A stretch of DNA of 51,588 bases from assembly GCA_947585425.1 (NCBI GenBank), contig CANPWZ010000012.1:1-51588 (forward strand), written 5' to 3'. Under the pieces are notes generated by a model. It searched no databases, had not been told where the DNA came from, and saw only the letters and a program-made list of their open reading frames with translations. Position 1 is the stretch's first letter. Each line of letters begins with the position of its first letter. Positions 1 through 51,588 of the stretch are shown here, piece by piece. The translations under genes and the position numbers were made by a program. Source of the stretch: an uncultured Oscillospiraceae bacterium. Its GTDB lineage: Bacteria; Bacillota; Clostridia; Oscillospirales; Oscillospiraceae.

Positions 1-164
1 CCATCGGCCTGTTCAACTTCGACCTGGTGGCCTTCATCTGCGGCGGCTCCGGCACCTGGCTGGCCCGTATCATCTACGCGCTGGTGGGTCTGGCCGCCCT
101 GTGGTGCATCACCCTGCTGTTCCGGCCGGAGGCCGACGCCCAACCCCGTCAGAGTCACGCCTAA
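1..164 (+). CDS. DUF378-type small membrane protein, C-terminal part
   Basis: The reading frame is open from the left edge and ends with TAA at 162-164. The visible 53 residues begin IGLFNFDLVAFICGG and continue with a segment read ARIIYALVGLAALWCITLLF, followed by a short polar tail. The GLFNFDLV motif and the R-I-I-Y-x-L-V-G-L transmembrane segment are typical of the DUF378 family of small two-helix membrane proteins. Their function is unknown. The start codon and first helix lie outside the window. A strong hairpin terminator follows directly. Confidence 0.75.
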   Translation, partial: IGLFNFDLVAFICGGSGTWLARIIYALVGLAALWCITLLFRPEADAQPRQSHA

Positions 165-170
165 ACGGAA

Positions 171-199
171 AGACCTCGCCCACTGGGCGAGGTCTTTTT
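171..199 (+). terminator. Intrinsic terminator after the DUF378 gene
   Basis: A ten-base-pair stem (171-180 with 186-195), a five-base loop and a T run at 195-199 form a classical intrinsic terminator. It lies between two convergent genes and may also slow transcription from the phosphodiesterase gene. Confidence 0.85.
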
Positions 200-208
200 C
201 TGCGCTTG

Positions 209-667
209 TTATCTCAGATCGCCCCGGACGTGGCCGCCCTCCACGGTGAGGACGCCGTAGCCCACCCGGTTGTAGACGCCGCCGGCGGTGCCGGGATTGA
301 ACAGCCAGATCCCCTCCTCCGGCTGGTTCAGGGCCTCGTGGGTGTGGCCGAAGCACACCATTTTCGCGCCGGTCTTTTTGGCGGCAACCGGCAGCCGCCA
401 GGTGCCGCTCTTGACGTAGTAGCGGTGTCCGTGGGTCAGCAGGAATCGGACCCCCTCTGCCTCCACCACCAGCTCGTCCGGGCCGGCGCAGAAGTCGCAG
501 TTGCCCTTGACCATGTCGAAGGGCACCTCCGGGTAGCAGCCCGAGAGCAGCTTGCCGTCCTGATAGTTGTCCCCCAGGAAGAACACCCGCTGGGGGCGCT
601 CTTTCTCCATGGCGTCCACCATGGTCCCCAGGCGGCCGTGGGAATCGGAAAACACAAGGATCTTCAT
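209..667 (-). CDS. YfcE/MJ0936-type metallophosphodiesterase
   Basis: A 152-residue calcineurin-like phosphodiesterase. Metal-binding motifs of the family are visible in order: SDSHG near residue 7, FLGDNYQDG near residue 30 (the usual GDxxxD), KGNCD near residue 54, LTHGHRYYV near residue 76 and FGHTHEA near residue 106. These enzymes cleave phosphodiester bonds with Mn or similar metals; the natural substrate is not predictable. The frame extends upstream to 1087 without a stop, but the ATG at 665-667 has a good ribosome-binding site (GGAGGGTGA) and gives the normal family N-terminus, MKILVFSDSHG. It is divergent from the 731 gene. Confidence 0.85.
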   Translation of the reverse strand: MKILVFSDSHGRLGTMVDAMEKERPQRVFFLGDNYQDGKLLSGCYPEVPFDMVKGNCDFCAGPDELVVEAEGVRFLLTHGHRYYVKSGTWRLPVAAKKTGAKMVCFGHTHEALNQPEEGIWLFNPGTAGGVYNRVGYGVLTVEGGHVRGDLR

Positions 668-697
668 CAGGTCACCCTCCCGCCCTCTCCGCATATA

Positions 698-712
698 CTG
701 GGATAGTCCCAG
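698..712. promoter_or_regulatory. Inverted repeat in a divergent intergenic region
   Basis: CTGGGA-TAG-TCCCAG is a perfect six-base inverted repeat between the phosphodiesterase gene (minus) and the 731 gene (plus). The adjacent CATATACT at 692-699 resembles a sporulation-type or weak housekeeping -10. I found no convincing -35. It could be an operator or a 5' leader hairpin. Confidence 0.25.
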
Positions 713-730
713 AAACGGAGGGGAACTTTT

Positions 731-994
731 ATGCCGAAATTTGACGAACTGATCGACAGCGGCCAGGCCAACCGCCTGCTGAAGGACACCGGCAGGCTGG
801 AACAGCTCCGGGACGCGCCGGAGGCCCAAAAGATATTCTCCATGCTGAACCGCACCACCGGCGGCGACCTGGAGGGCGCGGCGGAGCGGGCCGCCAAGGG
901 AGACGCGGGCCAGCTTGCCGACGCCATCCGGCAGGTGATGAACAGCCCGGAGGGGGCCCAGCTCCTCCAGAAGATGAAGCAGACATTGAAATAA
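731..994 (+). CDS. Uncharacterised small soluble protein
   Basis: An 87-residue charged, helix-rich protein without a signal peptide or membrane segment. The ATG follows a strong ribosome-binding site (GGAGGGG). I do not recognise a domain; the composition (many Ala, Glu, Gln, Lys) suggests a small helical bundle. It is the first of three closely spaced genes (28-base gap to the next, which overlaps the third by 8 bases), so the three are probably one operon with linked roles. Confidence 0.7.
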   Translation: MPKFDELIDSGQANRLLKDTGRLEQLRDAPEAQKIFSMLNRTTGGDLEGAAERAAKGDAGQLADAIRQVMNSPEGAQLLQKMKQTLK

Positions 995-1022
995 CGGCAA
1001 AACGCGGAGAGGGGGCAGAGCC

Positions 1023-1451
1023 ATGGCGGAATTGGAGGAAAAACTGGAGAGCATCCTCGGCAACCAGGAGGCCATGGCCCAGATCATGTCCCTGGCCCGG
1101 TCCCTGGACCTGGGGGATCAATCGAAGGACGCCCCGCCGGAGGGCGCGGGCGGGGCGCAGTCCGCGCCCTCTCCTCCGTCTCCCGTCCCGGCGCAGCCGT
1201 CCGCCGGCGGCCTGCTGGATGGGCTCAGCTCCCTGGACCCCAAGCTGCTGTCCGCCGCCGCGGGGCTGTTCGCCCAGTACCAAAACGGGAACGACGACAG
1301 GAGGGTGGCCCTGCTGAACGCCCTGCGGCCCTTTGTCAGGGAGGAGCGGTACGCGAAACTGGATAAGGCCATCCAGATCGCCAAGCTGTCCCGGTTGATC
1401 CGCTCCGCGTTGGATCTGTTCCGGGCGGCGAAGGAGGACGGCCATGTATAA
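1023..1451 (+). CDS. Uncharacterised protein with Pro/Ser-rich linker
   Basis: A 142-residue protein: an acidic helical N-terminus (about 1-35), a low-complexity Ala/Pro/Ser/Gly linker (about 37-65) and a basic helical C-terminal half (about 70-142). No signal peptide or transmembrane helix is seen. The ATG has a GAGGGGG-type ribosome-binding site. The 3' end overlaps the next gene by 8 bases, indicating translational coupling. The domain plan resembles an adaptor that joins two partners by a flexible tether, but this is inference only. Confidence 0.7.
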   Translation: MAELEEKLESILGNQEAMAQIMSLARSLDLGDQSKDAPPEGAGGAQSAPSPPSPVPAQPSAGGLLDGLSSLDPKLLSAAAGLFAQYQNGNDDRRVALLNALRPFVREERYAKLDKAIQIAKLSRLIRSALDLFRAAKEDGHV

Positions 1452-1779
1452 TCAGTATATGAGCGGGGACGACTTCATCCCCCTGGACGGCGAGCAGCCG
1501 GAGGGCCGGCGGCAGCGCCCCCGGGAACAGCAGCGTCCCCAGTCCGCGCCCCCCTGCCGGCCGGGAAACGACCTGGTGGGCGAGGTGACCGGCGGGCTGT
1601 CCAAACTGCTGGACGGCGTGCAGAAGCACTTTTCCCTGGAAAAGCTGGACACCGGCGACATCCTGCTGGTGTTGATCATCCTGTTCCTCTACCTGGAGGG
1701 GGACAATCTGGAGCTGGTCATCACCCTGGGGCTGCTGCTCCTGCTGGGCCTGGGGGACGACGATCAGGATCAGGCCTGA
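1444..1779 (+). CDS. Uncharacterised small protein with hydrophobic C-terminal hairpin
   Basis: A 111-residue protein. Residues 1-45 are polar with an Arg/Gln/Pro-rich stretch. Residues about 72-105 contain two short hydrophobic runs (ILLVLIILFLYL and VITLGLLLLLGL) joined by an acidic turn, then an acidic tail DDDQDQA. This looks like a membrane hairpin. It overlaps the upstream gene by 8 bases and runs 10 bases into the convergent gene on the other strand, so no terminator separates them. Family unknown; similar short Leu-rich hairpin proteins occur in spore-forming Clostridia. Confidence 0.65.
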   Translation: MYNQYMSGDDFIPLDGEQPEGRRQRPREQQRPQSAPPCRPGNDLVGEVTGGLSKLLDGVQKHFSLEKLDTGDILLVLIILFLYLEGDNLELVITLGLLLLLGLGDDDQDQA

Positions 1780-2540
1780 TCCGGCGTGTAGAGCGCCGTG
1801 CCGTCGGGCAGCGTGAAGGCGCCGGAGGACTGCTCCATGGGGCTGACCACCTCGCCCGAGGTCATGGAGTAGACCACGGCGCCGTCCTTCACCGTCTCGG
1901 CGGCCATGAGCAGCCCGCCGGCCTCGGAGATCCAGTACCGCTCCACATAGCCGGGCAGGCCGGTCTTTGCCTCCACATAGACGCAGGGCACGCCCTCCCG
2001 GTCCACATAGTCGGCGGCGGTGATGTCATCCTTATCCAGCGCCAGCACGTCCTCATAGGTGGGGATATGCTGGATCAGATCGCCGGAAAGTCGCTCAGCC
2101 GGCCCGGTGTAAAGGGGGCCATCTTCACCGTACCAGAGCCACAGGGTCCCATCCCCCAGGATGGCGTTCTCCACCGTCCCGGCGGACAGCTCCGCGGAGG
2201 AGCGCATCCAGCCGGCCTCCGTCCAAACGTGGATGGAGGCGGTCCCCAGAGGCTGGCCGGCGTCGTCAAAATACGCTGCCTCGATGACGCGGCTATAACT
2301 CTCATACCGCTCCAGTTCGGCCACGATGCTCTGAACGGTCTGGGGGCCGATGGACACCACCACCCCGCTGGGATCGGGGGTGTCTACTACCTCCGAAGGG
2401 ATGCTGGGGGTGGCGTTAGGGTCGGCCACGACCACCTCCGGCGGCTTGGAGAGGATGCTGGGGAGGAAGCTGGACAGTACCGCCAGCAGCACCACGCCCA
2501 CGATGGCGACCGAAACCAGCACCCGCCGTTTATCATCCAT
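1770..2540 (-). CDS. Membrane-anchored protein of unknown function
   Basis: A 256-residue protein with one N-terminal transmembrane segment (about residues 7-25) and no lipobox, so most of the chain is probably outside the membrane. The exported part is rich in Tyr, Trp and Glu and looks like a beta-rich sensor or lipoprotein-like fold; I cannot name the family. The start is the ATG at 2538-2540 with a GGAGGGG ribosome-binding site; the frame continues upstream but inside the wecB end. It is the last gene of the tagO-wecB group, 31 bases after wecB, which suggests an envelope role. Confidence 0.7.
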   Translation of the reverse strand: MDDKRRVLVSVAIVGVVLLAVLSSFLPSILSKPPEVVVADPNATPSIPSEVVDTPDPSGVVVSIGPQTVQSIVAELERYESYSRVIEAAYFDDAGQPLGTASIHVWTEAGWMRSSAELSAGTVENAILGDGTLWLWYGEDGPLYTGPAERLSGDLIQHIPTYEDVLALDKDDITAADYVDREGVPCVYVEAKTGLPGYVERYWISEAGGLLMAAETVKDGAVVYSMTSGEVVSPMEQSSGAFTLPDGTALYTPDQA

Positions 2541-2571
2541 GCGCTCCCCTCCTCTCTCTGCGGCGCCCGCT

Positions 2572-3726
2572 CTACCGGCCGGCGAAGGGCTCGGGCGGCC
2601 GGTCTGACCGGCCGAAATGATACAAGATGGCGTCGGCGATGCGCCTGCACGCCTGCCCGTCCCCATAGGGGTTGACGGCGTGGGCCATGGCCCGGTAGGC
2701 GGCGGGGGACTCCATGAGCTCCGCCGTCATGGCGACGATGTCCTCCGCCCGGGTGCCGGCGATGCGCACCGTGCCCGCCTCCACCGCCTCGGGCCGCTCG
2801 GTCTCCCGGCGGAGGACAAGCACCGGCTTGCCCAGGGCGGGGGCCTCCTCCTGGAGCCCGCCGGAGTCGGTGAGCACCAGATAGCTGCGGGCCATCAGAT
2901 TGTGCATCTCGTCCGCCTGGAGCGGGTCGATGAGGTGGACGTTGGCAAGGCCGTCCAGATGGCGGTGGGCCGCCTCCTGCACCACCGGGGACAGGTGCAC
3001 CGGGTAGACAAGCTCCGCCTGTCCGGCGTACCGCTCCGCGATGGTCCGCAGGGCGGACATGATCTGCTCCATGGGCGCGCCGTAGTTCTCCCGCCGGTGA
3101 CAGGTGACGAGCAGGAGCTTTTTGCCCTCATAGTCCAGCTCATTCAGCACGGGAGTTGTAAAGCGATGATCCTTGCGCACCGTGGTGTTCAGCGCGTCGA
3201 TGACGGTATTGCCTGTGACATATACCCCGTGGGTGATCCCTTCCGCCGCCAGATTGCGGCGGTTGGCCCCGGTAGGGCAGAAATGCAGGTCGGCCAGGCG
3301 GCCCACCATGGAGCGGTTCATCTCCTCCGGGAAGGGGGAGTATTTGTCCCAGGTGCGAAGGCCCGCCTCCACATGGCCCACGGCGATCTGCTGGTAATAG
3401 GCCGCCAGCGCCCCGGCAAAGGTGGTGGAGGTGTCCCCGTGGACCAGCACCAGGTCGGGCCGCACCTCCCGGAACACCTTTTCCAGGCCCAGCAAGCACT
3501 TGCTGGTGATGGTGGACAGGGTCTGGCGGGGCTCCATGATGTCCAGATCGAACTGCGGAGTCAGGTGAAAGATCTCCAGCACGCTGTCCAGCATCTGCCG
3601 GTGCTGGGCGGTGACGCAGCAGAGGCTCTCGATCTCGCTCCGGCCCTCCAGCTCCCGCACCAGGGGGGCCATTTTGATGGCCTCCGGGCGGGTGCCGAAG
3701 ATGGTCATCACCTTCAGCTTATCCAT
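2572..3726 (-). CDS. wecB: UDP-N-acetylglucosamine 2-epimerase (non-hydrolysing)
   Basis: A 384-residue WecB/MnaA enzyme that interconverts UDP-GlcNAc and UDP-ManNAc, the precursor of ManNAc-containing wall polysaccharides and teichoic acid linkage units. Family motifs seen: TIFGTRPEAIKMAPL at residues 9-23, GHVEAGLRTWDKYSPFPEE near 117, CHRRENYG near 208 and LTDSGGLQEEAPALGKPVL near 285, then the RETERPEAVEAG segment. Length is normal. It overlaps tagO by 8 bases, so the two are translated together; TagO makes the first lipid-linked sugar and this enzyme supplies the second sugar donor. Confidence 0.95.
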   Translation of the reverse strand: MDKLKVMTIFGTRPEAIKMAPLVRELEGRSEIESLCCVTAQHRQMLDSVLEIFHLTPQFDLDIMEPRQTLSTITSKCLLGLEKVFREVRPDLVLVHGDTSTTFAGALAAYYQQIAVGHVEAGLRTWDKYSPFPEEMNRSMVGRLADLHFCPTGANRRNLAAEGITHGVYVTGNTVIDALNTTVRKDHRFTTPVLNELDYEGKKLLLVTCHRRENYGAPMEQIMSALRTIAERYAGQAELVYPVHLSPVVQEAAHRHLDGLANVHLIDPLQADEMHNLMARSYLVLTDSGGLQEEAPALGKPVLVLRRETERPEAVEAGTVRIAGTRAEDIVAMTAELMESPAAYRAMAHAVNPYGDGQACRRIADAILYHFGRSDRPPEPFAGR

Positions 3727-4903
3727 CTTCCTTCTCCTCCTCCGATGGCGCGGAGGGGACCTCCGCCGCAGGGGGCTGCGGCTCCTCCGGCTGTTCCTCT
3801 GCGGGGGCGGCGGAGCGCTGCTTCTCCAGGGCCTTCTCGTGGCTTCGGAACACCTGCCAGGCCACCAGCGCGGCGATCCCCGCCGCGATCAGGAATACCA
3901 CTACACGGGACACGTGGGTCACCGTGAGCAGCACGGCGGACAGGCCCAGGATCGCGGACACCAAGTAGAGCACTCCCACCGCCTGCTTCTGGGAAAAGCC
4001 CATGTCGATGAGCCGGTGGTGGATGTGTCCCCGGTCCGGGGTCATGGGGCTCTGGCCGTGGGAGATCCGGCGGAGCACGGCGAAGGTCACGTCGAAAATG
4101 GGCAGGCCAAGCACCAGGAAGGGCACCACAAAGGAGATGATGCCGTACATCTTGAACATCCCCTGCACCGACATGGTGGCCATGATGTACCCCAGGAAGG
4201 TGGCGCCGGTATCCCCCATAAAGATCTTGGCGGGGTTGAAGTTGAAGGGCAGAAAGCCGATGCAGGCCCCGGCCAGGGCGGCCATCACCACGGCCACGTC
4301 CATCTCGCTGACCCGCAGGGCGATGACCAGCATGGACAGGGAGCCGATGGTGGACACCCCGCAGGCCAGGCCGTCCAGCCCGTCGATCAGGTTGACGGCG
4401 TTGGTCACCGCCACGATCCAGATGACGGTCACCGGCCAGCTCAGCCAGCCCAACTGCCACACAGAGCTGCTGCTGAAGGGGTTGGACAGCACCGTGATCC
4501 GGTTGCCGGCGAAGGCGGCGATCAGGGCCGCCACGATCTGCACCACGAATTTCAGCCTGGCGGACAGGTCGTACTTATCGTCGAACACGCCCAGGATCAC
4601 GATCACCACCGCGCCCAGCAGCATCCCCTTCTTGGCGTTGTCCAGGGGCACCAGCAAAATAGTGGCCACCAAAAAACCCAGGAAGATGGCCAGGCCGCCC
4701 ATCCGGGGGATGGGGTGGTCGTGCATGCGCCGGTCGTCCTTGGGCACGTCGATGGCGCCCCACTTCACCGACAGGACCTTCACCAGCGGGGTGGCGGCAA
4801 AGGCCACCACCCCGGCGATCAGCAGAGCCAGCAGCACCTGCCACACCCCGCCGCCGCGAAGATCCTGGTCGTTCGATATGATTGTCGCTAACAGCATATC
4901 CAA
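3719..4903 (-). CDS. tagO: Undecaprenyl-phosphate GlcNAc-1-phosphate transferase (TagO/WecA type)
   Basis: A 394-residue polytopic membrane enzyme that transfers GlcNAc-1-P to undecaprenyl phosphate, the first step of wall teichoic acid or similar polymer synthesis. Motifs: MHDHPIPRMGG near 60, GVFDDKYD near 104, NAVNLIDGLDGLACG near 165, FNPAKIFMGDTG near 225 and DRGHIHHRL near 293. The C-terminal 45 residues are a charged Pro/Glu tail beyond the catalytic core. The start is probably TTG at 4901-4903, 10 bases after AAAGGAG; the ATG two codons later is too far from it. Next in the operon after trpS. Confidence 0.93.
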   Translation of the reverse strand: MDMLLATIISNDQDLRGGGVWQVLLALLIAGVVAFAATPLVKVLSVKWGAIDVPKDDRRMHDHPIPRMGGLAIFLGFLVATILLVPLDNAKKGMLLGAVVIVILGVFDDKYDLSARLKFVVQIVAALIAAFAGNRITVLSNPFSSSSVWQLGWLSWPVTVIWIVAVTNAVNLIDGLDGLACGVSTIGSLSMLVIALRVSEMDVAVVMAALAGACIGFLPFNFNPAKIFMGDTGATFLGYIMATMSVQGMFKMYGIISFVVPFLVLGLPIFDVTFAVLRRISHGQSPMTPDRGHIHHRLIDMGFSQKQAVGVLYLVSAILGLSAVLLTVTHVSRVVVFLIAAGIAALVAWQVFRSHEKALEKQRSAAPAEEQPEEPQPPAAEVPSAPSEEEKEDG

Positions 4904-4930
4904 TGGAAACGCGCTCCTTTGGGCCGGTTT

Positions 4931-5959
4931 TTATCTCTGGAGGAACCCGACTTTTTTGTAGACCTTCCGCAGCGTCTTTTCCGCCACATAGGAGGCCTTT
5001 TCCGCGCCGGCGCGGTAGACCCCCTCCAGATAGGCCTTATCCTTCAGCAAACGCTCGGTCTCCTCCCGGATGGGCCGCAGGGTCTCGATGACCGCCTCGC
5101 CCACGGCGGGCTTGAATTTGCCGTAGCCGCAGCCGGCAAACTCCCGCTCCACGTCCTCAAAGGTCCTGCCGGTGGCAGCGGCGTAGATCTGGATCAGATT
5201 GGCCACGCCGGGCTTTTTGGCCTGGTCGTAGCGGACGCAGTTTTCCGTGTCGCTGTCGGTCACCGCCCGCTTGAACTTTCGGGCGATGTCCTCCGGCCGG
5301 TCCAGCAGGAACACGCAGCCCTCGGGCTGGGACTTGGACATCTTGCTCTCGGGGGCGTTCAGGGACATGATGCGGGCCCCCACCTTTTGGATATAGGGCT
5401 CCGGCATTTTGAACACGTCCCCGTAGATGCCGTTGAACCGCTGGACGATATTCCGGCACAGCTCCACGTGCTGCCGCTGATCCTCCCCCACGGGCACAAA
5501 ATCCGGCTGATAGAGCAGGATGTCCGCCGCCATCAGGCAGGGATAGGTGAACAGGCCGCCGTTGATGTTGTCGGCGTTCTTGGCGGACTTGTCCTTGAAC
5601 TGGGTCATGCGGGACAGCTCCCCGAACATGGCGTAGCAGTTCAGCACCCAGCCCAGCTCCGCGTGCTGGTGGACGTGGGACTGGATAAAGAGGGTACACT
5701 TCTCCGGGTCCAGCCCGCAGGCGATATAGCTGGCCAGCAGGGTCATGGTCTGCTTGCGCAGGGCGGCGGGGTCCTGCCGCACGGTGATGGTGTGCAGGTC
5801 GGCCAGGAAAAAGTAGCAGTCAAAGTCCTCGATCATCTGGGGCCAGTGCTGGAGCGGGCCCAGATAATTGCCCAGGTGCAGCGCGCCGCTGGGCTGGATG
5901 CCGGAGAGCATCACTTTTTTGGCCGCCTGTTCTTCCTTTTGAATCGCTTGTTCTTCCAT
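4931..5959 (-). CDS. trpS: Tryptophanyl-tRNA synthetase
   Basis: A 342-residue class I synthetase that charges tRNA-Trp. The HIGH-like motif GALHLGNY is at residues 25-32, KMSKS at 206-210, and GEDQRQHVELCRNI near 158 is typical of TrpS. The N-terminus has about 15 extra polar residues before VMLSGIQPSG. The ATG has GGGAGG as ribosome-binding site. It sits in the smc-to-wecB run between rsfS and tagO, with short gaps. I see no T-box leader upstream. Confidence 0.96.
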   Translation of the reverse strand: MEEQAIQKEEQAAKKVMLSGIQPSGALHLGNYLGPLQHWPQMIEDFDCYFFLADLHTITVRQDPAALRKQTMTLLASYIACGLDPEKCTLFIQSHVHQHAELGWVLNCYAMFGELSRMTQFKDKSAKNADNINGGLFTYPCLMAADILLYQPDFVPVGEDQRQHVELCRNIVQRFNGIYGDVFKMPEPYIQKVGARIMSLNAPESKMSKSQPEGCVFLLDRPEDIARKFKRAVTDSDTENCVRYDQAKKPGVANLIQIYAAATGRTFEDVEREFAGCGYGKFKPAVGEAVIETLRPIREETERLLKDKAYLEGVYRAGAEKASYVAEKTLRKVYKKVGFLQR

Positions 5960-5980
5960 ACGGGAAAACCTCCCTTCGGT

Positions 5981-6343
5981 TTACTCCTGGGCCAGATACT
6001 GGCTCACGTCCACGGGGACGGCGTCGGACCAGAGGCGCTCCAGGGAGTAGAACTCCCGGGCCTCCTCGGTGAAGATGTGGATGACCACCGCGGAGTAGTC
6101 CAGCAGGGTCCACTGGCCGCCCCGGTGGCCCTCGATGTGGTGGGGCTCCTCCCCCGCCTTGGACAGGGCCTCCTCCACTGCGTCGGCCAGGGCCCTCACC
6201 TGGGTGTTGGAGGTGCCGTTGCAGATGACGAAGTAGTCCGCCAGGGTGGTCTGGTCGGCGGTGTAGAGCACCCGGATGTCCTTTCCCTTTTTATCGTCCA
6301 GGGCCTTCACGGCAAGGCCGATCATCTCTTTCGCTTCCAGCAT
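5981..6343 (-). CDS. rsfS: Ribosome silencing factor RsfS
   Basis: A 120-residue RsfS (YbeB/Iojap) protein that binds ribosomal protein L14 and blocks subunit joining under starvation. Conserved features: DIRVLYTADQTTLADYFVI near residues 21-39, SNTQVRALADAVEE near 44 and EGHRGGQWTLLDYSAVVIHIF near 69-89. The start is the ATG at 6341-6343 after AAAGGAG; a TTG nine codons upstream would also be in frame but lies ahead of the ribosome-binding site. The nadD-yqeK, rsfS neighbourhood is common in Firmicutes. Confidence 0.95.
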   Translation of the reverse strand: MLEAKEMIGLAVKALDDKKGKDIRVLYTADQTTLADYFVICNGTSNTQVRALADAVEEALSKAGEEPHHIEGHRGGQWTLLDYSAVVIHIFTEEAREFYSLERLWSDAVPVDVSQYLAQE

Positions 6344-6392
6344 GATAACACGTTCTCCTTTCGATTTCAATCGTCACTCCGCCGAACTGCGG

Positions 6393-7589
6393 TCATCCGG
6401 CGGAGGGGTCTTTCAGCCTGCCCGTGCTGGAGGACAGCCGGTTGCCGTCATTGCTCACCGAGATCAGGTCCAGCTGGTCGATGGTGACCTCCTCCACATA
6501 GGGGTTCAGCGACTCGTTGATGAGGGCGATCAGCTCCTTCTGCTTGGGGAACACCCGGTAGAGGTAGACCGCGCCCGGGGTATCGACCCCATAGTACGGC
6601 ATGGTGGTGAACTTCACGTCCTCCGTGTCCAGCCCGCCCATCACGGCGGCCTGGGCGAACCAGACCATGTTCCCCAGGGTCATGTCGCTCTCCACGTTCT
6701 GGTTGAACAGGTCCACCAGCTGAGGCACCTTCAGCACGTTCTGGGGCTGGAGGGTCTGTTTCAGCACCGCTTTCAGAAAGTCGTGCTGGACATTGAGCCT
6801 GGAAATATCGCTGGAGGGGGCGGTCTTGTCGCCGTCGTTGTTCTTTCGCCAGCGGACCATCTCCATGGCCTGCCGCCCGTTCAGCTTGATCCAGCCCTCC
6901 TCAAAGTGGATGTGAAGGTCCTGATAGGGATCGTCATACCCCATGTGCCAGGGGATGTAGAACTCCACGCCCCCGATGGCGTTCACGATCTGGCCCACGA
7001 TCTCCCAGTTGATCTTCACATAGTAGTCGGGCACGAAGCCCACCAGCTTGGAAACCTCCGTTTTCAGCGCCCTGACGCCCTCCGCGCCCCCGCCGTTGAT
7101 GGGATAGACGGAGTTGATCATCTTCTGGGACACCATTTTGTAGGGGGAGTTGTAGATGGTGTCCCGGGGGATGGACATGACGGTGGCCTTTTGATTGGTC
7201 ACGTCATAGGAGGCCACCATAATGGTGTCCGTCAGCCCGCTGGTGATGTCCTCCCCGAAGATCATCACGGTGAAGAAGTCCTCGCTCCTGCGCTCCCCGG
7301 TGGACAGGGGCCGCACCCCCTCCTGAATGGGATCCTCCGGCGGCGCGCTCCCCTCCGGGCCGCTCCCGGGGGCGCTGGAGACCGGGTCCGGCCCGGGCAG
7401 CTCCGGTTTGACCACCCAGCGGCTCCACAGCACCGTCACCACGGCGGCCAGCACCATGATCACGGCCAGCACGATCATCACCGCCATCACCACCCGCTCC
7501 CGCCGGCCATTCCCCTTTTGCGGGGACGCTTCCCCGCCGGAGGGGGCGATGTGTCTGCCCGCTCTGTTGTCGATCCGTTTCCCGCTCAT
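6393..7589 (-). CDS. LytR-CpsA-Psr (LCP) family envelope polymer ligase
   Basis: A 398-residue LCP protein with a cytoplasmic basic N-terminus, one transmembrane helix at about residues 35-58, a Pro/Ser-rich linker and the LCP domain from about 95. Motifs: DTIMVASYD near 128, SIPRDTIYN near 146, INSVYPINGGGAEGVRAL near 165 and DGDKTAPSSDISRLNVQHDF near 265 (family R-x-x-R-Q position is RLNVQHDF). LCP enzymes move teichoic acid or other undecaprenyl-linked polymers to peptidoglycan. The start overlaps the nadD-yqeK stop (ATGA). It fits the nearby tagO and wecB genes. Confidence 0.92.
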   Translation of the reverse strand: MSGKRIDNRAGRHIAPSGGEASPQKGNGRRERVVMAVMIVLAVIMVLAAVVTVLWSRWVVKPELPGPDPVSSAPGSGPEGSAPPEDPIQEGVRPLSTGERRSEDFFTVMIFGEDITSGLTDTIMVASYDVTNQKATVMSIPRDTIYNSPYKMVSQKMINSVYPINGGGAEGVRALKTEVSKLVGFVPDYYVKINWEIVGQIVNAIGGVEFYIPWHMGYDDPYQDLHIHFEEGWIKLNGRQAMEMVRWRKNNDGDKTAPSSDISRLNVQHDFLKAVLKQTLQPQNVLKVPQLVDLFNQNVESDMTLGNMVWFAQAAVMGGLDTEDVKFTTMPYYGVDTPGAVYLYRVFPKQKELIALINESLNPYVEEVTIDQLDLISVSNDGNRLSSSTGRLKDPSAG

Positions 7590-8785
7590 GGCCTCTTTCC
7601 TCTCGTATAGTATGTATAGGCCTCCGTTGTATTGTGGTGGACGACGCGGCCCCGCTCCTCCATCTCCTGGATGGGCAGCCAGGCCCCCATGGCCACCGCC
7701 CCGTCCAGATCCTCATAGGCCAGCGCCCGCAGCTCCTCCACCTCCGGGAACTCCCGGTTGGGCTCGATGTAGTCGGCCAGGTAGAGCAGCTTTTCCTCCA
7801 GGCTCATATCCGCCCGGGCGGTGGTGTGGTAGCGGATGGCCTCCACCACCGCGTCCTCCTGCCCGAACACGTATTTCGCCAGCGCCGCCCCGCTCTTGGA
7901 GTGGAGCAGCTTTTCCGCCGTCCGCTCCAGCTCGTCCAGGGGCTCGCCGTATTTGCCGCAGGCGGCCAGATGCTCCTCCAGCGTCCAGTATTTCGTGCAG
8001 TCGTGGAGGATGGCCGCGCGGCGCATGACGTCCTCGTCCGCACCCCAGCGGCGGGCCAGGCTCGCCGCGGTCTCCTCGGTGCCGCGGATGTGGGCCAGCC
8101 GCTTAGCCTTCACCATGGACCAGGACACCCGGCGCAGGTCCTCCATCGTCAGATGGGCCAAATCGGCCTTTGTCCCGTACAACCCCTCCCGGAGGATGAA
8201 GCCGTGTACCGCCGGGGCCAGGAACCCGTCCCCCTCTCCCCGGCTCAGGCACTCCCGCAGCCGGGTGGAGGAGACCTCCACCAGATCCGGGATGGCGATG
8301 AGTTCCACCCGGGCGCCGTAGTCCCGCTCCAGCCGGGCCTTCTGGACCTCGAAGGCCGCACGGTCGTCGGACAGGCTCCGGGCAAAGGCACAGATCCCGG
8401 CCTGTTTCAGGATGCGCTCCGGCTCGTGCCAGGTGTGGAGGGTCAGGAACATATCCGTCCCCACCAGCAGCCACAACTGGTCCCCCGGCCAGCGCTCCGC
8501 GGCCTCCGCCAGCGTGTCGGAGGTAAAGCTCTTGCCCTGCCGCTCTATCTCCACGTCCCAGACCTCGGTGACCCTGGGCAGCAGCAGGTTGTCCGCCGCC
8601 ACAGCCGTCATCTCCAGCCGCTTTTCCGGGGAGGGGCTGCCGGGGGCCAGTTCCTTGTGGGGAGGGTCCCCCGCCGGGACGAACACCAATTTGTCCAGCT
8701 TCAGCGCGCCGATGGCCGCCCTGGCCGCCGCCATGTGGCCCAGATGGGGCGGGTTGAAGCTGCCGCCGTAGATGCCGATCTTCAT
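7586..8785 (-). CDS. nadD: Fused NadD nicotinate-nucleotide adenylyltransferase and YqeK HD phosphohydrolase
   Basis: A 399-residue fusion. Residues 1-200 are NadD (NAD synthesis; nicotinate mononucleotide to dinucleotide): GGSFNPPHLGH at 7-17, VPAGDPPHK near 36 and the SSTRLR motif at 172-177. Residues about 210-399 are YqeK, an HD-domain Ap4A hydrolase: H232, HD at 261-262, H295, H320 and D338 supply metal ligands. In many Firmicutes the genes are adjacent but separate; here one unbroken frame joins them. ATG at 8783-8785. The 3' end overlaps the LCP gene by 4 bases. Confidence 0.95.
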   Translation of the reverse strand: MKIGIYGGSFNPPHLGHMAAARAAIGALKLDKLVFVPAGDPPHKELAPGSPSPEKRLEMTAVAADNLLLPRVTEVWDVEIERQGKSFTSDTLAEAAERWPGDQLWLLVGTDMFLTLHTWHEPERILKQAGICAFARSLSDDRAAFEVQKARLERDYGARVELIAIPDLVEVSSTRLRECLSRGEGDGFLAPAVHGFILREGLYGTKADLAHLTMEDLRRVSWSMVKAKRLAHIRGTEETAASLARRWGADEDVMRRAAILHDCTKYWTLEEHLAACGKYGEPLDELERTAEKLLHSKSGAALAKYVFGQEDAVVEAIRYHTTARADMSLEEKLLYLADYIEPNREFPEVEELRALAYEDLDGAVAMGAWLPIQEMEERGRVVHHNTTEAYTYYTRGKRP

Positions 8786-8863
8786 GAGATCACCGCCTCA
8801 GGAGTTTATCACGGACCCACCGTCAAATCATGGACAAAACGTATCCGATCTGTAAAATCTGCG

Positions 8864-9178
8864 CTACCGGGCCAATTTGATGCGCTTCTCTTTGGGCTTA
8901 CTGTGGGTCTCCCGGTACAGGACGAACTTGCTTCCGATGACCTGCACCACCTCGGCCCGGACGGCCCTGGCAAGCTCCTCCGCCCCCTCCCGGCTGGACA
9001 GGGGGCTGTTCTCCAGCACCCTGCCCTTGATGAGCTCCCGGGCCTCCAGGGCGTCGTCCGCCTGTTTGATGAGGTTGTCCCCCACCCCGTCCTTTCCGAT
9101 GTGGACGATGGTGTCGATGTCGTTGGCGAGGCCCCGCAGCTGGGCCCGTTGCTTGCTTGTCAAATCCAAAGGCTTCAC
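8864..9178 (-). CDS. yhbY: YhbY-family CRM-domain RNA-binding protein
   Basis: A protein of about 104 residues with the YhbY/CRM fold, linked to ribosome assembly. Typical sequence: LTSKQRAQLRGLAND near the start, VHIGKDGVGDNLIKQADDALEARELIKG in the middle (GxxG-type loop GKDGVG) and VQVIGSKFVLYRE near the end. There is no ATG. GTG at 9176-9178, overlapping the rdgB stop by 3 bases, or TTG at 9167-9169 (which gives the family-like MDLTSKQR) are both possible. The gene order yhbY-nadD-yqeK-rsfS is conserved in Firmicutes. Confidence 0.92.
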   Translation of the reverse strand: MKPLDLTSKQRAQLRGLANDIDTIVHIGKDGVGDNLIKQADDALEARELIKGRVLENSPLSSREGAEELARAVRAEVVQVIGSKFVLYRETHSKPKEKRIKLAR

Positions 9179-9771
9179 ACCTCTTTTTCCTTCAAATACG
9201 CCGCCAGCTTCTCCGCGAAGGCCCGCAGCGCCTTGCCACGGTGGGAAATGGCGTTCTTCTCCTCCGGGGAGAGCTGGGCGAAGGTCTTTTTCAGCCCCGG
9301 CAGGAAGAACACCGGGTCGTAGCCGAAGCCGCCCTCCCCCATGGGGGCGAAGGCGATGGTCCCCGGGCACTCCCCTCTCGCGGTGATCACGTCTCCATTC
9401 GGGAAACAGCAGGTGACCACCGACACGAATTTGGCCCCTCTGGGCTGGCCCCGCAGGTTCTCCAGCAGCAGGCGGTACCGGCCCGTGTCGTCCAGGCCGG
9501 GGCCGCCGTACCGGGCGGACCACACGCCGGGGGCGCCGTTCAGGGCGTCCACGCACAGGCCGGAGTCGTCGGCCACGGCGGGCAGGCCGCTGGCCTCCAT
9601 CACCGCTCTGGCCTTCAGCAGGGAGTTCTCCTCGAAGGTGGAGCCGGTCTCCTCCACCTCCACGTCCACCCCGGCGTCGGCCTCGGAGCAGACCTCCACG
9701 CCCAGAGCGGACAGGATCTCGTTCAGCTCTACGAGTTTTTTGGGGTTTTTGCTCGCCAATACCAGCTTCAT
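9175..9771 (-). CDS. rdgB: XTP/dITP diphosphatase (RdgB/HAM1)
   Basis: A 198-residue house-cleaning NTP pyrophosphatase that removes ITP and XTP from the nucleotide pool. Motifs: [16 protein letters not shown] at 4-19, [20 protein letters not shown] near 67-86 (catalytic Asp), GYDPVFF near 152 and [10 protein letters not shown] near 178. The length matches the family. ATG at 9769-9771 and 15 bases after ftsY. Confidence 0.96.
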
Positions 9772-9786
9772 GCGTCTTTCCTCCCC

Positions 9787-10656
9787 TTACAGCAGGGCCT
9801 CGGTGAAGGCGTGGGGGTCGAAGGGCCGCAGGTCGTCCATCCCCTCGCCCACGCCCACGAACTTGACGGGCACCCCCAGCTCCCGGGCGATGGCGATGAC
9901 GATGCCCCCCTTGGCGGTGCCGTCCAGCTTGGTGAGGACGATGCCGGTGATGCCGGCGGCCCTGGCGAACTCCTGAGCCTGGATGAGGCCGTTCTGGCCG
10001 GTGGTGGCGTCCAGCACCAGCAGGGTCTCACGGCTGGAGTTTGGGCACTCCCGGTCGATGACCCGGCTGATCTTGTTCAGCTCGTTCATCAGGTTCTGCT
10101 TGTTGTGGAGCCGCCCGGCGGTGTCCACCAGCACCACATCGGCCTTCCGGGCCCGGGCGGCGTTCAGCGCGTCGTACACCACGGCGGCGGGGTCGGCCCC
10201 CTCGTACTGCTTGATGATCTCCACCCCGGCCCGTTCCGACCAGATGGTGAGCTGCTCGGCGGCGGCGGCCCGGAAGGTGTCCCCAGCGGCCAGGAGGACC
10301 TTTTTGCCCTCCCCCTTCCACCGGGCGGCCAGCTTGCCGATGGAGGTGGTCTTTCCCACCCCGTTCACCCCGATGAACAGCACGATGGCGGGGGCAGCGG
10401 ACAGGTCCACTTCCATGTCGTCGAAGGTCAGCTTCTCCGCCAGGATGTCCCGCATGAGGGCCCGGGCGCCCTCCACGTCCTTGACGCCCCGCTCCTTGCA
10501 GCGCTCTCTCAGCTCGTCCACCGCCTCCATGGTGGTGTCGGCCCCCATGTCGGCCATGACCAGGGACTCCTCCAGCTCGTCGTAGAAGTCGTCGTCCAGC
10601 TGGGAGAACAGGCCGTTGAAGATGGACAGCTTTTTGATCTTATCAAAGAATCCCAT
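9787..10656 (-). CDS. ftsY: Signal recognition particle receptor FtsY
   Basis: A 289-residue SRP GTPase that docks ribosome-SRP complexes at the membrane. It consists almost only of the NG domain; the acidic A domain found in E. coli is absent, as in many Gram-positives. GTPase motifs: [15 protein letters not shown] near 95, [16 protein letters not shown] near 177 and [10 protein letters not shown] near 240. N-terminus [10 protein letters not shown] is amphipathic and may bind lipids. It is 11 bases downstream of smc, the usual smc-ftsY pairing. Confidence 0.96.
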
Positions 10657-10667
10657 GTAGAATCCCC

Positions 10668-13600
10668 TTACTTGATGTTCAATTCCTTTTCCACGTCGTT
10701 GAGGTTGATGGTGAGCATCCGGCTCACGCCCTCCTCCTGCATGGTGACGCCGTAGAGCACGTCGGCCTCCTCCATGGTGCCGCGGCGGTGGGTGATGACG
10801 ATGAACTGGGTCTTGTCGCTCATGCGGCGCAGGTACCGGGCGAAGCGGGTCACGTTGGGGTCGTCCAGGGCGGCCTCGATCTCGTCCATGACGCAGAAGG
10901 GCGTGGGCCGCACCTTCAAAATGGCGAAGTACAGGGCGATGGCCACAAAGGCCCGCTCGCCGCCGGACAGCTGGCTCAGGGAGTTGACCACCTTGCCGGG
11001 TGGCTGGGCTTTGATGTTGATGCCGCAGTTCAGCACGTCGCTTGGGTCCTCCAGCTCCAGGGCGGCCCTGCCGCCGCCGAACAGCTCCAGGAAGGTGGAG
11101 CGGAACTCCTTGTCGATGAGGGCGAACTGCTCCCTGAAGATGCCGGTCATCTCGGCAGTGATCTGGCCGATGATGCCCTCCAGCTCCTTTTTGGCCTTGG
11201 CCACGTCGTCACGCTGCTCGGTAAAGAGGGTATACCGCTCGTTCACCCGCTGGAATTCCTCGATGGCGTCGGGGTTGATGTTCCCCAGGGCGGAGATGGA
11301 GCGCTTCAGCTCGGCGATGCGCCGCTGGGCCCTGGACACGCTCTCCAGCTCCACCCGCTGGGCCTTGGCCGCCTCGTGGGACAGCTGGTAGCTCTCCCAC
11401 AGCTTGTCCAGGATCTGGCTCTCCTCCATGGCGGCGGAGGCGTTCCTCTGCTCCAGGACGGAGACCTCCCGCTCCATGTTCAGAAGCTCGCTGTTCTTGT
11501 CCCTGGCCTGGCGGTCCGCCTGGTTGCGCTGGCCCTCCAGCTCCAGCTTTTCATCGTTGAGCTTCCGAAGGGCGGCGGCCCCCTCCTGGCTGGCGGCGCG
11601 GAGGGCGCCCAGGCGCTCCTCCTCCTGCCGGATGCGGTCCGCCAGCTCCGCGTTTTTGGACTCGAACTGCTGGATCATGGCGGCCCGGCCGGCGCTGTCG
11701 CCGGACAGGTCGTTTTTCAGCCGCTCCAGCTCGTCCAGGCCCTGCTTCGACGCGGCCCGCTCGCCCTCCAGCCCGGCCAGCTTCGCGCTGGACCCGGCAG
11801 ACCGGGTGTTGATGGCGGCCACCTTCTCCTGAAGCTCGGAGCGGCCCTGGGCCTTGGCCTCGGACGCGGCGCGCAGCGCGGCGGCGGAACCCTCCAGCTC
11901 CTCGATGCGCCGTTTGGCCTGGGCGGTGGCGGACTCATTCTCCCCCATGCGGCGGTGCACCTGCTCCCGCTCCCCCCGCAGGGTCCCGGCGCGGGCCTCC
12001 GTCTCCGCCAGAGCGGCGGCGGCGCTCTCCGCCCGCTCGGTGAGCTTCAGCACCGCGTCCTCCGCTTCCCGGAGCTGGCCGGAGGCGGCGTCCATCTCGT
12101 ACTCGGCGGCGGTCAGCTCCCGCTGGGCCTTCGCCAGCTCGTCAGCCGCCGCCTTCAGATCGGCGGCGAGACCGTCCCTCTGCTGATTCAGCCGCTCCAG
12201 CTCGTTGGCCCGGGACAGGATGCCCGCGGACCGGGACGCGGAGCCGCCGGTCATGGAGCCTCCGGCGTTCATCACCTGGCCGTCCAGGGTGACGATGCGG
12301 AACCGGTGGCCGAACTTCCGGGCGATGGCCATGGCCTTGTTCAGGTCGCTTGCCACCACGATGCGGCCCAGCAGGTTGGAGAATACGGCGGCGTACTGCC
12401 GGTCAAAGGAGATGAGATCGTCGGCCATGCCCACGAATCCGTCCTCTTTCTCCACCGCCCTGTCCTTGAAGTCGGCGGGCCGGATGGTGTTCATGGGCAG
12501 GAAGGTGGCCCGCCCGCCGTCCCGGCGTTTCAGCCACTCGATGGCGTTCCTGCCGTCCTCGTCCCGCTCCACCACCAGGTTCTGCATGGCGCCGCCCAGG
12601 GCGATCTCGATGGCCACGGCGTATTTGTCGGGCACATGGAGCAGGCCCGCCACCGGGCCCCGGACCCCCTTGAGGGAGCCCCGCTCCGCCTCCCCCATCA
12701 CCAGCTTCACCGCCTTGGAGTAGCCCTCGTACAGCTTCTCCATCTCGGTGAGCATCCTGATGCGGGAATTCAGGTTGTTCTCGTCCATCTGGAGGCGGCG
12801 GTGTTTCTCCTGGGCCTCCTCCAGCTTCCGGCGGCGGTTCTCACACCGCATTTTATAGCCGTTGATGACGTTTTGGGCGGCGTCCCGGTCCTCGGTGACC
12901 TGGGCCAGCTCTTTTTTGACCTCCTCCGCGGCCTTTTTGACCTCGGCGGTCTTATCCTCCTGCTCGGCCAGCTCCTGGCCCAGCTTTTCCTCCCGGTCCA
13001 GCAGCTCCTGGGCGGCGGCGGCCAGGGCGGACAACAGCTCCCGGGCCTCCCCGGCGGAGGCGGTCTCCAGCCGCTCCCGCTGCTGGAGGGCCTCCAGCTC
13101 GTCGCTGAGGGAGCCGGCGGAGGACAGCAGTTCCTCCGCCTGCCTCGCCAGAGCGTCGATCTCCCCCTGGCAGGCGGCCATCTCCTCCTCGATCTCCCGA
13201 AGGCGGCCCTCCCGCTCGGCGATCTGGGCGGCGATAGACCCCGCCCGGTCCTCCTGCTGGGCCAGCTCCTCTTTGATGCGGGCGGCGTTCTCGCTGTTGT
13301 TTCGGATGTCGTTTTTCAGCAGGGTGATGCCGTTCTCGCAGTTCAGCACCTGCTCGTCCAGCCCGGACTGCACGGTGCGAAGCTGCTCGGCGGAGATGTC
13401 CTTCTCCCGCATCCGGGCGGAGTAGTTCTCGCTGGCGGCGTAGAGCCGGTCCAGCTCCGCTTTGGCCTCCTCCCGCTGGGCCCGGGCGCTGGCCAGGTCG
13501 GTCTGGAGCTTGACGCTGTTTGCCCGAAGGCGCTCCAGCTGCTCCAGCCACACGGTGACCTCCAGCCCCTTCAATTCGTCCCGGAAGGCCAGGTATTTTT

Positions 13601-14237
13601 TCGTCTTTTCGGCGGCGGCCCGCAGGGGCTCCACCTGGAGCTCCAATTCGTCGATCTTGTCGTTGATGCGCACCAGGTTCTCGTCGGTGCGCTCCAGGCG
13701 GCGCTCCGCCTCCTCCTTGCGGTGGCGGAACCGGGAGATGCCGGCGGCCTCCTCAAAGATCTCCCTCCGGTCGGTGCTCTTCACCGACAGCACCTCGTCG
13801 ATCCTGCCCTGGCCGATGGTGGAATAGCCCTCCCGGCCCAGGCCGGTGTCCATGAACAGCTCGTTCACGTCCTTCAGCCGGCAGGCCTGGCGGTTGATAT
13901 AGTATTCGCTCTCCCCGGAGCGGTAATACCGGCGGGTCACCGCCACCTCCGTCTCCTCCATCTGGAAGATGTGCTCGGAGTTGTCCAGCACCAGGGTCAC
14001 CTCGGCAAAGCCCAGGCCCTTGCGCTGGGCGGTGCCCAGAAAGATGACGTCCTCCATCTTGCTGCCACGCAGGGTGCGGACGGACTGCTCCCCCATCACC
14101 CAGCGGATGGCGTCGGATAGATTGGACTTCCCGGAGCCGTTGGGCCCCACGATGGCCGTGATGTCGGAGCCGAAGGCCAGCACCGTCTTGTCCGGGAAGG
14201 ATTTGAATCCCTGTATTTCAAGCGCTTTCAGATACAA
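10668..14237 (-). CDS. smc: Chromosome segregation protein SMC
   Basis: A 1189-residue SMC protein, the normal family length, which organises and segregates the chromosome with ScpA and ScpB. Head motifs: Walker A GPNGSGKSN at 31-39, signature LSGGERAF starting at 1090 and Walker B VMDEIEAALDD near 1116. Two long coiled coils surround a hinge near residues 510-670. The start is best placed at TTG 14235-14237 (MYLKALEIQGFKSF), six bases after GAGGTG; no in-frame ATG fits. The upstream region has a clear promoter at 14303-14331. It heads the long minus-strand run to wecB. Confidence 0.96.
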   Translation of the reverse strand: MYLKALEIQGFKSFPDKTVLAFGSDITAIVGPNGSGKSNLSDAIRWVMGEQSVRTLRGSKMEDVIFLGTAQRKGLGFAEVTLVLDNSEHIFQMEETEVAVTRRYYRSGESEYYINRQACRLKDVNELFMDTGLGREGYSTIGQGRIDEVLSVKSTDRREIFEEAAGISRFRHRKEEAERRLERTDENLVRINDKIDELELQVEPLRAAAEKTKKYLAFRDELKGLEVTVWLEQLERLRANSVKLQTDLASARAQREEAKAELDRLYAASENYSARMREKDISAEQLRTVQSGLDEQVLNCENGITLLKNDIRNNSENAARIKEELAQQEDRAGSIAAQIAEREGRLREIEEEMAACQGEIDALARQAEELLSSAGSLSDELEALQQRERLETASAGEARELLSALAAAAQELLDREEKLGQELAEQEDKTAEVKKAAEEVKKELAQVTEDRDAAQNVINGYKMRCENRRRKLEEAQEKHRRLQMDENNLNSRIRMLTEMEKLYEGYSKAVKLVMGEAERGSLKGVRGPVAGLLHVPDKYAVAIEIALGGAMQNLVVERDEDGRNAIEWLKRRDGGRATFLPMNTIRPADFKDRAVEKEDGFVGMADDLISFDRQYAAVFSNLLGRIVVASDLNKAMAIARKFGHRFRIVTLDGQVMNAGGSMTGGSASRSAGILSRANELERLNQQRDGLAADLKAAADELAKAQRELTAAEYEMDAASGQLREAEDAVLKLTERAESAAAALAETEARAGTLRGEREQVHRRMGENESATAQAKRRIEELEGSAAALRAASEAKAQGRSELQEKVAAINTRSAGSSAKLAGLEGERAASKQGLDELERLKNDLSGDSAGRAAMIQQFESKNAELADRIRQEEERLGALRAASQEGAAALRKLNDEKLELEGQRNQADRQARDKNSELLNMEREVSVLEQRNASAAMEESQILDKLWESYQLSHEAAKAQRVELESVSRAQRRIAELKRSISALGNINPDAIEEFQRVNERYTLFTEQRDDVAKAKKELEGIIGQITAEMTGIFREQFALIDKEFRSTFLELFGGGRAALELEDPSDVLNCGINIKAQPPGKVVNSLSQLSGGERAFVAIALYFAILKVRPTPFCVMDEIEAALDDPNVTRFARYLRRMSDKTQFIVITHRRGTMEEADVLYGVTMQEEGVSRMLTINLNDVEKELNIK

Positions 14238-14302
14238 TGACCGCACCTCATTATCCTTTGAGTTTCCGTCTGCCTGCAAATACCCATAATAACAGATGAT
14301 AT

Positions 14303-14331
14303 ATTGTATCATCCCGCCCGCCGTTTTGCAA
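14303..14331 (-). promoter_or_regulatory. Sigma-A-type promoter of smc
   Basis: On the minus strand, TTGCAA (14326-14331) and TACAAT (14303-14308) are separated by exactly 17 bases. It lies about 65 bases upstream of the smc start codon. Confidence 0.7.
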
Positions 14332-14387
14332 CGGGGAATGCTCCAAATTTACCGTTTTTTGCTGTCGGCCCCGCCGTCGCCACCGTT

Positions 14388-14416
14388 AGTCTATCATAAT
14401 AGACCGCCCCTGTCAA
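14388..14416 (-). promoter_or_regulatory. Possible second smc promoter with an inverted repeat
   Basis: TTGACA (14411-14416), 17 bases, then TAGACT (14388-14393) on the minus strand. The dyad GTCTAT-CATA-ATAGAC (14389-14404) overlaps the -10 and spacer, so it could be an operator. The -10 is imperfect, hence modest confidence. Confidence 0.35.
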
Positions 14417-14430
14417 TCCCCGGGCGGACA

Positions 14431-14460
14431 CAAAAAGGGGCCGGACTTCCGTCCGGCCCC
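14431..14460 (-). terminator. Terminator of the pheB-hom-lysC operon
   Basis: A ten-base-pair stem (GGGGCCGGAC with GTCCGGCCCC, 14437-14460) followed on the minus strand by TTTTTG. It lies 17 bases after the lysC stop and upstream of the smc promoters. Confidence 0.85.
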
Positions 14461-14477
14461 TGGATATGCGTGCTGGA

Positions 14478-15704
14478 TCACTGCTCCCCGGTCAGCTCGT
14501 CGTAAAAGCGGTCGTGGATGACCCGCACCGCCCGGTCCGCGTCGTCGATGTGAACCAGCACCGACACCTTAATCTCGCTGGTGGAGATCATGTTGATGTT
14601 GATGCCCGCGTTGAACAGAGCCTCGAACATCCTGGCGGCCACGCCGGGGTTGTTCACCATGCCGGCCCCCACGATGGACACCTTGGCAATGTTGTCCGAC
14701 ACATCGATGCGGTCGAAGCGGATGGAGTCCCGGTTCTCCTCCAGCACCTTCCGGGCCAGATCCATGTCGCTCTTGGCCACAGTGAAGCTGATGTCCTTGG
14801 TGTCGCTGCGGCCGATGGACTGCAGGATGATGTCCACGTTCACGTTGTTCTTGGCCAGCAGGGAGAAAATCTTGTAGGCGATGCCGGGGGAGTTCTCCAG
14901 GCCCACCAGGGCCAGACGGGCGATATTCTTATCCTTGGCCACGCCGCTGATATAGGATTTTTCCATGTTCTTGACTACCTCCTTCACTTTCGTACCGGGC
15001 TTGCCGGAGAAGCTGGACAGCACCTCCAGGTTCACGTTGTAGCGCTTTGCCATCTCCACCGAGCGGTTGTGGAGCACCTGGGCGCCCAGGGAAGCCAGCT
15101 CCAGCATCTCGTCATAGGTGATCTCGTCCAGCTTGCGGGCGTTTGGCACCAGCCGGGGGTCGGCGGTGTAGACGCCGTCCACATCGGTGTAGATCTGGCA
15201 CAGGTCAGCGTGGAGGGCGGCGGCGATGGCCACCGCCGAGGTGTCCGACCCGCCCCGGCCCAGGGTGGTGATGTCCTCGTACTTGTTGATGCCCTGAAAG
15301 CCGGTGACGATGACGATCCGCTTTTTGTCCAGCTCGGTGCGGATGCGATCCGCCTTCACCCGCTTGATGCGGGCGTTGCCGTAGCCGGAGTTGGTGCGGA
15401 AGCCCGCCTGCCAGCCGGTGAGGGACACCACCGGGCAGTCCAGCGCCTCGATGGCCATGGCGCACAGGGCGCAGGACACCTGCTCCCCGGTGGACAGCAG
15501 CATATCCATCTCACGCTTAGAGGCGTGGGGGTTGATCTCGGCGGCCTTTTCGATCAGGTCGTCGGTGGTGTCGCCCTGGGCGGACAGCACCGCCACCACG
15601 TCGTTCCCCGCCCAGTAAGTACCGGTGATGATGCGGGCCACGTTGCGGATGCGCTCCGCGTCCGCCACAGAGGACCCGCCGAATTTTTGTACGATCAGTG
15701 CCAT
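14478..15704 (-). CDS. lysC: Aspartate kinase
   Basis: A 408-residue monofunctional aspartokinase that phosphorylates aspartate, the first step to lysine, threonine and methionine. The N-terminus MALIVQKFGGSSVAD holds the kinase KFGGxS motif; GFQGINKYEDITTLGRGGSD near 150-169 is the catalytic/substrate region; two ACT domains occupy about 265-400 and probably bind lysine or threonine as feedback inhibitors. The length equals the B. subtilis LysC alpha type. I chose ATG 15702-15704; another ATG two codons upstream is possible. It is last in the operon with hom and the ACT regulator. Confidence 0.95.
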   Translation of the reverse strand: MALIVQKFGGSSVADAERIRNVARIITGTYWAGNDVVAVLSAQGDTTDDLIEKAAEINPHASKREMDMLLSTGEQVSCALCAMAIEALDCPVVSLTGWQAGFRTNSGYGNARIKRVKADRIRTELDKKRIVIVTGFQGINKYEDITTLGRGGSDTSAVAIAAALHADLCQIYTDVDGVYTADPRLVPNARKLDEITYDEMLELASLGAQVLHNRSVEMAKRYNVNLEVLSSFSGKPGTKVKEVVKNMEKSYISGVAKDKNIARLALVGLENSPGIAYKIFSLLAKNNVNVDIILQSIGRSDTKDISFTVAKSDMDLARKVLEENRDSIRFDRIDVSDNIAKVSIVGAGMVNNPGVAARMFEALFNAGININMISTSEIKVSVLVHIDDADRAVRVIHDRFYDELTGEQ

Positions 15705-15788
15705 TCTCATTCCATCCTTCTCATGGGAAATTGATGACAGACGGGCCGGCGCCCGCCCATCCATTTTATGCGTGAAAGGGGCCGCCCG

Positions 15789-17000
15789 TCAGTCCAGCAC
15801 CCGGATGACGGACAGGGCCTTCAGCCCCGCAAGCTTTTCGTCCAGCTCCCCGCGGGTCAAGGCGTCGTCGGTGACGCAGGCACACTCGCCGTCCCCGGTG
15901 CCCCGGCCCGCCGGCAGCTTGCCGCCCAGGGCGTTTTTCAGCTCGTCGGCGGTGGCGGCCGCCCGCACGTACCAGCGGGACCTGAACTCCTCCACCCCGC
16001 CGGCGGCGTCCTCCCCGCCCGCGTCCCAAAGGAGGGCCTTCCGATGGCCCAGGTTCCGGGCCACGTCCATCACGTCGGCCACCACGGCGGAGGCCGTGGG
16101 CAGCTTGCCCGCCCCCCGGCCGTAGAACATCACGTCGCCGATGGCGTCTCCCCGGACGGAAATGGCGTTGAACACGTCCTCCACCCCGGACAGGGGGTTG
16201 GACTGGTCCACCAGATGGGGGGCCACATAGGCGCACACCCGGCCGTCCTCCAGCTTGATGGCCCGGCCCAGCAGCTTGATCTTCTTCCCCGCGCTCTCGG
16301 CGTAGTCCACATCGGCCAGGGAGACGCCCCGGATGCCCTCGGTGGGCACCTGTTCCGGGTAGATGTGCCTGCCGAAGGCGATGGCCGCCAGGATGCAGAT
16401 CTTCCGGCAGGCGTCGTGCCCGTCCACATCGGCGGAGGGGTCCCGCTCGGCGTAGCCCTTCTCCTGGGCCTCCTTCAGCGCCGCCTCGAAGGACAGCCCC
16501 GCCCGGATCATCCGGGTGAGGATGTAGTTGGTGGTGCCGTTGAGGATGCCGTAGATCTCCAGGATCTCGTTGGCGGCCAGACACTGGCTCAAAGGCCGGA
16601 TGATGGGGATGCCGCCCCCTACGCTGGCCTCGAACAGATAGCACACGCCCTTCTCCTTCGCCAGCCGGGTCAGCTCATAGCCGTGGGAGGCCACCAGCTC
16701 CTTGTTGGAGGTGACCACGCTCTTGCCAGCCTCCAACGCCCGCCGGGTGAAGTCCAGGGCCACCGTGGCCCCGCCGATGGTCTCCACCACGATGTCCACG
16801 TCCGGGTCGCCCTCGATGATGCCGAAATCCTTGATGAAACGATCCCGGAAGGGGCTGTCCGGGAAGTCCCGCACATCCAGGATGTATTTCAGCCGGATCA
16901 GGCCGTCGGCCTTGCGGGCGATGCTGCTCTCATGTCCGCACAGCACCTCGGCCACGCCGGAGCCCACTGTGCCAAAGCCCAATATCGCCACATTTACCAT
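15789..17000 (-). CDS. hom: Homoserine dehydrogenase
   Basis: A 403-residue enzyme that reduces aspartate semialdehyde to homoserine. The Rossmann motif GFGTVGSGV is at residues 8-16; ASVGGGIPIIRPL near 125, NGTTNYILTRM near 152 and DPSADVDGHDACRKICILA near 187 (substrate and catalytic Asp/Lys) are typical. The C-terminus from SRWYVRA (about 340) is an ACT domain, somewhat short and irregular. It lies between the PheB-like regulator and lysC, so the operon feeds the aspartate branch. Confidence 0.95.
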   Translation of the reverse strand: MVNVAILGFGTVGSGVAEVLCGHESSIARKADGLIRLKYILDVRDFPDSPFRDRFIKDFGIIEGDPDVDIVVETIGGATVALDFTRRALEAGKSVVTSNKELVASHGYELTRLAKEKGVCYLFEASVGGGIPIIRPLSQCLAANEILEIYGILNGTTNYILTRMIRAGLSFEAALKEAQEKGYAERDPSADVDGHDACRKICILAAIAFGRHIYPEQVPTEGIRGVSLADVDYAESAGKKIKLLGRAIKLEDGRVCAYVAPHLVDQSNPLSGVEDVFNAISVRGDAIGDVMFYGRGAGKLPTASAVVADVMDVARNLGHRKALLWDAGGEDAAGGVEEFRSRWYVRAAATADELKNALGGKLPAGRGTGDGECACVTDDALTRGELDEKLAGLKALSVIRVLD

Positions 17001-17021
17001 GCTCTCACCTCATTATGCCGG

Positions 17022-17468
17022 TCAGGCCGCCAATACCTCGCAGCGGATGACCTCTCTCTCCTGCCGGAGCACCGCCAGCAGCTCCTCCAGCTCGCCGGCC
17101 ACACCGCCGGTCTCCAGCCCCAGGGTCACCGCGGCGGCCCCCCCGCCGGGGATGGACTGGTTGATGGTCAGCACGTTGACCCCCCGGTCCGCCAGCAGGT
17201 TCAGCACCGAGGACAGCGCCCCGGTCTCGTTGCGCAGCAGCACCTGGATGGTGACGATGTGCCCCCGCATCATGTCCTGGAAGGGCCGGATGGCGTCTTT
17301 GTACTTGTAAAACGCGCTGCGGCTGATGCCGGTGCGGCGGGCGGCGGCGTTGACGGTGCGCTCCTCGCCGGTCTCCAGCAGGCGCTTCGCCTCCGCCACC
17401 TTGAGATAGATCTCCGGCAGCACCGTGGACTCCACGATGAAATACTTGTGTTTCTGTATCGTCTCCAT
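17022..17468 (-). CDS. PheB-like ACT domain protein (UPF0735)
   Basis: A 148-residue protein with an N-terminal helix-turn-helix-like part (VNAAARRTGISRSAFYKYKD near 40-59) and a C-terminal ACT domain (about 70-145, starting IVTIQVLLRNETGALSSVL). The family (B. subtilis PheB) accompanies hom and aspartate-family genes and is thought to sense amino acids; its target is unknown. ATG at 17466-17468 after AAAGGAGG. It is the first gene of the operon, 21 bases before hom. Confidence 0.9.
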   Translation of the reverse strand: METIQKHKYFIVESTVLPEIYLKVAEAKRLLETGEERTVNAAARRTGISRSAFYKYKDAIRPFQDMMRGHIVTIQVLLRNETGALSSVLNLLADRGVNVLTINQSIPGGGAAAVTLGLETGGVAGELEELLAVLRQEREVIRCEVLAA

Positions 17469-17520
17469 GGGGCCTCCTTTCCCGCTCATGGACGGTCCGG
17501 CTGTCCTTGCAACGCGGTCT

Positions 17521-17549
17521 ATTGTATCACGGACGCGGACAAAGCGCAA
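17521..17549 (-). promoter_or_regulatory. Probable promoter of pheB-hom-lysC
   Basis: On the minus strand TTGCGC (17544-17549), 17 bases, then TACAAT (17521-17526), preceded by TGA as in an extended -10. The start codon of the ACT gene is about 53 bases downstream. Confidence 0.5.
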
Positions 17550-17616
17550 TTTCGAACTGCCCGAATTTTGACCAAACCTTTTCCGCAAGTTTCCCGGATA
17601 TTGGTCAGAATGGCGC

Positions 17617-17650
17617 AAAAGAGCCGCCCGCGGCCTGCCGCGGGCGGCTC
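17617..17650 (-). terminator. Terminator of the penicillin-binding protein gene
   Basis: A 13-base-pair G+C-rich stem (17621-17633 with 17638-17650) followed by TTTT on the minus strand, 15 bases after the stop codon. Confidence 0.8.
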
Positions 17651-17664
17651 GGGGGGAAGGTTTG

Positions 17665-20535
17665 CTATCCCGCGTCCTCTCCCCCGTCCCCGCCGCCGGG
17701 GATGGGTTCCTGTTCGGTGGGGGGCGCCGGAGGCTCCGTCACAGGGGGAGCGGGCGGCTCCGTCACGGGGGGCTCGGTCACCGGGGGATCGCTCACCACC
17801 GGCGGCTCGCTCACCGCCGGCCAGGTGGGCTCGGCGCTGGGATCGACGGTGGGCTCGGCGCTGGGATCCACCGTGGGCTCCGGCGCCCAATTCTCATCGT
17901 GGAAGGGACAAGGGGCCAGCTCGTAATTGGACAGCAGATACTGCTGATCCCCCACACGGACGCTGGGATCGGCCAGGACGCGGTCATAGTCCACCAGGCT
18001 CAGGGTGCGCCGGCACTCCGGCGGGCAGTAGGGCGTGGGGGTATAATAGGTCACGTCCCCGGCGGCCCCGGCTTCGCCCTCCGCCGGCGCCTCGCCGACG
18101 CACACCTCTACGGCCGCGTGGCAGGAGCAGCGCTCAGTGGGGGCGTCCTCTGGCAGCAGGCGGAAGGTCTGCACCGGGTTGCTCCGGGGATCGCTCTGGC
18201 AGGCGTCGCTGGCCAGCTTGCCGCAGGCGGTGCAGATGCTGTAACTCTTCAGCCCGTCGATCACCGGGAAGTCCACCCGCTCCTTCCCGTCGTGGAGGAT
18301 GGTCATCACCTTTTTGAACAGGACGGAAGACGGGTTGTTCAGCCTGTCCGGGATGCTGTCGGTGCCGCTGTCGAAGCCCGACCACACTGCGGCGGTATAG
18401 TAGTGGGTGTAGCCGCAGAACCAGATGCTCCGCCGGTTGTTGGTGGTGCCCGTCTTGCCGGCCACGGTCTGTCCGCTCACCTGGGCGGCGGTGCCGGTGC
18501 CGTTGCGCACCGCGTTGGTCAGCGTGGTGTCCATATAGTAGACGGTGGACTCCTTCAAAACGGTCTCACCGCCGTGGGGATCGTTGTCCACGAACGGCTC
18601 GTAGACGTCGCCGTTCTTTCGGTCGATGCGGGCCACCGTCCGGGCGGAGACGAAGGAGCCGTTCCGGGGATAGGTGGCGTAGGCCGCGGCCATCTCAAAG
18701 GTGGACACGCCCTTGCTGAGGCCGCCCAGGGCCATGCTGCCGGTCTTCTCGTCGTCCTCGCCCTCCACCAGGGAGGTGATGCCGAAGCGGTCGCGCATAA
18801 AGTTGAAGGACGCCCGGGGGGTCAGCACATCCATGACCCCCACCGCGATGGTGTTCTTCGACTCGGTCAGGCCCTGATAGACGGTCATCAGTCCGTCGTA
18901 ATGGTTGGGGGCGTTCCTGGGCCACACGTCGCCGTTCAGGGTCCTGGGGTTGTCGTCGAACACGTCGGAGATGGAGATGAGCCCCAGCTCCAGGGCGGGG
19001 CCGTACACCGCCAGGGGCTTGATGGAGGAGCCCGGCTGCTTCACCGTGTCCACCGGGTAGCACCAGCCCCGGTTGGTGGTCTTGGGGAAGGTGGTGCCCA
19101 TGGCCACCACATAGCCGGTGGAGTTGTCCACCAGGCTGATGGAGGAGCGCATCTTGTTCCCCGACTTGGAGACATAGGTCACGCTGGAGGGATCGTTGTA
19201 GACCTGGTCCACCGCCGCCTGGGCGTTGGGGTCATAGGCGGTGACGATCTTCAGGCCGCCGCTGAACACCATGTGCTCGCACACATCCCGGTCGAGGCCG
19301 GTCTGCTCCTGCACCAGGCTGATGGCCTCTTTGATGGCGGCCTCCTGATACCAGGTGTACAGATTGGCCGCGTCCACGACCATGTCCTCGTCCCCGTCCG
19401 CGTCCTGATCTCCGTCCGTCCTGTCCCTGGTGAACACCAGCTCCTCGCTGACGGCCTGGTCGTACTCGGCCTGGGTGATATAGTGGTACTCCTTCTCCTC
19501 GCCGAAGATCATCTCCCGGAGCTTGTCGAACAGGGAGGGCTCTTCCTCCTCGCCGTCCTCATCGGTGCTGGGGTTGAGCATCTCCTTCAGGATCAGCCTC
19601 TGCCGGGCCTGATTGTATTCCCGGTTGGTCCAGACCTCGCCGGGGCCGAAGTCGATCTCGCCGCAGCCGTCGCAGGGCTCGTCGGGGTGGTTGCTGACGT
19701 GGCCGCAGTTGAGGCAGGTGTACCGGGTGACGTTCACCGCCCCATAGGGGCTGTATAGAGACGGTTTGTTGGTGATGCCGGCAAGGCTGGCGCACTCCGC
19801 CAGATCCAGATCCCACACGTCCTTGCCGAAGTAGTACTGGGCGGCGGCCTGCACGCCCCGGCAGCCGTTGCCCATGGAGATGACGTTCAGATACAACTCC
19901 AGGATCTCCTGTTTGGAATACTTCTTCTCCGCCTCCAGGGCGGTGAAGATCTCCAGGAGCTTCCGGGTCACCGTCACGTCGTCATATTGGGTCATGTTCT
20001 TGATGGTCTGCTGGGTGATGGTGGAGGCGCCAAAGGTGTTCCGCATGGACAGGAACATGTTGACAAAGGCGCCGGAGGTGCGGTACCAGTCCACCCCGTG
20101 GTGGTCCCAGAACCGCTTGTCCTCGATGGCCACGATGGCGTCGATCAGGTCCTGCGGGATCTGGTCGTACTTCACGTACTCCCGCCGCTCGTCGCCGTGG
20201 AGGGTGAGCCACTCCACTTCGGCCCCGGTCTCTGGGTCGATGTAGTACATCACCGAGTTCTCGTCCATGGTGTAGACGGAGAAGTCGATGTCCGCCCGGG
20301 GCATGACGCTGGTCCTGACATAGACGGCGGCGTAGATGACCATGAAGATGCCGGTCACCGCGCCGACGAGCACCAGCGTGCCCAGCACCTGCAAAACGCG
20401 GATCAGGACGGTGACCGCCACAGGCCGGGTGACGGGGCGCTTTTCCCGGTAGTCCCGCCGGCGGGGACGGCCCGCGCCGCCCTGCTGGTCCCAGCCGCCG
20501 TCGCCGGCGTATCTGGATTGGTTACGTTCAGCCAT
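17665..20535 (-). CDS. Class A penicillin-binding protein (PBP1A type) with Zn-ribbon-like insertion
   Basis: A 956-residue bifunctional cell-wall synthase. A basic N-terminus precedes one transmembrane helix (about 42-72). The glycosyltransferase (GT51) domain has EDKRFWDHHG (catalytic Glu138), GASTITQQ at 169-176 and RKLLE near 191. The transpeptidase has SSIK at 503-506 (nucleophile Ser503), SKN at 559-561 and KTG at 694-696. Odd: residues 274-291 form C-x2-C-x10-C-x2-C at the end of the GT51 domain. The last 250 residues contain further Cys pairs and a Pro/Thr/Glu-rich repeat tail. The start codon has a modest ribosome-binding site; promoter at 20631-20659. Confidence 0.95.
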   Translation of the reverse strand: MAERNQSRYAGDGGWDQQGGAGRPRRRDYREKRPVTRPVAVTVLIRVLQVLGTLVLVGAVTGIFMVIYAAVYVRTSVMPRADIDFSVYTMDENSVMYYIDPETGAEVEWLTLHGDERREYVKYDQIPQDLIDAIVAIEDKRFWDHHGVDWYRTSGAFVNMFLSMRNTFGASTITQQTIKNMTQYDDVTVTRKLLEIFTALEAEKKYSKQEILELYLNVISMGNGCRGVQAAAQYYFGKDVWDLDLAECASLAGITNKPSLYSPYGAVNVTRYTCLNCGHVSNHPDEPCDGCGEIDFGPGEVWTNREYNQARQRLILKEMLNPSTDEDGEEEEPSLFDKLREMIFGEEKEYHYITQAEYDQAVSEELVFTRDRTDGDQDADGDEDMVVDAANLYTWYQEAAIKEAISLVQEQTGLDRDVCEHMVFSGGLKIVTAYDPNAQAAVDQVYNDPSSVTYVSKSGNKMRSSISLVDNSTGYVVAMGTTFPKTTNRGWCYPVDTVKQPGSSIKPLAVYGPALELGLISISDVFDDNPRTLNGDVWPRNAPNHYDGLMTVYQGLTESKNTIAVGVMDVLTPRASFNFMRDRFGITSLVEGEDDEKTGSMALGGLSKGVSTFEMAAAYATYPRNGSFVSARTVARIDRKNGDVYEPFVDNDPHGGETVLKESTVYYMDTTLTNAVRNGTGTAAQVSGQTVAGKTGTTNNRRSIWFCGYTHYYTAAVWSGFDSGTDSIPDRLNNPSSVLFKKVMTILHDGKERVDFPVIDGLKSYSICTACGKLASDACQSDPRSNPVQTFRLLPEDAPTERCSCHAAVEVCVGEAPAEGEAGAAGDVTYYTPTPYCPPECRRTLSLVDYDRVLADPSVRVGDQQYLLSNYELAPCPFHDENWAPEPTVDPSAEPTVDPSAEPTWPAVSEPPVVSDPPVTEPPVTEPPAPPVTEPPAPPTEQEPIPGGGDGGEDAG

Positions 20536-20630
20536 AGTTGGGTCCCTCCGTATATGGTCGTCGCCGTTTCTCGCGCGGCGCGCGTCTTCCCTCTCCGGGC
20601 CGGAGGTCCCTCCGGCCCAATATCTTGTGT

Positions 20631-20659
20631 ATCATACCACATCCGGACCCATTTGTCCA
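20631..20659 (-). promoter_or_regulatory. Sigma-A promoter of the penicillin-binding protein gene
   Basis: TGGACA (20654-20659), 17 bases, TATGAT (20631-20636) on the minus strand: five of six matches in both boxes. The transcript would begin with a leader of about 90 bases holding a nine-base-pair hairpin (20597-20618) that lacks a T run. Confidence 0.7.
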
Positions 20660-20740
20660 CCCCGGCGGCGGGTCAAATTATTTAAGAATTTCTTACGCGG
20701 CCAGGCGGTCTCCTCCGGCGGAATTTCCCGCGGTTCCCTC

Positions 20741-20769
20741 TTGCTTTTTTGCCCGCGGGCGGTTACAAT
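20741..20769 (+). promoter_or_regulatory. Sigma-A promoter of the DUF1292 gene and 6S RNA
   Basis: TTGCTT (20741-20746), 17 bases, TACAAT (20764-20769). The start codon is about 33 bases downstream. I see no separate promoter directly before the 6S RNA, so this may serve both. Confidence 0.65.
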
Positions 20770-20801
20770 AGAGACGTACCCCGACAAAAGGAGGCATGAC
20801 C

Positions 20802-21086
20802 ATGAGCGAGGAATACGGCCCTGACTTCGTCACCGTCACCGACGACGAGGGAAACGAATTTGAACTGGAGCACCTGGGCACCCTGGAACACAAGGGCAAG
20901 GAGTATATGGCCTTCGTCCCCGCCGACATGGACGAGGAGGACGAGGACTTCGGCCTGATCCTGTTACAGGTGATCGAGCAGGACGGCGAGGAGCTCCTGG
21001 CCGACATCGACGACGAAAACGAGCTGAACGAGGTCTACGACCGCTTTATGGAGGACCTGTTCGCAGAAGAAGACGAAGAGGAGTGA
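20802..21086 (+). CDS. DUF1292 (YrzB-like) acidic protein
   Basis: A 94-residue very acidic protein. TVTDDEGNEFELEHLGTLEHKGKEYMAF is typical of DUF1292, a family found next to alaS-yrzL-yrrK in Bacilli and without known function. The C-terminus is a run of Glu and Asp. Two ATG codons occur; the second (20802) is 7 bases after GGAGG and is preferred over 20796, which is only one base away from it. The probable 6S RNA begins about 10 bases after the stop. Confidence 0.88.
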   Translation: MSEEYGPDFVTVTDDEGNEFELEHLGTLEHKGKEYMAFVPADMDEEDEDFGLILLQVIEQDGEELLADIDDENELNEVYDRFMEDLFAEEDEEE

Positions 21087-21089
21087 ACC

Positions 21090-21305
21090 TTCTCTCCCCT
21101 GCCGGGTTTTAACTACGTGAACTTCGCCCTTGTTAAAACCCACATTTTTTATAAGGGACGCCCCCTCGGAGACTGGTTCGCAGGCCTCCCGGCCCCCTTC
21201 GGGGGACTCCGGAAGTTGGAAGCGGTAAAGGTCGACGGAGGCGACCCACCTGCATGGAGCGTGCAGGTTTTTAATGAGGACGGCACGGCCACGGCGGGGG
21301 TTTTG
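21090..21305 (+). ncRNA. ssrS: Probable 6S RNA
   Basis: A structured non-coding stretch about 215 bases long. The ends pair over nine bases (21096-21104 with 21292-21300). Inside is a large open region with one hairpin on each side (GTTTTAAC near 21105-21113 with GTTAAAAC near 21132-21139; ACCTGCA with TGCAGGT at 21247-21268) and then an apical rod closed by CCCCC-TTCG-GGGGG. Terminal stem, central bubble with a 3'-side hairpin and an apical stem is the architecture of 6S RNA, which binds sigma-A RNA polymerase by imitating an open promoter. Identification is from structure only; the ends are approximate. Confidence 0.7.
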
Positions 21306-21313
21306 CCATCACG

Positions 21314-21342
21314 CGGGAGGGCGGGAGCCCTCCCGTTTTTTT
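21314..21342 (+). terminator. Terminator after the 6S RNA
   Basis: CGGGAGGGC-GGGA-GCCCTCCCG followed by seven T. It ends the DUF1292/6S unit before the next promoter. Confidence 0.88.
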
Positions 21343-21386
21343 GTCTGCGGGCAAAATGTAAAATTTTTTCGAAAGGGAAATTTATC

Positions 21387-21415
21387 TTGCAAGCCTTTGT
21401 CCGGCGTGGTATAAT
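21387..21415 (+). promoter_or_regulatory. Sigma-A promoter of the PrsA-like foldase gene
   Basis: TTGCAA (21387-21392), 17 bases, perfect TATAAT (21410-21415). A T-rich stretch lies just upstream. The start codon is about 70 bases downstream. Confidence 0.75.
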
Positions 21416-21487
21416 AATCGCTGTGTTTTGCACATCCTCCCTTTGGGATGTGCTTTCCTACTGACGATTTGAGAGGATTGATATTCC

Positions 21488-23059
21488 ATGAGCGCATCCA
21501 GAGAGAAAAAACAGCGGCAGGGCATCGGCCCCGATCCCAAAGCGGCGAAGGCCCAGAAGGAGCAGGCCGACCGCAGGCGCAAGACCATCATATACAGCAT
21601 AGCCGCCGTGGTGGCGGCGCTGGCGGTGGCGGCGCTGCTGGTGTGGAGCTCCGGCTTCGTCCAGAGCCGGATGACCGCCGGCACCGTGGGCGGCGAAAAG
21701 ATGTCGGTGGCCGATCTCAGCTACCACTACCACACCGCCCGCAACAATTACTTGGAACAGCTCTACCTCATGTACGCCCAGATGGGCTTGACCCCGAACC
21801 TCCCCGCCGACACCGACGTGTACGACCAGGAGAGCGGCAAGACCTATCACGACTACTATATGGAGACCGCCCTGGACAACGCCTCCTTCATCACCGCCCT
21901 CTACAACGAGGCCGTGGCCAACGGCTATAAGACGGCCGACGTCAAGGACGAGGTGGACGCCCGGATGGAGGAGATCAGGAGCGAAGCCGCATCCAGCGGG
22001 GCCGGCAGCTACGGCGCCTATCTGAAGGCGGCCTACGGCACCTATATCACCCGCGGCGCCCTGAAGGCCCAGGTAGAGCGGACCGCCCTGGCCAACAAAT
22101 ACTATTCCGACCACCAGCAGGAGCTGATGGACGCCTACACCCCGGAACAGCTGGACGACTATCTGGCCGAGCACCACGACGATCTGGACACCTTTGAGTA
22201 CACCGTGTTCTACGTGGCCGCCCCCACCGTGGAGACCAAGGACGCGGACGGCAACGACATCGACGAGGAGATCGTCGACCAGCGGAAAGAGGAGGCCATG
22301 GAGCAGGCCAAGGCCGACGCCGAGGAGATTCTCCTTGAGTACGCCGACGGCGGTGATTTCGACGGGATCGTGGAGGACTTCGGCCTCACCGAGACCTCCT
22401 GCCAGGATCACGCCTCCCGCGTGGGCTCCCAGATCAACGCCAGCCTGGTCTATCACGACAAGCTGATGGAGCTGAAGGAGGGCGAGAGCGCCGTAGTCGA
22501 GGCCACCAGCGGCTATTACGCCGTCGTCCTCCACAGCCGCGCTCTGGACACCAGCTCTACCCGCAGCGTCCGCCACATCCTCATCACCGCCGAGACCTCC
22601 ACCGACGCCGACGGCAAGACCGTCGTGACCGACGAGGCCTGGGCCGCGGCCCTGGAGAAGATCCAGGAGGTCAAGGCCGAGTACGAGGCCGGCGACAAGA
22701 CCGAGGAGTCCTTCGCCGCCCTGGCAAACAAGTACTCCGAGGACGGCGGCTCCAACACCAACGGCGGCCTGTATGAGGATGTGGAGAAGGGCCGGTTTGT
22801 CACCGAGTTCGACAGTTGGATGTACGACGAGGCCCGCCAGCCCGGCGACGTCAGCGACCCCATCGCTCACGGCAGGGACGACGAGTCCTCCAGCTACTAT
22901 GGCTACCACCTGATCTACTACGTGGGCGAGAGCGGCAAGACCGTCTGGGAGACGTCCGCCAAGACCGCCCTGTGTAACGACGATCTGGAGGCCTGGCGCA
23001 CCGATATGACCGCCCAGTACCCCGTCACCACCAACGACAACGCGAAGCTGGTCGACTGA
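21488..23059 (+). CDS. PrsA/SurA-like peptidyl-prolyl isomerase, membrane anchored
   Basis: A 523-residue exported foldase. Basic N-terminus (about 1-32), one transmembrane helix (about 34-54, IYSIAAVVAALAVAALLVW) without a lipobox, a SurA/PrsA-like N-terminal helical region to about 360, and a parvulin domain at about 365-490 (RSVRHILI, FAALANKYSEDGGSNTNGG, GDVSDPI, GYHLIYY). It probably helps fold secreted or wall proteins outside the membrane. A parvulin core insertion of about 20 residues carries Asp/Thr. Monocistronic with its own promoter and terminator. Confidence 0.9.
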   Translation: MSASREKKQRQGIGPDPKAAKAQKEQADRRRKTIIYSIAAVVAALAVAALLVWSSGFVQSRMTAGTVGGEKMSVADLSYHYHTARNNYLEQLYLMYAQMGLTPNLPADTDVYDQESGKTYHDYYMETALDNASFITALYNEAVANGYKTADVKDEVDARMEEIRSEAASSGAGSYGAYLKAAYGTYITRGALKAQVERTALANKYYSDHQQELMDAYTPEQLDDYLAEHHDDLDTFEYTVFYVAAPTVETKDADGNDIDEEIVDQRKEEAMEQAKADAEEILLEYADGGDFDGIVEDFGLTETSCQDHASRVGSQINASLVYHDKLMELKEGESAVVEATSGYYAVVLHSRALDTSSTRSVRHILITAETSTDADGKTVVTDEAWAAALEKIQEVKAEYEAGDKTEESFAALANKYSEDGGSNTNGGLYEDVEKGRFVTEFDSWMYDEARQPGDVSDPIAHGRDDESSSYYGYHLIYYVGESGKTVWETSAKTALCNDDLEAWRTDMTAQYPVTTNDNAKLVD

Positions 23060-23076
23060 TCCCCATAAGACAGGAC

Positions 23077-23112
23077 GAGAGGGTCCGGCATGAGCCGGAC
23101 CCTCTCTTATTT
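23077..23112 (+). terminator. Terminator after the foldase gene
   Basis: A 13-base-pair stem (23077-23089 with 23094-23106), ATGA loop and TTATTT. It lies between convergent genes and touches the stop codon of the PAP2 gene. Confidence 0.85.
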
Positions 23113-23683
23113 ACGCGTCCCGCTTTTCGCTCTTCCACGCGGCGTACCGCCGGACCACCGCGTCCACGATCAACGCCCCGATCAGCCCGCACAGGGTCCC
23201 GATGACGGCGCCCACGATCACGTCGGTGGGAAAATGGACACCCACGTACAGCCGGGACAGGGCCATCACCGCGGCCGCCGCCAGCGCCAGGGCCTTGGCC
23301 CACCTCTGGGGCAGGACGATGGCCAGCGCCACCGCGAATGCAAAGGCGCAGCAGGAGTGGCCCGACGGGAAGGAGTTGGGGTCGTGCTCCGCCACAAGGG
23401 CGGTGAAATCCGGGATGGTGAGCCAAGGCCTGGGCCGCATCACCAGGGGCTTGATGGTGAGGTTGGTCACCAGCAGCCCCAGGAACATCCCCGTGCCGGC
23501 AGCGGCCCCCGCCCTCCGGGTGGGCCGGAATAGCAGCATCAGGATGGCCAGGGCGATGAACAGCAGCCCGTGGTTCCCCAACTGGGTGTAAAAGGATAAA
23601 ACGGGCGTCAGCACGGGATTGCGCAGATGTTCCGCGATCCACACCAGCACCGACTCATCCCAGCCCTGGATCGTCTCCAGCAT
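23111..23683 (-). CDS. PAP2-family membrane phosphatase
   Basis: A 190-residue polytopic protein with the three phosphatase motifs of the PAP2/BcrC group: K78 with RPRP at 83-86, PSGHS at 106-110 and SRLYVGVHFPTD at 143-154 (catalytic His109 and His150). About five transmembrane helices. Likely a lipid or undecaprenyl pyrophosphate phosphatase on the outer face of the membrane, which would recycle the carrier used by TagO-type pathways; the substrate is not proven. Ribosome-binding site GGAGGGG. Divergent from the glycosyltransferase fusion. Confidence 0.92.
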   Translation of the reverse strand: MLETIQGWDESVLVWIAEHLRNPVLTPVLSFYTQLGNHGLLFIALAILMLLFRPTRRAGAAAGTGMFLGLLVTNLTIKPLVMRPRPWLTIPDFTALVAEHDPNSFPSGHSCCAFAFAVALAIVLPQRWAKALALAAAAVMALSRLYVGVHFPTDVIVGAVIGTLCGLIGALIVDAVVRRYAAWKSEKRDA

Positions 23684-23698
23684 AATACTTCCCCTCCC

Positions 23699-23727
23699 TT
23701 GACCATGGCGGGATCCTCATGTATAAT
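23699..23727 (+). promoter_or_regulatory. Sigma-A promoter of the glycosyltransferase-CsaB gene
   Basis: TTGACC (23699-23704), 17 bases, perfect TATAAT (23722-23727). The start codon is about 55 bases downstream. Confidence 0.75.
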
Positions 23728-23737
23728 CGATACAGAT

Positions 23738-23766
23738 ATTGTAGAGCATCCTAGGGCAAAACGCAA
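23738..23766 (-). promoter_or_regulatory. Sigma-A promoter of the PAP2 gene
   Basis: On the minus strand TTGCGT (23761-23766), 17 bases, TACAAT (23738-23743). It faces the plus-strand promoter: each would transcribe through the other. Confidence 0.6.
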
Positions 23767-23788
23767 GCATTTTCGGAGGACGATACAG

Positions 23789-26020
23789 ATGAAGGTCATC
23801 CATCTCATCAGCGGCGGCGACACCGGCGGCGCCAAGACCCACGTCCACTCCCTTCTGAGGGGCCTGAACCAGCATATCCAGGCGGACATAATCTGCTTTA
23901 CCGACGGGCCCTTCGTGTCCGAGGCCCGGGAGTTGGGCATCCGGGTGGACGTGATCCCCGGCGGCAACCCCATCTCCGTCCTGAATGAGCTGAAGGCCCG
24001 CATCCGCGCCGAAGGGTACGACATCATCCACTGCCACGGCGCCCGGGGCAATCTCATGGGCGCCCTGCTCCAGCGCTCCACCGGCCTGCCGGTGGTGTCC
24101 ACCGTCCACAGCGACCCCAAACTGGACTATATGGGCCGCCCCCTGGCCGCCGCAACCTTCGGCGTGCTCAACGGCTGGGCCCTGCGGGCCATCCGCTATC
24201 ACATCGGCGTGTCCGACGCCATGGCCGACCTGCTCATCGACCGGGGGCTCGACCCCCAGCAGATCTTCGCCATCTACAACGGCGTGGACCTGGAGGAGGA
24301 CCACACGCCGAAGCTGTCCCGGCGGGAATTCCTGGCCTCCCTGGGGCTGGACTGGCCGGAGGACGCCGTCATCGTGGGCATCGCCGCCCGGCTCAACCCG
24401 GTGAAGGACATCCCCACCCTGCTCCGGGGCTTCGCCGCCGCCCACGCCGTCCAGCCCCGGCTCCGGCTCATCGTCGCCGGGGACGGCCCGGAGGAGGTCG
24501 CCCTGCGGCAGCTGGCGGAGGAGCTGGGCGTGGCAGATGCGGTGTGCTTCGCCGGCTGGCTCACCGACACCGACAGCTTTTACAACGCCCTGGACGTAAA
24601 CGCCCTCACCTCCCTGTCCGAGACCTTCTCCTACGCCGTCACTGAGGGGGCCCGGTTCTCCCTGCCCATCGTGTCCACCGCCGTGGGGGGCATCCCCTAC
24701 CTGGTGGAGCACGCCGTCAACGGCTATCTGTTCCAGCCCGGGGACCATGAGGCCCTGGGCCGCCACCTGGCCGCCCTGGCCGCCGACCCCTCTCTCCGCC
24801 GCCGGCTGGGCGGGCGGCTGCTGGAGACGGTGCGGGCCAAATATACCCTGGACCGGACCATCCGGGACCAGTTGGATATTTACGAGACCATCCTCCGCCG
24901 CCACAGCCGCCCCAAGGGGCGGGACGGGGTGGTCCTCTGCGGGGCCTACGGCCAGAACAACGCCGGGGACGAGGCGGTGCTCCGGGCCATCCTGGGGGAA
25001 CTGCGGGCCATCGACCCGGACATGCCCCTGTGGGTGATGACCCGCAAGCCCAAAGAGGTCAAACGGCAGTACCGGGCGGGGGCGGTGTACACCTTCAACA
25101 TCCCCGGCTTCTGCCGCCGGATGGCCAAAAGCCGGCTGTACGTCAACGGCGGCGGCTCTCTGATCCAGGACGTGACCTCCCGCCGCTCCCTGTGGTTCTA
25201 TCTGTTCACCCTGTCCGCCGCCAGACGGCTGGGCTGCCGGGTGATGATGTACGGCTGCGGCATCGGCCCGGTGAATTCCCCGGATGGGAAGAAGCGGGCG
25301 GCCAGGGTCATCAGCAAAGGCGTGGACGCCATCACCCTGCGGGACCAGTACTCCATCCACACCCTGAGAGAGCTTGGGGTCAGCGGCCCGGAGATCGTGC
25401 TGGCCGCCGATCCCGCCCTCACCCTCCCCGCCGCCCCTCGGGAGACCGCCGACGCCCTGCTGCGCTCCGCGGGCCTCGCGCCCGAGCCGGACCAGCGGTA
25501 CCTTGGGATCACCGTCCGGCCCTGGCCGGGTTTTGAGGACAAGGCCGCCGAGTTCGCGGCCGCCGCCGAGTATGCCTATGAGGCGCTGGGCCTGATCCCG
25601 GTGTTCCTCCCCATCGTGGGGGATCTGGACACCGAAGCGGCCAGGACCGTGGCCGCCCGCATCCAAAAGGCCCCTTACGCCATCCTTCCCGCCTGCTCCC
25701 GCACCGAGGACACCATCGCCCTGTTCGCCCGGATGGAGGTGGTGCTGTCCATGCGGCTCCACGCCCTGATCTTCGCCGCCGGCCAGGGGGTGCCCGTCGT
25801 GGGGGCGGTGTACGACCCCAAGGTCAGCGCCTTTTTGGACGAGCTGGGGCAGGATCTGCAGATCCCCTTCGGCCAGGTGAGCGCCGGCAGGCTCATCCCC
25901 CTGCTCCGCGCCGCGGCGGAGCGGGCGGGCGACAAGGCCGCCCGGGAGGCCGGGACCGCCGAACTGCTCCGCCTGGAGGCCAACAACAGCGCCATGGCCC
26001 GAAAACTGTTGGAAATGTAA
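23789..26020 (+). CDS. csaB: Fusion of a GT4 glycosyltransferase and a CsaB polysaccharide pyruvyltransferase
   Basis: A 743-residue fusion. Residues 1-370 are a GT-B family 4 glycosyltransferase: GGxxGGAxxH-like start GGDTGGAKTHVHSL, GIAARLNPVKD near 197 and the E-x7-E signature (Glu278, Glu286). Residues about 379-743 are a CsaB-like pyruvyltransferase: LCGAYGQNNAGDEAVLRAIL near 383, YVNGGGSLIQD near 450, then SMRLHALIFAAGQGVP near 650. CsaB adds ketal pyruvate to secondary wall polymers that hold SLH-domain surface proteins. The start is the ATG at 23789 after CGGAGGA. Followed 16 bases later by another glycosyltransferase. Confidence 0.93.
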   Translation: MKVIHLISGGDTGGAKTHVHSLLRGLNQHIQADIICFTDGPFVSEARELGIRVDVIPGGNPISVLNELKARIRAEGYDIIHCHGARGNLMGALLQRSTGLPVVSTVHSDPKLDYMGRPLAAATFGVLNGWALRAIRYHIGVSDAMADLLIDRGLDPQQIFAIYNGVDLEEDHTPKLSRREFLASLGLDWPEDAVIVGIAARLNPVKDIPTLLRGFAAAHAVQPRLRLIVAGDGPEEVALRQLAEELGVADAVCFAGWLTDTDSFYNALDVNALTSLSETFSYAVTEGARFSLPIVSTAVGGIPYLVEHAVNGYLFQPGDHEALGRHLAALAADPSLRRRLGGRLLETVRAKYTLDRTIRDQLDIYETILRRHSRPKGRDGVVLCGAYGQNNAGDEAVLRAILGELRAIDPDMPLWVMTRKPKEVKRQYRAGAVYTFNIPGFCRRMAKSRLYVNGGGSLIQDVTSRRSLWFYLFTLSAARRLGCRVMMYGCGIGPVNSPDGKKRAARVISKGVDAITLRDQYSIHTLRELGVSGPEIVLAADPALTLPAAPRETADALLRSAGLAPEPDQRYLGITVRPWPGFEDKAAEFAAAAEYAYEALGLIPVFLPIVGDLDTEAARTVAARIQKAPYAILPACSRTEDTIALFARMEVVLSMRLHALIFAAGQGVPVVGAVYDPKVSAFLDELGQDLQIPFGQVSAGRLIPLLRAAAERAGDKAAREAGTAELLRLEANNSAMARKLLEM

Positions 26021-26036
26021 GATAGGAGGTCCCCCC

Positions 26037-27116
26037 ATGAAGCAGCTCCTCTGTCTCTCCCACACTCCCTGGCAGGCCCGGCCCGATCGGACCCAGCAGC
26101 TGCTCACCCGCTTTCCCGGCGTGGAGATCCTGCTGTTCGAGCCCGCCCCCGGGAAGGGGCAGCCCAGACAGCCGCAGGGCCGCCGGGTGCGGCCTCACCT
26201 CACGGTCTATCCCCTCCCCGCCCCCCTGCCCGCCGCCGGGGATCGCTCCGTCCTTGCCCTGCGGCGGCTGGAGAAGTGCTCCCTGTTCATCCAGGAGACC
26301 ATGGCCCGCCATCGGTTCCGGGAGCCGGTGCTGTGGTGCAATCATCCCGCCCAGGCCCCCTTCCTGGACGAGCTGGCCTACCGGGGCCTGGTGTACGACT
26401 GCCACCGGCTCTGGGAGGACAAGTGGCTGGAGGCGGAGAGCGAGCTTGCCGCCCACGCCGATGTGGTCCTGGCCGCCTCCCCCGCCCTGGCGGAGCGGCT
26501 CGCCCCCTGCAATCAGAACGCGGCGGTGCTGCCCAACGGCGCCAACCCTCTGATCTTTGACCAGCGGGATCTGCCCGTCCCTCCCGCCGTTGCCGCCCTG
26601 GAGGGCCGCCATCTGCTGTGCCGGGTGGGGGACCTCACCGCCCGGACGGAGCTGTCCCCCCTGATCCACGCTGCCCAGCGCCGGCTGGACTGGCAGTTCC
26701 TCCTGGTGGGGCGCTACACCCAGACGGCGGCGGACCGGCTGAAGGGGCTGGAAAACGTCCATCTGCTGGGCCCCGTAGAGCCCCTGGACGTGCCCGAGTA
26801 CCTGGCCCCCTGCGGTCTGCTGTTCGACCTGCTCCAGAGCGATCAGCGCCCCGCCGGAGTGGTCCCCATCCGGGTCTACGAGTATCTGGCCACCGGCAAG
26901 CCCATCGTGACCATGGCCCAACCCGGGCTGGACGAGCCCTTCCCCGACGCGGTGTACACCGCCTATGACGACGAGGGGTTCCTGTACCGCTGCGGTCTGG
27001 CCCTCCGAGAGGCCCCCTCCCGCGCCCCTCTCCGCCGGGAGTACGCCCGCCGCACCGCCTGGCCCAACCGGGCGGCGGAGGCCATGGGCCTGATGGAGAC
27101 CGCCGGGCTGTTCTGA
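26037..27116 (+). CDS. GT-B glycosyltransferase
   Basis: A 359-residue protein of the GT4-like/TuaH-type group. LLCLSHTPWQARPDRTQQLL at the start and VLPNGANPLIFD near 161 are typical; the C-terminal half has LLVGRYTQ near 221, LGPVEPLDVPEYLAPC near 245 and VPIRVYEYLATGKPIV near 283 with the Glu of the donor site. No transmembrane helix. It probably acts with the upstream fusion on one envelope polysaccharide. AGGAGG ribosome-binding site; there is no clear terminator after it. Confidence 0.88.
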   Translation: MKQLLCLSHTPWQARPDRTQQLLTRFPGVEILLFEPAPGKGQPRQPQGRRVRPHLTVYPLPAPLPAAGDRSVLALRRLEKCSLFIQETMARHRFREPVLWCNHPAQAPFLDELAYRGLVYDCHRLWEDKWLEAESELAAHADVVLAASPALAERLAPCNQNAAVLPNGANPLIFDQRDLPVPPAVAALEGRHLLCRVGDLTARTELSPLIHAAQRRLDWQFLLVGRYTQTAADRLKGLENVHLLGPVEPLDVPEYLAPCGLLFDLLQSDQRPAGVVPIRVYEYLATGKPIVTMAQPGLDEPFPDAVYTAYDDEGFLYRCGLALREAPSRAPLRREYARRTAWPNRAAEAMGLMETAGLF

Positions 27117-27205
27117 CAAATCCGCCGTTTTCGCCACGGTTTGTCCCTTCGGGGCATACATCCTTGTGGAAGCCTACGAAAAGCCCAAAAAATCGTTTTT
27201 ACCCC

Positions 27206-27234
27206 TTGATTTGTGCGCATCTTTGCGATAGAAT
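27206..27234 (+). promoter_or_regulatory. Sigma-A promoter of the purine operon
   Basis: TTGATT (27206-27211), 17 bases, TAGAAT (27229-27234). The leader to purE would be about 180 bases. Confidence 0.6.
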
Positions 27235-27266
27235 AGGGGCAGAAATAACGCGAAGGGGTGCTGAAC

Positions 27267-27350
27267 ATGGGGGTCCGTACTCTTCCGATCCTGCTGTGTT
27301 TTTCCGGCACCATTGCGCCCAGATCCTACCACAATATCACCACAGGCTGA
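27267..27350 (+). CDS. Possible leader peptide of the purine operon
   Basis: ATG to TGA, 27 residues beginning MGVRTLPILLCF. A GAAGGGG ribosome-binding site lies 8 bases upstream and the promoter about 30 bases upstream. The stop codon falls in the 5' arm of the following hairpin. There is no run of one amino acid that would name an effector. It may be chance, but the arrangement matches a translated attenuation leader. Confidence 0.35.
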   Translation: MGVRTLPILLCFSGTIAPRSYHNITTG

Positions 27351-27380
27351 CCGCATCCCGCGGCCAGCCTGCAAATTTTT
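27343..27380 (+). promoter_or_regulatory. Candidate transcription attenuator in the purine operon leader
   Basis: CAGGCTG pairs with CAGCCTG (27343-27349, 27365-27371) and inside this CCGC pairs with GCGG, with one A-C mismatch. CAAATTTTTG follows. The T run starts four bases after the stem, so it is not a perfect terminator. An alternative pairing of the GGGGG at 27381-27385 with downstream CCCC could compete. Confidence 0.35.
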
Positions 27381-27421
27381 GGGGGATTCGTCAAAAAAGC
27401 CCCGGAAAAGGAGTTTTTGCC

Positions 27422-27916
27422 ATGAAAAAAGTGGCCGTTATCATGGGCTCGGACAGCGACTGGCCGGTGGTCAAGGGGGCCTGCGCCCAGCTCAGGGAGT
27501 TCGGCATCCCCTATGAGGCCCACATCCTCAGCGCCCACCGCACCCCGGCGGAGGCGGCGGCGTTCGCCAAAAGCGCCCGGCAGAGCGGCTTCGGGGTGCT
27601 GATCTGCGCCGCCGGCATGGCCGCCCACCTGGCGGGGGTCTTCGCTGGGAACTCCACGCTGCCGGTCATCGGCATCCCCATGAAGGGGGGCGCTATGGAC
27701 GGGCTGGACGCCCTGCTCGCCACGGTGCAGATGCCCTCGGGCATCCCGGTGGCCACGGTGGCCATCAATGGGGCGAAAAACGCCGCCGTGCTGGCCGCCC
27801 AGATCCTGGCCGTGTCCGACGACGATCTGGCCGCCAAGCTGGACGCCGCCCGGGTCAAAATGGCGGAACAGATCGCCGAGAAGGAGGCAAAGCTCCAGGC
27901 GGAGCTGGCCGAATAA
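27422..27916 (+). CDS. purE: N5-CAIR mutase PurE (class I)
   Basis: A 164-residue PurE that isomerises N5-carboxyaminoimidazole ribonucleotide to CAIR. Motifs: MGSDSDWPV at 8-16, LSAHRTP near 37 (catalytic His), [14 protein letters not shown] near 63 and [13 protein letters not shown] near 103. The class I type normally works with PurK, which is not in the window. The frame is open upstream to 27164, but ATG 27422 has AAAAGGAG and the normal N-terminus. First gene of the purine operon. Confidence 0.96.
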
Positions 27917-27950
27917 ACCTGTTTATATCAACTGAAAGGGAGTTTTTGAT

Positions 27951-28661
<711 letters not shown>

Positions 28662-28670
28662 GGAGTACTT

Positions 28671-30095
28671 ATGGGCGGATTTTTCGGCGCCGTCTCCAAG
28701 CGGGACGTGACCCTTGACATCTTTTTCGGCGTGGACTACCACTCCCACCTGGGCACCCGCCGGGGCGGCATGATCATCCACGATGAGCGGGACGGCTTCC
28801 AGCGCCAGATCCACTCCATCGAGAACACCCCCTTCCGCACCAAGTTCGAGAAGGACCTCCGGGACTTCCACGGCCAGGCGGGCATCGGCTGCATCAGCGA
28901 CACCGACCCCCAGCCCCTGATGGTCCGCTCCCACCTGGGCGTGTACGCCATCACCACCGTGGGCATCATCAACAACGCCGACGAGCTGGTGGAGCGGCAT
29001 TTCGCCCAAGGGGGCAACCACTTTATGGCCATGAGCTCCGGCAAGGTGAACTCCACCGAGCTGGTGGCCGCCCTCATCAACCAGGGCAGCGACTTTGTGG
29101 ACGGCATCCGCCGGGCCCAGGAGCAGGTGGACGGCTCCCTGACCCTGCTGATCCTCACCGAAAAGGGGGAGATCCTGGCCGCCCGGGACAAGGTGGGCCG
29201 CCTGCCGGTGCTGGTGGGCAAAAACGGGGAGGGCCACTGCGTGTCCTTCGAGTCCTTCGCCTACCACAAGCTGGGCTACGAGGACGCCTACGAGCTGGGC
29301 CCCGGCGAGATCGTCAAGCTGGACGCCAACGGCTGGGGCACCGTCTCCCCCGCCGGCAACAGGATGAAGATCTGCGCTTTCCTCTGGACCTATTACGGCT
29401 ACCCCAACTCCAACTATGAGGGGGTCAACGTGGAGGTCATGCGGGGCCGCAACGGCCACATCATGGCCCGGAACGAGCGCGCCCGGGGCGATCTGCCCGA
29501 CGTGGACTACGTGGCCGGCGTGCCCGACTCCGGCGTGCCCCACGCCATCGGCTACGCCAACGAGAGCGGCATCCCCTTCGCCCGGCCCTTTGTGAAATAC
29601 ACCCCCACCTGGCCCCGGTCCTTCATGCCCGCCGACCAGACCACCCGCAACCAGGTGGCCAAGATGAAGCAGATCCCCGTGCCCGAGCTCATCGAGGGCA
29701 AAAAGCTGCTGTTCGTGGACGACTCCATCGTCCGGGGCACCCAGCTCAGGGAGACGGTGGAATTTCTCTACGCCAGCGGCGCGAAGGAGGTCCACATGCG
29801 CTCCGCCTGCCCCCCCATCATGTACGGCTGCAAATTCCTGAACTTCTCCCGCAGCAACTCCGACATGGAGCTCATCGCCCGCAGGACCGTCCAGGAACTG
29901 GAGGGGGACGAGGGCCAGAAGTATCTGGAGGAGTATTCCGACGTGCGCACGGAGCGGGGCCAATGCCTGCTGAAGGCCATCCGGGAGTCCCTGGGCTTCG
30001 ACTCCCTGGGCTATCAGTCCCTGGACGGCCTGCTGGAGGCCATCGGCATCGACCGGGACAAGATCTGTACCTACTGCTGGAACGGAAAAGAATAA
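28671..30095 (+). CDS. purF: PurF-like amidophosphoribosyltransferase lacking the catalytic cysteine
   Basis: A 474-residue protein aligned with PurF over its full length. The phosphoribosyltransferase half is intact: PRPP loop LLFVDDSIVRGTQ near 346 and GVPDSGVPHAIGYANESGIPF near 285. Cysteines that bind Fe-S in B. subtilis PurF have partners: KIC near 235, GCK near 385 and the C-terminal CTYC. But residue 2 is Gly, not the Cys nucleophile, and by eye the HNG and SDTE glutaminase positions are also changed (TVGIINN, VNSTE). An in-frame stop just upstream rules out a processed propeptide. It could use free ammonia or a partner, or be regulatory. Confidence 0.85.
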   Translation: MGGFFGAVSKRDVTLDIFFGVDYHSHLGTRRGGMIIHDERDGFQRQIHSIENTPFRTKFEKDLRDFHGQAGIGCISDTDPQPLMVRSHLGVYAITTVGIINNADELVERHFAQGGNHFMAMSSGKVNSTELVAALINQGSDFVDGIRRAQEQVDGSLTLLILTEKGEILAARDKVGRLPVLVGKNGEGHCVSFESFAYHKLGYEDAYELGPGEIVKLDANGWGTVSPAGNRMKICAFLWTYYGYPNSNYEGVNVEVMRGRNGHIMARNERARGDLPDVDYVAGVPDSGVPHAIGYANESGIPFARPFVKYTPTWPRSFMPADQTTRNQVAKMKQIPVPELIEGKKLLFVDDSIVRGTQLRETVEFLYASGAKEVHMRSACPPIMYGCKFLNFSRSNSDMELIARRTVQELEGDEGQKYLEEYSDVRTERGQCLLKAIRESLGFDSLGYQSLDGLLEAIGIDRDKICTYCWNGKE

Positions 30096-30111
30096 ACTGG
30101 AGGTTTGACCC

Positions 30112-31155
30112 ATGGAAAACTCCCATTCCGCGTCCTACGCCGCCGCGGGGGTGGACGTCACCGCCGGGTACGAGGCGGTGCGCCGCATCCGGCCCATGGT
30201 GGAGTCCACCTACATCCCCGGCGTGATGGGCACCATCGGCGGCTTCGGCGGCCTGTTCGCCCCCGACTTCGCCGGCATGAAAAAGCCGGTGCTGGTCTCC
30301 GGCACCGACGGCGTGGGCACCAAGCAGCGCATCGCCCAGCTGATGGGCAAAAACGACACCGTGGGCATCGACTGCGTGGCCATGTGCGTCAACGACATCG
30401 TCTGCGGCGGGGCCGCCCCCCTGTTCTTCCTGGACTACATCGCCTGCGGCAAAAACGACCCCGCCCGCATCGCCGAGCTGGTGTCCGGCGTCGCCGAGGG
30501 CTGCCGGCAGGCCGAGTGCGCCCTGGTGGGCGGCGAGACCGCCGAGCACCCCGGCACCATGGCCCCCGAGGACTACGACCTGGCTGGCTTCTCCGTCGGC
30601 ATCGTGGACGAGGAGAAGATCATCGACGGCTCCAAACTGGCGGAGGGGGATACCCTCATCGGCCTCGCCTCCTCCGGGGTCCACTCCAACGGGTTCTCCC
30701 TGGTGCGAAAGGTCTTTGACGTGGAGCGCGCCGACCTGAGCGCCCCCGTGGCCGAACTGAACGGAAAGAGCCTGGGCGAGGCCCTGCTGGCCCCCACCCG
30801 CATCTACGTGCGGGCCGTCAAGGCCATGCTCAAAGCCGGGGTGGACATCCACGCGGTGAGCCACATCACCGGCGGCGGGTTCTATGAGAACGTCCCCCGG
30901 ATGATGAAAGACGGCCTCGCCGCCCGCATCGACGTGGCCTCCTTCCCCCGCCCCGCCATCTTCGATCTGATCCAGAAGGCGGGGGACATCCCCACCCGGG
31001 ATATGTACAACACCTTCAACATGGGCGTCGGCATGGTGCTGGCCGTGCCCGCGGCTCAGGCGGAGGCCGCCATGAAAACGGCCAGGTCCGCCGGCGACGT
31101 TCCCTACGTCATCGGCTCGGTGGTCAGGGGCGACGGGGGCGTGGAGCTGGTATGA
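30112..31155 (+). CDS. purM: AIR synthetase PurM
   Basis: A 347-residue phosphoribosylformylglycinamidine cyclo-ligase that makes AIR. Motifs: LVSGTDGVGTKQRIA at 62-76, IDCVAMCVNDIVCGGAAPLFFLDY near 86 (as two parts), GGETAEHPGTM near 143 and HITGGGFYENVPRM near 246. It starts with SYAAAGVDVTAGYEAV as usual. It overlaps purN by ATGA, so the two are translationally coupled. Confidence 0.97.
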   Translation: MENSHSASYAAAGVDVTAGYEAVRRIRPMVESTYIPGVMGTIGGFGGLFAPDFAGMKKPVLVSGTDGVGTKQRIAQLMGKNDTVGIDCVAMCVNDIVCGGAAPLFFLDYIACGKNDPARIAELVSGVAEGCRQAECALVGGETAEHPGTMAPEDYDLAGFSVGIVDEEKIIDGSKLAEGDTLIGLASSGVHSNGFSLVRKVFDVERADLSAPVAELNGKSLGEALLAPTRIYVRAVKAMLKAGVDIHAVSHITGGGFYENVPRMMKDGLAARIDVASFPRPAIFDLIQKAGDIPTRDMYNTFNMGVGMVLAVPAAQAEAAMKTARSAGDVPYVIGSVVRGDGGVELV

Positions 31156-31778
31156 AAAAGATCGCCGTGCTGGTGTCCGGCGGCGGCACCAATCTCCAGG
31201 CCCTCATCGACGCCCAGGGCCGGGGGGAGATCGTGAACGGGGAGATCGCCGCCGTCATTTCGTCCAAGCCCGGGGCCTACGCCCTGGAGCGGGCCGCCAG
31301 GGCCGGCATCCCCGGCTGTGTGATGGCCCGGAAGGAGTACGCGGACAGCCGCTCCTACACCGTGGCCCTGCGGGATAAGCTGAGGGAGCTGGGCATCGAC
31401 CTGGTGGTGCTGGCGGGGTTCATGATCATCCTCACGGAGGAACTGGTGGAGGCCTATCCCAACGCCATCCTCAACGTCCACCCCGCCCTGATCCCCTCCT
31501 TCTGCGGAGAGGGGTTCTACGGGCTCCACGTCCACGAAAAGGCCCTGGAGTACGGGGTGAAGGTGTCCGGCGCCACGGTGCATTTCGTCAGCGCGGAGTG
31601 CGACGGCGGGCCCATCGTGCTGCAAAAGGCCGTCCCCGTGGAGGAGGGCGACACCCCGGAGGCCCTCCAGCGCCGGATCATGGAGCAGGCGGAGTGGAAG
31701 CTGCTGCCCAGAGCCGTGTCCCTGTTCTGCCAGGACAGGCTGCAAGTGGACGGACGGATCGTACACATTACGGACTGA
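31152..31778 (+). CDS. purN: GAR formyltransferase PurN
   Basis: A 208-residue formyl-tetrahydrofolate-dependent enzyme that formylates glycinamide ribonucleotide. Motifs: VLVSGGGTNLQALID at 6-20, LAGFMIILTEELV near 88, NVHPALIPSFCGEGFYGLHVHE near 108 (two segments; catalytic His) and VSGATVHFVSAECDGGPI near 137 (catalytic Asp). The ATG overlaps the purM stop. Confidence 0.96.
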   Translation: MKKIAVLVSGGGTNLQALIDAQGRGEIVNGEIAAVISSKPGAYALERAARAGIPGCVMARKEYADSRSYTVALRDKLRELGIDLVVLAGFMIILTEELVEAYPNAILNVHPALIPSFCGEGFYGLHVHEKALEYGVKVSGATVHFVSAECDGGPIVLQKAVPVEEGDTPEALQRRIMEQAEWKLLPRAVSLFCQDRLQVDGRIVHITD

Positions 31779-31791
31779 GGAGGAATCTGCT

Positions 31792-32496
31792 ATAATCGAC
31801 CTGAATCAATACCTGCGGGACACCGCCTACCCCGGCCGGGGCATCGCGCTGGGCCGGACGGCGGACGGCAAAAAGGCCGCCATCGCCTATTTCATCATGG
31901 GCCGCAGCGAGAACAGCCGCAACCGGGTGTTCGAGGCCACCGACGACGGCATCCGCACCAGAGCTTATGACGAGAGCAAGATGACCGACCCCAGCCTCAT
32001 CATCTACCACCCGGTGCGAAACATGGGCCCCGTGATGACCATCGTCACCAACGGCGACCAGACCGACACCATCCGGGACGCCATCCGGGAGGGCCACTGC
32101 TACCGCCACGCCCTGAACACCCGCACCTTCGAGCCCGACGGCCCCAACTGGACCCCCCGCATCTCCGGCGTGGTCAAGCCCGACGGCTCCTACAACCTGT
32201 CCATCCTGAAATCCCTGGACGGCGACCCCTCCTGCTGCTGCCGGTACTTCTTCGAATACGACAAGCCCGTCCCCGGCGTGGGCCACTTCATCTCCACCTA
32301 CCAGGGGGACGGCAATCCCCTGCCCTCCTTCGAGGGAGAGCCCAAGCGGGTGGCCATCATCGCCTCCACCGCGAAGGAGTGGGCGGACCAGCTTTGGGCC
32401 AGCCTCAACGAGGACAACAAGGTCTCCCTGTTCGTGGAATTCATCGACCTGGAGAGCAAGGCCCGGGACACGGTCATCCTTAACAAACACCAGTGA
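31792..32496 (+). CDS. purO: IMP cyclohydrolase, PurO-like, with apparent ATA start
   Basis: A 234-residue protein of the archaeal-type IMP cyclohydrolase group (COG3363-like), which closes FAICAR to IMP. The conserved start YPGRGIALGRTADGKK, the motif FIMGRSENSRNRVFE and VTNGDQTDTIRDAI are seen. The frame is open to the purN stop, but no ATG, GTG or TTG occurs until ATG 31897, which would cut off the conserved N-terminus. AGGAGG at 31778-31783 is eight bases before ATA (31792-31794), where relatives have Met. I therefore start it at ATA; an AUA start or a changed ATG is possible. Confidence 0.8.
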   Translation: MIDLNQYLRDTAYPGRGIALGRTADGKKAAIAYFIMGRSENSRNRVFEATDDGIRTRAYDESKMTDPSLIIYHPVRNMGPVMTIVTNGDQTDTIRDAIREGHCYRHALNTRTFEPDGPNWTPRISGVVKPDGSYNLSILKSLDGDPSCCCRYFFEYDKPVPGVGHFISTYQGDGNPLPSFEGEPKRVAIIASTAKEWADQLWASLNEDNKVSLFVEFIDLESKARDTVILNKHQ

Positions 32497-32578
32497 CAGC
32501 GACCCCTGACCCGATGGGCTGGATCCGTGAGGCATATGCGTTCGCCGCTTCCAAGCGGCCCGGAAAGTGAGGGTCAAT

Positions 32579-33109
32579 ATGGAGGAATTGAGTTTCGTCA
32601 CGCCCGCGATCGAGCACGCGGACGCCATCATGGACTTCCGCCGGGAGATGCTGGACGCCGGCTCCTCCTTCGACGGCTGCAACTGCCTGGAAAACTACGC
32701 CCGGGCGGAGGACTGGCTGGAGCACATTCACGAGGCCCGTTCGGAGGAACTGATGGCCGCAAGGCACAAGGTGGCCTCCGACCTCTGGCTGGCGGTGCGC
32801 AAGTCCGACGGCCGGATCGTGGGAATCATCGACTTCCGGCACAGCCTGGACCACCCCATCCTGGCCATGTGGGGCGGGCACATCGGCTACTGCGTGCGCC
32901 CCAGCGAGCGCCGAAAGGGCTACGCCAAGGAGATGCTCCGCCTGGACTTGGAGCACTGTAAGGCTTATGGCCTTGACAGAGTTTTGGTCACCTGCGACGC
33001 CGGGAACACCGCCAGTGAGCGGACCATTCTGGCCAACGGCGGGGTCTTTGAAAAGGAAGTACAGGTGGACGGCGAGACCGTCCGCCGGTTCTGGATCGAG
33101 TTGAAATGA
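32579..33109 (+). CDS. GNAT-family N-acetyltransferase
   Basis: A 176-residue GNAT protein. The acetyl-CoA binding segment VRPSERRKGYAKEML near 107 has the Arg-x-x-Gly-x-Ala pattern, followed by CDAGNTASERTILANGG near 141. The acceptor is unknown. The ATG at 32579 follows AGTGAGGG; a GTG four codons upstream is an alternative. It lies 82 bases after the IMP cyclohydrolase gene and overlaps the ASCH gene by four bases; it is a guest in the purine operon. Confidence 0.85.
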   Translation: MEELSFVTPAIEHADAIMDFRREMLDAGSSFDGCNCLENYARAEDWLEHIHEARSEELMAARHKVASDLWLAVRKSDGRIVGIIDFRHSLDHPILAMWGGHIGYCVRPSERRKGYAKEMLRLDLEHCKAYGLDRVLVTCDAGNTASERTILANGGVFEKEVQVDGETVRRFWIELK

Positions 33110-33576
33110 CCGGGCCGGAACTGTGGGCGGAATTTGCCGCCAAGACCGGTGTGAACGCGGACTACGACGGCTGGGCCTTCGGAGACGACCCGGACGGGCT
33201 GGCGGCCTTGGTCCGCGCCGGCGTCAAGACCGCCACATCCTCCGCCTTTCCTCTCTATCAGCTGGAGGGCGGGCCCCTGCCGAAGACGGGGGGATACAGC
33301 GTCATCCTGGACAGCCGGGAGGAGGCTGTGTGCGTCATCCGCACCACCAAGGTGTATACGGTCCCCTTCCGGGCCGTCTCCCCGGACCACGCCCGGAAAG
33401 AGGGCGAGGGGGACATGAGCCTGGCCCACTGGCGGGCGGTCCACCGCCGGTTCTTTGCCCGGGAGCTGGCCGGGGCCGGGCTCGTCTTTGACGAGGATAT
33501 GCCGGTGGTCTGCGAGGAATTTGAGGTCGTTTACCCTTCAAAACGGTTTACCATTCATCAAGACAAGGAGTGCTGA
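33106..33576 (+). CDS. ASCH-domain protein
   Basis: A 156-residue ASCH (PUA-like) protein. GVKTATSSAFPLYQLEGGPLP near 40 (two parts), GYSVILDSREEAVCVIRTTKVYTVPF near 62 (in parts) and the ending ARELAGAGLVFDEDMPVVCEEFEVVY are typical of the YqfB/ASCH group. Such domains may bind RNA or modified nucleosides; the role here is unknown. ATGA overlap with the GNAT gene. Together they interrupt the purine genes. Confidence 0.85.
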   Translation: MTGPELWAEFAAKTGVNADYDGWAFGDDPDGLAALVRAGVKTATSSAFPLYQLEGGPLPKTGGYSVILDSREEAVCVIRTTKVYTVPFRAVSPDHARKEGEGDMSLAHWRAVHRRFFARELAGAGLVFDEDMPVVCEEFEVVYPSKRFTIHQDKEC

Positions 33577-33578
33577 AT

Positions 33579-34754
33579 ATGACGGAACTGGAACTGAAAT
33601 ACGGCTGCAATCCCAATCAGAAGCCGGCGGCCATCTACATGGAGGGCGGCCGGGAGCTGCCCCTGGAGGTGCTGAACGGCAAGCCGGGGTACATCAACTT
33701 CATGGACGCGCTGAATTCCTGGCAGCTGGTGAAGGCACTGAAAAAGGCCACCGGCCTGCCCGCCGCAGCCTCCTTCAAGCACGTCTCCCCCGCCGGGGCC
33801 GCCCTGGGACTGCCTCTGACCGACGTGGAGAAGCACATCTACTTCGTGGACGACCCGGAGCCCTCCCCCATCGCCTGCGCTTACATCCGGGCCAGAGGGG
33901 CCGACCGGCTGTGCTCCTACGGCGACTGGGCCGCCCTCAGCGATGTGTGCGACGCCTCCACCGCCCGGTATCTGGCTCTGGAGGTGTCCGACGGCGTCAT
34001 CGCCCCCGGCTACACCGACGAGGCCCTGGCCATCCTGAAAACCAAGCGCAAGGGCGGCTATAACGTGGTGAAGATCGACCCGGACTACGAGCCCGACCCC
34101 ATCGAGCGGCGGAACATCTACGGCATCACCTTCCAGCAGGGCTACAATGCCTTTGACATCAACGAGGGCCTGCTGGAGAACATCGTCACCGAGAACCGGG
34201 AGCTGCCCCAGGCGGCCAAACATGACCTGCTGCTCTCCCTCATCACCCTGAAATACACCCAGTCCAACTCGGTGTGCTACGTGAAGGACGGCATGACCAT
34301 CGGCGTGGGGGCCGGCCAGCAGAGCCGCATCCACTGCACCCGCCTCGCCGGAAACAAGGCGGACAACTGGTGGCTCCGCCAGCACCCCAAGACCCTGGGC
34401 CTGCAATTCGTGGACGGCATCCGCCGGCCCGACCGGGACAACGCCATCGACGTGTACCTCTCCGACGAGTGGGAGGACGTGCTGGCCGACGGCGTGTGGC
34501 AGACCACCTTTAAGACGCGGCCCGAGCCCCTGACCCCCGCCGAGAAAAAGGAGTGGATCGCAAAGCTGTCCGGCGTGTCCGTGGGCTCCGACGCTTTCTT
34601 CCCCTTCGGCGATAACGTGGAGCGGGCCCGGAAGTCCGGCTGCCAGTATATCGCCCAGCCCGGCGGTTCCATCCGGGACGACAATGTCATTGCGACCTGC
34701 AACAAATACGGCATCGTGATGGCCTTCACCGGGATGAGGCTGTTCCATCATTGA
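33579..34754 (+). CDS. purH: AICAR formyltransferase, stand-alone (PurH C-terminal domain only)
   Basis: A 391-residue protein equal to the AICAR transformylase part of PurH, without the N-terminal IMP cyclohydrolase domain (about 200 residues). The catalytic Lys67-His68 lie in FKHVSPAGAALG (the usual KHxxP motif); GAGQQSRIHCTRLAG near 252 and SDAFFPFGDN near 340 are conserved, and the C-terminus has PGGSIRDDNVI. It formylates AICAR; the ring closure is done by the PurO-like protein. ATG 33579 follows AAGGAG. Confidence 0.93.
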   Translation: MTELELKYGCNPNQKPAAIYMEGGRELPLEVLNGKPGYINFMDALNSWQLVKALKKATGLPAAASFKHVSPAGAALGLPLTDVEKHIYFVDDPEPSPIACAYIRARGADRLCSYGDWAALSDVCDASTARYLALEVSDGVIAPGYTDEALAILKTKRKGGYNVVKIDPDYEPDPIERRNIYGITFQQGYNAFDINEGLLENIVTENRELPQAAKHDLLLSLITLKYTQSNSVCYVKDGMTIGVGAGQQSRIHCTRLAGNKADNWWLRQHPKTLGLQFVDGIRRPDRDNAIDVYLSDEWEDVLADGVWQTTFKTRPEPLTPAEKKEWIAKLSGVSVGSDAFFPFGDNVERARKSGCQYIAQPGGSIRDDNVIATCNKYGIVMAFTGMRLFHH

Positions 34755-34773
34755 TCGATCGAGGTGCTGTGAG

Positions 34774-36030
34774 ATGAAAGTATTAGTCGTGGGCTCCGGC
34801 GGCCGTGAGCACGCCATCTGCTGGAAACTGGCCCAGTCCCCCAAGGTCACGGAGCTGTACTGCGCCCCCGGCAACGGCGGCATCGCCCAGGTCGCCAAAT
34901 GCGTGGACGTGAAGGCCACCGACGTGGAGGGCATGGTGAAGTGGGCGAAGGACAACGCCATGGACTTCGTGGTGGTGGCCCCTGACGACCCCCTGGCCAT
35001 GGGCATGGTGGACGCCCTGGAGGATGCGGGCGTCCCTGCCTTCGGGCCCCGGAAGAACGCCGCCATCGTGGAGGCCAGCAAGGCGTTCTCCAAGGAGCTG
35101 ATGAAGAAGTATCACATCCCAACCGCAAAGTATCAAACCTTTACAGAGCTTGCCGCGGCGCTGGATTACATCGACAAGCAGGGCGCGCCCATCGTGGTCA
35201 AGGCCGACGGCCTGGCCCTGGGCAAGGGAGTCACCGTGGCCGCCACCGAGGACGAGGCCAAGCTGGCCGCCGCCGAGGCCATGGGGGGCCGCAAGTTCGG
35301 GGACGCAGGCTCCACCCTGGTCATCGAGGAGTGCATGACCGGCCCGGAGGTGACGGTGCTGGCCTTTGTGGACGGGGAGCACGTCTCTCCCATGCCCGCC
35401 AGCCAGGACCATAAGCGGGCCTACACCGGCAACAAGGGCCCCAACACCGGCGGCATGGGCGCCATCTCTCCCCCGCCCCAGTACACCCCGGAGATCGCGA
35501 AGCGCTGCATGGACGAGATCTTCCTGCCCACCGTGGCGGCCCTCAAAGCGGAGGGCCGGCCCTTCAAGGGCGTGTTGTATTTCGGGCTGATGCTCACCCC
35601 CGACGGCCCCAAGGTGGTGGAGTATAACGCCCGCTTCGGCGACCCGGAGTGCCAGGCGGTGCTGTCCCTGCTGGACAGCGACCTGCTGGACATCATGCTG
35701 GCCTGCCGGGAGGGCGCCCTGGACCGGCTGGACATCCGCTGGAAAAACGAGGCCGCCTGCTGCCTGGTGCTGGCCTCCGGCGGCTACCCCCTGGAGTACA
35801 AGAAGGGCTATCCCATCTCCGGCCTGGAGGAGGCGGGCCAGACCGCCACGGTGTTCCACGCGGGGACAAAGCTGGAGAACGGGCGGTATCTCACCAGCGG
35901 CGGCCGGGTGCTGGGCGTCACCGCCATCGCCCCCACGCTGGACGAGGCCATCGAGGGGGCCTACGCCGCGGGGGCGCACATCTCCTTTGAGGATATGCAC
36001 TACCGCACCGACATCGGCCACGCGTTTTAA
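34774..36030 (+). CDS. purD: GAR synthetase PurD
   Basis: A 418-residue ATP-grasp ligase that joins phosphoribosylamine and glycine. The start VLVVGSGGREHAICWKL, ATP-grasp motifs VKADGLALGKGVT near 145 and KGPNTGGMGAISP near 215, and the metal-binding VEYNARFGDPECQ near 275 are seen. Normal length. Last gene of the operon; a strong terminator follows. purB, purK, purL, purQ and purS are not in the window. Confidence 0.97.
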   Translation: MKVLVVGSGGREHAICWKLAQSPKVTELYCAPGNGGIAQVAKCVDVKATDVEGMVKWAKDNAMDFVVVAPDDPLAMGMVDALEDAGVPAFGPRKNAAIVEASKAFSKELMKKYHIPTAKYQTFTELAAALDYIDKQGAPIVVKADGLALGKGVTVAATEDEAKLAAAEAMGGRKFGDAGSTLVIEECMTGPEVTVLAFVDGEHVSPMPASQDHKRAYTGNKGPNTGGMGAISPPPQYTPEIAKRCMDEIFLPTVAALKAEGRPFKGVLYFGLMLTPDGPKVVEYNARFGDPECQAVLSLLDSDLLDIMLACREGALDRLDIRWKNEAACCLVLASGGYPLEYKKGYPISGLEEAGQTATVFHAGTKLENGRYLTSGGRVLGVTAIAPTLDEAIEGAYAAGAHISFEDMHYRTDIGHAF

Positions 36031-36045
36031 GGCGTTTCAGCGCAT

Positions 36046-36081
36046 AAAAGCACCGCTTTCCGCCAGGAAAGCGGTGCTTTT
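36046..36081. terminator. Bidirectional terminator between purD and cls
   Basis: A long perfect stem AAAAGCACCGCTTTCC with GGAAAGCGGTGCTTTT and a four-base loop. It has A and T runs on both sides, so it can serve purD (plus) and cls (minus). Confidence 0.9.
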
Positions 36082-36091
36082 GCGTGTGTTT

Positions 36092-37633
36092 TCAGAGCAG
36101 CGGGGCCAGCACCCGGAGGACCGCCCACAGCGCCCGGTGGTACCAGGGGACGTTTTTGCAGTCCGCCAGGGTGACCATCAAACTCCTGGTCTGGGTGTCC
36201 AGAAAGTCCTCCCGGATGTCGGCCACCGAGGGGGTGCCGTATAGCAGCACGCCGTTTTCAAAGTGGAGGAACATGCTGCGGTAGTCCAGATTGACGGTGC
36301 CCACCGTGGCGTACTTGTCGTCCACCACAAAGTTCTTGGCGTGGACGAACCCCGGCTCGTACTCGAATATCTGCACCCCCGCCTCCAGCAGCTCCCGGTA
36401 GTGGGAGCGGGTCAGCTCGAACACCGTCTTTTTGTCGGGGATGTGTGGGGTGATGATCCGCACGTCCACCCCGCTCTTGGCCGCCGAGGTGAGGGCGGTG
36501 GCCAGGGAGTAGTCGAGGGCCAGATAGGGGGTGGTGATGTAGACGTATTTTTTGGCCCGGTAAATCAGGTTCAGGTAGACGGTCTGCCCCACCGCCTCGT
36601 TGTCCCAGGGGCAGTCCTGATAGGGCTGGACATAGCCGCTTGCCCCGCACCCCGCCGGGACGGGCCGGAAGGGGGCGAAGTCCTCCTCCTGGCTGTTGGT
36701 GAAGTCCCACATGGCCATAAAGGACACCGCCATGGACCACACCGCGTCCCCCTCCAGCCGGATGGCCGAGTCCTTCCAGTGGCCGAACCGGGTCTTGACG
36801 TTGATGTACTCGTCCGCCATATTGATCCCGCCGGTGAAGGCCACCCTGCCGTCTACGATCAGGTATTTCCGGTGATCCCGGTTGTTCTGCCGCATGGACA
36901 CCACCGGCACGAACCGGTTGAAGGCCCGGCAGTGGATGCCCTCCCCCTCCAGGCGGGCGGCATAGTCGCCGGGCAGGGTGTTGATGGAGCCGATGTCATC
37001 GTAGATGACGCGGACCTCAAGCCCCTGCTTCACCTTCTCCCGCAGCACCTCCAGCACCGAGTTCCACATCTGGCCCTCCTCGATGATGAAGTACTCGATG
37101 AAGATATACCGCTCCGCGCCTTTCAGGGCGGCCAGGATGTCGTCCATGCAGAGGTCGCCCACGGGATAGTATTTGGTCTGGGTGTTGCCGTACACCGGGC
37201 AGTGGGCGGTCTGCTCCAGATAGTGGGCCATGCAGCCGGCGTCCTCCCCGGCCAGCAGGCTCAGGGAGGCGGAGCGGCCGCACTCCTCCCCCAGGCTGCG
37301 GCTGATCTTCTTCTCCATGGTGCGCAAACGGCGCTGGTTGAATCTGGACAGCCGGTTGCCCCCCAGCAGCAGATAGGCCACCGAGCCAAAGGGCATGAAT
37401 GCCAGGATGATGATGATCCAGCCGATCTTATAGCCGGGATTGCTCTTGCTGCCCACCACCCACAGCACCAGCACCGCGGACAGAGCCACCAGGATCCAGC
37501 CGTAGACGGGGTTGATGGATTGCAGGAACACCGCCAGGGCGAAATACAGCGCCAGCTGGAGGATGATGAGCACCGCCACGATGCCCAGCCGGTGGAACAG
37601 CACCTTTCCGATCTTGTTCAGGATACGATACAT
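36092..37633 (-). CDS. cls: Cardiolipin synthase (PLD superfamily)
   Basis: A 513-residue membrane phospholipase-D-type cardiolipin synthase. Two to three N-terminal transmembrane helices (about 17-92) precede two HKD motifs: H254-K256-D261 (HRKYLIVDG) and H431-K433-D438 (HAKNFVVDD). It joins two phosphatidylglycerol molecules. Start codon ATG at 37631-37633 with GGAG upstream. It lies 36 bases after dnaE and may be the last gene of that run. Confidence 0.96.
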   Translation of the reverse strand: MYRILNKIGKVLFHRLGIVAVLIILQLALYFALAVFLQSINPVYGWILVALSAVLVLWVVGSKSNPGYKIGWIIIILAFMPFGSVAYLLLGGNRLSRFNQRRLRTMEKKISRSLGEECGRSASLSLLAGEDAGCMAHYLEQTAHCPVYGNTQTKYYPVGDLCMDDILAALKGAERYIFIEYFIIEEGQMWNSVLEVLREKVKQGLEVRVIYDDIGSINTLPGDYAARLEGEGIHCRAFNRFVPVVSMRQNNRDHRKYLIVDGRVAFTGGINMADEYINVKTRFGHWKDSAIRLEGDAVWSMAVSFMAMWDFTNSQEEDFAPFRPVPAGCGASGYVQPYQDCPWDNEAVGQTVYLNLIYRAKKYVYITTPYLALDYSLATALTSAAKSGVDVRIITPHIPDKKTVFELTRSHYRELLEAGVQIFEYEPGFVHAKNFVVDDKYATVGTVNLDYRSMFLHFENGVLLYGTPSVADIREDFLDTQTRSLMVTLADCKNVPWYHRALWAVLRVLAPLL

Positions 37634-37669
37634 GGGAACTCCTTTTTCTCCCGCACATGGGCGGTCTCT

Positions 37670-40600
37670 CTATTTCAGCACGACGCTCTTCTCCCCCAGG
37701 GTCTCCCGCAGCTCATCCAGCAGAGCCGGGTGGACGACGCACCGGGCGGAGAGCCGCTTCCCCGTGTCCGCCAGATAGACCACGGCGGGGGACTTGCCGG
37801 GGAACATATCCATCAGCTTTTTCAGCCAGTCCAAAGAGGGGCCGCCGTCGGGCAGCTTGATCCAAAGGGTCTTTCCCGCCGGGGGCTCCTGGGGCCGGGG
37901 AACCTCCCCGCCGCTTAAGGGGATCACCCGGTCCACTACCAGCTGTGGGTCCTTCTCGTCCCGGACAGACACCCGCCCGGTGACCGCCACGGGCAGATTT
38001 ACCTTCCAGTAGGCGCCGCTGTCCGCCAGCGTCCGGGCAAACACCATCAGCTCGATGGCGCCGGTGGCGTCCTCCAGCATGACGTAGGCCATGAGGGAGT
38101 TGTTCTTGGTGGTCTTGGTCCGCACCGAGGCGATGACCCCCGCCAGGGTGACCCGCTGGCCGTCCCCGTAGGCGCTGGGGTCCTCCGGGTCCTGACCGGC
38201 GGCCATCACCGCGGCGATGGGCACGGCGTGATACCGCCGGGCCTGCTCCCGGTACTCGTCCATGGGGTGGCCGGACAGGTACAGCCCGGTGAGCTCCTTC
38301 TCCATGGCCATGAGCTCGGAGCGGGAGTATTCCGGGATGTCGGGCAGCACCAGCTCGGGGGTGAAGGAGCTCTCCCCGCCGCTGAACAGGTCGAACTGGC
38401 CCTCCAGATTGCGGCGTCGCTCCCGGGCGATGGAGTCCAGCAGCTGCTCGTAGACCTGCTCCAGCTGGGAGCGGCGGCATCCCATGCTGTCGAAGCAGCC
38501 GGAGCGGATGAGGCTGTCCAGCACCCGCTTGTTCAGGTCGCTGTCGAACATCCGGGCGCAGAAATCGGGGAAGGATGTGAAGGGGCCTCCCCTGTCCCGC
38601 TCGGCCAGCAGGGCCTCGGTAAAGCCCACCCCCACCCCCTTCAGGGCGGCCAGGCCGAAGCGGATGTTCCTGCCGGACACGGTGAAGGTGGCCCCGGACT
38701 CGTTCACGTCGGGGGGCAGCAGGGCGATGCCGTTGTCCTTGCACTCGGCGATATACTCCGCCACCTTGGTCTGGGAGTCCAGCACCGAGGTGAGCAGGGC
38801 GGCCATATACTCCCGGGGATAGTGGTACTTGAACCAGGCGGTCTGGTAGGCCACGATGGCGTAGGACAGGGAGTGGGCCTTGTTGAAGGCGTACTCGGCG
38901 AAGGCGTCGATCTCCCCGTAGATGGACAGGGCCACGTCCTCGGGGATGCCATTCGCCACGCAGCCCCTGATGTTCCGGGCGGGGTCCCCGTGGAGGAAGG
39001 CCTCCCGCTCCCGCTCGATCTCCTTGCGCTTCTTCTTGCTCATGGCCCGGCGGACCATGTCGGCCTGGCCGGGGGAATAGCCCGCCAGCCGCTGGAAGAT
39101 CTGGAGCACCTGCTCCTGATAGACGATGCAGCCGTAGGTGGTGGACAGGATAGGTTCCAGAGAGGGGTGCTTGTAGGAGATGAGCTTGGGGTCGGCGGCG
39201 CAGGCCAGGAATTTGGGGATGGAGTCCATGGGCCCCGGCCGGTACAGGGCGATGATGGCGCAGATGTCCTCGATGGACTTGGGCTTGAGGCCGGTACACA
39301 CGCCGGTCATCCCGGCGGACTCCATCTGGAACACGCCGGAAGTCTTTCCGTCGGCCAGCATCCTGAACACGGCCTGGTCGTCGTCGGGGATGTCGGCCAG
39401 CTTGAAATCTGGGTCGGTCTTTTGGACCATCTTCACCGCGTCGTCCAGGATGGTCAGGTTGCGGAGGCCCAGAAAGTCCATCTTCAGCAGGCCCAGCTGT
39501 TCCAAGGTGACCATGGTGTACTGGGTGACGGGCACGTCGTCGTTGGTGGCGAGGGGCACGTACTCATACACCGGCCGGCGGGTGATGACCACCCCGGCGG
39601 CGTGGGTGGAGGCGTTCCGGGGCATCCCCTCCAGGCGGCGGGCCATGTCCACCACCTCTTTGACCTTGGGGTCCCCCTCGTACAGGTCGGAGAGGGGCTT
39701 GGACAGGGCCAGGGCCTTGTCCAGGGTCATGTCCAGGGAGAAGGGGATCTGCTTGGCGATGTTGTCCGCGTCGGCGTAGGGCAGGTTCATCACCCGCGCC
39801 ACGTCCCGGACGGCGGCCTTGGCCTTCATGGTGCCGAAGGTGACGATCTGGGACACGTGGTCCTCCCCGTACTTTCGGGCCACGTAGTCGATGACCTCCT
39901 GCCGGCGGCGGATGCAGAAGTCGATGTCGATGTCGGGCATGGTGACCCGCTCCGGGTTCAAAAACCGCTCGAAGAACAGGCCGTACCGCATGGGGTCCAC
40001 CTCGGTGATGTGCATGCAGTAGGCCACCATGGAGCCGGCGGCGGAGCCTCTCCCCGGCCCCACCGGGATGCCCTCCCCCTTGGCGTAGCCGATGAAGTCG
40101 GACACGATGAGGAAGTAGTCCACGAACCCCATCTGCCGGATGACGCCCATCTCATAGCGGAGGCGGTCCTTGTACTCGTCGGAGCCGTCCGGGTAGCGGT
40201 CGGCAAAGCCCTTCCAGCAGAGCTTTTCAAAGTAGGCGTCCCCGTCGGTCTCCCCCTCCGGCAGCTTGAACTCGGGCAGGTGGTACTTGCCAAACTCGAA
40301 CTCCAGATCGCACAGCTCCGCCACCTTCGCCGTGTTGTCCACGGCCTCCGGGCAGTTGGGGAACAGGGCGCGCATCTCCTCCTCGCTCTTGACAAAGAAC
40401 TCCTCCGTCTCAAAGCGCATCCTGTCCTTGTCCTCCAGCAGCTTGCCGGTCTGGATGCACATGAGGGTGTCCTGCATGGCGTGGTCCTCCCGGCGGAGGT
40501 AGTGGGCGTCGTTGGTGGCCACCACGGGGATGCCCGTCTCCTCGTGGAGGCGCAGGATCCCCGCAATGACTGCCTGCTGCTCGGGCAGCTTGTGGTCCTG

Positions 40601-41122
40601 GAGCTCCAGGTAGTAGCCGTCCTCCCCGAAGAGCTCCCGCATCTCCAGGGCGTGGGCCTTCGCCCCCTCATAGTCGCCGTTGCGGAGCCGGCGGGGGATC
40701 TCCCCGGCCAGGCAGGCGGACAGGGCGATGAGCCCCTCGTGGTGCTCCCGCAGCAGGTCCATGTCGATCCGGGGCTTGATGTAGAACCCCTCCACAAAGG
40801 CCTTGGACACCATGTAGCTCAGGTTGCGGTAGCCCGTCTCGTTCCGGCAGAGCAGCACCAGGTGCCTCGCGGAGGAGTCCAGCTCGTGGACCCGGTCGAA
40901 CCGGGTGCGGGGGGCCACGTAGACCTCGCAGCCGATGACTGGCTTGATGCCCTCGGCCTTGCAGGCCCGGTAGAAGTCGATGGCGCCGAACATGACCCCG
41001 TGGTCGGTGATGGCGCAGGCGGTCTGGCCCAGCTCCTTCAGCCGGCCCACCAGCTCCTTGATGCGGCAGGCGCCGTCCAGCAGGGAGTATTCCGTATGCA
41101 GATGGAGATGGACGAAGGCCAT
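37670..41122 (-). CDS. dnaE: DNA polymerase III alpha subunit, DnaE type
   Basis: A 1150-residue replicative polymerase. The PHP domain starts VHLHLHTEYSLLDG at 4-17. The polymerase active-site motif DIDIDF is at 397-402 (Asp397, Asp399), with GPGRGSAAGS near 356. A helix-hairpin-helix region and an OB fold (VTLAGVIASVRTKTTKN, near 1000) follow. It lacks the 3'-5' exonuclease domain seen in PolC, so it is the DnaE, not the PolC, type. ATG at 41120-41122; 22 bases after whiA. Confidence 0.97.
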   Translation of the reverse strand: MAFVHLHLHTEYSLLDGACRIKELVGRLKELGQTACAITDHGVMFGAIDFYRACKAEGIKPVIGCEVYVAPRTRFDRVHELDSSARHLVLLCRNETGYRNLSYMVSKAFVEGFYIKPRIDMDLLREHHEGLIALSACLAGEIPRRLRNGDYEGAKAHALEMRELFGEDGYYLELQDHKLPEQQAVIAGILRLHEETGIPVVATNDAHYLRREDHAMQDTLMCIQTGKLLEDKDRMRFETEEFFVKSEEEMRALFPNCPEAVDNTAKVAELCDLEFEFGKYHLPEFKLPEGETDGDAYFEKLCWKGFADRYPDGSDEYKDRLRYEMGVIRQMGFVDYFLIVSDFIGYAKGEGIPVGPGRGSAAGSMVAYCMHITEVDPMRYGLFFERFLNPERVTMPDIDIDFCIRRRQEVIDYVARKYGEDHVSQIVTFGTMKAKAAVRDVARVMNLPYADADNIAKQIPFSLDMTLDKALALSKPLSDLYEGDPKVKEVVDMARRLEGMPRNASTHAAGVVITRRPVYEYVPLATNDDVPVTQYTMVTLEQLGLLKMDFLGLRNLTILDDAVKMVQKTDPDFKLADIPDDDQAVFRMLADGKTSGVFQMESAGMTGVCTGLKPKSIEDICAIIALYRPGPMDSIPKFLACAADPKLISYKHPSLEPILSTTYGCIVYQEQVLQIFQRLAGYSPGQADMVRRAMSKKKRKEIEREREAFLHGDPARNIRGCVANGIPEDVALSIYGEIDAFAEYAFNKAHSLSYAIVAYQTAWFKYHYPREYMAALLTSVLDSQTKVAEYIAECKDNGIALLPPDVNESGATFTVSGRNIRFGLAALKGVGVGFTEALLAERDRGGPFTSFPDFCARMFDSDLNKRVLDSLIRSGCFDSMGCRRSQLEQVYEQLLDSIARERRRNLEGQFDLFSGGESSFTPELVLPDIPEYSRSELMAMEKELTGLYLSGHPMDEYREQARRYHAVPIAAVMAAGQDPEDPSAYGDGQRVTLAGVIASVRTKTTKNNSLMAYVMLEDATGAIELMVFARTLADSGAYWKVNLPVAVTGRVSVRDEKDPQLVVDRVIPLSGGEVPRPQEPPAGKTLWIKLPDGGPSLDWLKKLMDMFPGKSPAVVYLADTGKRLSARCVVHPALLDELRETLGEKSVVLK

Positions 41123-41144
41123 GAGCGGCGCCTCCTTTGCAGGG

Positions 41145-42038
41145 TCAGACGTTTTGGGACAGTTCCAGCAGCTTTCTCATGCGGTGGTTCAGAGCCGATT
41201 TGGACACGGGCGGGTCGCACAGGGCGGCCAGCTGGGACAGGGCCAGCTCCGGGTTGTCCAGGCGGAGCCGCGCCGCCTCCCGCAGCTTGTCCGGCAGGGA
41301 GCTGAGGCGGCCCGCCTCTTCCAGCCGCTGGATGGCGGAGAGCTGTTCGGTGGCGGCGGCCACCGTCTTGTCGGCGTTGGCGCTGTCGCAGTTCACCTGG
41401 CGGTTGACGCTGCCCCGGATGTCCCGCTCCAGCTTGGCGTTCATCACCTCCATGGCGGATACGGGGGCGCCGATGGCGGTGAGAAAGTCCTCGATATGGT
41501 CGCACTGCTTGAAGTAGACGATCTGGCTGCCCTTCCGGGTGGTGAGCTTGGGGGAGAACCCCGCCTCGTGGAGCAGCGCCGGGGTCTCCCTTCCCACATG
41601 GTAGTGGGAGGTGGCCAGCTCCAGGTGGTAGCCCTTCATGGGGTCGGTGACCGAGCCCCCCGCCAGAAAGGCCCCCCGGAGGAAGGCGGCGCGGCAGTGG
41701 TCCTCCTCCAGCCGGGAGAGGTTGATGTGCAGGGCCACCGAATCGGGCCACTCCAGATCGAAGCTCTCAAATATGGTTTTCAGCTTGTCCGGGTCCTCCA
41801 CGAGGAAGGAGCCCTTGCCCTCCCCCTCCGGGACCTGGTCGAAGTCCAGCTTGAAGGCCCGGTAAAAGAGCTTGGGCAGCCGCTCCTTCAGGGCGGCGGA
41901 CTCGGTGATGATCCTGGCCTGGCGGCTGTGGAAGGTGTTGGCGAACAGAAGGATGCCGTATGCCTCCGCCTGGGCGCAGCACCGGCGGCGGAGGGGCTGG
42001 CGGCAGAGCTCCTGTTTTACCTCGGCGGAGAAGGCCAC
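41145..42038 (-). CDS. whiA: WhiA DNA-binding protein
   Basis: A 297-residue WhiA: a LAGLIDADG-like N-terminal part (FLRGAFLAGGSVTDP near 108 and LELATSHYHV near 130) and a C-terminal helix-turn-helix (LSQLAALCDPPVSKSALNHR near 263). It affects cell division and chromosome segregation in Firmicutes and sporulation in Actinobacteria. The start is GTG at 42036-42038 after GGGGGGAGGGG; the longer frame upstream lies inside yvcK. Conserved order rapZ-yvcK-whiA. Confidence 0.95.
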   Translation of the reverse strand: MAFSAEVKQELCRQPLRRRCCAQAEAYGILLFANTFHSRQARIITESAALKERLPKLFYRAFKLDFDQVPEGEGKGSFLVEDPDKLKTIFESFDLEWPDSVALHINLSRLEEDHCRAAFLRGAFLAGGSVTDPMKGYHLELATSHYHVGRETPALLHEAGFSPKLTTRKGSQIVYFKQCDHIEDFLTAIGAPVSAMEVMNAKLERDIRGSVNRQVNCDSANADKTVAAATEQLSAIQRLEEAGRLSSLPDKLREAARLRLDNPELALSQLAALCDPPVSKSALNHRMRKLLELSQNV

Positions 42039-42070
42039 GGCCCCTCCCCCCTTTCTCTCTCGGCGGTCTC

Positions 42071-43066
42071 TCAGAAGATGCGGGTCTCGGCCCGCTGATG
42101 GTACAGGTCCAGCACCGCCTGGGCCACCCGGTCGGCGGAGTGGCGGGCGTACTGGCCGCCGTCCTCCACCAGGGAGCGCATGTGCAGCTCCGCGCCCAGC
42201 GCCTCGATCTCCTTCCGATCCACCTTCAGCGGCTCGGCGTCCTCCTGGGAGTAGCGCTCCAGCAGCTCGCCGCCGATGGGGGCGAAGTTGCACAGGCACA
42301 GGTCCACCAGCCCCGGCCCGCCGTGCTCCAGCAGGGCGGCCAGATGGTCGGCGGCGGTCATGCCCTCGGTCTCGCCGTCCTCGGTCATGATGTTGGAGAT
42401 ATAGATCTTCAGGGCCCTGCTGTCCCGGATGGCGTCGGCGACGCCGTCCACCAGCAGGTTGGGGATGACGCTGGTATACAGGCTGCCGGGGCCCAGCAGG
42501 ATCAGGTCGGCGCGGCGGATGGCCTCCAGGACGTCGGGCAGGGCCGGAGAGCGTTCCGGCAGCAGGCGGACGTGGTGGATGCGGCAGGCCTGCGCTTTTT
42601 TAAAGTCGGCGATCCTGGACTCGCCGCAGACGCTGGCGCCGTTGTCGAAGGTGGCCTCCAGCTTCACGTCGGCGTTGGTCACCGGCAGGATGCGCCCCGT
42701 GATGGCCAGCACCTGCCCCATCCGGGCCACCGCCTGGTCAAAGGAGTCGGACACGCCGTTCAGGGCGGCCAGCAGCAGGTTGCCGAAGGCCTGGCCCGCC
42801 AGGCGCCCGTCGGGGTAGCGGTAGGCCAGCAGCTGCTGCATCAGGGATTCGGTGTCGGCCAGGGCCTCCATGCAGTGGCGGATGTCGCCGGGGGGCGGCA
42901 TCCCCAGGTCCTCCCGGAGGACGCCGGAGCCTCCCCCGTCATCCGCCACGGTGACGATGGCGGTCAGATCGTTCACATAGAATTTCAGGCCCCGCAGGAG
43001 GGTGGACAGCCCCGTCCCGCCCCCCAGCGCCACCACGGCGGGGCCGCTTTTCCGTTTCGTCTTCAT
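42071..43066 (-). CDS. yvcK: YvcK/GlmR, CofD-like UDP-GlcNAc-binding protein
   Basis: A 331-residue protein. VVALGGGTGLSTLLRGLK near 10, TVADDGGGSGVLRED near 41 and LLGPGSLYTSVIPNLLV near 196 are typical. In B. subtilis YvcK (GlmR) binds UDP-GlcNAc and helps direct carbon into envelope precursors. ATG 43064-43066 lies seven bases after GAGGG; GTG two codons upstream is an alternative start that would overlap rapZ. Confidence 0.95.
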   Translation of the reverse strand: MKTKRKSGPAVVALGGGTGLSTLLRGLKFYVNDLTAIVTVADDGGGSGVLREDLGMPPPGDIRHCMEALADTESLMQQLLAYRYPDGRLAGQAFGNLLLAALNGVSDSFDQAVARMGQVLAITGRILPVTNADVKLEATFDNGASVCGESRIADFKKAQACRIHHVRLLPERSPALPDVLEAIRRADLILLGPGSLYTSVIPNLLVDGVADAIRDSRALKIYISNIMTEDGETEGMTAADHLAALLEHGGPGLVDLCLCNFAPIGGELLERYSQEDAEPLKVDRKEIEALGAELHMRSLVEDGGQYARHSADRVAQAVLDLYHQRAETRIF

Positions 43067-43068
43067 GG

Positions 43069-43932
43069 TCACGCCCTCGTCATGTCCCGGTGGGTCTCGG
43101 AGGCCGCGTAGCCCAGGCCCTGGATGTATTCCGTCAGCGCGTGGGTGATGGCCACCGAGCGGTGCCGCCCGCCGGTGCAGCCCACGGCGATCACCAGGGC
43201 GCTCTTGCCCTCCTCCACGAAATGGGGCAGCAGAAAGGCCAGCAGGGACTGGATGCGCTCCATGAACTCCCCCGTCTCCCGGCAGGCGAACACGAAATCC
43301 CGCACCCCGGCGTCCAGCCCGGTCTGGTTTTTCAGCTCCTGGACATAAAACGGATTGGGGAGGAACCGCGCGTCGAACACCATGTCCGCCTCCAGCGGCA
43401 GGCCGTACTTGAAGCCGAAGGAGGTGACGGTGACGCTCATCTCCGCCCCCGTGGCGCCCCCCGGGCCGAACATATCCAATACCTGGCCCCGCAGCTTTTT
43501 CACCGGCTGGGAGGAGGTGGAGATCACGTAATCCGCCCGCCGCCGCACCGGGGCCATGGCGGCCCGCTCCCGCTCCACCGCCTGAATGAGGCTGCCCGCC
43601 TCCGCCATCAGCGGATGGAGCCGCCGGGTCTCCTTGTAGCGCTGGAGGATGGTGGCGTCGTCCGCCTCCACGAACAGGATCTTATAGGGGAACTTCATGG
43701 CGTCCAGGATGGAGAGGGCGTCGAACAGGCCGTCGAAGTTCTCGCCGCCCCGGATGTCGCACACCATGGCCACCCGCTCATAGGCCCCCGTGCCCGCCAT
43801 GCACACCTCAGCGAACTTGGGGATCAGCACCGGGGGCAGATTGTCCACGCAGAAAAAGCCGCTGTCCTCCAGAATGGACATGACGGTGGACTTGCCCGCC
43901 CCGGACAGGCCGGACACGATCAAAAATTCCAC
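43069..43932 (-). CDS. rapZ: RapZ RNase adapter/nucleotide-binding protein
   Basis: A 287-residue RapZ/YvcJ protein with Walker A GLSGAGKS at 8-15, the DIRG motif near 60, FVEADDATILQRYKETRR near 91 and C-terminal GCTGGRHRSV near 245. In E. coli RapZ controls glucosamine-6-phosphate synthesis; in Firmicutes the role is less clear. GTG start at 43930-43932 after AGGAGGGG. It is followed by yvcK with a start overlapping or adjacent. Confidence 0.95.
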   Translation of the reverse strand: MEFLIVSGLSGAGKSTVMSILEDSGFFCVDNLPPVLIPKFAEVCMAGTGAYERVAMVCDIRGGENFDGLFDALSILDAMKFPYKILFVEADDATILQRYKETRRLHPLMAEAGSLIQAVERERAAMAPVRRRADYVISTSSQPVKKLRGQVLDMFGPGGATGAEMSVTVTSFGFKYGLPLEADMVFDARFLPNPFYVQELKNQTGLDAGVRDFVFACRETGEFMERIQSLLAFLLPHFVEEGKSALVIAVGCTGGRHRSVAITHALTEYIQGLGYAASETHRDMTRA

Positions 43933-43944
43933 GGCGCTCCCCTC

Positions 43945-44856
43945 CTATCTCAGCAGCCGCACTTCCGGCTCCAGCTCCAAGCCGGCGGCGGCCAGTACCC
44001 GCTCCCGCACTTGGTCCATCAGTTTCAAAATGTCCGCGCAGGTGGCCCCGCCGGTGTTGACGATGAACCCCGCGTGCTTTTCCGACACCTGGGCCCCGCC
44101 CACCCGCAGGCCCTTCAGCCCGCACTGGTCGATGAGGGCGGCGGCGAAGTGGCCCTGGGGCCGCTTGAAGGTGGAGCCGGCGCTGGGGAACTCCAGGGGC
44201 TGCTTCTCCTTCCGGCGGGCGTTGAGGTCGTCCATTTTGGCCTTGATCTCCGCCCGATCCCCGGGCTGTAAAGCAAATATAGCTGACAGGATCAGCCGCT
44301 CCCCGCCCTCAAAGGCGGAGTGGCGGTAGGCAAAATCGCACCCGGCGTTGGGGATCTCCGCGGTGTTCCCCTGCCGGTCCATCACCGTGACGGACTCCAC
44401 CACCTGGCACAGCTCCCCGCCGTAGGCCCCGGCGTTCATGGTGGCCGCGCCCCCCACGCTGCCGGGGATGCCCGAGGCGAACTCCAGCCCCGTGAGGCCC
44501 CGGTCCCAGGCGGCGCCCGCCAGCCGGGACAGCAGCACCGCCCCTCCGGCCCAAAGCCGCCCGTCCACCTCCCGGACCTGGTCGAAGTCCCCGGCCAGCT
44601 TGACCACAAAGCCGGGATAGCCCTCGTCGGCCACCAGCAGATTGGAGCCGTTGCCCAGGAAAAAGGGCTCCACCCCCAGCTCCGCCGCCGTTTTCAGGGC
44701 CAGGGCCGCCTCCCCCTTCGTCCCGGGCAGGGCCATCAGGGCGGCGGGCCCCCCCACCCGGAAGGTGGTATAGCGGCTCAGCGGCTCGTTCCGCCGCAGC
44801 TCCAGCCCCGGCGCGGCGGCGCGGAGACGGGCATATAATTCACTCAGGTAGTCCAT
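43945..44856 (-). CDS. murB: UDP-N-acetylenolpyruvoylglucosamine reductase MurB
   Basis: A 303-residue FAD enzyme that makes UDP-MurNAc for peptidoglycan. FAD motifs YTTFRVGGPAA near 29, GNGSNLLVADEGYPG near 67 and IPGSVGGAATMNAGAYG near 125; catalytic SAGSTFKRP near 226. ATG at 44854-44856 after AGGAGG; a GTG or ATG seven codons upstream is less likely. It heads the murB-rapZ-yvcK-whiA-dnaE-cls run and has its own promoter. Confidence 0.95.
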   Translation of the reverse strand: MDYLSELYARLRAAAPGLELRRNEPLSRYTTFRVGGPAALMALPGTKGEAALALKTAAELGVEPFFLGNGSNLLVADEGYPGFVVKLAGDFDQVREVDGRLWAGGAVLLSRLAGAAWDRGLTGLEFASGIPGSVGGAATMNAGAYGGELCQVVESVTVMDRQGNTAEIPNAGCDFAYRHSAFEGGERLILSAIFALQPGDRAEIKAKMDDLNARRKEKQPLEFPSAGSTFKRPQGHFAAALIDQCGLKGLRVGGAQVSEKHAGFIVNTGGATCADILKLMDQVRERVLAAAGLELEPEVRLLR

Positions 44857-44893
44857 GGCTGCCTCCTGAAAACGCATACTGTTTCAATGTAGG

Positions 44894-44922
44894 ATTATAC
44901 CACACGCGCCGGCAAATGAGAA
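44894..44922 (-). promoter_or_regulatory. Promoter of murB
   Basis: On the minus strand TTCTCA (44917-44922), 17 bases, perfect TATAAT (44894-44899). The start codon is about 38 bases downstream. Confidence 0.65.
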
Positions 44923-44952
44923 TACCCTGATGGCAAAAATTAAGAAATCCAT

Positions 44953-44987
44953 AAAAAGGAATGGCGCCGCTTGCGCGGCGCCGTTCC
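44953..44987 (-). terminator. Terminator of the Cys-rich protein gene
   Basis: A 13-base-pair stem (44958-44970 with 44975-44987) and TTTTT on the minus strand, 9 bases after the stop. Confidence 0.85.
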
Positions 44988-44995
44988 GGCTGCTG

Positions 44996-45835
44996 TCAGA
45001 TGTTCCCGCAGCAGCACTTGGTCTCCTGCCAGCCTTCGGGCGGGGCGATAGTGTTGGGCGGGAAGAACTCCTCCGTGGGGAACTGGACCTGCCTGAAGAT
45101 GGAGCAGGGGTCCTCCTCCCCGCCGCCGGTGCACTCCTTGCTGGGCACGCAGTAGTCGTAGGCGGGGATGAGCAGCTGGCTGTCCCGCTCCAGGCGGATG
45201 ATGGAGAACTGGCCCAGGGTGACGTACACCCTCCGGCCCTCGCCCCCCATGTTCAGCTCCCCGGGGAAGCAGGCGGCGATGCCGGCGGGCACCTCGGCCC
45301 CCTCCCCGCAGCCGCAGGAGGGCGGCGCGTCGCAGGGGTCGGCCAGCCGCATGGACAAGATGATGGGGTCCACGGAGCTAACCACCGCGATGGGCAGGTT
45401 GGTGCTGGACAGCTCCTGCTGATCCAGGTCGCCGGCGCTGCTGACGGAGGAGAACACCTTGGCGGAGCCCTCGCTGCCGAACAGGATGGCCCGCTTGTCA
45501 AAGACGGCCAGGCCGCAGATGGACACCGGCCGGGCGGCCCCCACGAAGGCGTCGGCGGTGACCCGGTAGAAGTACCGCACGTCCACGGTGAAGTAGCCCC
45601 GGTTGAAGCCCACGGGCTCCACGTCGATGTAAGCGTACAACAGCTCGGCCTGGCCGGCCTTCAGGCTGATGGCCCGGTCGATGACGGCCTGGGAGCTGGC
45701 GGTGGGATAGAGGCGCAGATCCTCCACGCAGTCCTTGTCCCGGCAGCTGTCAAAGATCTTTCTGGTGTGGATGCACACGGCCTCCCGGATACCGGCGGTA
45801 TCGCTGACGGAGCCGGGCTCGATCAATTCAGCCAT
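44996..45835 (-). CDS. Uncharacterised cysteine-rich protein, possibly spore associated
   Basis: A 279-residue soluble protein that I cannot assign to a named family. Features: start MAELIEPGSVSDTAGIREAV, paired Cys at CIHTRKIFDSCRDKDC near 20-35, CDAPPSCGCG near 190, CVPSKECTG near 243, and the terminal KCCCGNI. The spacing and the Cys-rich C-terminus resemble clostridial spore-coat or structural proteins, but this is inference. ATG 45833-45835 has GGGAGG. Monocistronic, with its own promoter and terminator between murB and purA. Confidence 0.8.
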   Translation of the reverse strand: MAELIEPGSVSDTAGIREAVCIHTRKIFDSCRDKDCVEDLRLYPTASSQAVIDRAISLKAGQAELLYAYIDVEPVGFNRGYFTVDVRYFYRVTADAFVGAARPVSICGLAVFDKRAILFGSEGSAKVFSSVSSAGDLDQQELSSTNLPIAVVSSVDPIILSMRLADPCDAPPSCGCGEGAEVPAGIAACFPGELNMGGEGRRVYVTLGQFSIIRLERDSQLLIPAYDYCVPSKECTGGGEEDPCSIFRQVQFPTEEFFPPNTIAPPEGWQETKCCCGNI

Positions 45836-45897
45836 ATTCGTACCTCCCAATGGTTGATGGGATGGGGGCGCGGACAGGGTCTGCCCCCTCCACTCCC

Positions 45898-45926
45898 ATT
45901 GTATGAACAGGTTGAAATTGCGTGAA
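45898..45926 (-). promoter_or_regulatory. Promoter of the Cys-rich gene; -10 also fits a sporulation sigma
   Basis: The minus strand has TTCACG (45921-45926), 17 bases, TACAAT (45898-45903). The same -10 reads CATACAAT (45898-45905), the -10 consensus of sigma-E-type promoters. A sigma-E -35 is not evident at the expected place. Confidence 0.45.
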
Positions 45927-45954
45927 AAGAGGCCCCGCAAAGCGGAGCCTCTTT
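45925..45954 (-). terminator. Terminator of purA
   Basis: Stem AAAGAGGC-CCGC with GCGG-GCCTCTTT (one mismatch) followed by TTTTC on the minus strand, 8 bases after purA. Its T run overlaps the -35 of the next promoter. Confidence 0.75.
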
Positions 45955-45961
45955 GGGATCC

Positions 45962-47242
45962 TCACCGCATGGCGATCTCGTGGCGCCTGGGGCCGGTGGA
46001 GACGATCTTGATGGGCACGCCGATGCGCTCCTCCAGGAACTCCACATACCGGCGGGCGTTGGCGGGCAGGGCGCTGTAATCGGTGACCCCCCGCACGTCG
46101 CACTTCCAGCCGGGGAGCGTCTCGAACACGGGCCTGGCCCGCATGAGGGCGGGGGTGGTGGGGAACTTGTCCGTCACCGCGCCGTCCACGTCATAGCCCA
46201 CGCACACCTTGATCTCGTCCAGATAGCCCAGCACGTCCAGGCAGGTCAGGGCGGCCTGGGTGGCCCCCTGGACCATGCAGCCGTACTTGGTGGCCACCGC
46301 GTCGAACCAGCCCACCCGGCGGGGCCGCCCGGTGGTGGCGCCGAACTCGCCCCGGTCGCCGCCCCGCCGGCGCAGCTCGTCCCCCTCGGGGCCGGTGAGC
46401 TCGCTGACGAAGGGCTCGGTGTGGGAACCCACGCTGGAGGAGTACGCCTTGGTGACGCAGATCACATCCTCGATGGCCGTGGGCGGCACGGGGGCGCCCA
46501 CGCAGCCGTAGCCGGCCAGGGTGTGGGAGGAGGTGGTCATGGGAAAGATGCCCAAGTCGGGGTCCTTCATGGAGCCCAGCTGTCCCTCCAGCAGGACGGT
46601 CTTGCCGGATCGGACGGCCTCGTGGAGGAAGGACACCGCATCCCCCACATAGGGGGCGATCCGCTCCCGGAGGGAGAGGAGCTGGCCAAACAGCTGATCC
46701 TCATCCAGGGCGGGTTTGTGATAGAGATGCTCAAACAGGACGTTCTTCACCTCCACCGCCCGGTGGAGCCGGTCCCGGAGGCGGGCTTCCTCGAACAGGT
46801 CGCAGACCTGGATGCCCGTCTTGGCGTATTTATCCGAATAGAAGGGGGCGATGCCGCTCTTGGTGGAGCCAAAGGCCCGCCCGCCCAGGCGCTCCTCCTC
46901 GTACCCGTCCTGGAGGACGTGGTAGGGCATGAGCAGCTGGGCCCGCTCGGACACGATCAGGTTGGGGGCGGGCACCCCCTGGCCGGTGATGTCGGCCAGC
47001 TCGGCGGCCAGCTTGGCGATGTCCAGGGCCACGCCGTTGCCGATGACGTTGGTCACATGGGGATAGAAGATGCCGGAGGGCAGGATGTGCAGGGCGAACC
47101 GGCCGTAGTCGTTGATGATGGTGTGGCCGGCGTTGGCCCCGCCCTGGAAGCGGACCACCACGTCGGACTGCTCGGCCAGCAGGTCGGTGATCTTGCCTTT
47201 TCCCTCGTCGCCCCAGTTGGCGCCCACGATCGCTTTTACCAT
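45962..47242 (-). CDS. purA: Adenylosuccinate synthetase
   Basis: A 426-residue enzyme that joins IMP and aspartate on the way to AMP. The GTP-binding WGDEGKGK is at 10-17, GGANAGHTI near 40, GSTKSGIAP near 130 and GATTGRPRRVGWFD near 300. ATG at 47240-47242 after GGAGG. It is apart from the purine operon and divergent from yerC. Confidence 0.97.
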   Translation of the reverse strand: MVKAIVGANWGDEGKGKITDLLAEQSDVVVRFQGGANAGHTIINDYGRFALHILPSGIFYPHVTNVIGNGVALDIAKLAAELADITGQGVPAPNLIVSERAQLLMPYHVLQDGYEEERLGGRAFGSTKSGIAPFYSDKYAKTGIQVCDLFEEARLRDRLHRAVEVKNVLFEHLYHKPALDEDQLFGQLLSLRERIAPYVGDAVSFLHEAVRSGKTVLLEGQLGSMKDPDLGIFPMTTSSHTLAGYGCVGAPVPPTAIEDVICVTKAYSSSVGSHTEPFVSELTGPEGDELRRRGGDRGEFGATTGRPRRVGWFDAVATKYGCMVQGATQAALTCLDVLGYLDEIKVCVGYDVDGAVTDKFPTTPALMRARPVFETLPGWKCDVRGVTDYSALPANARRYVEFLEERIGVPIKIVSTGPRRHEIAMR

Positions 47243-47313
47243 TTTGATACCTCCGCCCGCCGGGATTCGCAACCGCGGCGCGGTTTGCCTTTTCCGGCGG
47301 ACACAGCGCTATC

Positions 47314-47342
47314 ATTATATGTGACTTTTCTCCTATGCGCAA
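47314..47342 (-). promoter_or_regulatory. Promoter of purA
   Basis: On the minus strand TTGCGC (47337-47342), 17 bases, perfect TATAAT (47314-47319). The leader before purA is about 65 bases. Confidence 0.65.
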
Positions 47343-47374
47343 GTGTTTTTATCCGATTTGAGCAGAATTCGTCC

Positions 47375-47403
47375 TTTACTTTCGCATGCGAAAGTGGTAA
47401 AAT
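47375..47403 (+). promoter_or_regulatory. Promoter of yerC
   Basis: TTTACT (47375-47380), 17 bases, TAAAAT (47398-47403). The perfect 18-bp palindrome fills the spacer. Confidence 0.6.
47378..47395. promoter_or_regulatory. Perfect 18-bp palindrome, likely operator
   Basis: ACTTTCGCATGCGAAAGT is its own reverse complement and lies between the -35 and -10 of the yerC promoter and about 35 bases from the divergent purA promoter. A second, shorter dyad TTTGC-GA-GCAAA follows near 47408-47419. The first target gene is a TrpR-type DNA-binding protein, so autoregulation is plausible. Confidence 0.6.
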
Positions 47404-47452
47404 CATGTTTGCGAGCAAATTCCCGTGTACATCACAGATAGGGGGATCCACC

Positions 47453-47734
47453 ATGCAAAAAGATGGACAGCGATACGCCCTGCTCCACAAGGCCATCCTC
47501 TCGCTGAAAAACGAGGAGGAGTGCGATGCCTTCTTCCAGGACCTCTGCACCGTCGCCGAGCTGCGGGCCATGGCCCAGCGGCTGGAGGTGGCCCAGCTTC
47601 TGGACCAGGGGCTGATCTACAATGACATCCTCCAGCGCACCGGGGCCTCCAGCGCCACCATCAGCCGGGTGAACCGGGCGCTCCAATACGGCGCCGACGG
47701 CTACAAGGCCGTCCTGCCCCGGCTGAAAAAGTGA
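47453..47734 (+). CDS. yerC: YerC/TrpR-family DNA-binding protein
   Basis: A 93-residue protein of the YerC/YecD group with a TrpR-like fold: ILSLKNEEECDAFFQDLCT near 15, LRAMAQRLEVAQLLDQG near 38 and the helix-turn-helix TGASSATISRVNRAL near 63. The ligand is not known; despite the fold there is no sign of tryptophan genes here. The palindrome in its promoter suggests it represses itself. Ribosome-binding site GGGGG; the stop overlaps the next start by 4 bases. Confidence 0.9.
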   Translation: MQKDGQRYALLHKAILSLKNEEECDAFFQDLCTVAELRAMAQRLEVAQLLDQGLIYNDILQRTGASSATISRVNRALQYGADGYKAVLPRLKK

Positions 47735-48471
47735 GCGGCGCATACACCGTCCTGGCGGAGCACTATGACCGCCTCACCGGGGACGTGGACTACAAAAAGT
47801 GGGCGGACTACATCCAGCGGCACTTCCGGCGGCTGAAACGGCCCGTCCGCTCGGTGGCGGAGCTGGCCTGCGGCACCGGCACCCTGGCCGCCCTGCTGGC
47901 AAAGCGGGGCTATCAGGTCACCGCCATGGACCTGTCTCCCGATATGCTGTCCATGGCCGCGGAGAAGTGCGAAGGGCTGGACGTGGCCCTGGTGTGTCAG
48001 GATATGTCCCGGCTGAGGCTGCCGGAGCCCGTGGACGCGGTGGTCTGCTGCCTGGACAGCGTCAACTACGTGACAAAGCCCGCCGCGCTGAGGCGGGCCT
48101 TCCGGCGGGTATACGACGCCCTTTCCCCCGGCGGCCTGTTCCTGTTCGACGCCAAGACCCCTCTTGCCCTGGAGTCGGCGGGCGGGCAGACCTATGTGGA
48201 TGAGCGGGAGGACCTGCTGTGCCTCTGGCGGGGGGAGTGGTCCCCCAGGCGGCGTATCTGCGGCTACGGCGTCGATCTGTTCGCCCTCCGGCCCGACGGG
48301 GCCTGGGAGCGGGCGGGCGAGTACCACGAGGAATACGCCTATACGCCTGCGGAACTGGAGGGGTATCTGCGGGAGGCGGGCTTCCCCGCCGTGAGCGTCT
48401 ACGGCGACAAGACCATGTCTCCGCCCCAGGAGGGCGCGGAGCGGGTCTTCTTCGCCGCCGTCAAACCATAA
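47731..48471 (+). CDS. Class I SAM-dependent methyltransferase
   Basis: A 246-residue methyltransferase with SAM motifs VAELACGTGTLAALLAKRG near 41-59 and VTAMDLSPDMLSMA near 62, plus VCCLDSVNYV near 104. The substrate is unknown. GTG start overlapping the yerC stop (GTGA). Same order yerC-methyltransferase-hslO suggests one operon. Confidence 0.9.
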   Translation: MSGAYTVLAEHYDRLTGDVDYKKWADYIQRHFRRLKRPVRSVAELACGTGTLAALLAKRGYQVTAMDLSPDMLSMAAEKCEGLDVALVCQDMSRLRLPEPVDAVVCCLDSVNYVTKPAALRRAFRRVYDALSPGGLFLFDAKTPLALESAGGQTYVDEREDLLCLWRGEWSPRRRICGYGVDLFALRPDGAWERAGEYHEEYAYTPAELEGYLREAGFPAVSVYGDKTMSPPQEGAERVFFAAVKP

Positions 48472-48485
48472 AAGGAGCATTTCCC

Positions 48486-49367
48486 ATGGATCAGATCGTC
48501 CGCGTCATCGCGAAAAACGCCCCCGTCAAGGCCATGGCAATCTCCGGCGCCGGCCTGGTGGAGCGGGCCCGGGCCATCCACGACTGCTGGCCGGTGGCCG
48601 CCGCCGCCCTGGGGCGGCTGCTCATGGCCGCCTCCATGATGGGGGCCGTCATGAAGGAGGACAACGCCTCCGTCACCCTGCGCGTCAAGGGGGGCGGGCC
48701 CCTGGGGTCCCTCACCGCCGTGTCGGACAGCTCCGGCAACGTGCGGGGCTACGTGCAAAACCCCGCCGTGGACGTGCCCCGGAAGGCCAGAGGCAAACTG
48801 GACGTGGGGACCGCCGTGGGGCACGAAGGGGAGTTCACCGTCATCCGGGACATCGGCCTGAAGGACCCCTATATCGGCTCGGTGGGCCTGGTCAGCGGCG
48901 AGATCGCCGAGGACATCGCCGCCTACTTTGTGGAGAGCGAGCAGATCCCCACCGCCTGCGCCCTGGGGGTGCTCATCGACCTGGACCAGACCATCAAGGC
49001 GGCGGGGGGCTACCTCATCCAGCTGCTGCCCGGCGCGGATGAGAGCGTCATCAGCGCCATCGAACAGGGGGTGGCCCGGCTGGGGCCGGTGTCCGCCCGG
49101 CTGGACGCGGGCATGGACCCCCTGGCCCTGCTGAAGGAGGCGCTCAGCGGCTTTGAGCTGGAGGTGCTGGAGACCGCCCCGGTGGAGTACCGCTGCTACT
49201 GCTCCCGGGAGCGTGTGAGCCGGGCCCTCATCAGCATGGGAGCCAAGGAGCTGCGCTCCCTGATCGAGGAGCAGCACGGGGCGGAGGTGTCCTGCCAGTT
49301 CTGCGACAAAGTCTATCATTTCTCGGCGGAGGACCTGGAAAAGCTGATTCGGGAGGCGGAGGGGTGA
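48486..49367 (+). CDS. hslO: Hsp33 redox-regulated chaperone
   Basis: A 293-residue Hsp33. The redox zinc site is complete: C237-x-C239 and C270-x2-C273. Under oxidation the zinc is released and the chaperone becomes active in the cytoplasm. N-terminal domain about 1-180, linker to 230, zinc domain at the end. ATG 48486 after AAAAGGAG. No clear terminator separates it from the tRNA promoter. Confidence 0.96.
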   Translation: MDQIVRVIAKNAPVKAMAISGAGLVERARAIHDCWPVAAAALGRLLMAASMMGAVMKEDNASVTLRVKGGGPLGSLTAVSDSSGNVRGYVQNPAVDVPRKARGKLDVGTAVGHEGEFTVIRDIGLKDPYIGSVGLVSGEIAEDIAAYFVESEQIPTACALGVLIDLDQTIKAAGGYLIQLLPGADESVISAIEQGVARLGPVSARLDAGMDPLALLKEALSGFELEVLETAPVEYRCYCSRERVSRALISMGAKELRSLIEEQHGAEVSCQFCDKVYHFSAEDLEKLIREAEG

Positions 49368-49427
49368 CCCTCTCCTCCCCGTCAAAATCCCGTCCCACTT
49401 TTCCCGTATTTTTTTCAAAATTTCTTA

Positions 49428-49457
49428 TTGACATTTCCACCCTCCCTTTGCTATAAT
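49428..49457 (+). promoter_or_regulatory. Strong promoter of the tRNA cluster
   Basis: Perfect TTGACA (49428-49433) and TATAAT (49452-49457) with an 18-base spacer and an A/T-rich upstream stretch, as expected for a stable-RNA promoter. Confidence 0.8.
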
Positions 49458-49491
49458 AGCAAACGCCGTCTGACAAACGGCAGGGCTTCGA

Positions 49492-49567
49492 GGGAGCATA
49501 GCTCAGCTGGGAGAGCACTTGCCTTACAAGCAAGGGGTCACAGGTTCGAGCCCTGTTGTTCCCACCA
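49492..49567 (+). tRNA. tRNA-Val (anticodon TAC)
   Basis: 76 bases including encoded CCA. Acceptor GGGAGCA pairs with TGTTCCC; anticodon stem CTTGC/GCAAG with loop CTTACAA; GGTTCGAGC T arm. Confidence 0.97.
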
Positions 49568-49589
49568 CTCCTTCGGGAGGGCAAACTGT

Positions 49590-49666
<77 letters not shown>

Positions 49667-49681
49667 CTTTTAATTCCATAT

Positions 49682-49757
<76 letters not shown>

Positions 49758-49759
49758 AT

Positions 49760-49835
49760 GCGAGTGTAGCTCATCTGGTAGAGCGCCACCTTGCCAAGGT
49801 GGAGGTAGCGAGTTCGAGCCTCGTCACTCGCTCCA
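49760..49835 (+). tRNA. tRNA-Gly (anticodon GCC)
   Basis: 76 bases including CCA; two bases after tRNA-Phe. Anticodon loop TTGCCAA in the CCACC/GGTGG stem. A weak hairpin and a T-rich stretch follow. Confidence 0.97.
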
Positions 49836-49897
49836 TTCTTTTTCAAATGGAGCCACGGTTCTATTTGAAGCCGCCGGCGGATATACTGTTGGTGCGT

Positions 49898-49971
49898 GGC
49901 GCCATAGCCAAGTGGTAAGGCAAGGGTCTGCAAAATCCTGACCCCCAGTTCGAGTCTGGGTGGCGCCTCCA
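49898..49971 (+). tRNA. tRNA-Cys (anticodon GCA)
   Basis: 74 bases including CCA. Acceptor GGCGCCA pairs with TGGCGCC; anticodon loop CTGCAAA in the AGGGT/ATCCT stem. Confidence 0.97.
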
Positions 49972-50006
49972 AAGAAAGAGCAGGCCCCGGCCTGTTCTTT
50001 CTTTTT
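49972..50006 (+). terminator. Terminator after tRNA-Cys
   Basis: GAAAGAGCAGGCC pairs with GGCCTGTTCTTTC, then TTTTT. It ends the five-tRNA unit. Confidence 0.85.
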
Positions 50007-50018
50007 GCCTCTCCCCGC

Positions 50019-50047
50019 TTGACATTGTCCGGCGCGGCAATTATAAT
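50019..50047 (+). promoter_or_regulatory. Separate promoter of tRNA-Pro
   Basis: Perfect TTGACA (50019-50024), 17 bases, perfect TATAAT (50042-50047), directly before tRNA-Pro. Confidence 0.85.
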
Positions 50048-50058
50048 CAAATCCACAT

Positions 50059-50134
50059 CCGGGTGTAGCGCAGTTGGTAGCGCGCTTGGTTCGGGACCAA
50101 GAGGCCGTGGGTTCAAATCCCGCCACTCGGACCA
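50059..50134 (+). tRNA. tRNA-Pro (anticodon CGG)
   Basis: 76 bases including CCA. Acceptor CCGGGTG pairs with CACTCGG (one G-T); anticodon loop TTCGGGA in the CTTGG/CCAAG stem. It has its own promoter and terminators. Confidence 0.97.
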
Positions 50135-50185
50135 CATCGAGTGTTCATAAGGGATTTCACCTTATGAACACTCGATGTCTTTTTC
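50134..50185 (+). terminator. Terminator after tRNA-Pro
   Basis: A 19-base-pair perfect stem (50134-50152 with 50160-50178) and a T run. The 5' arm starts at the last A of the encoded CCA. Confidence 0.85.
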
Positions 50186-50191
50186 TAAGTA

Positions 50192-50219
50192 GAGCAGGCG
50201 TGACGCCTGCTCGTTTTTT
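50192..50219 (+). terminator. Second terminator next to the recombinase remnant
   Basis: GAGCAGGCG-TGA-CGCCTGCTC followed by GTTTTTT on the plus strand. It abuts the 3' end of the recombinase gene and may mark the boundary of the inserted element. Confidence 0.75.
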
Positions 50220-51549
50220 ATGCTGGGATGGGATTGGTGAGGTATTCCACCGCCACGCCCTTGCGGGTGTCAGCCTTGTAGTTCTGGCCGCCTGCCCGCC
50301 CCGGCCACTCGATATACCCCACGAAGCGGTAATAGATCACGACCCGTTGGGTACGGTTCTTGCCTGTGCCCTCCGTCTCGAACACGTCGATGTGGTCTAT
50401 GAGCTCCCGCAGCAGCGGCGAGGTCAGGCGGTCCATCCGCATGAATTGGCGAACGGCCTTGATGAAGCTGTCCCGTTCCCGCTGGTGCTGTCCCGATTCC
50501 GTCAGTTTCCTGCGTAGAGCGGAGATTTTGTTCTTCAGCTCCATCCGCTCCACCTCATACTTGTGGCTGAGCTGCATAAACCACTCGTCGCTCACCTTGC
50601 CCGTGGCGTTATCCTCATAGAGCTTTTCGTAGAGCCTGGAAACGGTGTCGTTGCGAACGATAGACTTTTGCAATTCCTCTTCGTCCCGCTTCCGCTCCTT
50701 TAGGAGTTCCTGATAGGTCTTTTGGGCCAGCATCTCGGCAAAGGCGGCCTCGTCATTCCGCAGCATCTCGGCCATCCGCCGCAGTTCCAGTGTCACCACC
50801 TGTTCGATGGCGTCCGCCCGGATATAATGGCGGCCCGGGCAGTCGCCGCGGTAGTCCACGGCGTTGTTAGAGCATGAGAAATAGTGGATGTCCCTGTTTT
50901 TCGTGTTCGTGTGGTAGTGCATTTTCTTATGACAGTCCCCGCAGTACAGAAGGTCAAAGAAAACGCTCTTTTTGCCGTTCTCCTTCTTGGGCGCACGTCG
51001 TTTCGTCTTGGCAACCAGGGCCTGCACCTTTTCAAAGTCGGCCCTGGCGATGATTGGTTCATGGACGTCCTTGAACACCACCCAGTTCTCCGGGGCGTTC
51101 TCCAGCCTCCGCTTGTTCTTGAAGGATTTGGAGTAGGTCTTGAAGTTGATGACATCCCCGCAGTATTCCTGTTGAGAGAGGATCTTTTGAACCGTCGTCT
51201 TGCACCACTTATACGGGTTCGGCTGGGTGTTCTTCCCGCCCCGCGGGAGGCCCTTGCTTTGCCAGTAGGCCATAGGCACCATGACCTTCTGCTCCTGCAA
51301 TATCCCTGCGATCGTCTCGTTGCCCTTTCCGTCCAGGCACATTCTGAAGATGCTCTTGACCACCTCCGCCGCCTCCGGGTCGATGATCCACTTCTTCTTG
51401 TCCTGCGGGTCCTTTCTGTATCCGTAGGGCGGCTGGGACAGGGGCTCGCCCGCGTTTCCCCGCAGGCGGTGGGAGGAGCGCACCTTCTTGGAAATATCCC
51501 GTGCGTACATCTCGTTAGTTAACCTCGCATAAAGAACGATGGATTTCAA
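50218..51549 (-). pseudogene. N-terminally truncated serine recombinase
   Basis: A 443-codon frame with the recombinase domain (LSQPPYGYRKDPQDKKKWIID near 38) and zinc ribbon (YCGDCHKKMHYH near 208, CSNNAVDYRGDCPG near 232), then a coiled coil (about 270-370) and the usual C-terminal VVIYYRFVGYIEWPG. The catalytic resolvase domain (about 150 residues with the active-site Ser) is missing; homology begins only at LTNEMYARDISKKV near residue 10. The frame is open to the window edge, but the residues before that do not fit the family. It is likely inactive, a mobile-element remnant. Confidence 0.75.
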
Positions 51550-51588
51550 ATCTCCACATACCCGACAAAGTTGTAATAGATTTTGATG
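51546..51588 (-). pseudogene. C-terminal end of a second serine recombinase
   Basis: In another frame of the minus strand the last bases read IKIYYNFVGYVEI and a stop at 51546-51548. This matches the C-terminal motif IYYRFVGYIEW of the downstream recombinase. The rest lies outside the window, so whether this gene is intact cannot be told. Confidence 0.6.

Follow-up and report, generated by a model that had tools for sequence, protein, structure and literature searches.

A PurF homologue without its glutaminase residues in the purine operons of Oscillospiraceae, a candidate ammonia-dependent enzyme

PurF is a textbook glutamine amidotransferase. That a single step can be served by two enzymes, one ammonia-dependent and one glutamine-dependent, is familiar from AsnA and AsnB, whose folds are unrelated. 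Earlier work on crenarchaea described a PurF-like protein, PurF', that is without the cysteine nucleophile and is clustered with purine genes (Brown et al. 2011; PMC3261824). Ammonia-dependent PRPP aminotransfer is put forward there as one possibility, as a proposal only, and each crenarchaeon is described as having one canonical purF gene and one PurF' gene (PMC3261824). The same paper cites work in which E. coli PurF with its cysteine replaced lost the use of glutamine and could still use ammonia (cited in PMC3261824).

The present work concerns a bacterial PurF homologue (the variant) encoded on a 51,588-nucleotide stretch of DNA (the window) from an uncultured Oscillospiraceae bacterium. 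No published report of it was found in the literature searched, in which only PMC3261824 bears on the subject. Comparison shows a predicted dead glutaminase site beside an apparently intact phosphoribosyltransferase (PRTase) site, what appears to be replacement in the purF slot of the operon, and an association of canonical PurF with AmtB and GOGAT. The variant is probably an ammonia-dependent housekeeping PRPP aminotransferase, the glutamine-dependent PurF being kept for times of ammonium scarcity.

A PurF fold with a changed glutaminase domain

The features of the locus are collected in Table 1. The variant protein begins MGGFFG, with Gly2 where PurF has Cys1. The purC stop, a TAA at 28659-28661 overlapped by an AGGAG, lies in frame as the fourth codon upstream of the variant start, so that at most three codons could be added and a Cys-bearing propeptide cannot fit; a missed start or propeptide is thereby ruled out. 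The first-pass annotation had placed a glycine at the catalytic position and had taken the upstream stop to bar a propeptide, and both readings hold, with Gly2 found in all 134 distinct variants.

Table 1. Features of the purine operon in the window, with NCBIfam matches.
Feature	Coordinates	Strand	Remark
purE	27422..27916	+	TIGR01162, 191.7 bits, over cut-off
purC	27951..28661	+	TIGR00081, 245.6 bits, over cut-off; stop bounds variant frame
Glutaminase-less PurF homologue (variant)	28671..30095	+	474-aa ORF
N-terminal class II glutaminase-fold domain, residues 1-230	28671..29360	+	catalytic residues lost, purifying selection
Phosphoribosyltransferase domain, residues 231-474	29361..30092	+	PRPP loop, flexible loop, Fe-S cysteines
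purM	30112..31155	+	TIGR00878, 426.5 bits, over cut-off
purN	31152..31778	+	TIGR00639, 210 bits, over cut-off
purO-like IMP cyclohydrolase	31897..32496	+	NF003167, 42.8 bits, below cut-off of 150
Stand-alone AICAR formyltransferase (here purV)	33570..34754	+	NF005492, 701 bits, over cut-off
purD	34774..36030	+	TIGR00877, 543 bits, over cut-off

The overall two-domain fold of PurF is present in the variant. Among solved structures, B. subtilis PurF chains are closest to it in sequence (best E 1.8e-44), and it matches the NCBIfam purF model (TIGR01134) at 173.8 and 183.8 bits, without reaching the equivalog cut-off of 350.

Residues were compared between 134 variants and 68 canonical sequences, and also between 72 thinned variants plus 16 rows from outside the family and 69 canonicals. 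Arg73, Asn101 and Asp127, which we take to be the glutamine-site residues in E. coli numbering, are present in at least 68 of the 69 canonical PurF sequences. In all 72 thinned variants the R73-Y74-T76 stretch falls inside a deletion, Val, Ile or Thr stands at the N101 position, and another residue takes the place of D127. The PRPP loop DDSIVRGT (residues 350-357) is kept in all 134 variants except at I353, found in 130. The flexible loop is changed and reads KYTPTWPRSF (residues 309-318), with a distinctive TPTW stretch; its Arg, Phe, Arg and Lys are kept in 134 of 134 variants and Gln323 in 133. Cys 235, 387, 466 and 469, putative Fe-S ligands of the B. subtilis type, are likewise kept in all 134. 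The first two lie opposite C236 and C382 of 1ao0 (counted by hand, with ligand numbers presumed for the B. subtilis enzyme), and the other two were matched to cluster ligands via the canonical sequences. The initial by-eye impression, of further glutaminase positions replaced while the PRPP loop and four cluster cysteines were kept, is thus confirmed across the family.

Outside the family, 17 variant rows were sought (16 regions and one viral contig), of which 16 were aligned. The PRPP loop is kept in these 16 by construction, since the selection motifs include it; the seventeenth row (L265), which the motifs missed, reads DDSVVRGT and keeps the four cysteines. Residue 2 is Gly in 11 of the 16 rows and Ser in the other five, the Arg and Asn glutamine-site residues are absent from every one, and the Asp column is non-Asp in the 14 rows listed.

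The former glutaminase domain has invariants of its own, namely D16, D22-Y-H-S-H-L-G28, H48 and I75-S76 in a 51-row alignment, and its median dN/dS is 0.12, against 0.07 for the PRTase domain (from 42 usable pairs out of 43). A decaying pseudogene is ruled out by the family conservation together with the low dN/dS, and we infer that the domain has been retooled rather than left to decay.

The purF slot and the retention of the pathway

Two groups were found in a sample of 150 genomes of the window's family: variants, with at least 55% identity to the window's protein (fragments included), and canonical PurF, with about 30%. A single branch splits them in a quick tree of a 59-row subsample (41 variant, 18 canonical; SH-aLRT 100). 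When a match over the 350-bit cut-off is counted as canonical, plus G139 with its fragments, 39 genomes have both genes, 53 the canonical only, 31 the variant only and 27 neither, these absence calls coming largely from draft genomes. The variant is therefore borne by 70 of the 150, of which 31 are without a canonical PurF over the cut-off; among near-complete variant bearers (completeness of at least 90%) the figure is 17 of 48.

Named carriers among the best 80 of 587 confirmed loci include Pseudoflavonifractor, Flavonifractor, Oscillibacter, Intestinimonas, Agathobaculum, Lawsonibacter and Dysosmobacter, several of these genomes being metagenome assemblies. When a profile built from 51 variants was searched against 299 genomes of the phylum, 17 of them scored at least 750 bits, including the window's own and one congener, and among the matches listed none lay between 750 and 239 bits. 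Canonical PurF was also present in all 15 of the outside-family variant genomes. The variant and canonical genes stand in tandem at three loci (L151, L154 and L257).

A viral contig (IMGVR_UViG_3300005613_000033; L254:10001-11377) encodes a 458-aa variant that is 52% identical and keeps the PRPP loop and cluster cysteines; its neighbours match phage RNA ligase, HNH nucleases and deoxyribonucleotidase. A search of phage collections gave 19 records, the best of which (65%) is an unannotated 12.9-kb scaffold labelled "Bacteriophage sp.", possibly of bacterial origin.

The window's operon runs purE, purC, variant, purM, purN, purO-like, two small genes, AICAR formyltransferase and purD, and the variant is indeed, as first annotated, its sole purF-like gene. 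For the purposes of counting, a gene was taken to be in the operon when at least two of purE, M, N, O, V and D lay within 6 kb on the same strand. By this measure, 17 of 20 variant-only regions (from 31 genomes) have the variant inside the operon, as do 16 of 21 further mixed-class regions, window included, and 77 of 80 genome_contigs loci (the best 80 of 587 confirmed). Canonical purF is in the operon at 12 of the 20 loci fetched from canonical-only genomes (of 56 copies), and at 2 of 21 (of 39) from genomes with both, these two being the variant tandems L151 and L154. On these gene orders, the variant's hold on the purF slot suggests replacement in place, or relocation.

Several other features of these loci were recorded. 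The last two purine steps in the window's operon are represented by the PurO-like protein and the stand-alone AICAR formyltransferase (purV), and the two small genes (32567-33576) look GNAT-like and ASCH-like by eye, with no NCBIfam match at 1e-5. Rfam searches at gathering thresholds found no riboswitch in window positions 20000-40000; across seven further loci they picked up nothing but one T-box and, at a different locus, one tRNA. A 6S RNA lies at 21093-21304 of the window (52.8 bits, above the gathering score). In many loci (L187, L191, L193, L198, L199, L201, L203, L207, L208, L215 and L220-L223) the variant is preceded by a purC-like gene that has diverged from the window's purC (33-37% identity). 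This gene also stands beside the variant at L255 and L256, where there is no operon, and the two may move as a pair. No NCBIfam match at 1e-40 was found for the L255 copy.

Outside the family the arrangement is different. Only one of 16 regions has the variant in a purine operon (L257, where both genes stand in tandem in reversed order), and in four (L261, L262, L264 and L266; two by HMM, two by eye) it follows carB, the gene for the carbamoyl-phosphate synthase large subunit. The carB-linked subgroup may have a different job or a different induction. Together with the TPTW stretch of the flexible loop, this placing off the operon in 15 of 16 regions could be taken to mean that the variant is a phosphoribosyltransferase that uses a different amine donor or makes a different product and was recruited beside purine genes. 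For the window's group we regard this as improbable, considering the exact purF slot and the genomes that have no other PurF, a point that does not extend to the carB-linked subgroup.

It is also conceivable that a glutaminase encoded elsewhere, for instance a GlmS-, PurL- or CarA-type domain, docks on the variant and passes ammonia to its PRTase domain. The PurF profile does match further proteins in these genomes, which are probably other class II amidotransferases, and the dead glutaminase domain is conserved enough to serve as a docking surface. Against this, the gap between purC and the variant is at most 172 bases in the 14 regions with both genes, of 20 variant-only regions, and of the 17 gaps between the variant and purM in variant-only regions, 15 do not exceed 146 bases, the other two being 313 and 573 bases. 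These short gaps leave little room for a partner gene in the variant-only operons, and feeding by a partner is judged unlikely.

The retention of PurL provides a test of whether the variant is idle, in which case variant-only genomes should look like those with neither gene. The counts show otherwise. PurL was matched in 39 of 39 genomes with both, 50 of 53 canonical-only, 31 of 31 variant-only and 7 of 27 with neither, and, at a completeness of at least 90%, in 31/31, 35/35, 17/17 and 1/15, respectively. Some of these matches are pieces at contig ends; the PurL cut-off is exceeded in 28 of the 31 variant-only genomes (including all 17 near-complete ones) and in 4 of the 7 matched genomes that have neither gene. 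The difference between the variant-only and neither classes has Fisher probabilities of 5e-10 overall and 3e-8 among near-complete genomes, phylogeny not being controlled. The variant can thus stand without any canonical PurF over the cut-off in a genome that keeps PurL, as it does in all 31.

Most variant-only assemblies are drafts in many contigs, and a canonical purF might have been missed in them while the variant lay idle. This is scarcely credible, since they include a single 4.3-Mb contig and a six-contig assembly, 17 of 48 near-complete variant bearers have no canonical PurF over cut-off, and dN/dS is low. Nor does it seem other than very improbable that the variant is a non-catalytic regulator or subunit of canonical PurF. 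Such a role would suit the 39 of 70 variant-bearing family genomes and the 15 of 15 outside-family genomes that also have canonical PurF, and the three tandem loci; the 31 genomes with PurL and no canonical PurF over cut-off stand against it, as do PRTase residues that are nearly all invariant. The first-pass annotation had offered an ammonia-dependent or partner-fed enzyme, or a regulator. The ammonia-dependent enzyme gains from the operon slot, the PurL-keeping genomes, the purifying selection and the apparently intact PRTase site, and the pure regulator is disfavoured because PurL is kept in 31 of 150 genomes that are without a canonical PurF over cut-off.

Glutamine is probably available to variant-only genomes, because all 17 near-complete ones match the glutamine synthetase domain, some weakly and in frames of about 700 aa.

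Canonical PurF beside AmtB and GOGAT

The initial annotation had started from the premise that the genome might lack a canonical PurF, and proposed a genome-wide search for one. Run on the source genome (98% complete, 58 contigs), that search overturned the premise: a canonical purF lies at C9:28820-30151 (503 bits, cut-off 350), with up to 23 residues ahead of its Cys, and the variant as the genome's only PurF is ruled out. The neighbours of this gene are nitrogen-assimilation genes: one encodes the large subunit of glutamate synthase, another an ammonium transporter extended at its C terminus, and a third, by eye, is gltD. A canonical purF that stands outside the operon in such company is a clue to the function of the variant.

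The same arrangement recurs in the family. With a proximity threshold of 13 kb, chosen once, canonical purF is near amtB or GOGAT in 25 of 39 genomes with both, versus 3 of 56 canonical-only copies. In the remaining 14 of these 39 genomes canonical purF lies away from both; they include the two other genomes of the window's genus, where AmtB was not found. Four loci (L159-L161 and L183) show a same-strand amtB-purC-purF order, with canonical purF downstream of amtB and a window-type purC, as if the purC-purF pair had moved beside amtB.

Whole-genome counts point the same way. AmtB over cut-off occurs in 28 of 39 genomes with both, 35 of 53 canonical-only and 4 of 31 variant-only genomes (30, 36 and 6 when every match is counted), and GOGAT (PF04898, including short two-piece forms) in 32, 35 and 6, respectively. 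At a completeness of at least 90%, the comparison of both with variant-only is 22/31 versus 4/17 for AmtB (p 0.002), 24/31 versus 6/17 for every AmtB match (p 0.006) and 28/31 versus 4/17 for GOGAT (p 5e-6); both AmtB and GOGAT are present in 4 of the 17 near-complete variant-only genomes. Genome tallies are 77 for AmtB, 80 for GOGAT and 70 for the variant. In two variant-only genomes, G044 and G132, AmtB is matched weakly and in part, at 104 and 96 bits, which is under the cut-off; a first count of partial matches omitted these two and G126 but took in G077 and G144. The control genes, AsnA and the glutamate-type dehydrogenases of PF00208, showed no difference between the both and variant-only classes, and median genome sizes are similar.

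The phylogeny-controlled link of canonical PurF with AmtB and GOGAT is modest and varies with the tree. A PurL tree covered 59 of the 70 variant-bearing genomes (60 regions fetched, the partial G050 left out). Of its 14 pairs, canonical PurF and "AmtB or GOGAT" agreed in direction in 9.5 and were opposed in 0.5 (median p 0.004), and 12 pairs gave a median p of 0.039 among genomes at least 80% complete. Singly, AmtB gave 0.039 and GOGAT 0.031, each becoming 0.07 at that completeness. On a rebuilt PurL tree there were 12 pairs, 7.3 to 7.5 versus 0.6, with a median p of 0.039; AmtB by itself, all its matches included, gave 0.125. On a tree of the variant protein the link was not significant (p 0.125-0.22); that tree held 56 of 60 loci, de-duplication having dropped L007, L008, L012 and L017 (G145, G066, G118 and G022), all from genomes with canonical PurF. 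Linked genes can be lost in one deletion, and part of the association could arise in this way. The association thus backs a module and does not prove regulation.

AsnA was found in 60 of 70 variant-bearing versus 32 of 53 canonical-only genomes, and PF00208 dehydrogenases in 63 of 70 versus 33 of 53, with fragments counted and phylogeny not controlled in either comparison; this excess is in keeping with ammonia-rich habitats. Ammonia-dependent AsnA is over cut-off in 112 of the 150 family genomes; of the 14 genomes used as controls, E. coli and Bacteroides ihuae are the two with a match.

A proposed role and its relation to known systems

In the proposed mechanism, the variant would make 5-phosphoribosylamine from PRPP and, as the likely donor, free ammonia. 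Its former glutaminase domain would be catalytically dead and kept as a folded, selected part, perhaps for structure, gating or a new ligand site. In habitats presumed to be rich in ammonia it would act as the operon's housekeeping enzyme for the first purine step. Canonical glutamine-dependent PurF, where kept, would tend toward an ammonium-scarcity module with AmtB and GOGAT. The cell could then switch nitrogen donor at the committed step, possibly under regulation by ammonium supply. More tentatively, one might picture a two-tier nitrogen economy, in which an ammonia-run variant does the housekeeping, canonical PurF has moved into the AmtB-GOGAT set and is kept or lost with it, and the variant has also reached other families, carB neighbourhoods and a phage.

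If this is true, the committed purine step can run on ammonia, purine supply is tied to ammonium in gut bacteria, and the 2011 PurF' proposal becomes testable in bacteria. There is also a consequence for annotation, as variant-only genomes fall under the PurF equivalog cut-off and may therefore be miscalled purine auxotrophs.

With canonical PurF (TIGR01134; B. subtilis 1gph and 1ao0, E. coli 1ecb) the variant has in common the full-length fold, the PRPP loop, the operon slot, the flexible-loop Arg/Phe/Gln/Arg/Lys and the four B. subtilis-type Fe-S cysteines. It differs in being without the N-terminal Cys, Arg73, Asn101, Asp127 and propeptide, in the TPTW of its flexible loop, in scoring 174-184 bits against the 350-bit cut-off and in forming a separate group in the tree. 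PurF', as described, is always paired with canonical PurF, whereas only 39 of 70 variant-bearing genomes have both. The Cys-replaced E. coli enzymes, as cited there, are laboratory mutants, and the variant is a natural lineage. Finally, the likeness to AsnA and AsnB lies in having two enzymes per step; the difference is that the variant is itself a PurF homologue that has, on the residues compared, apparently lost its glutaminase.
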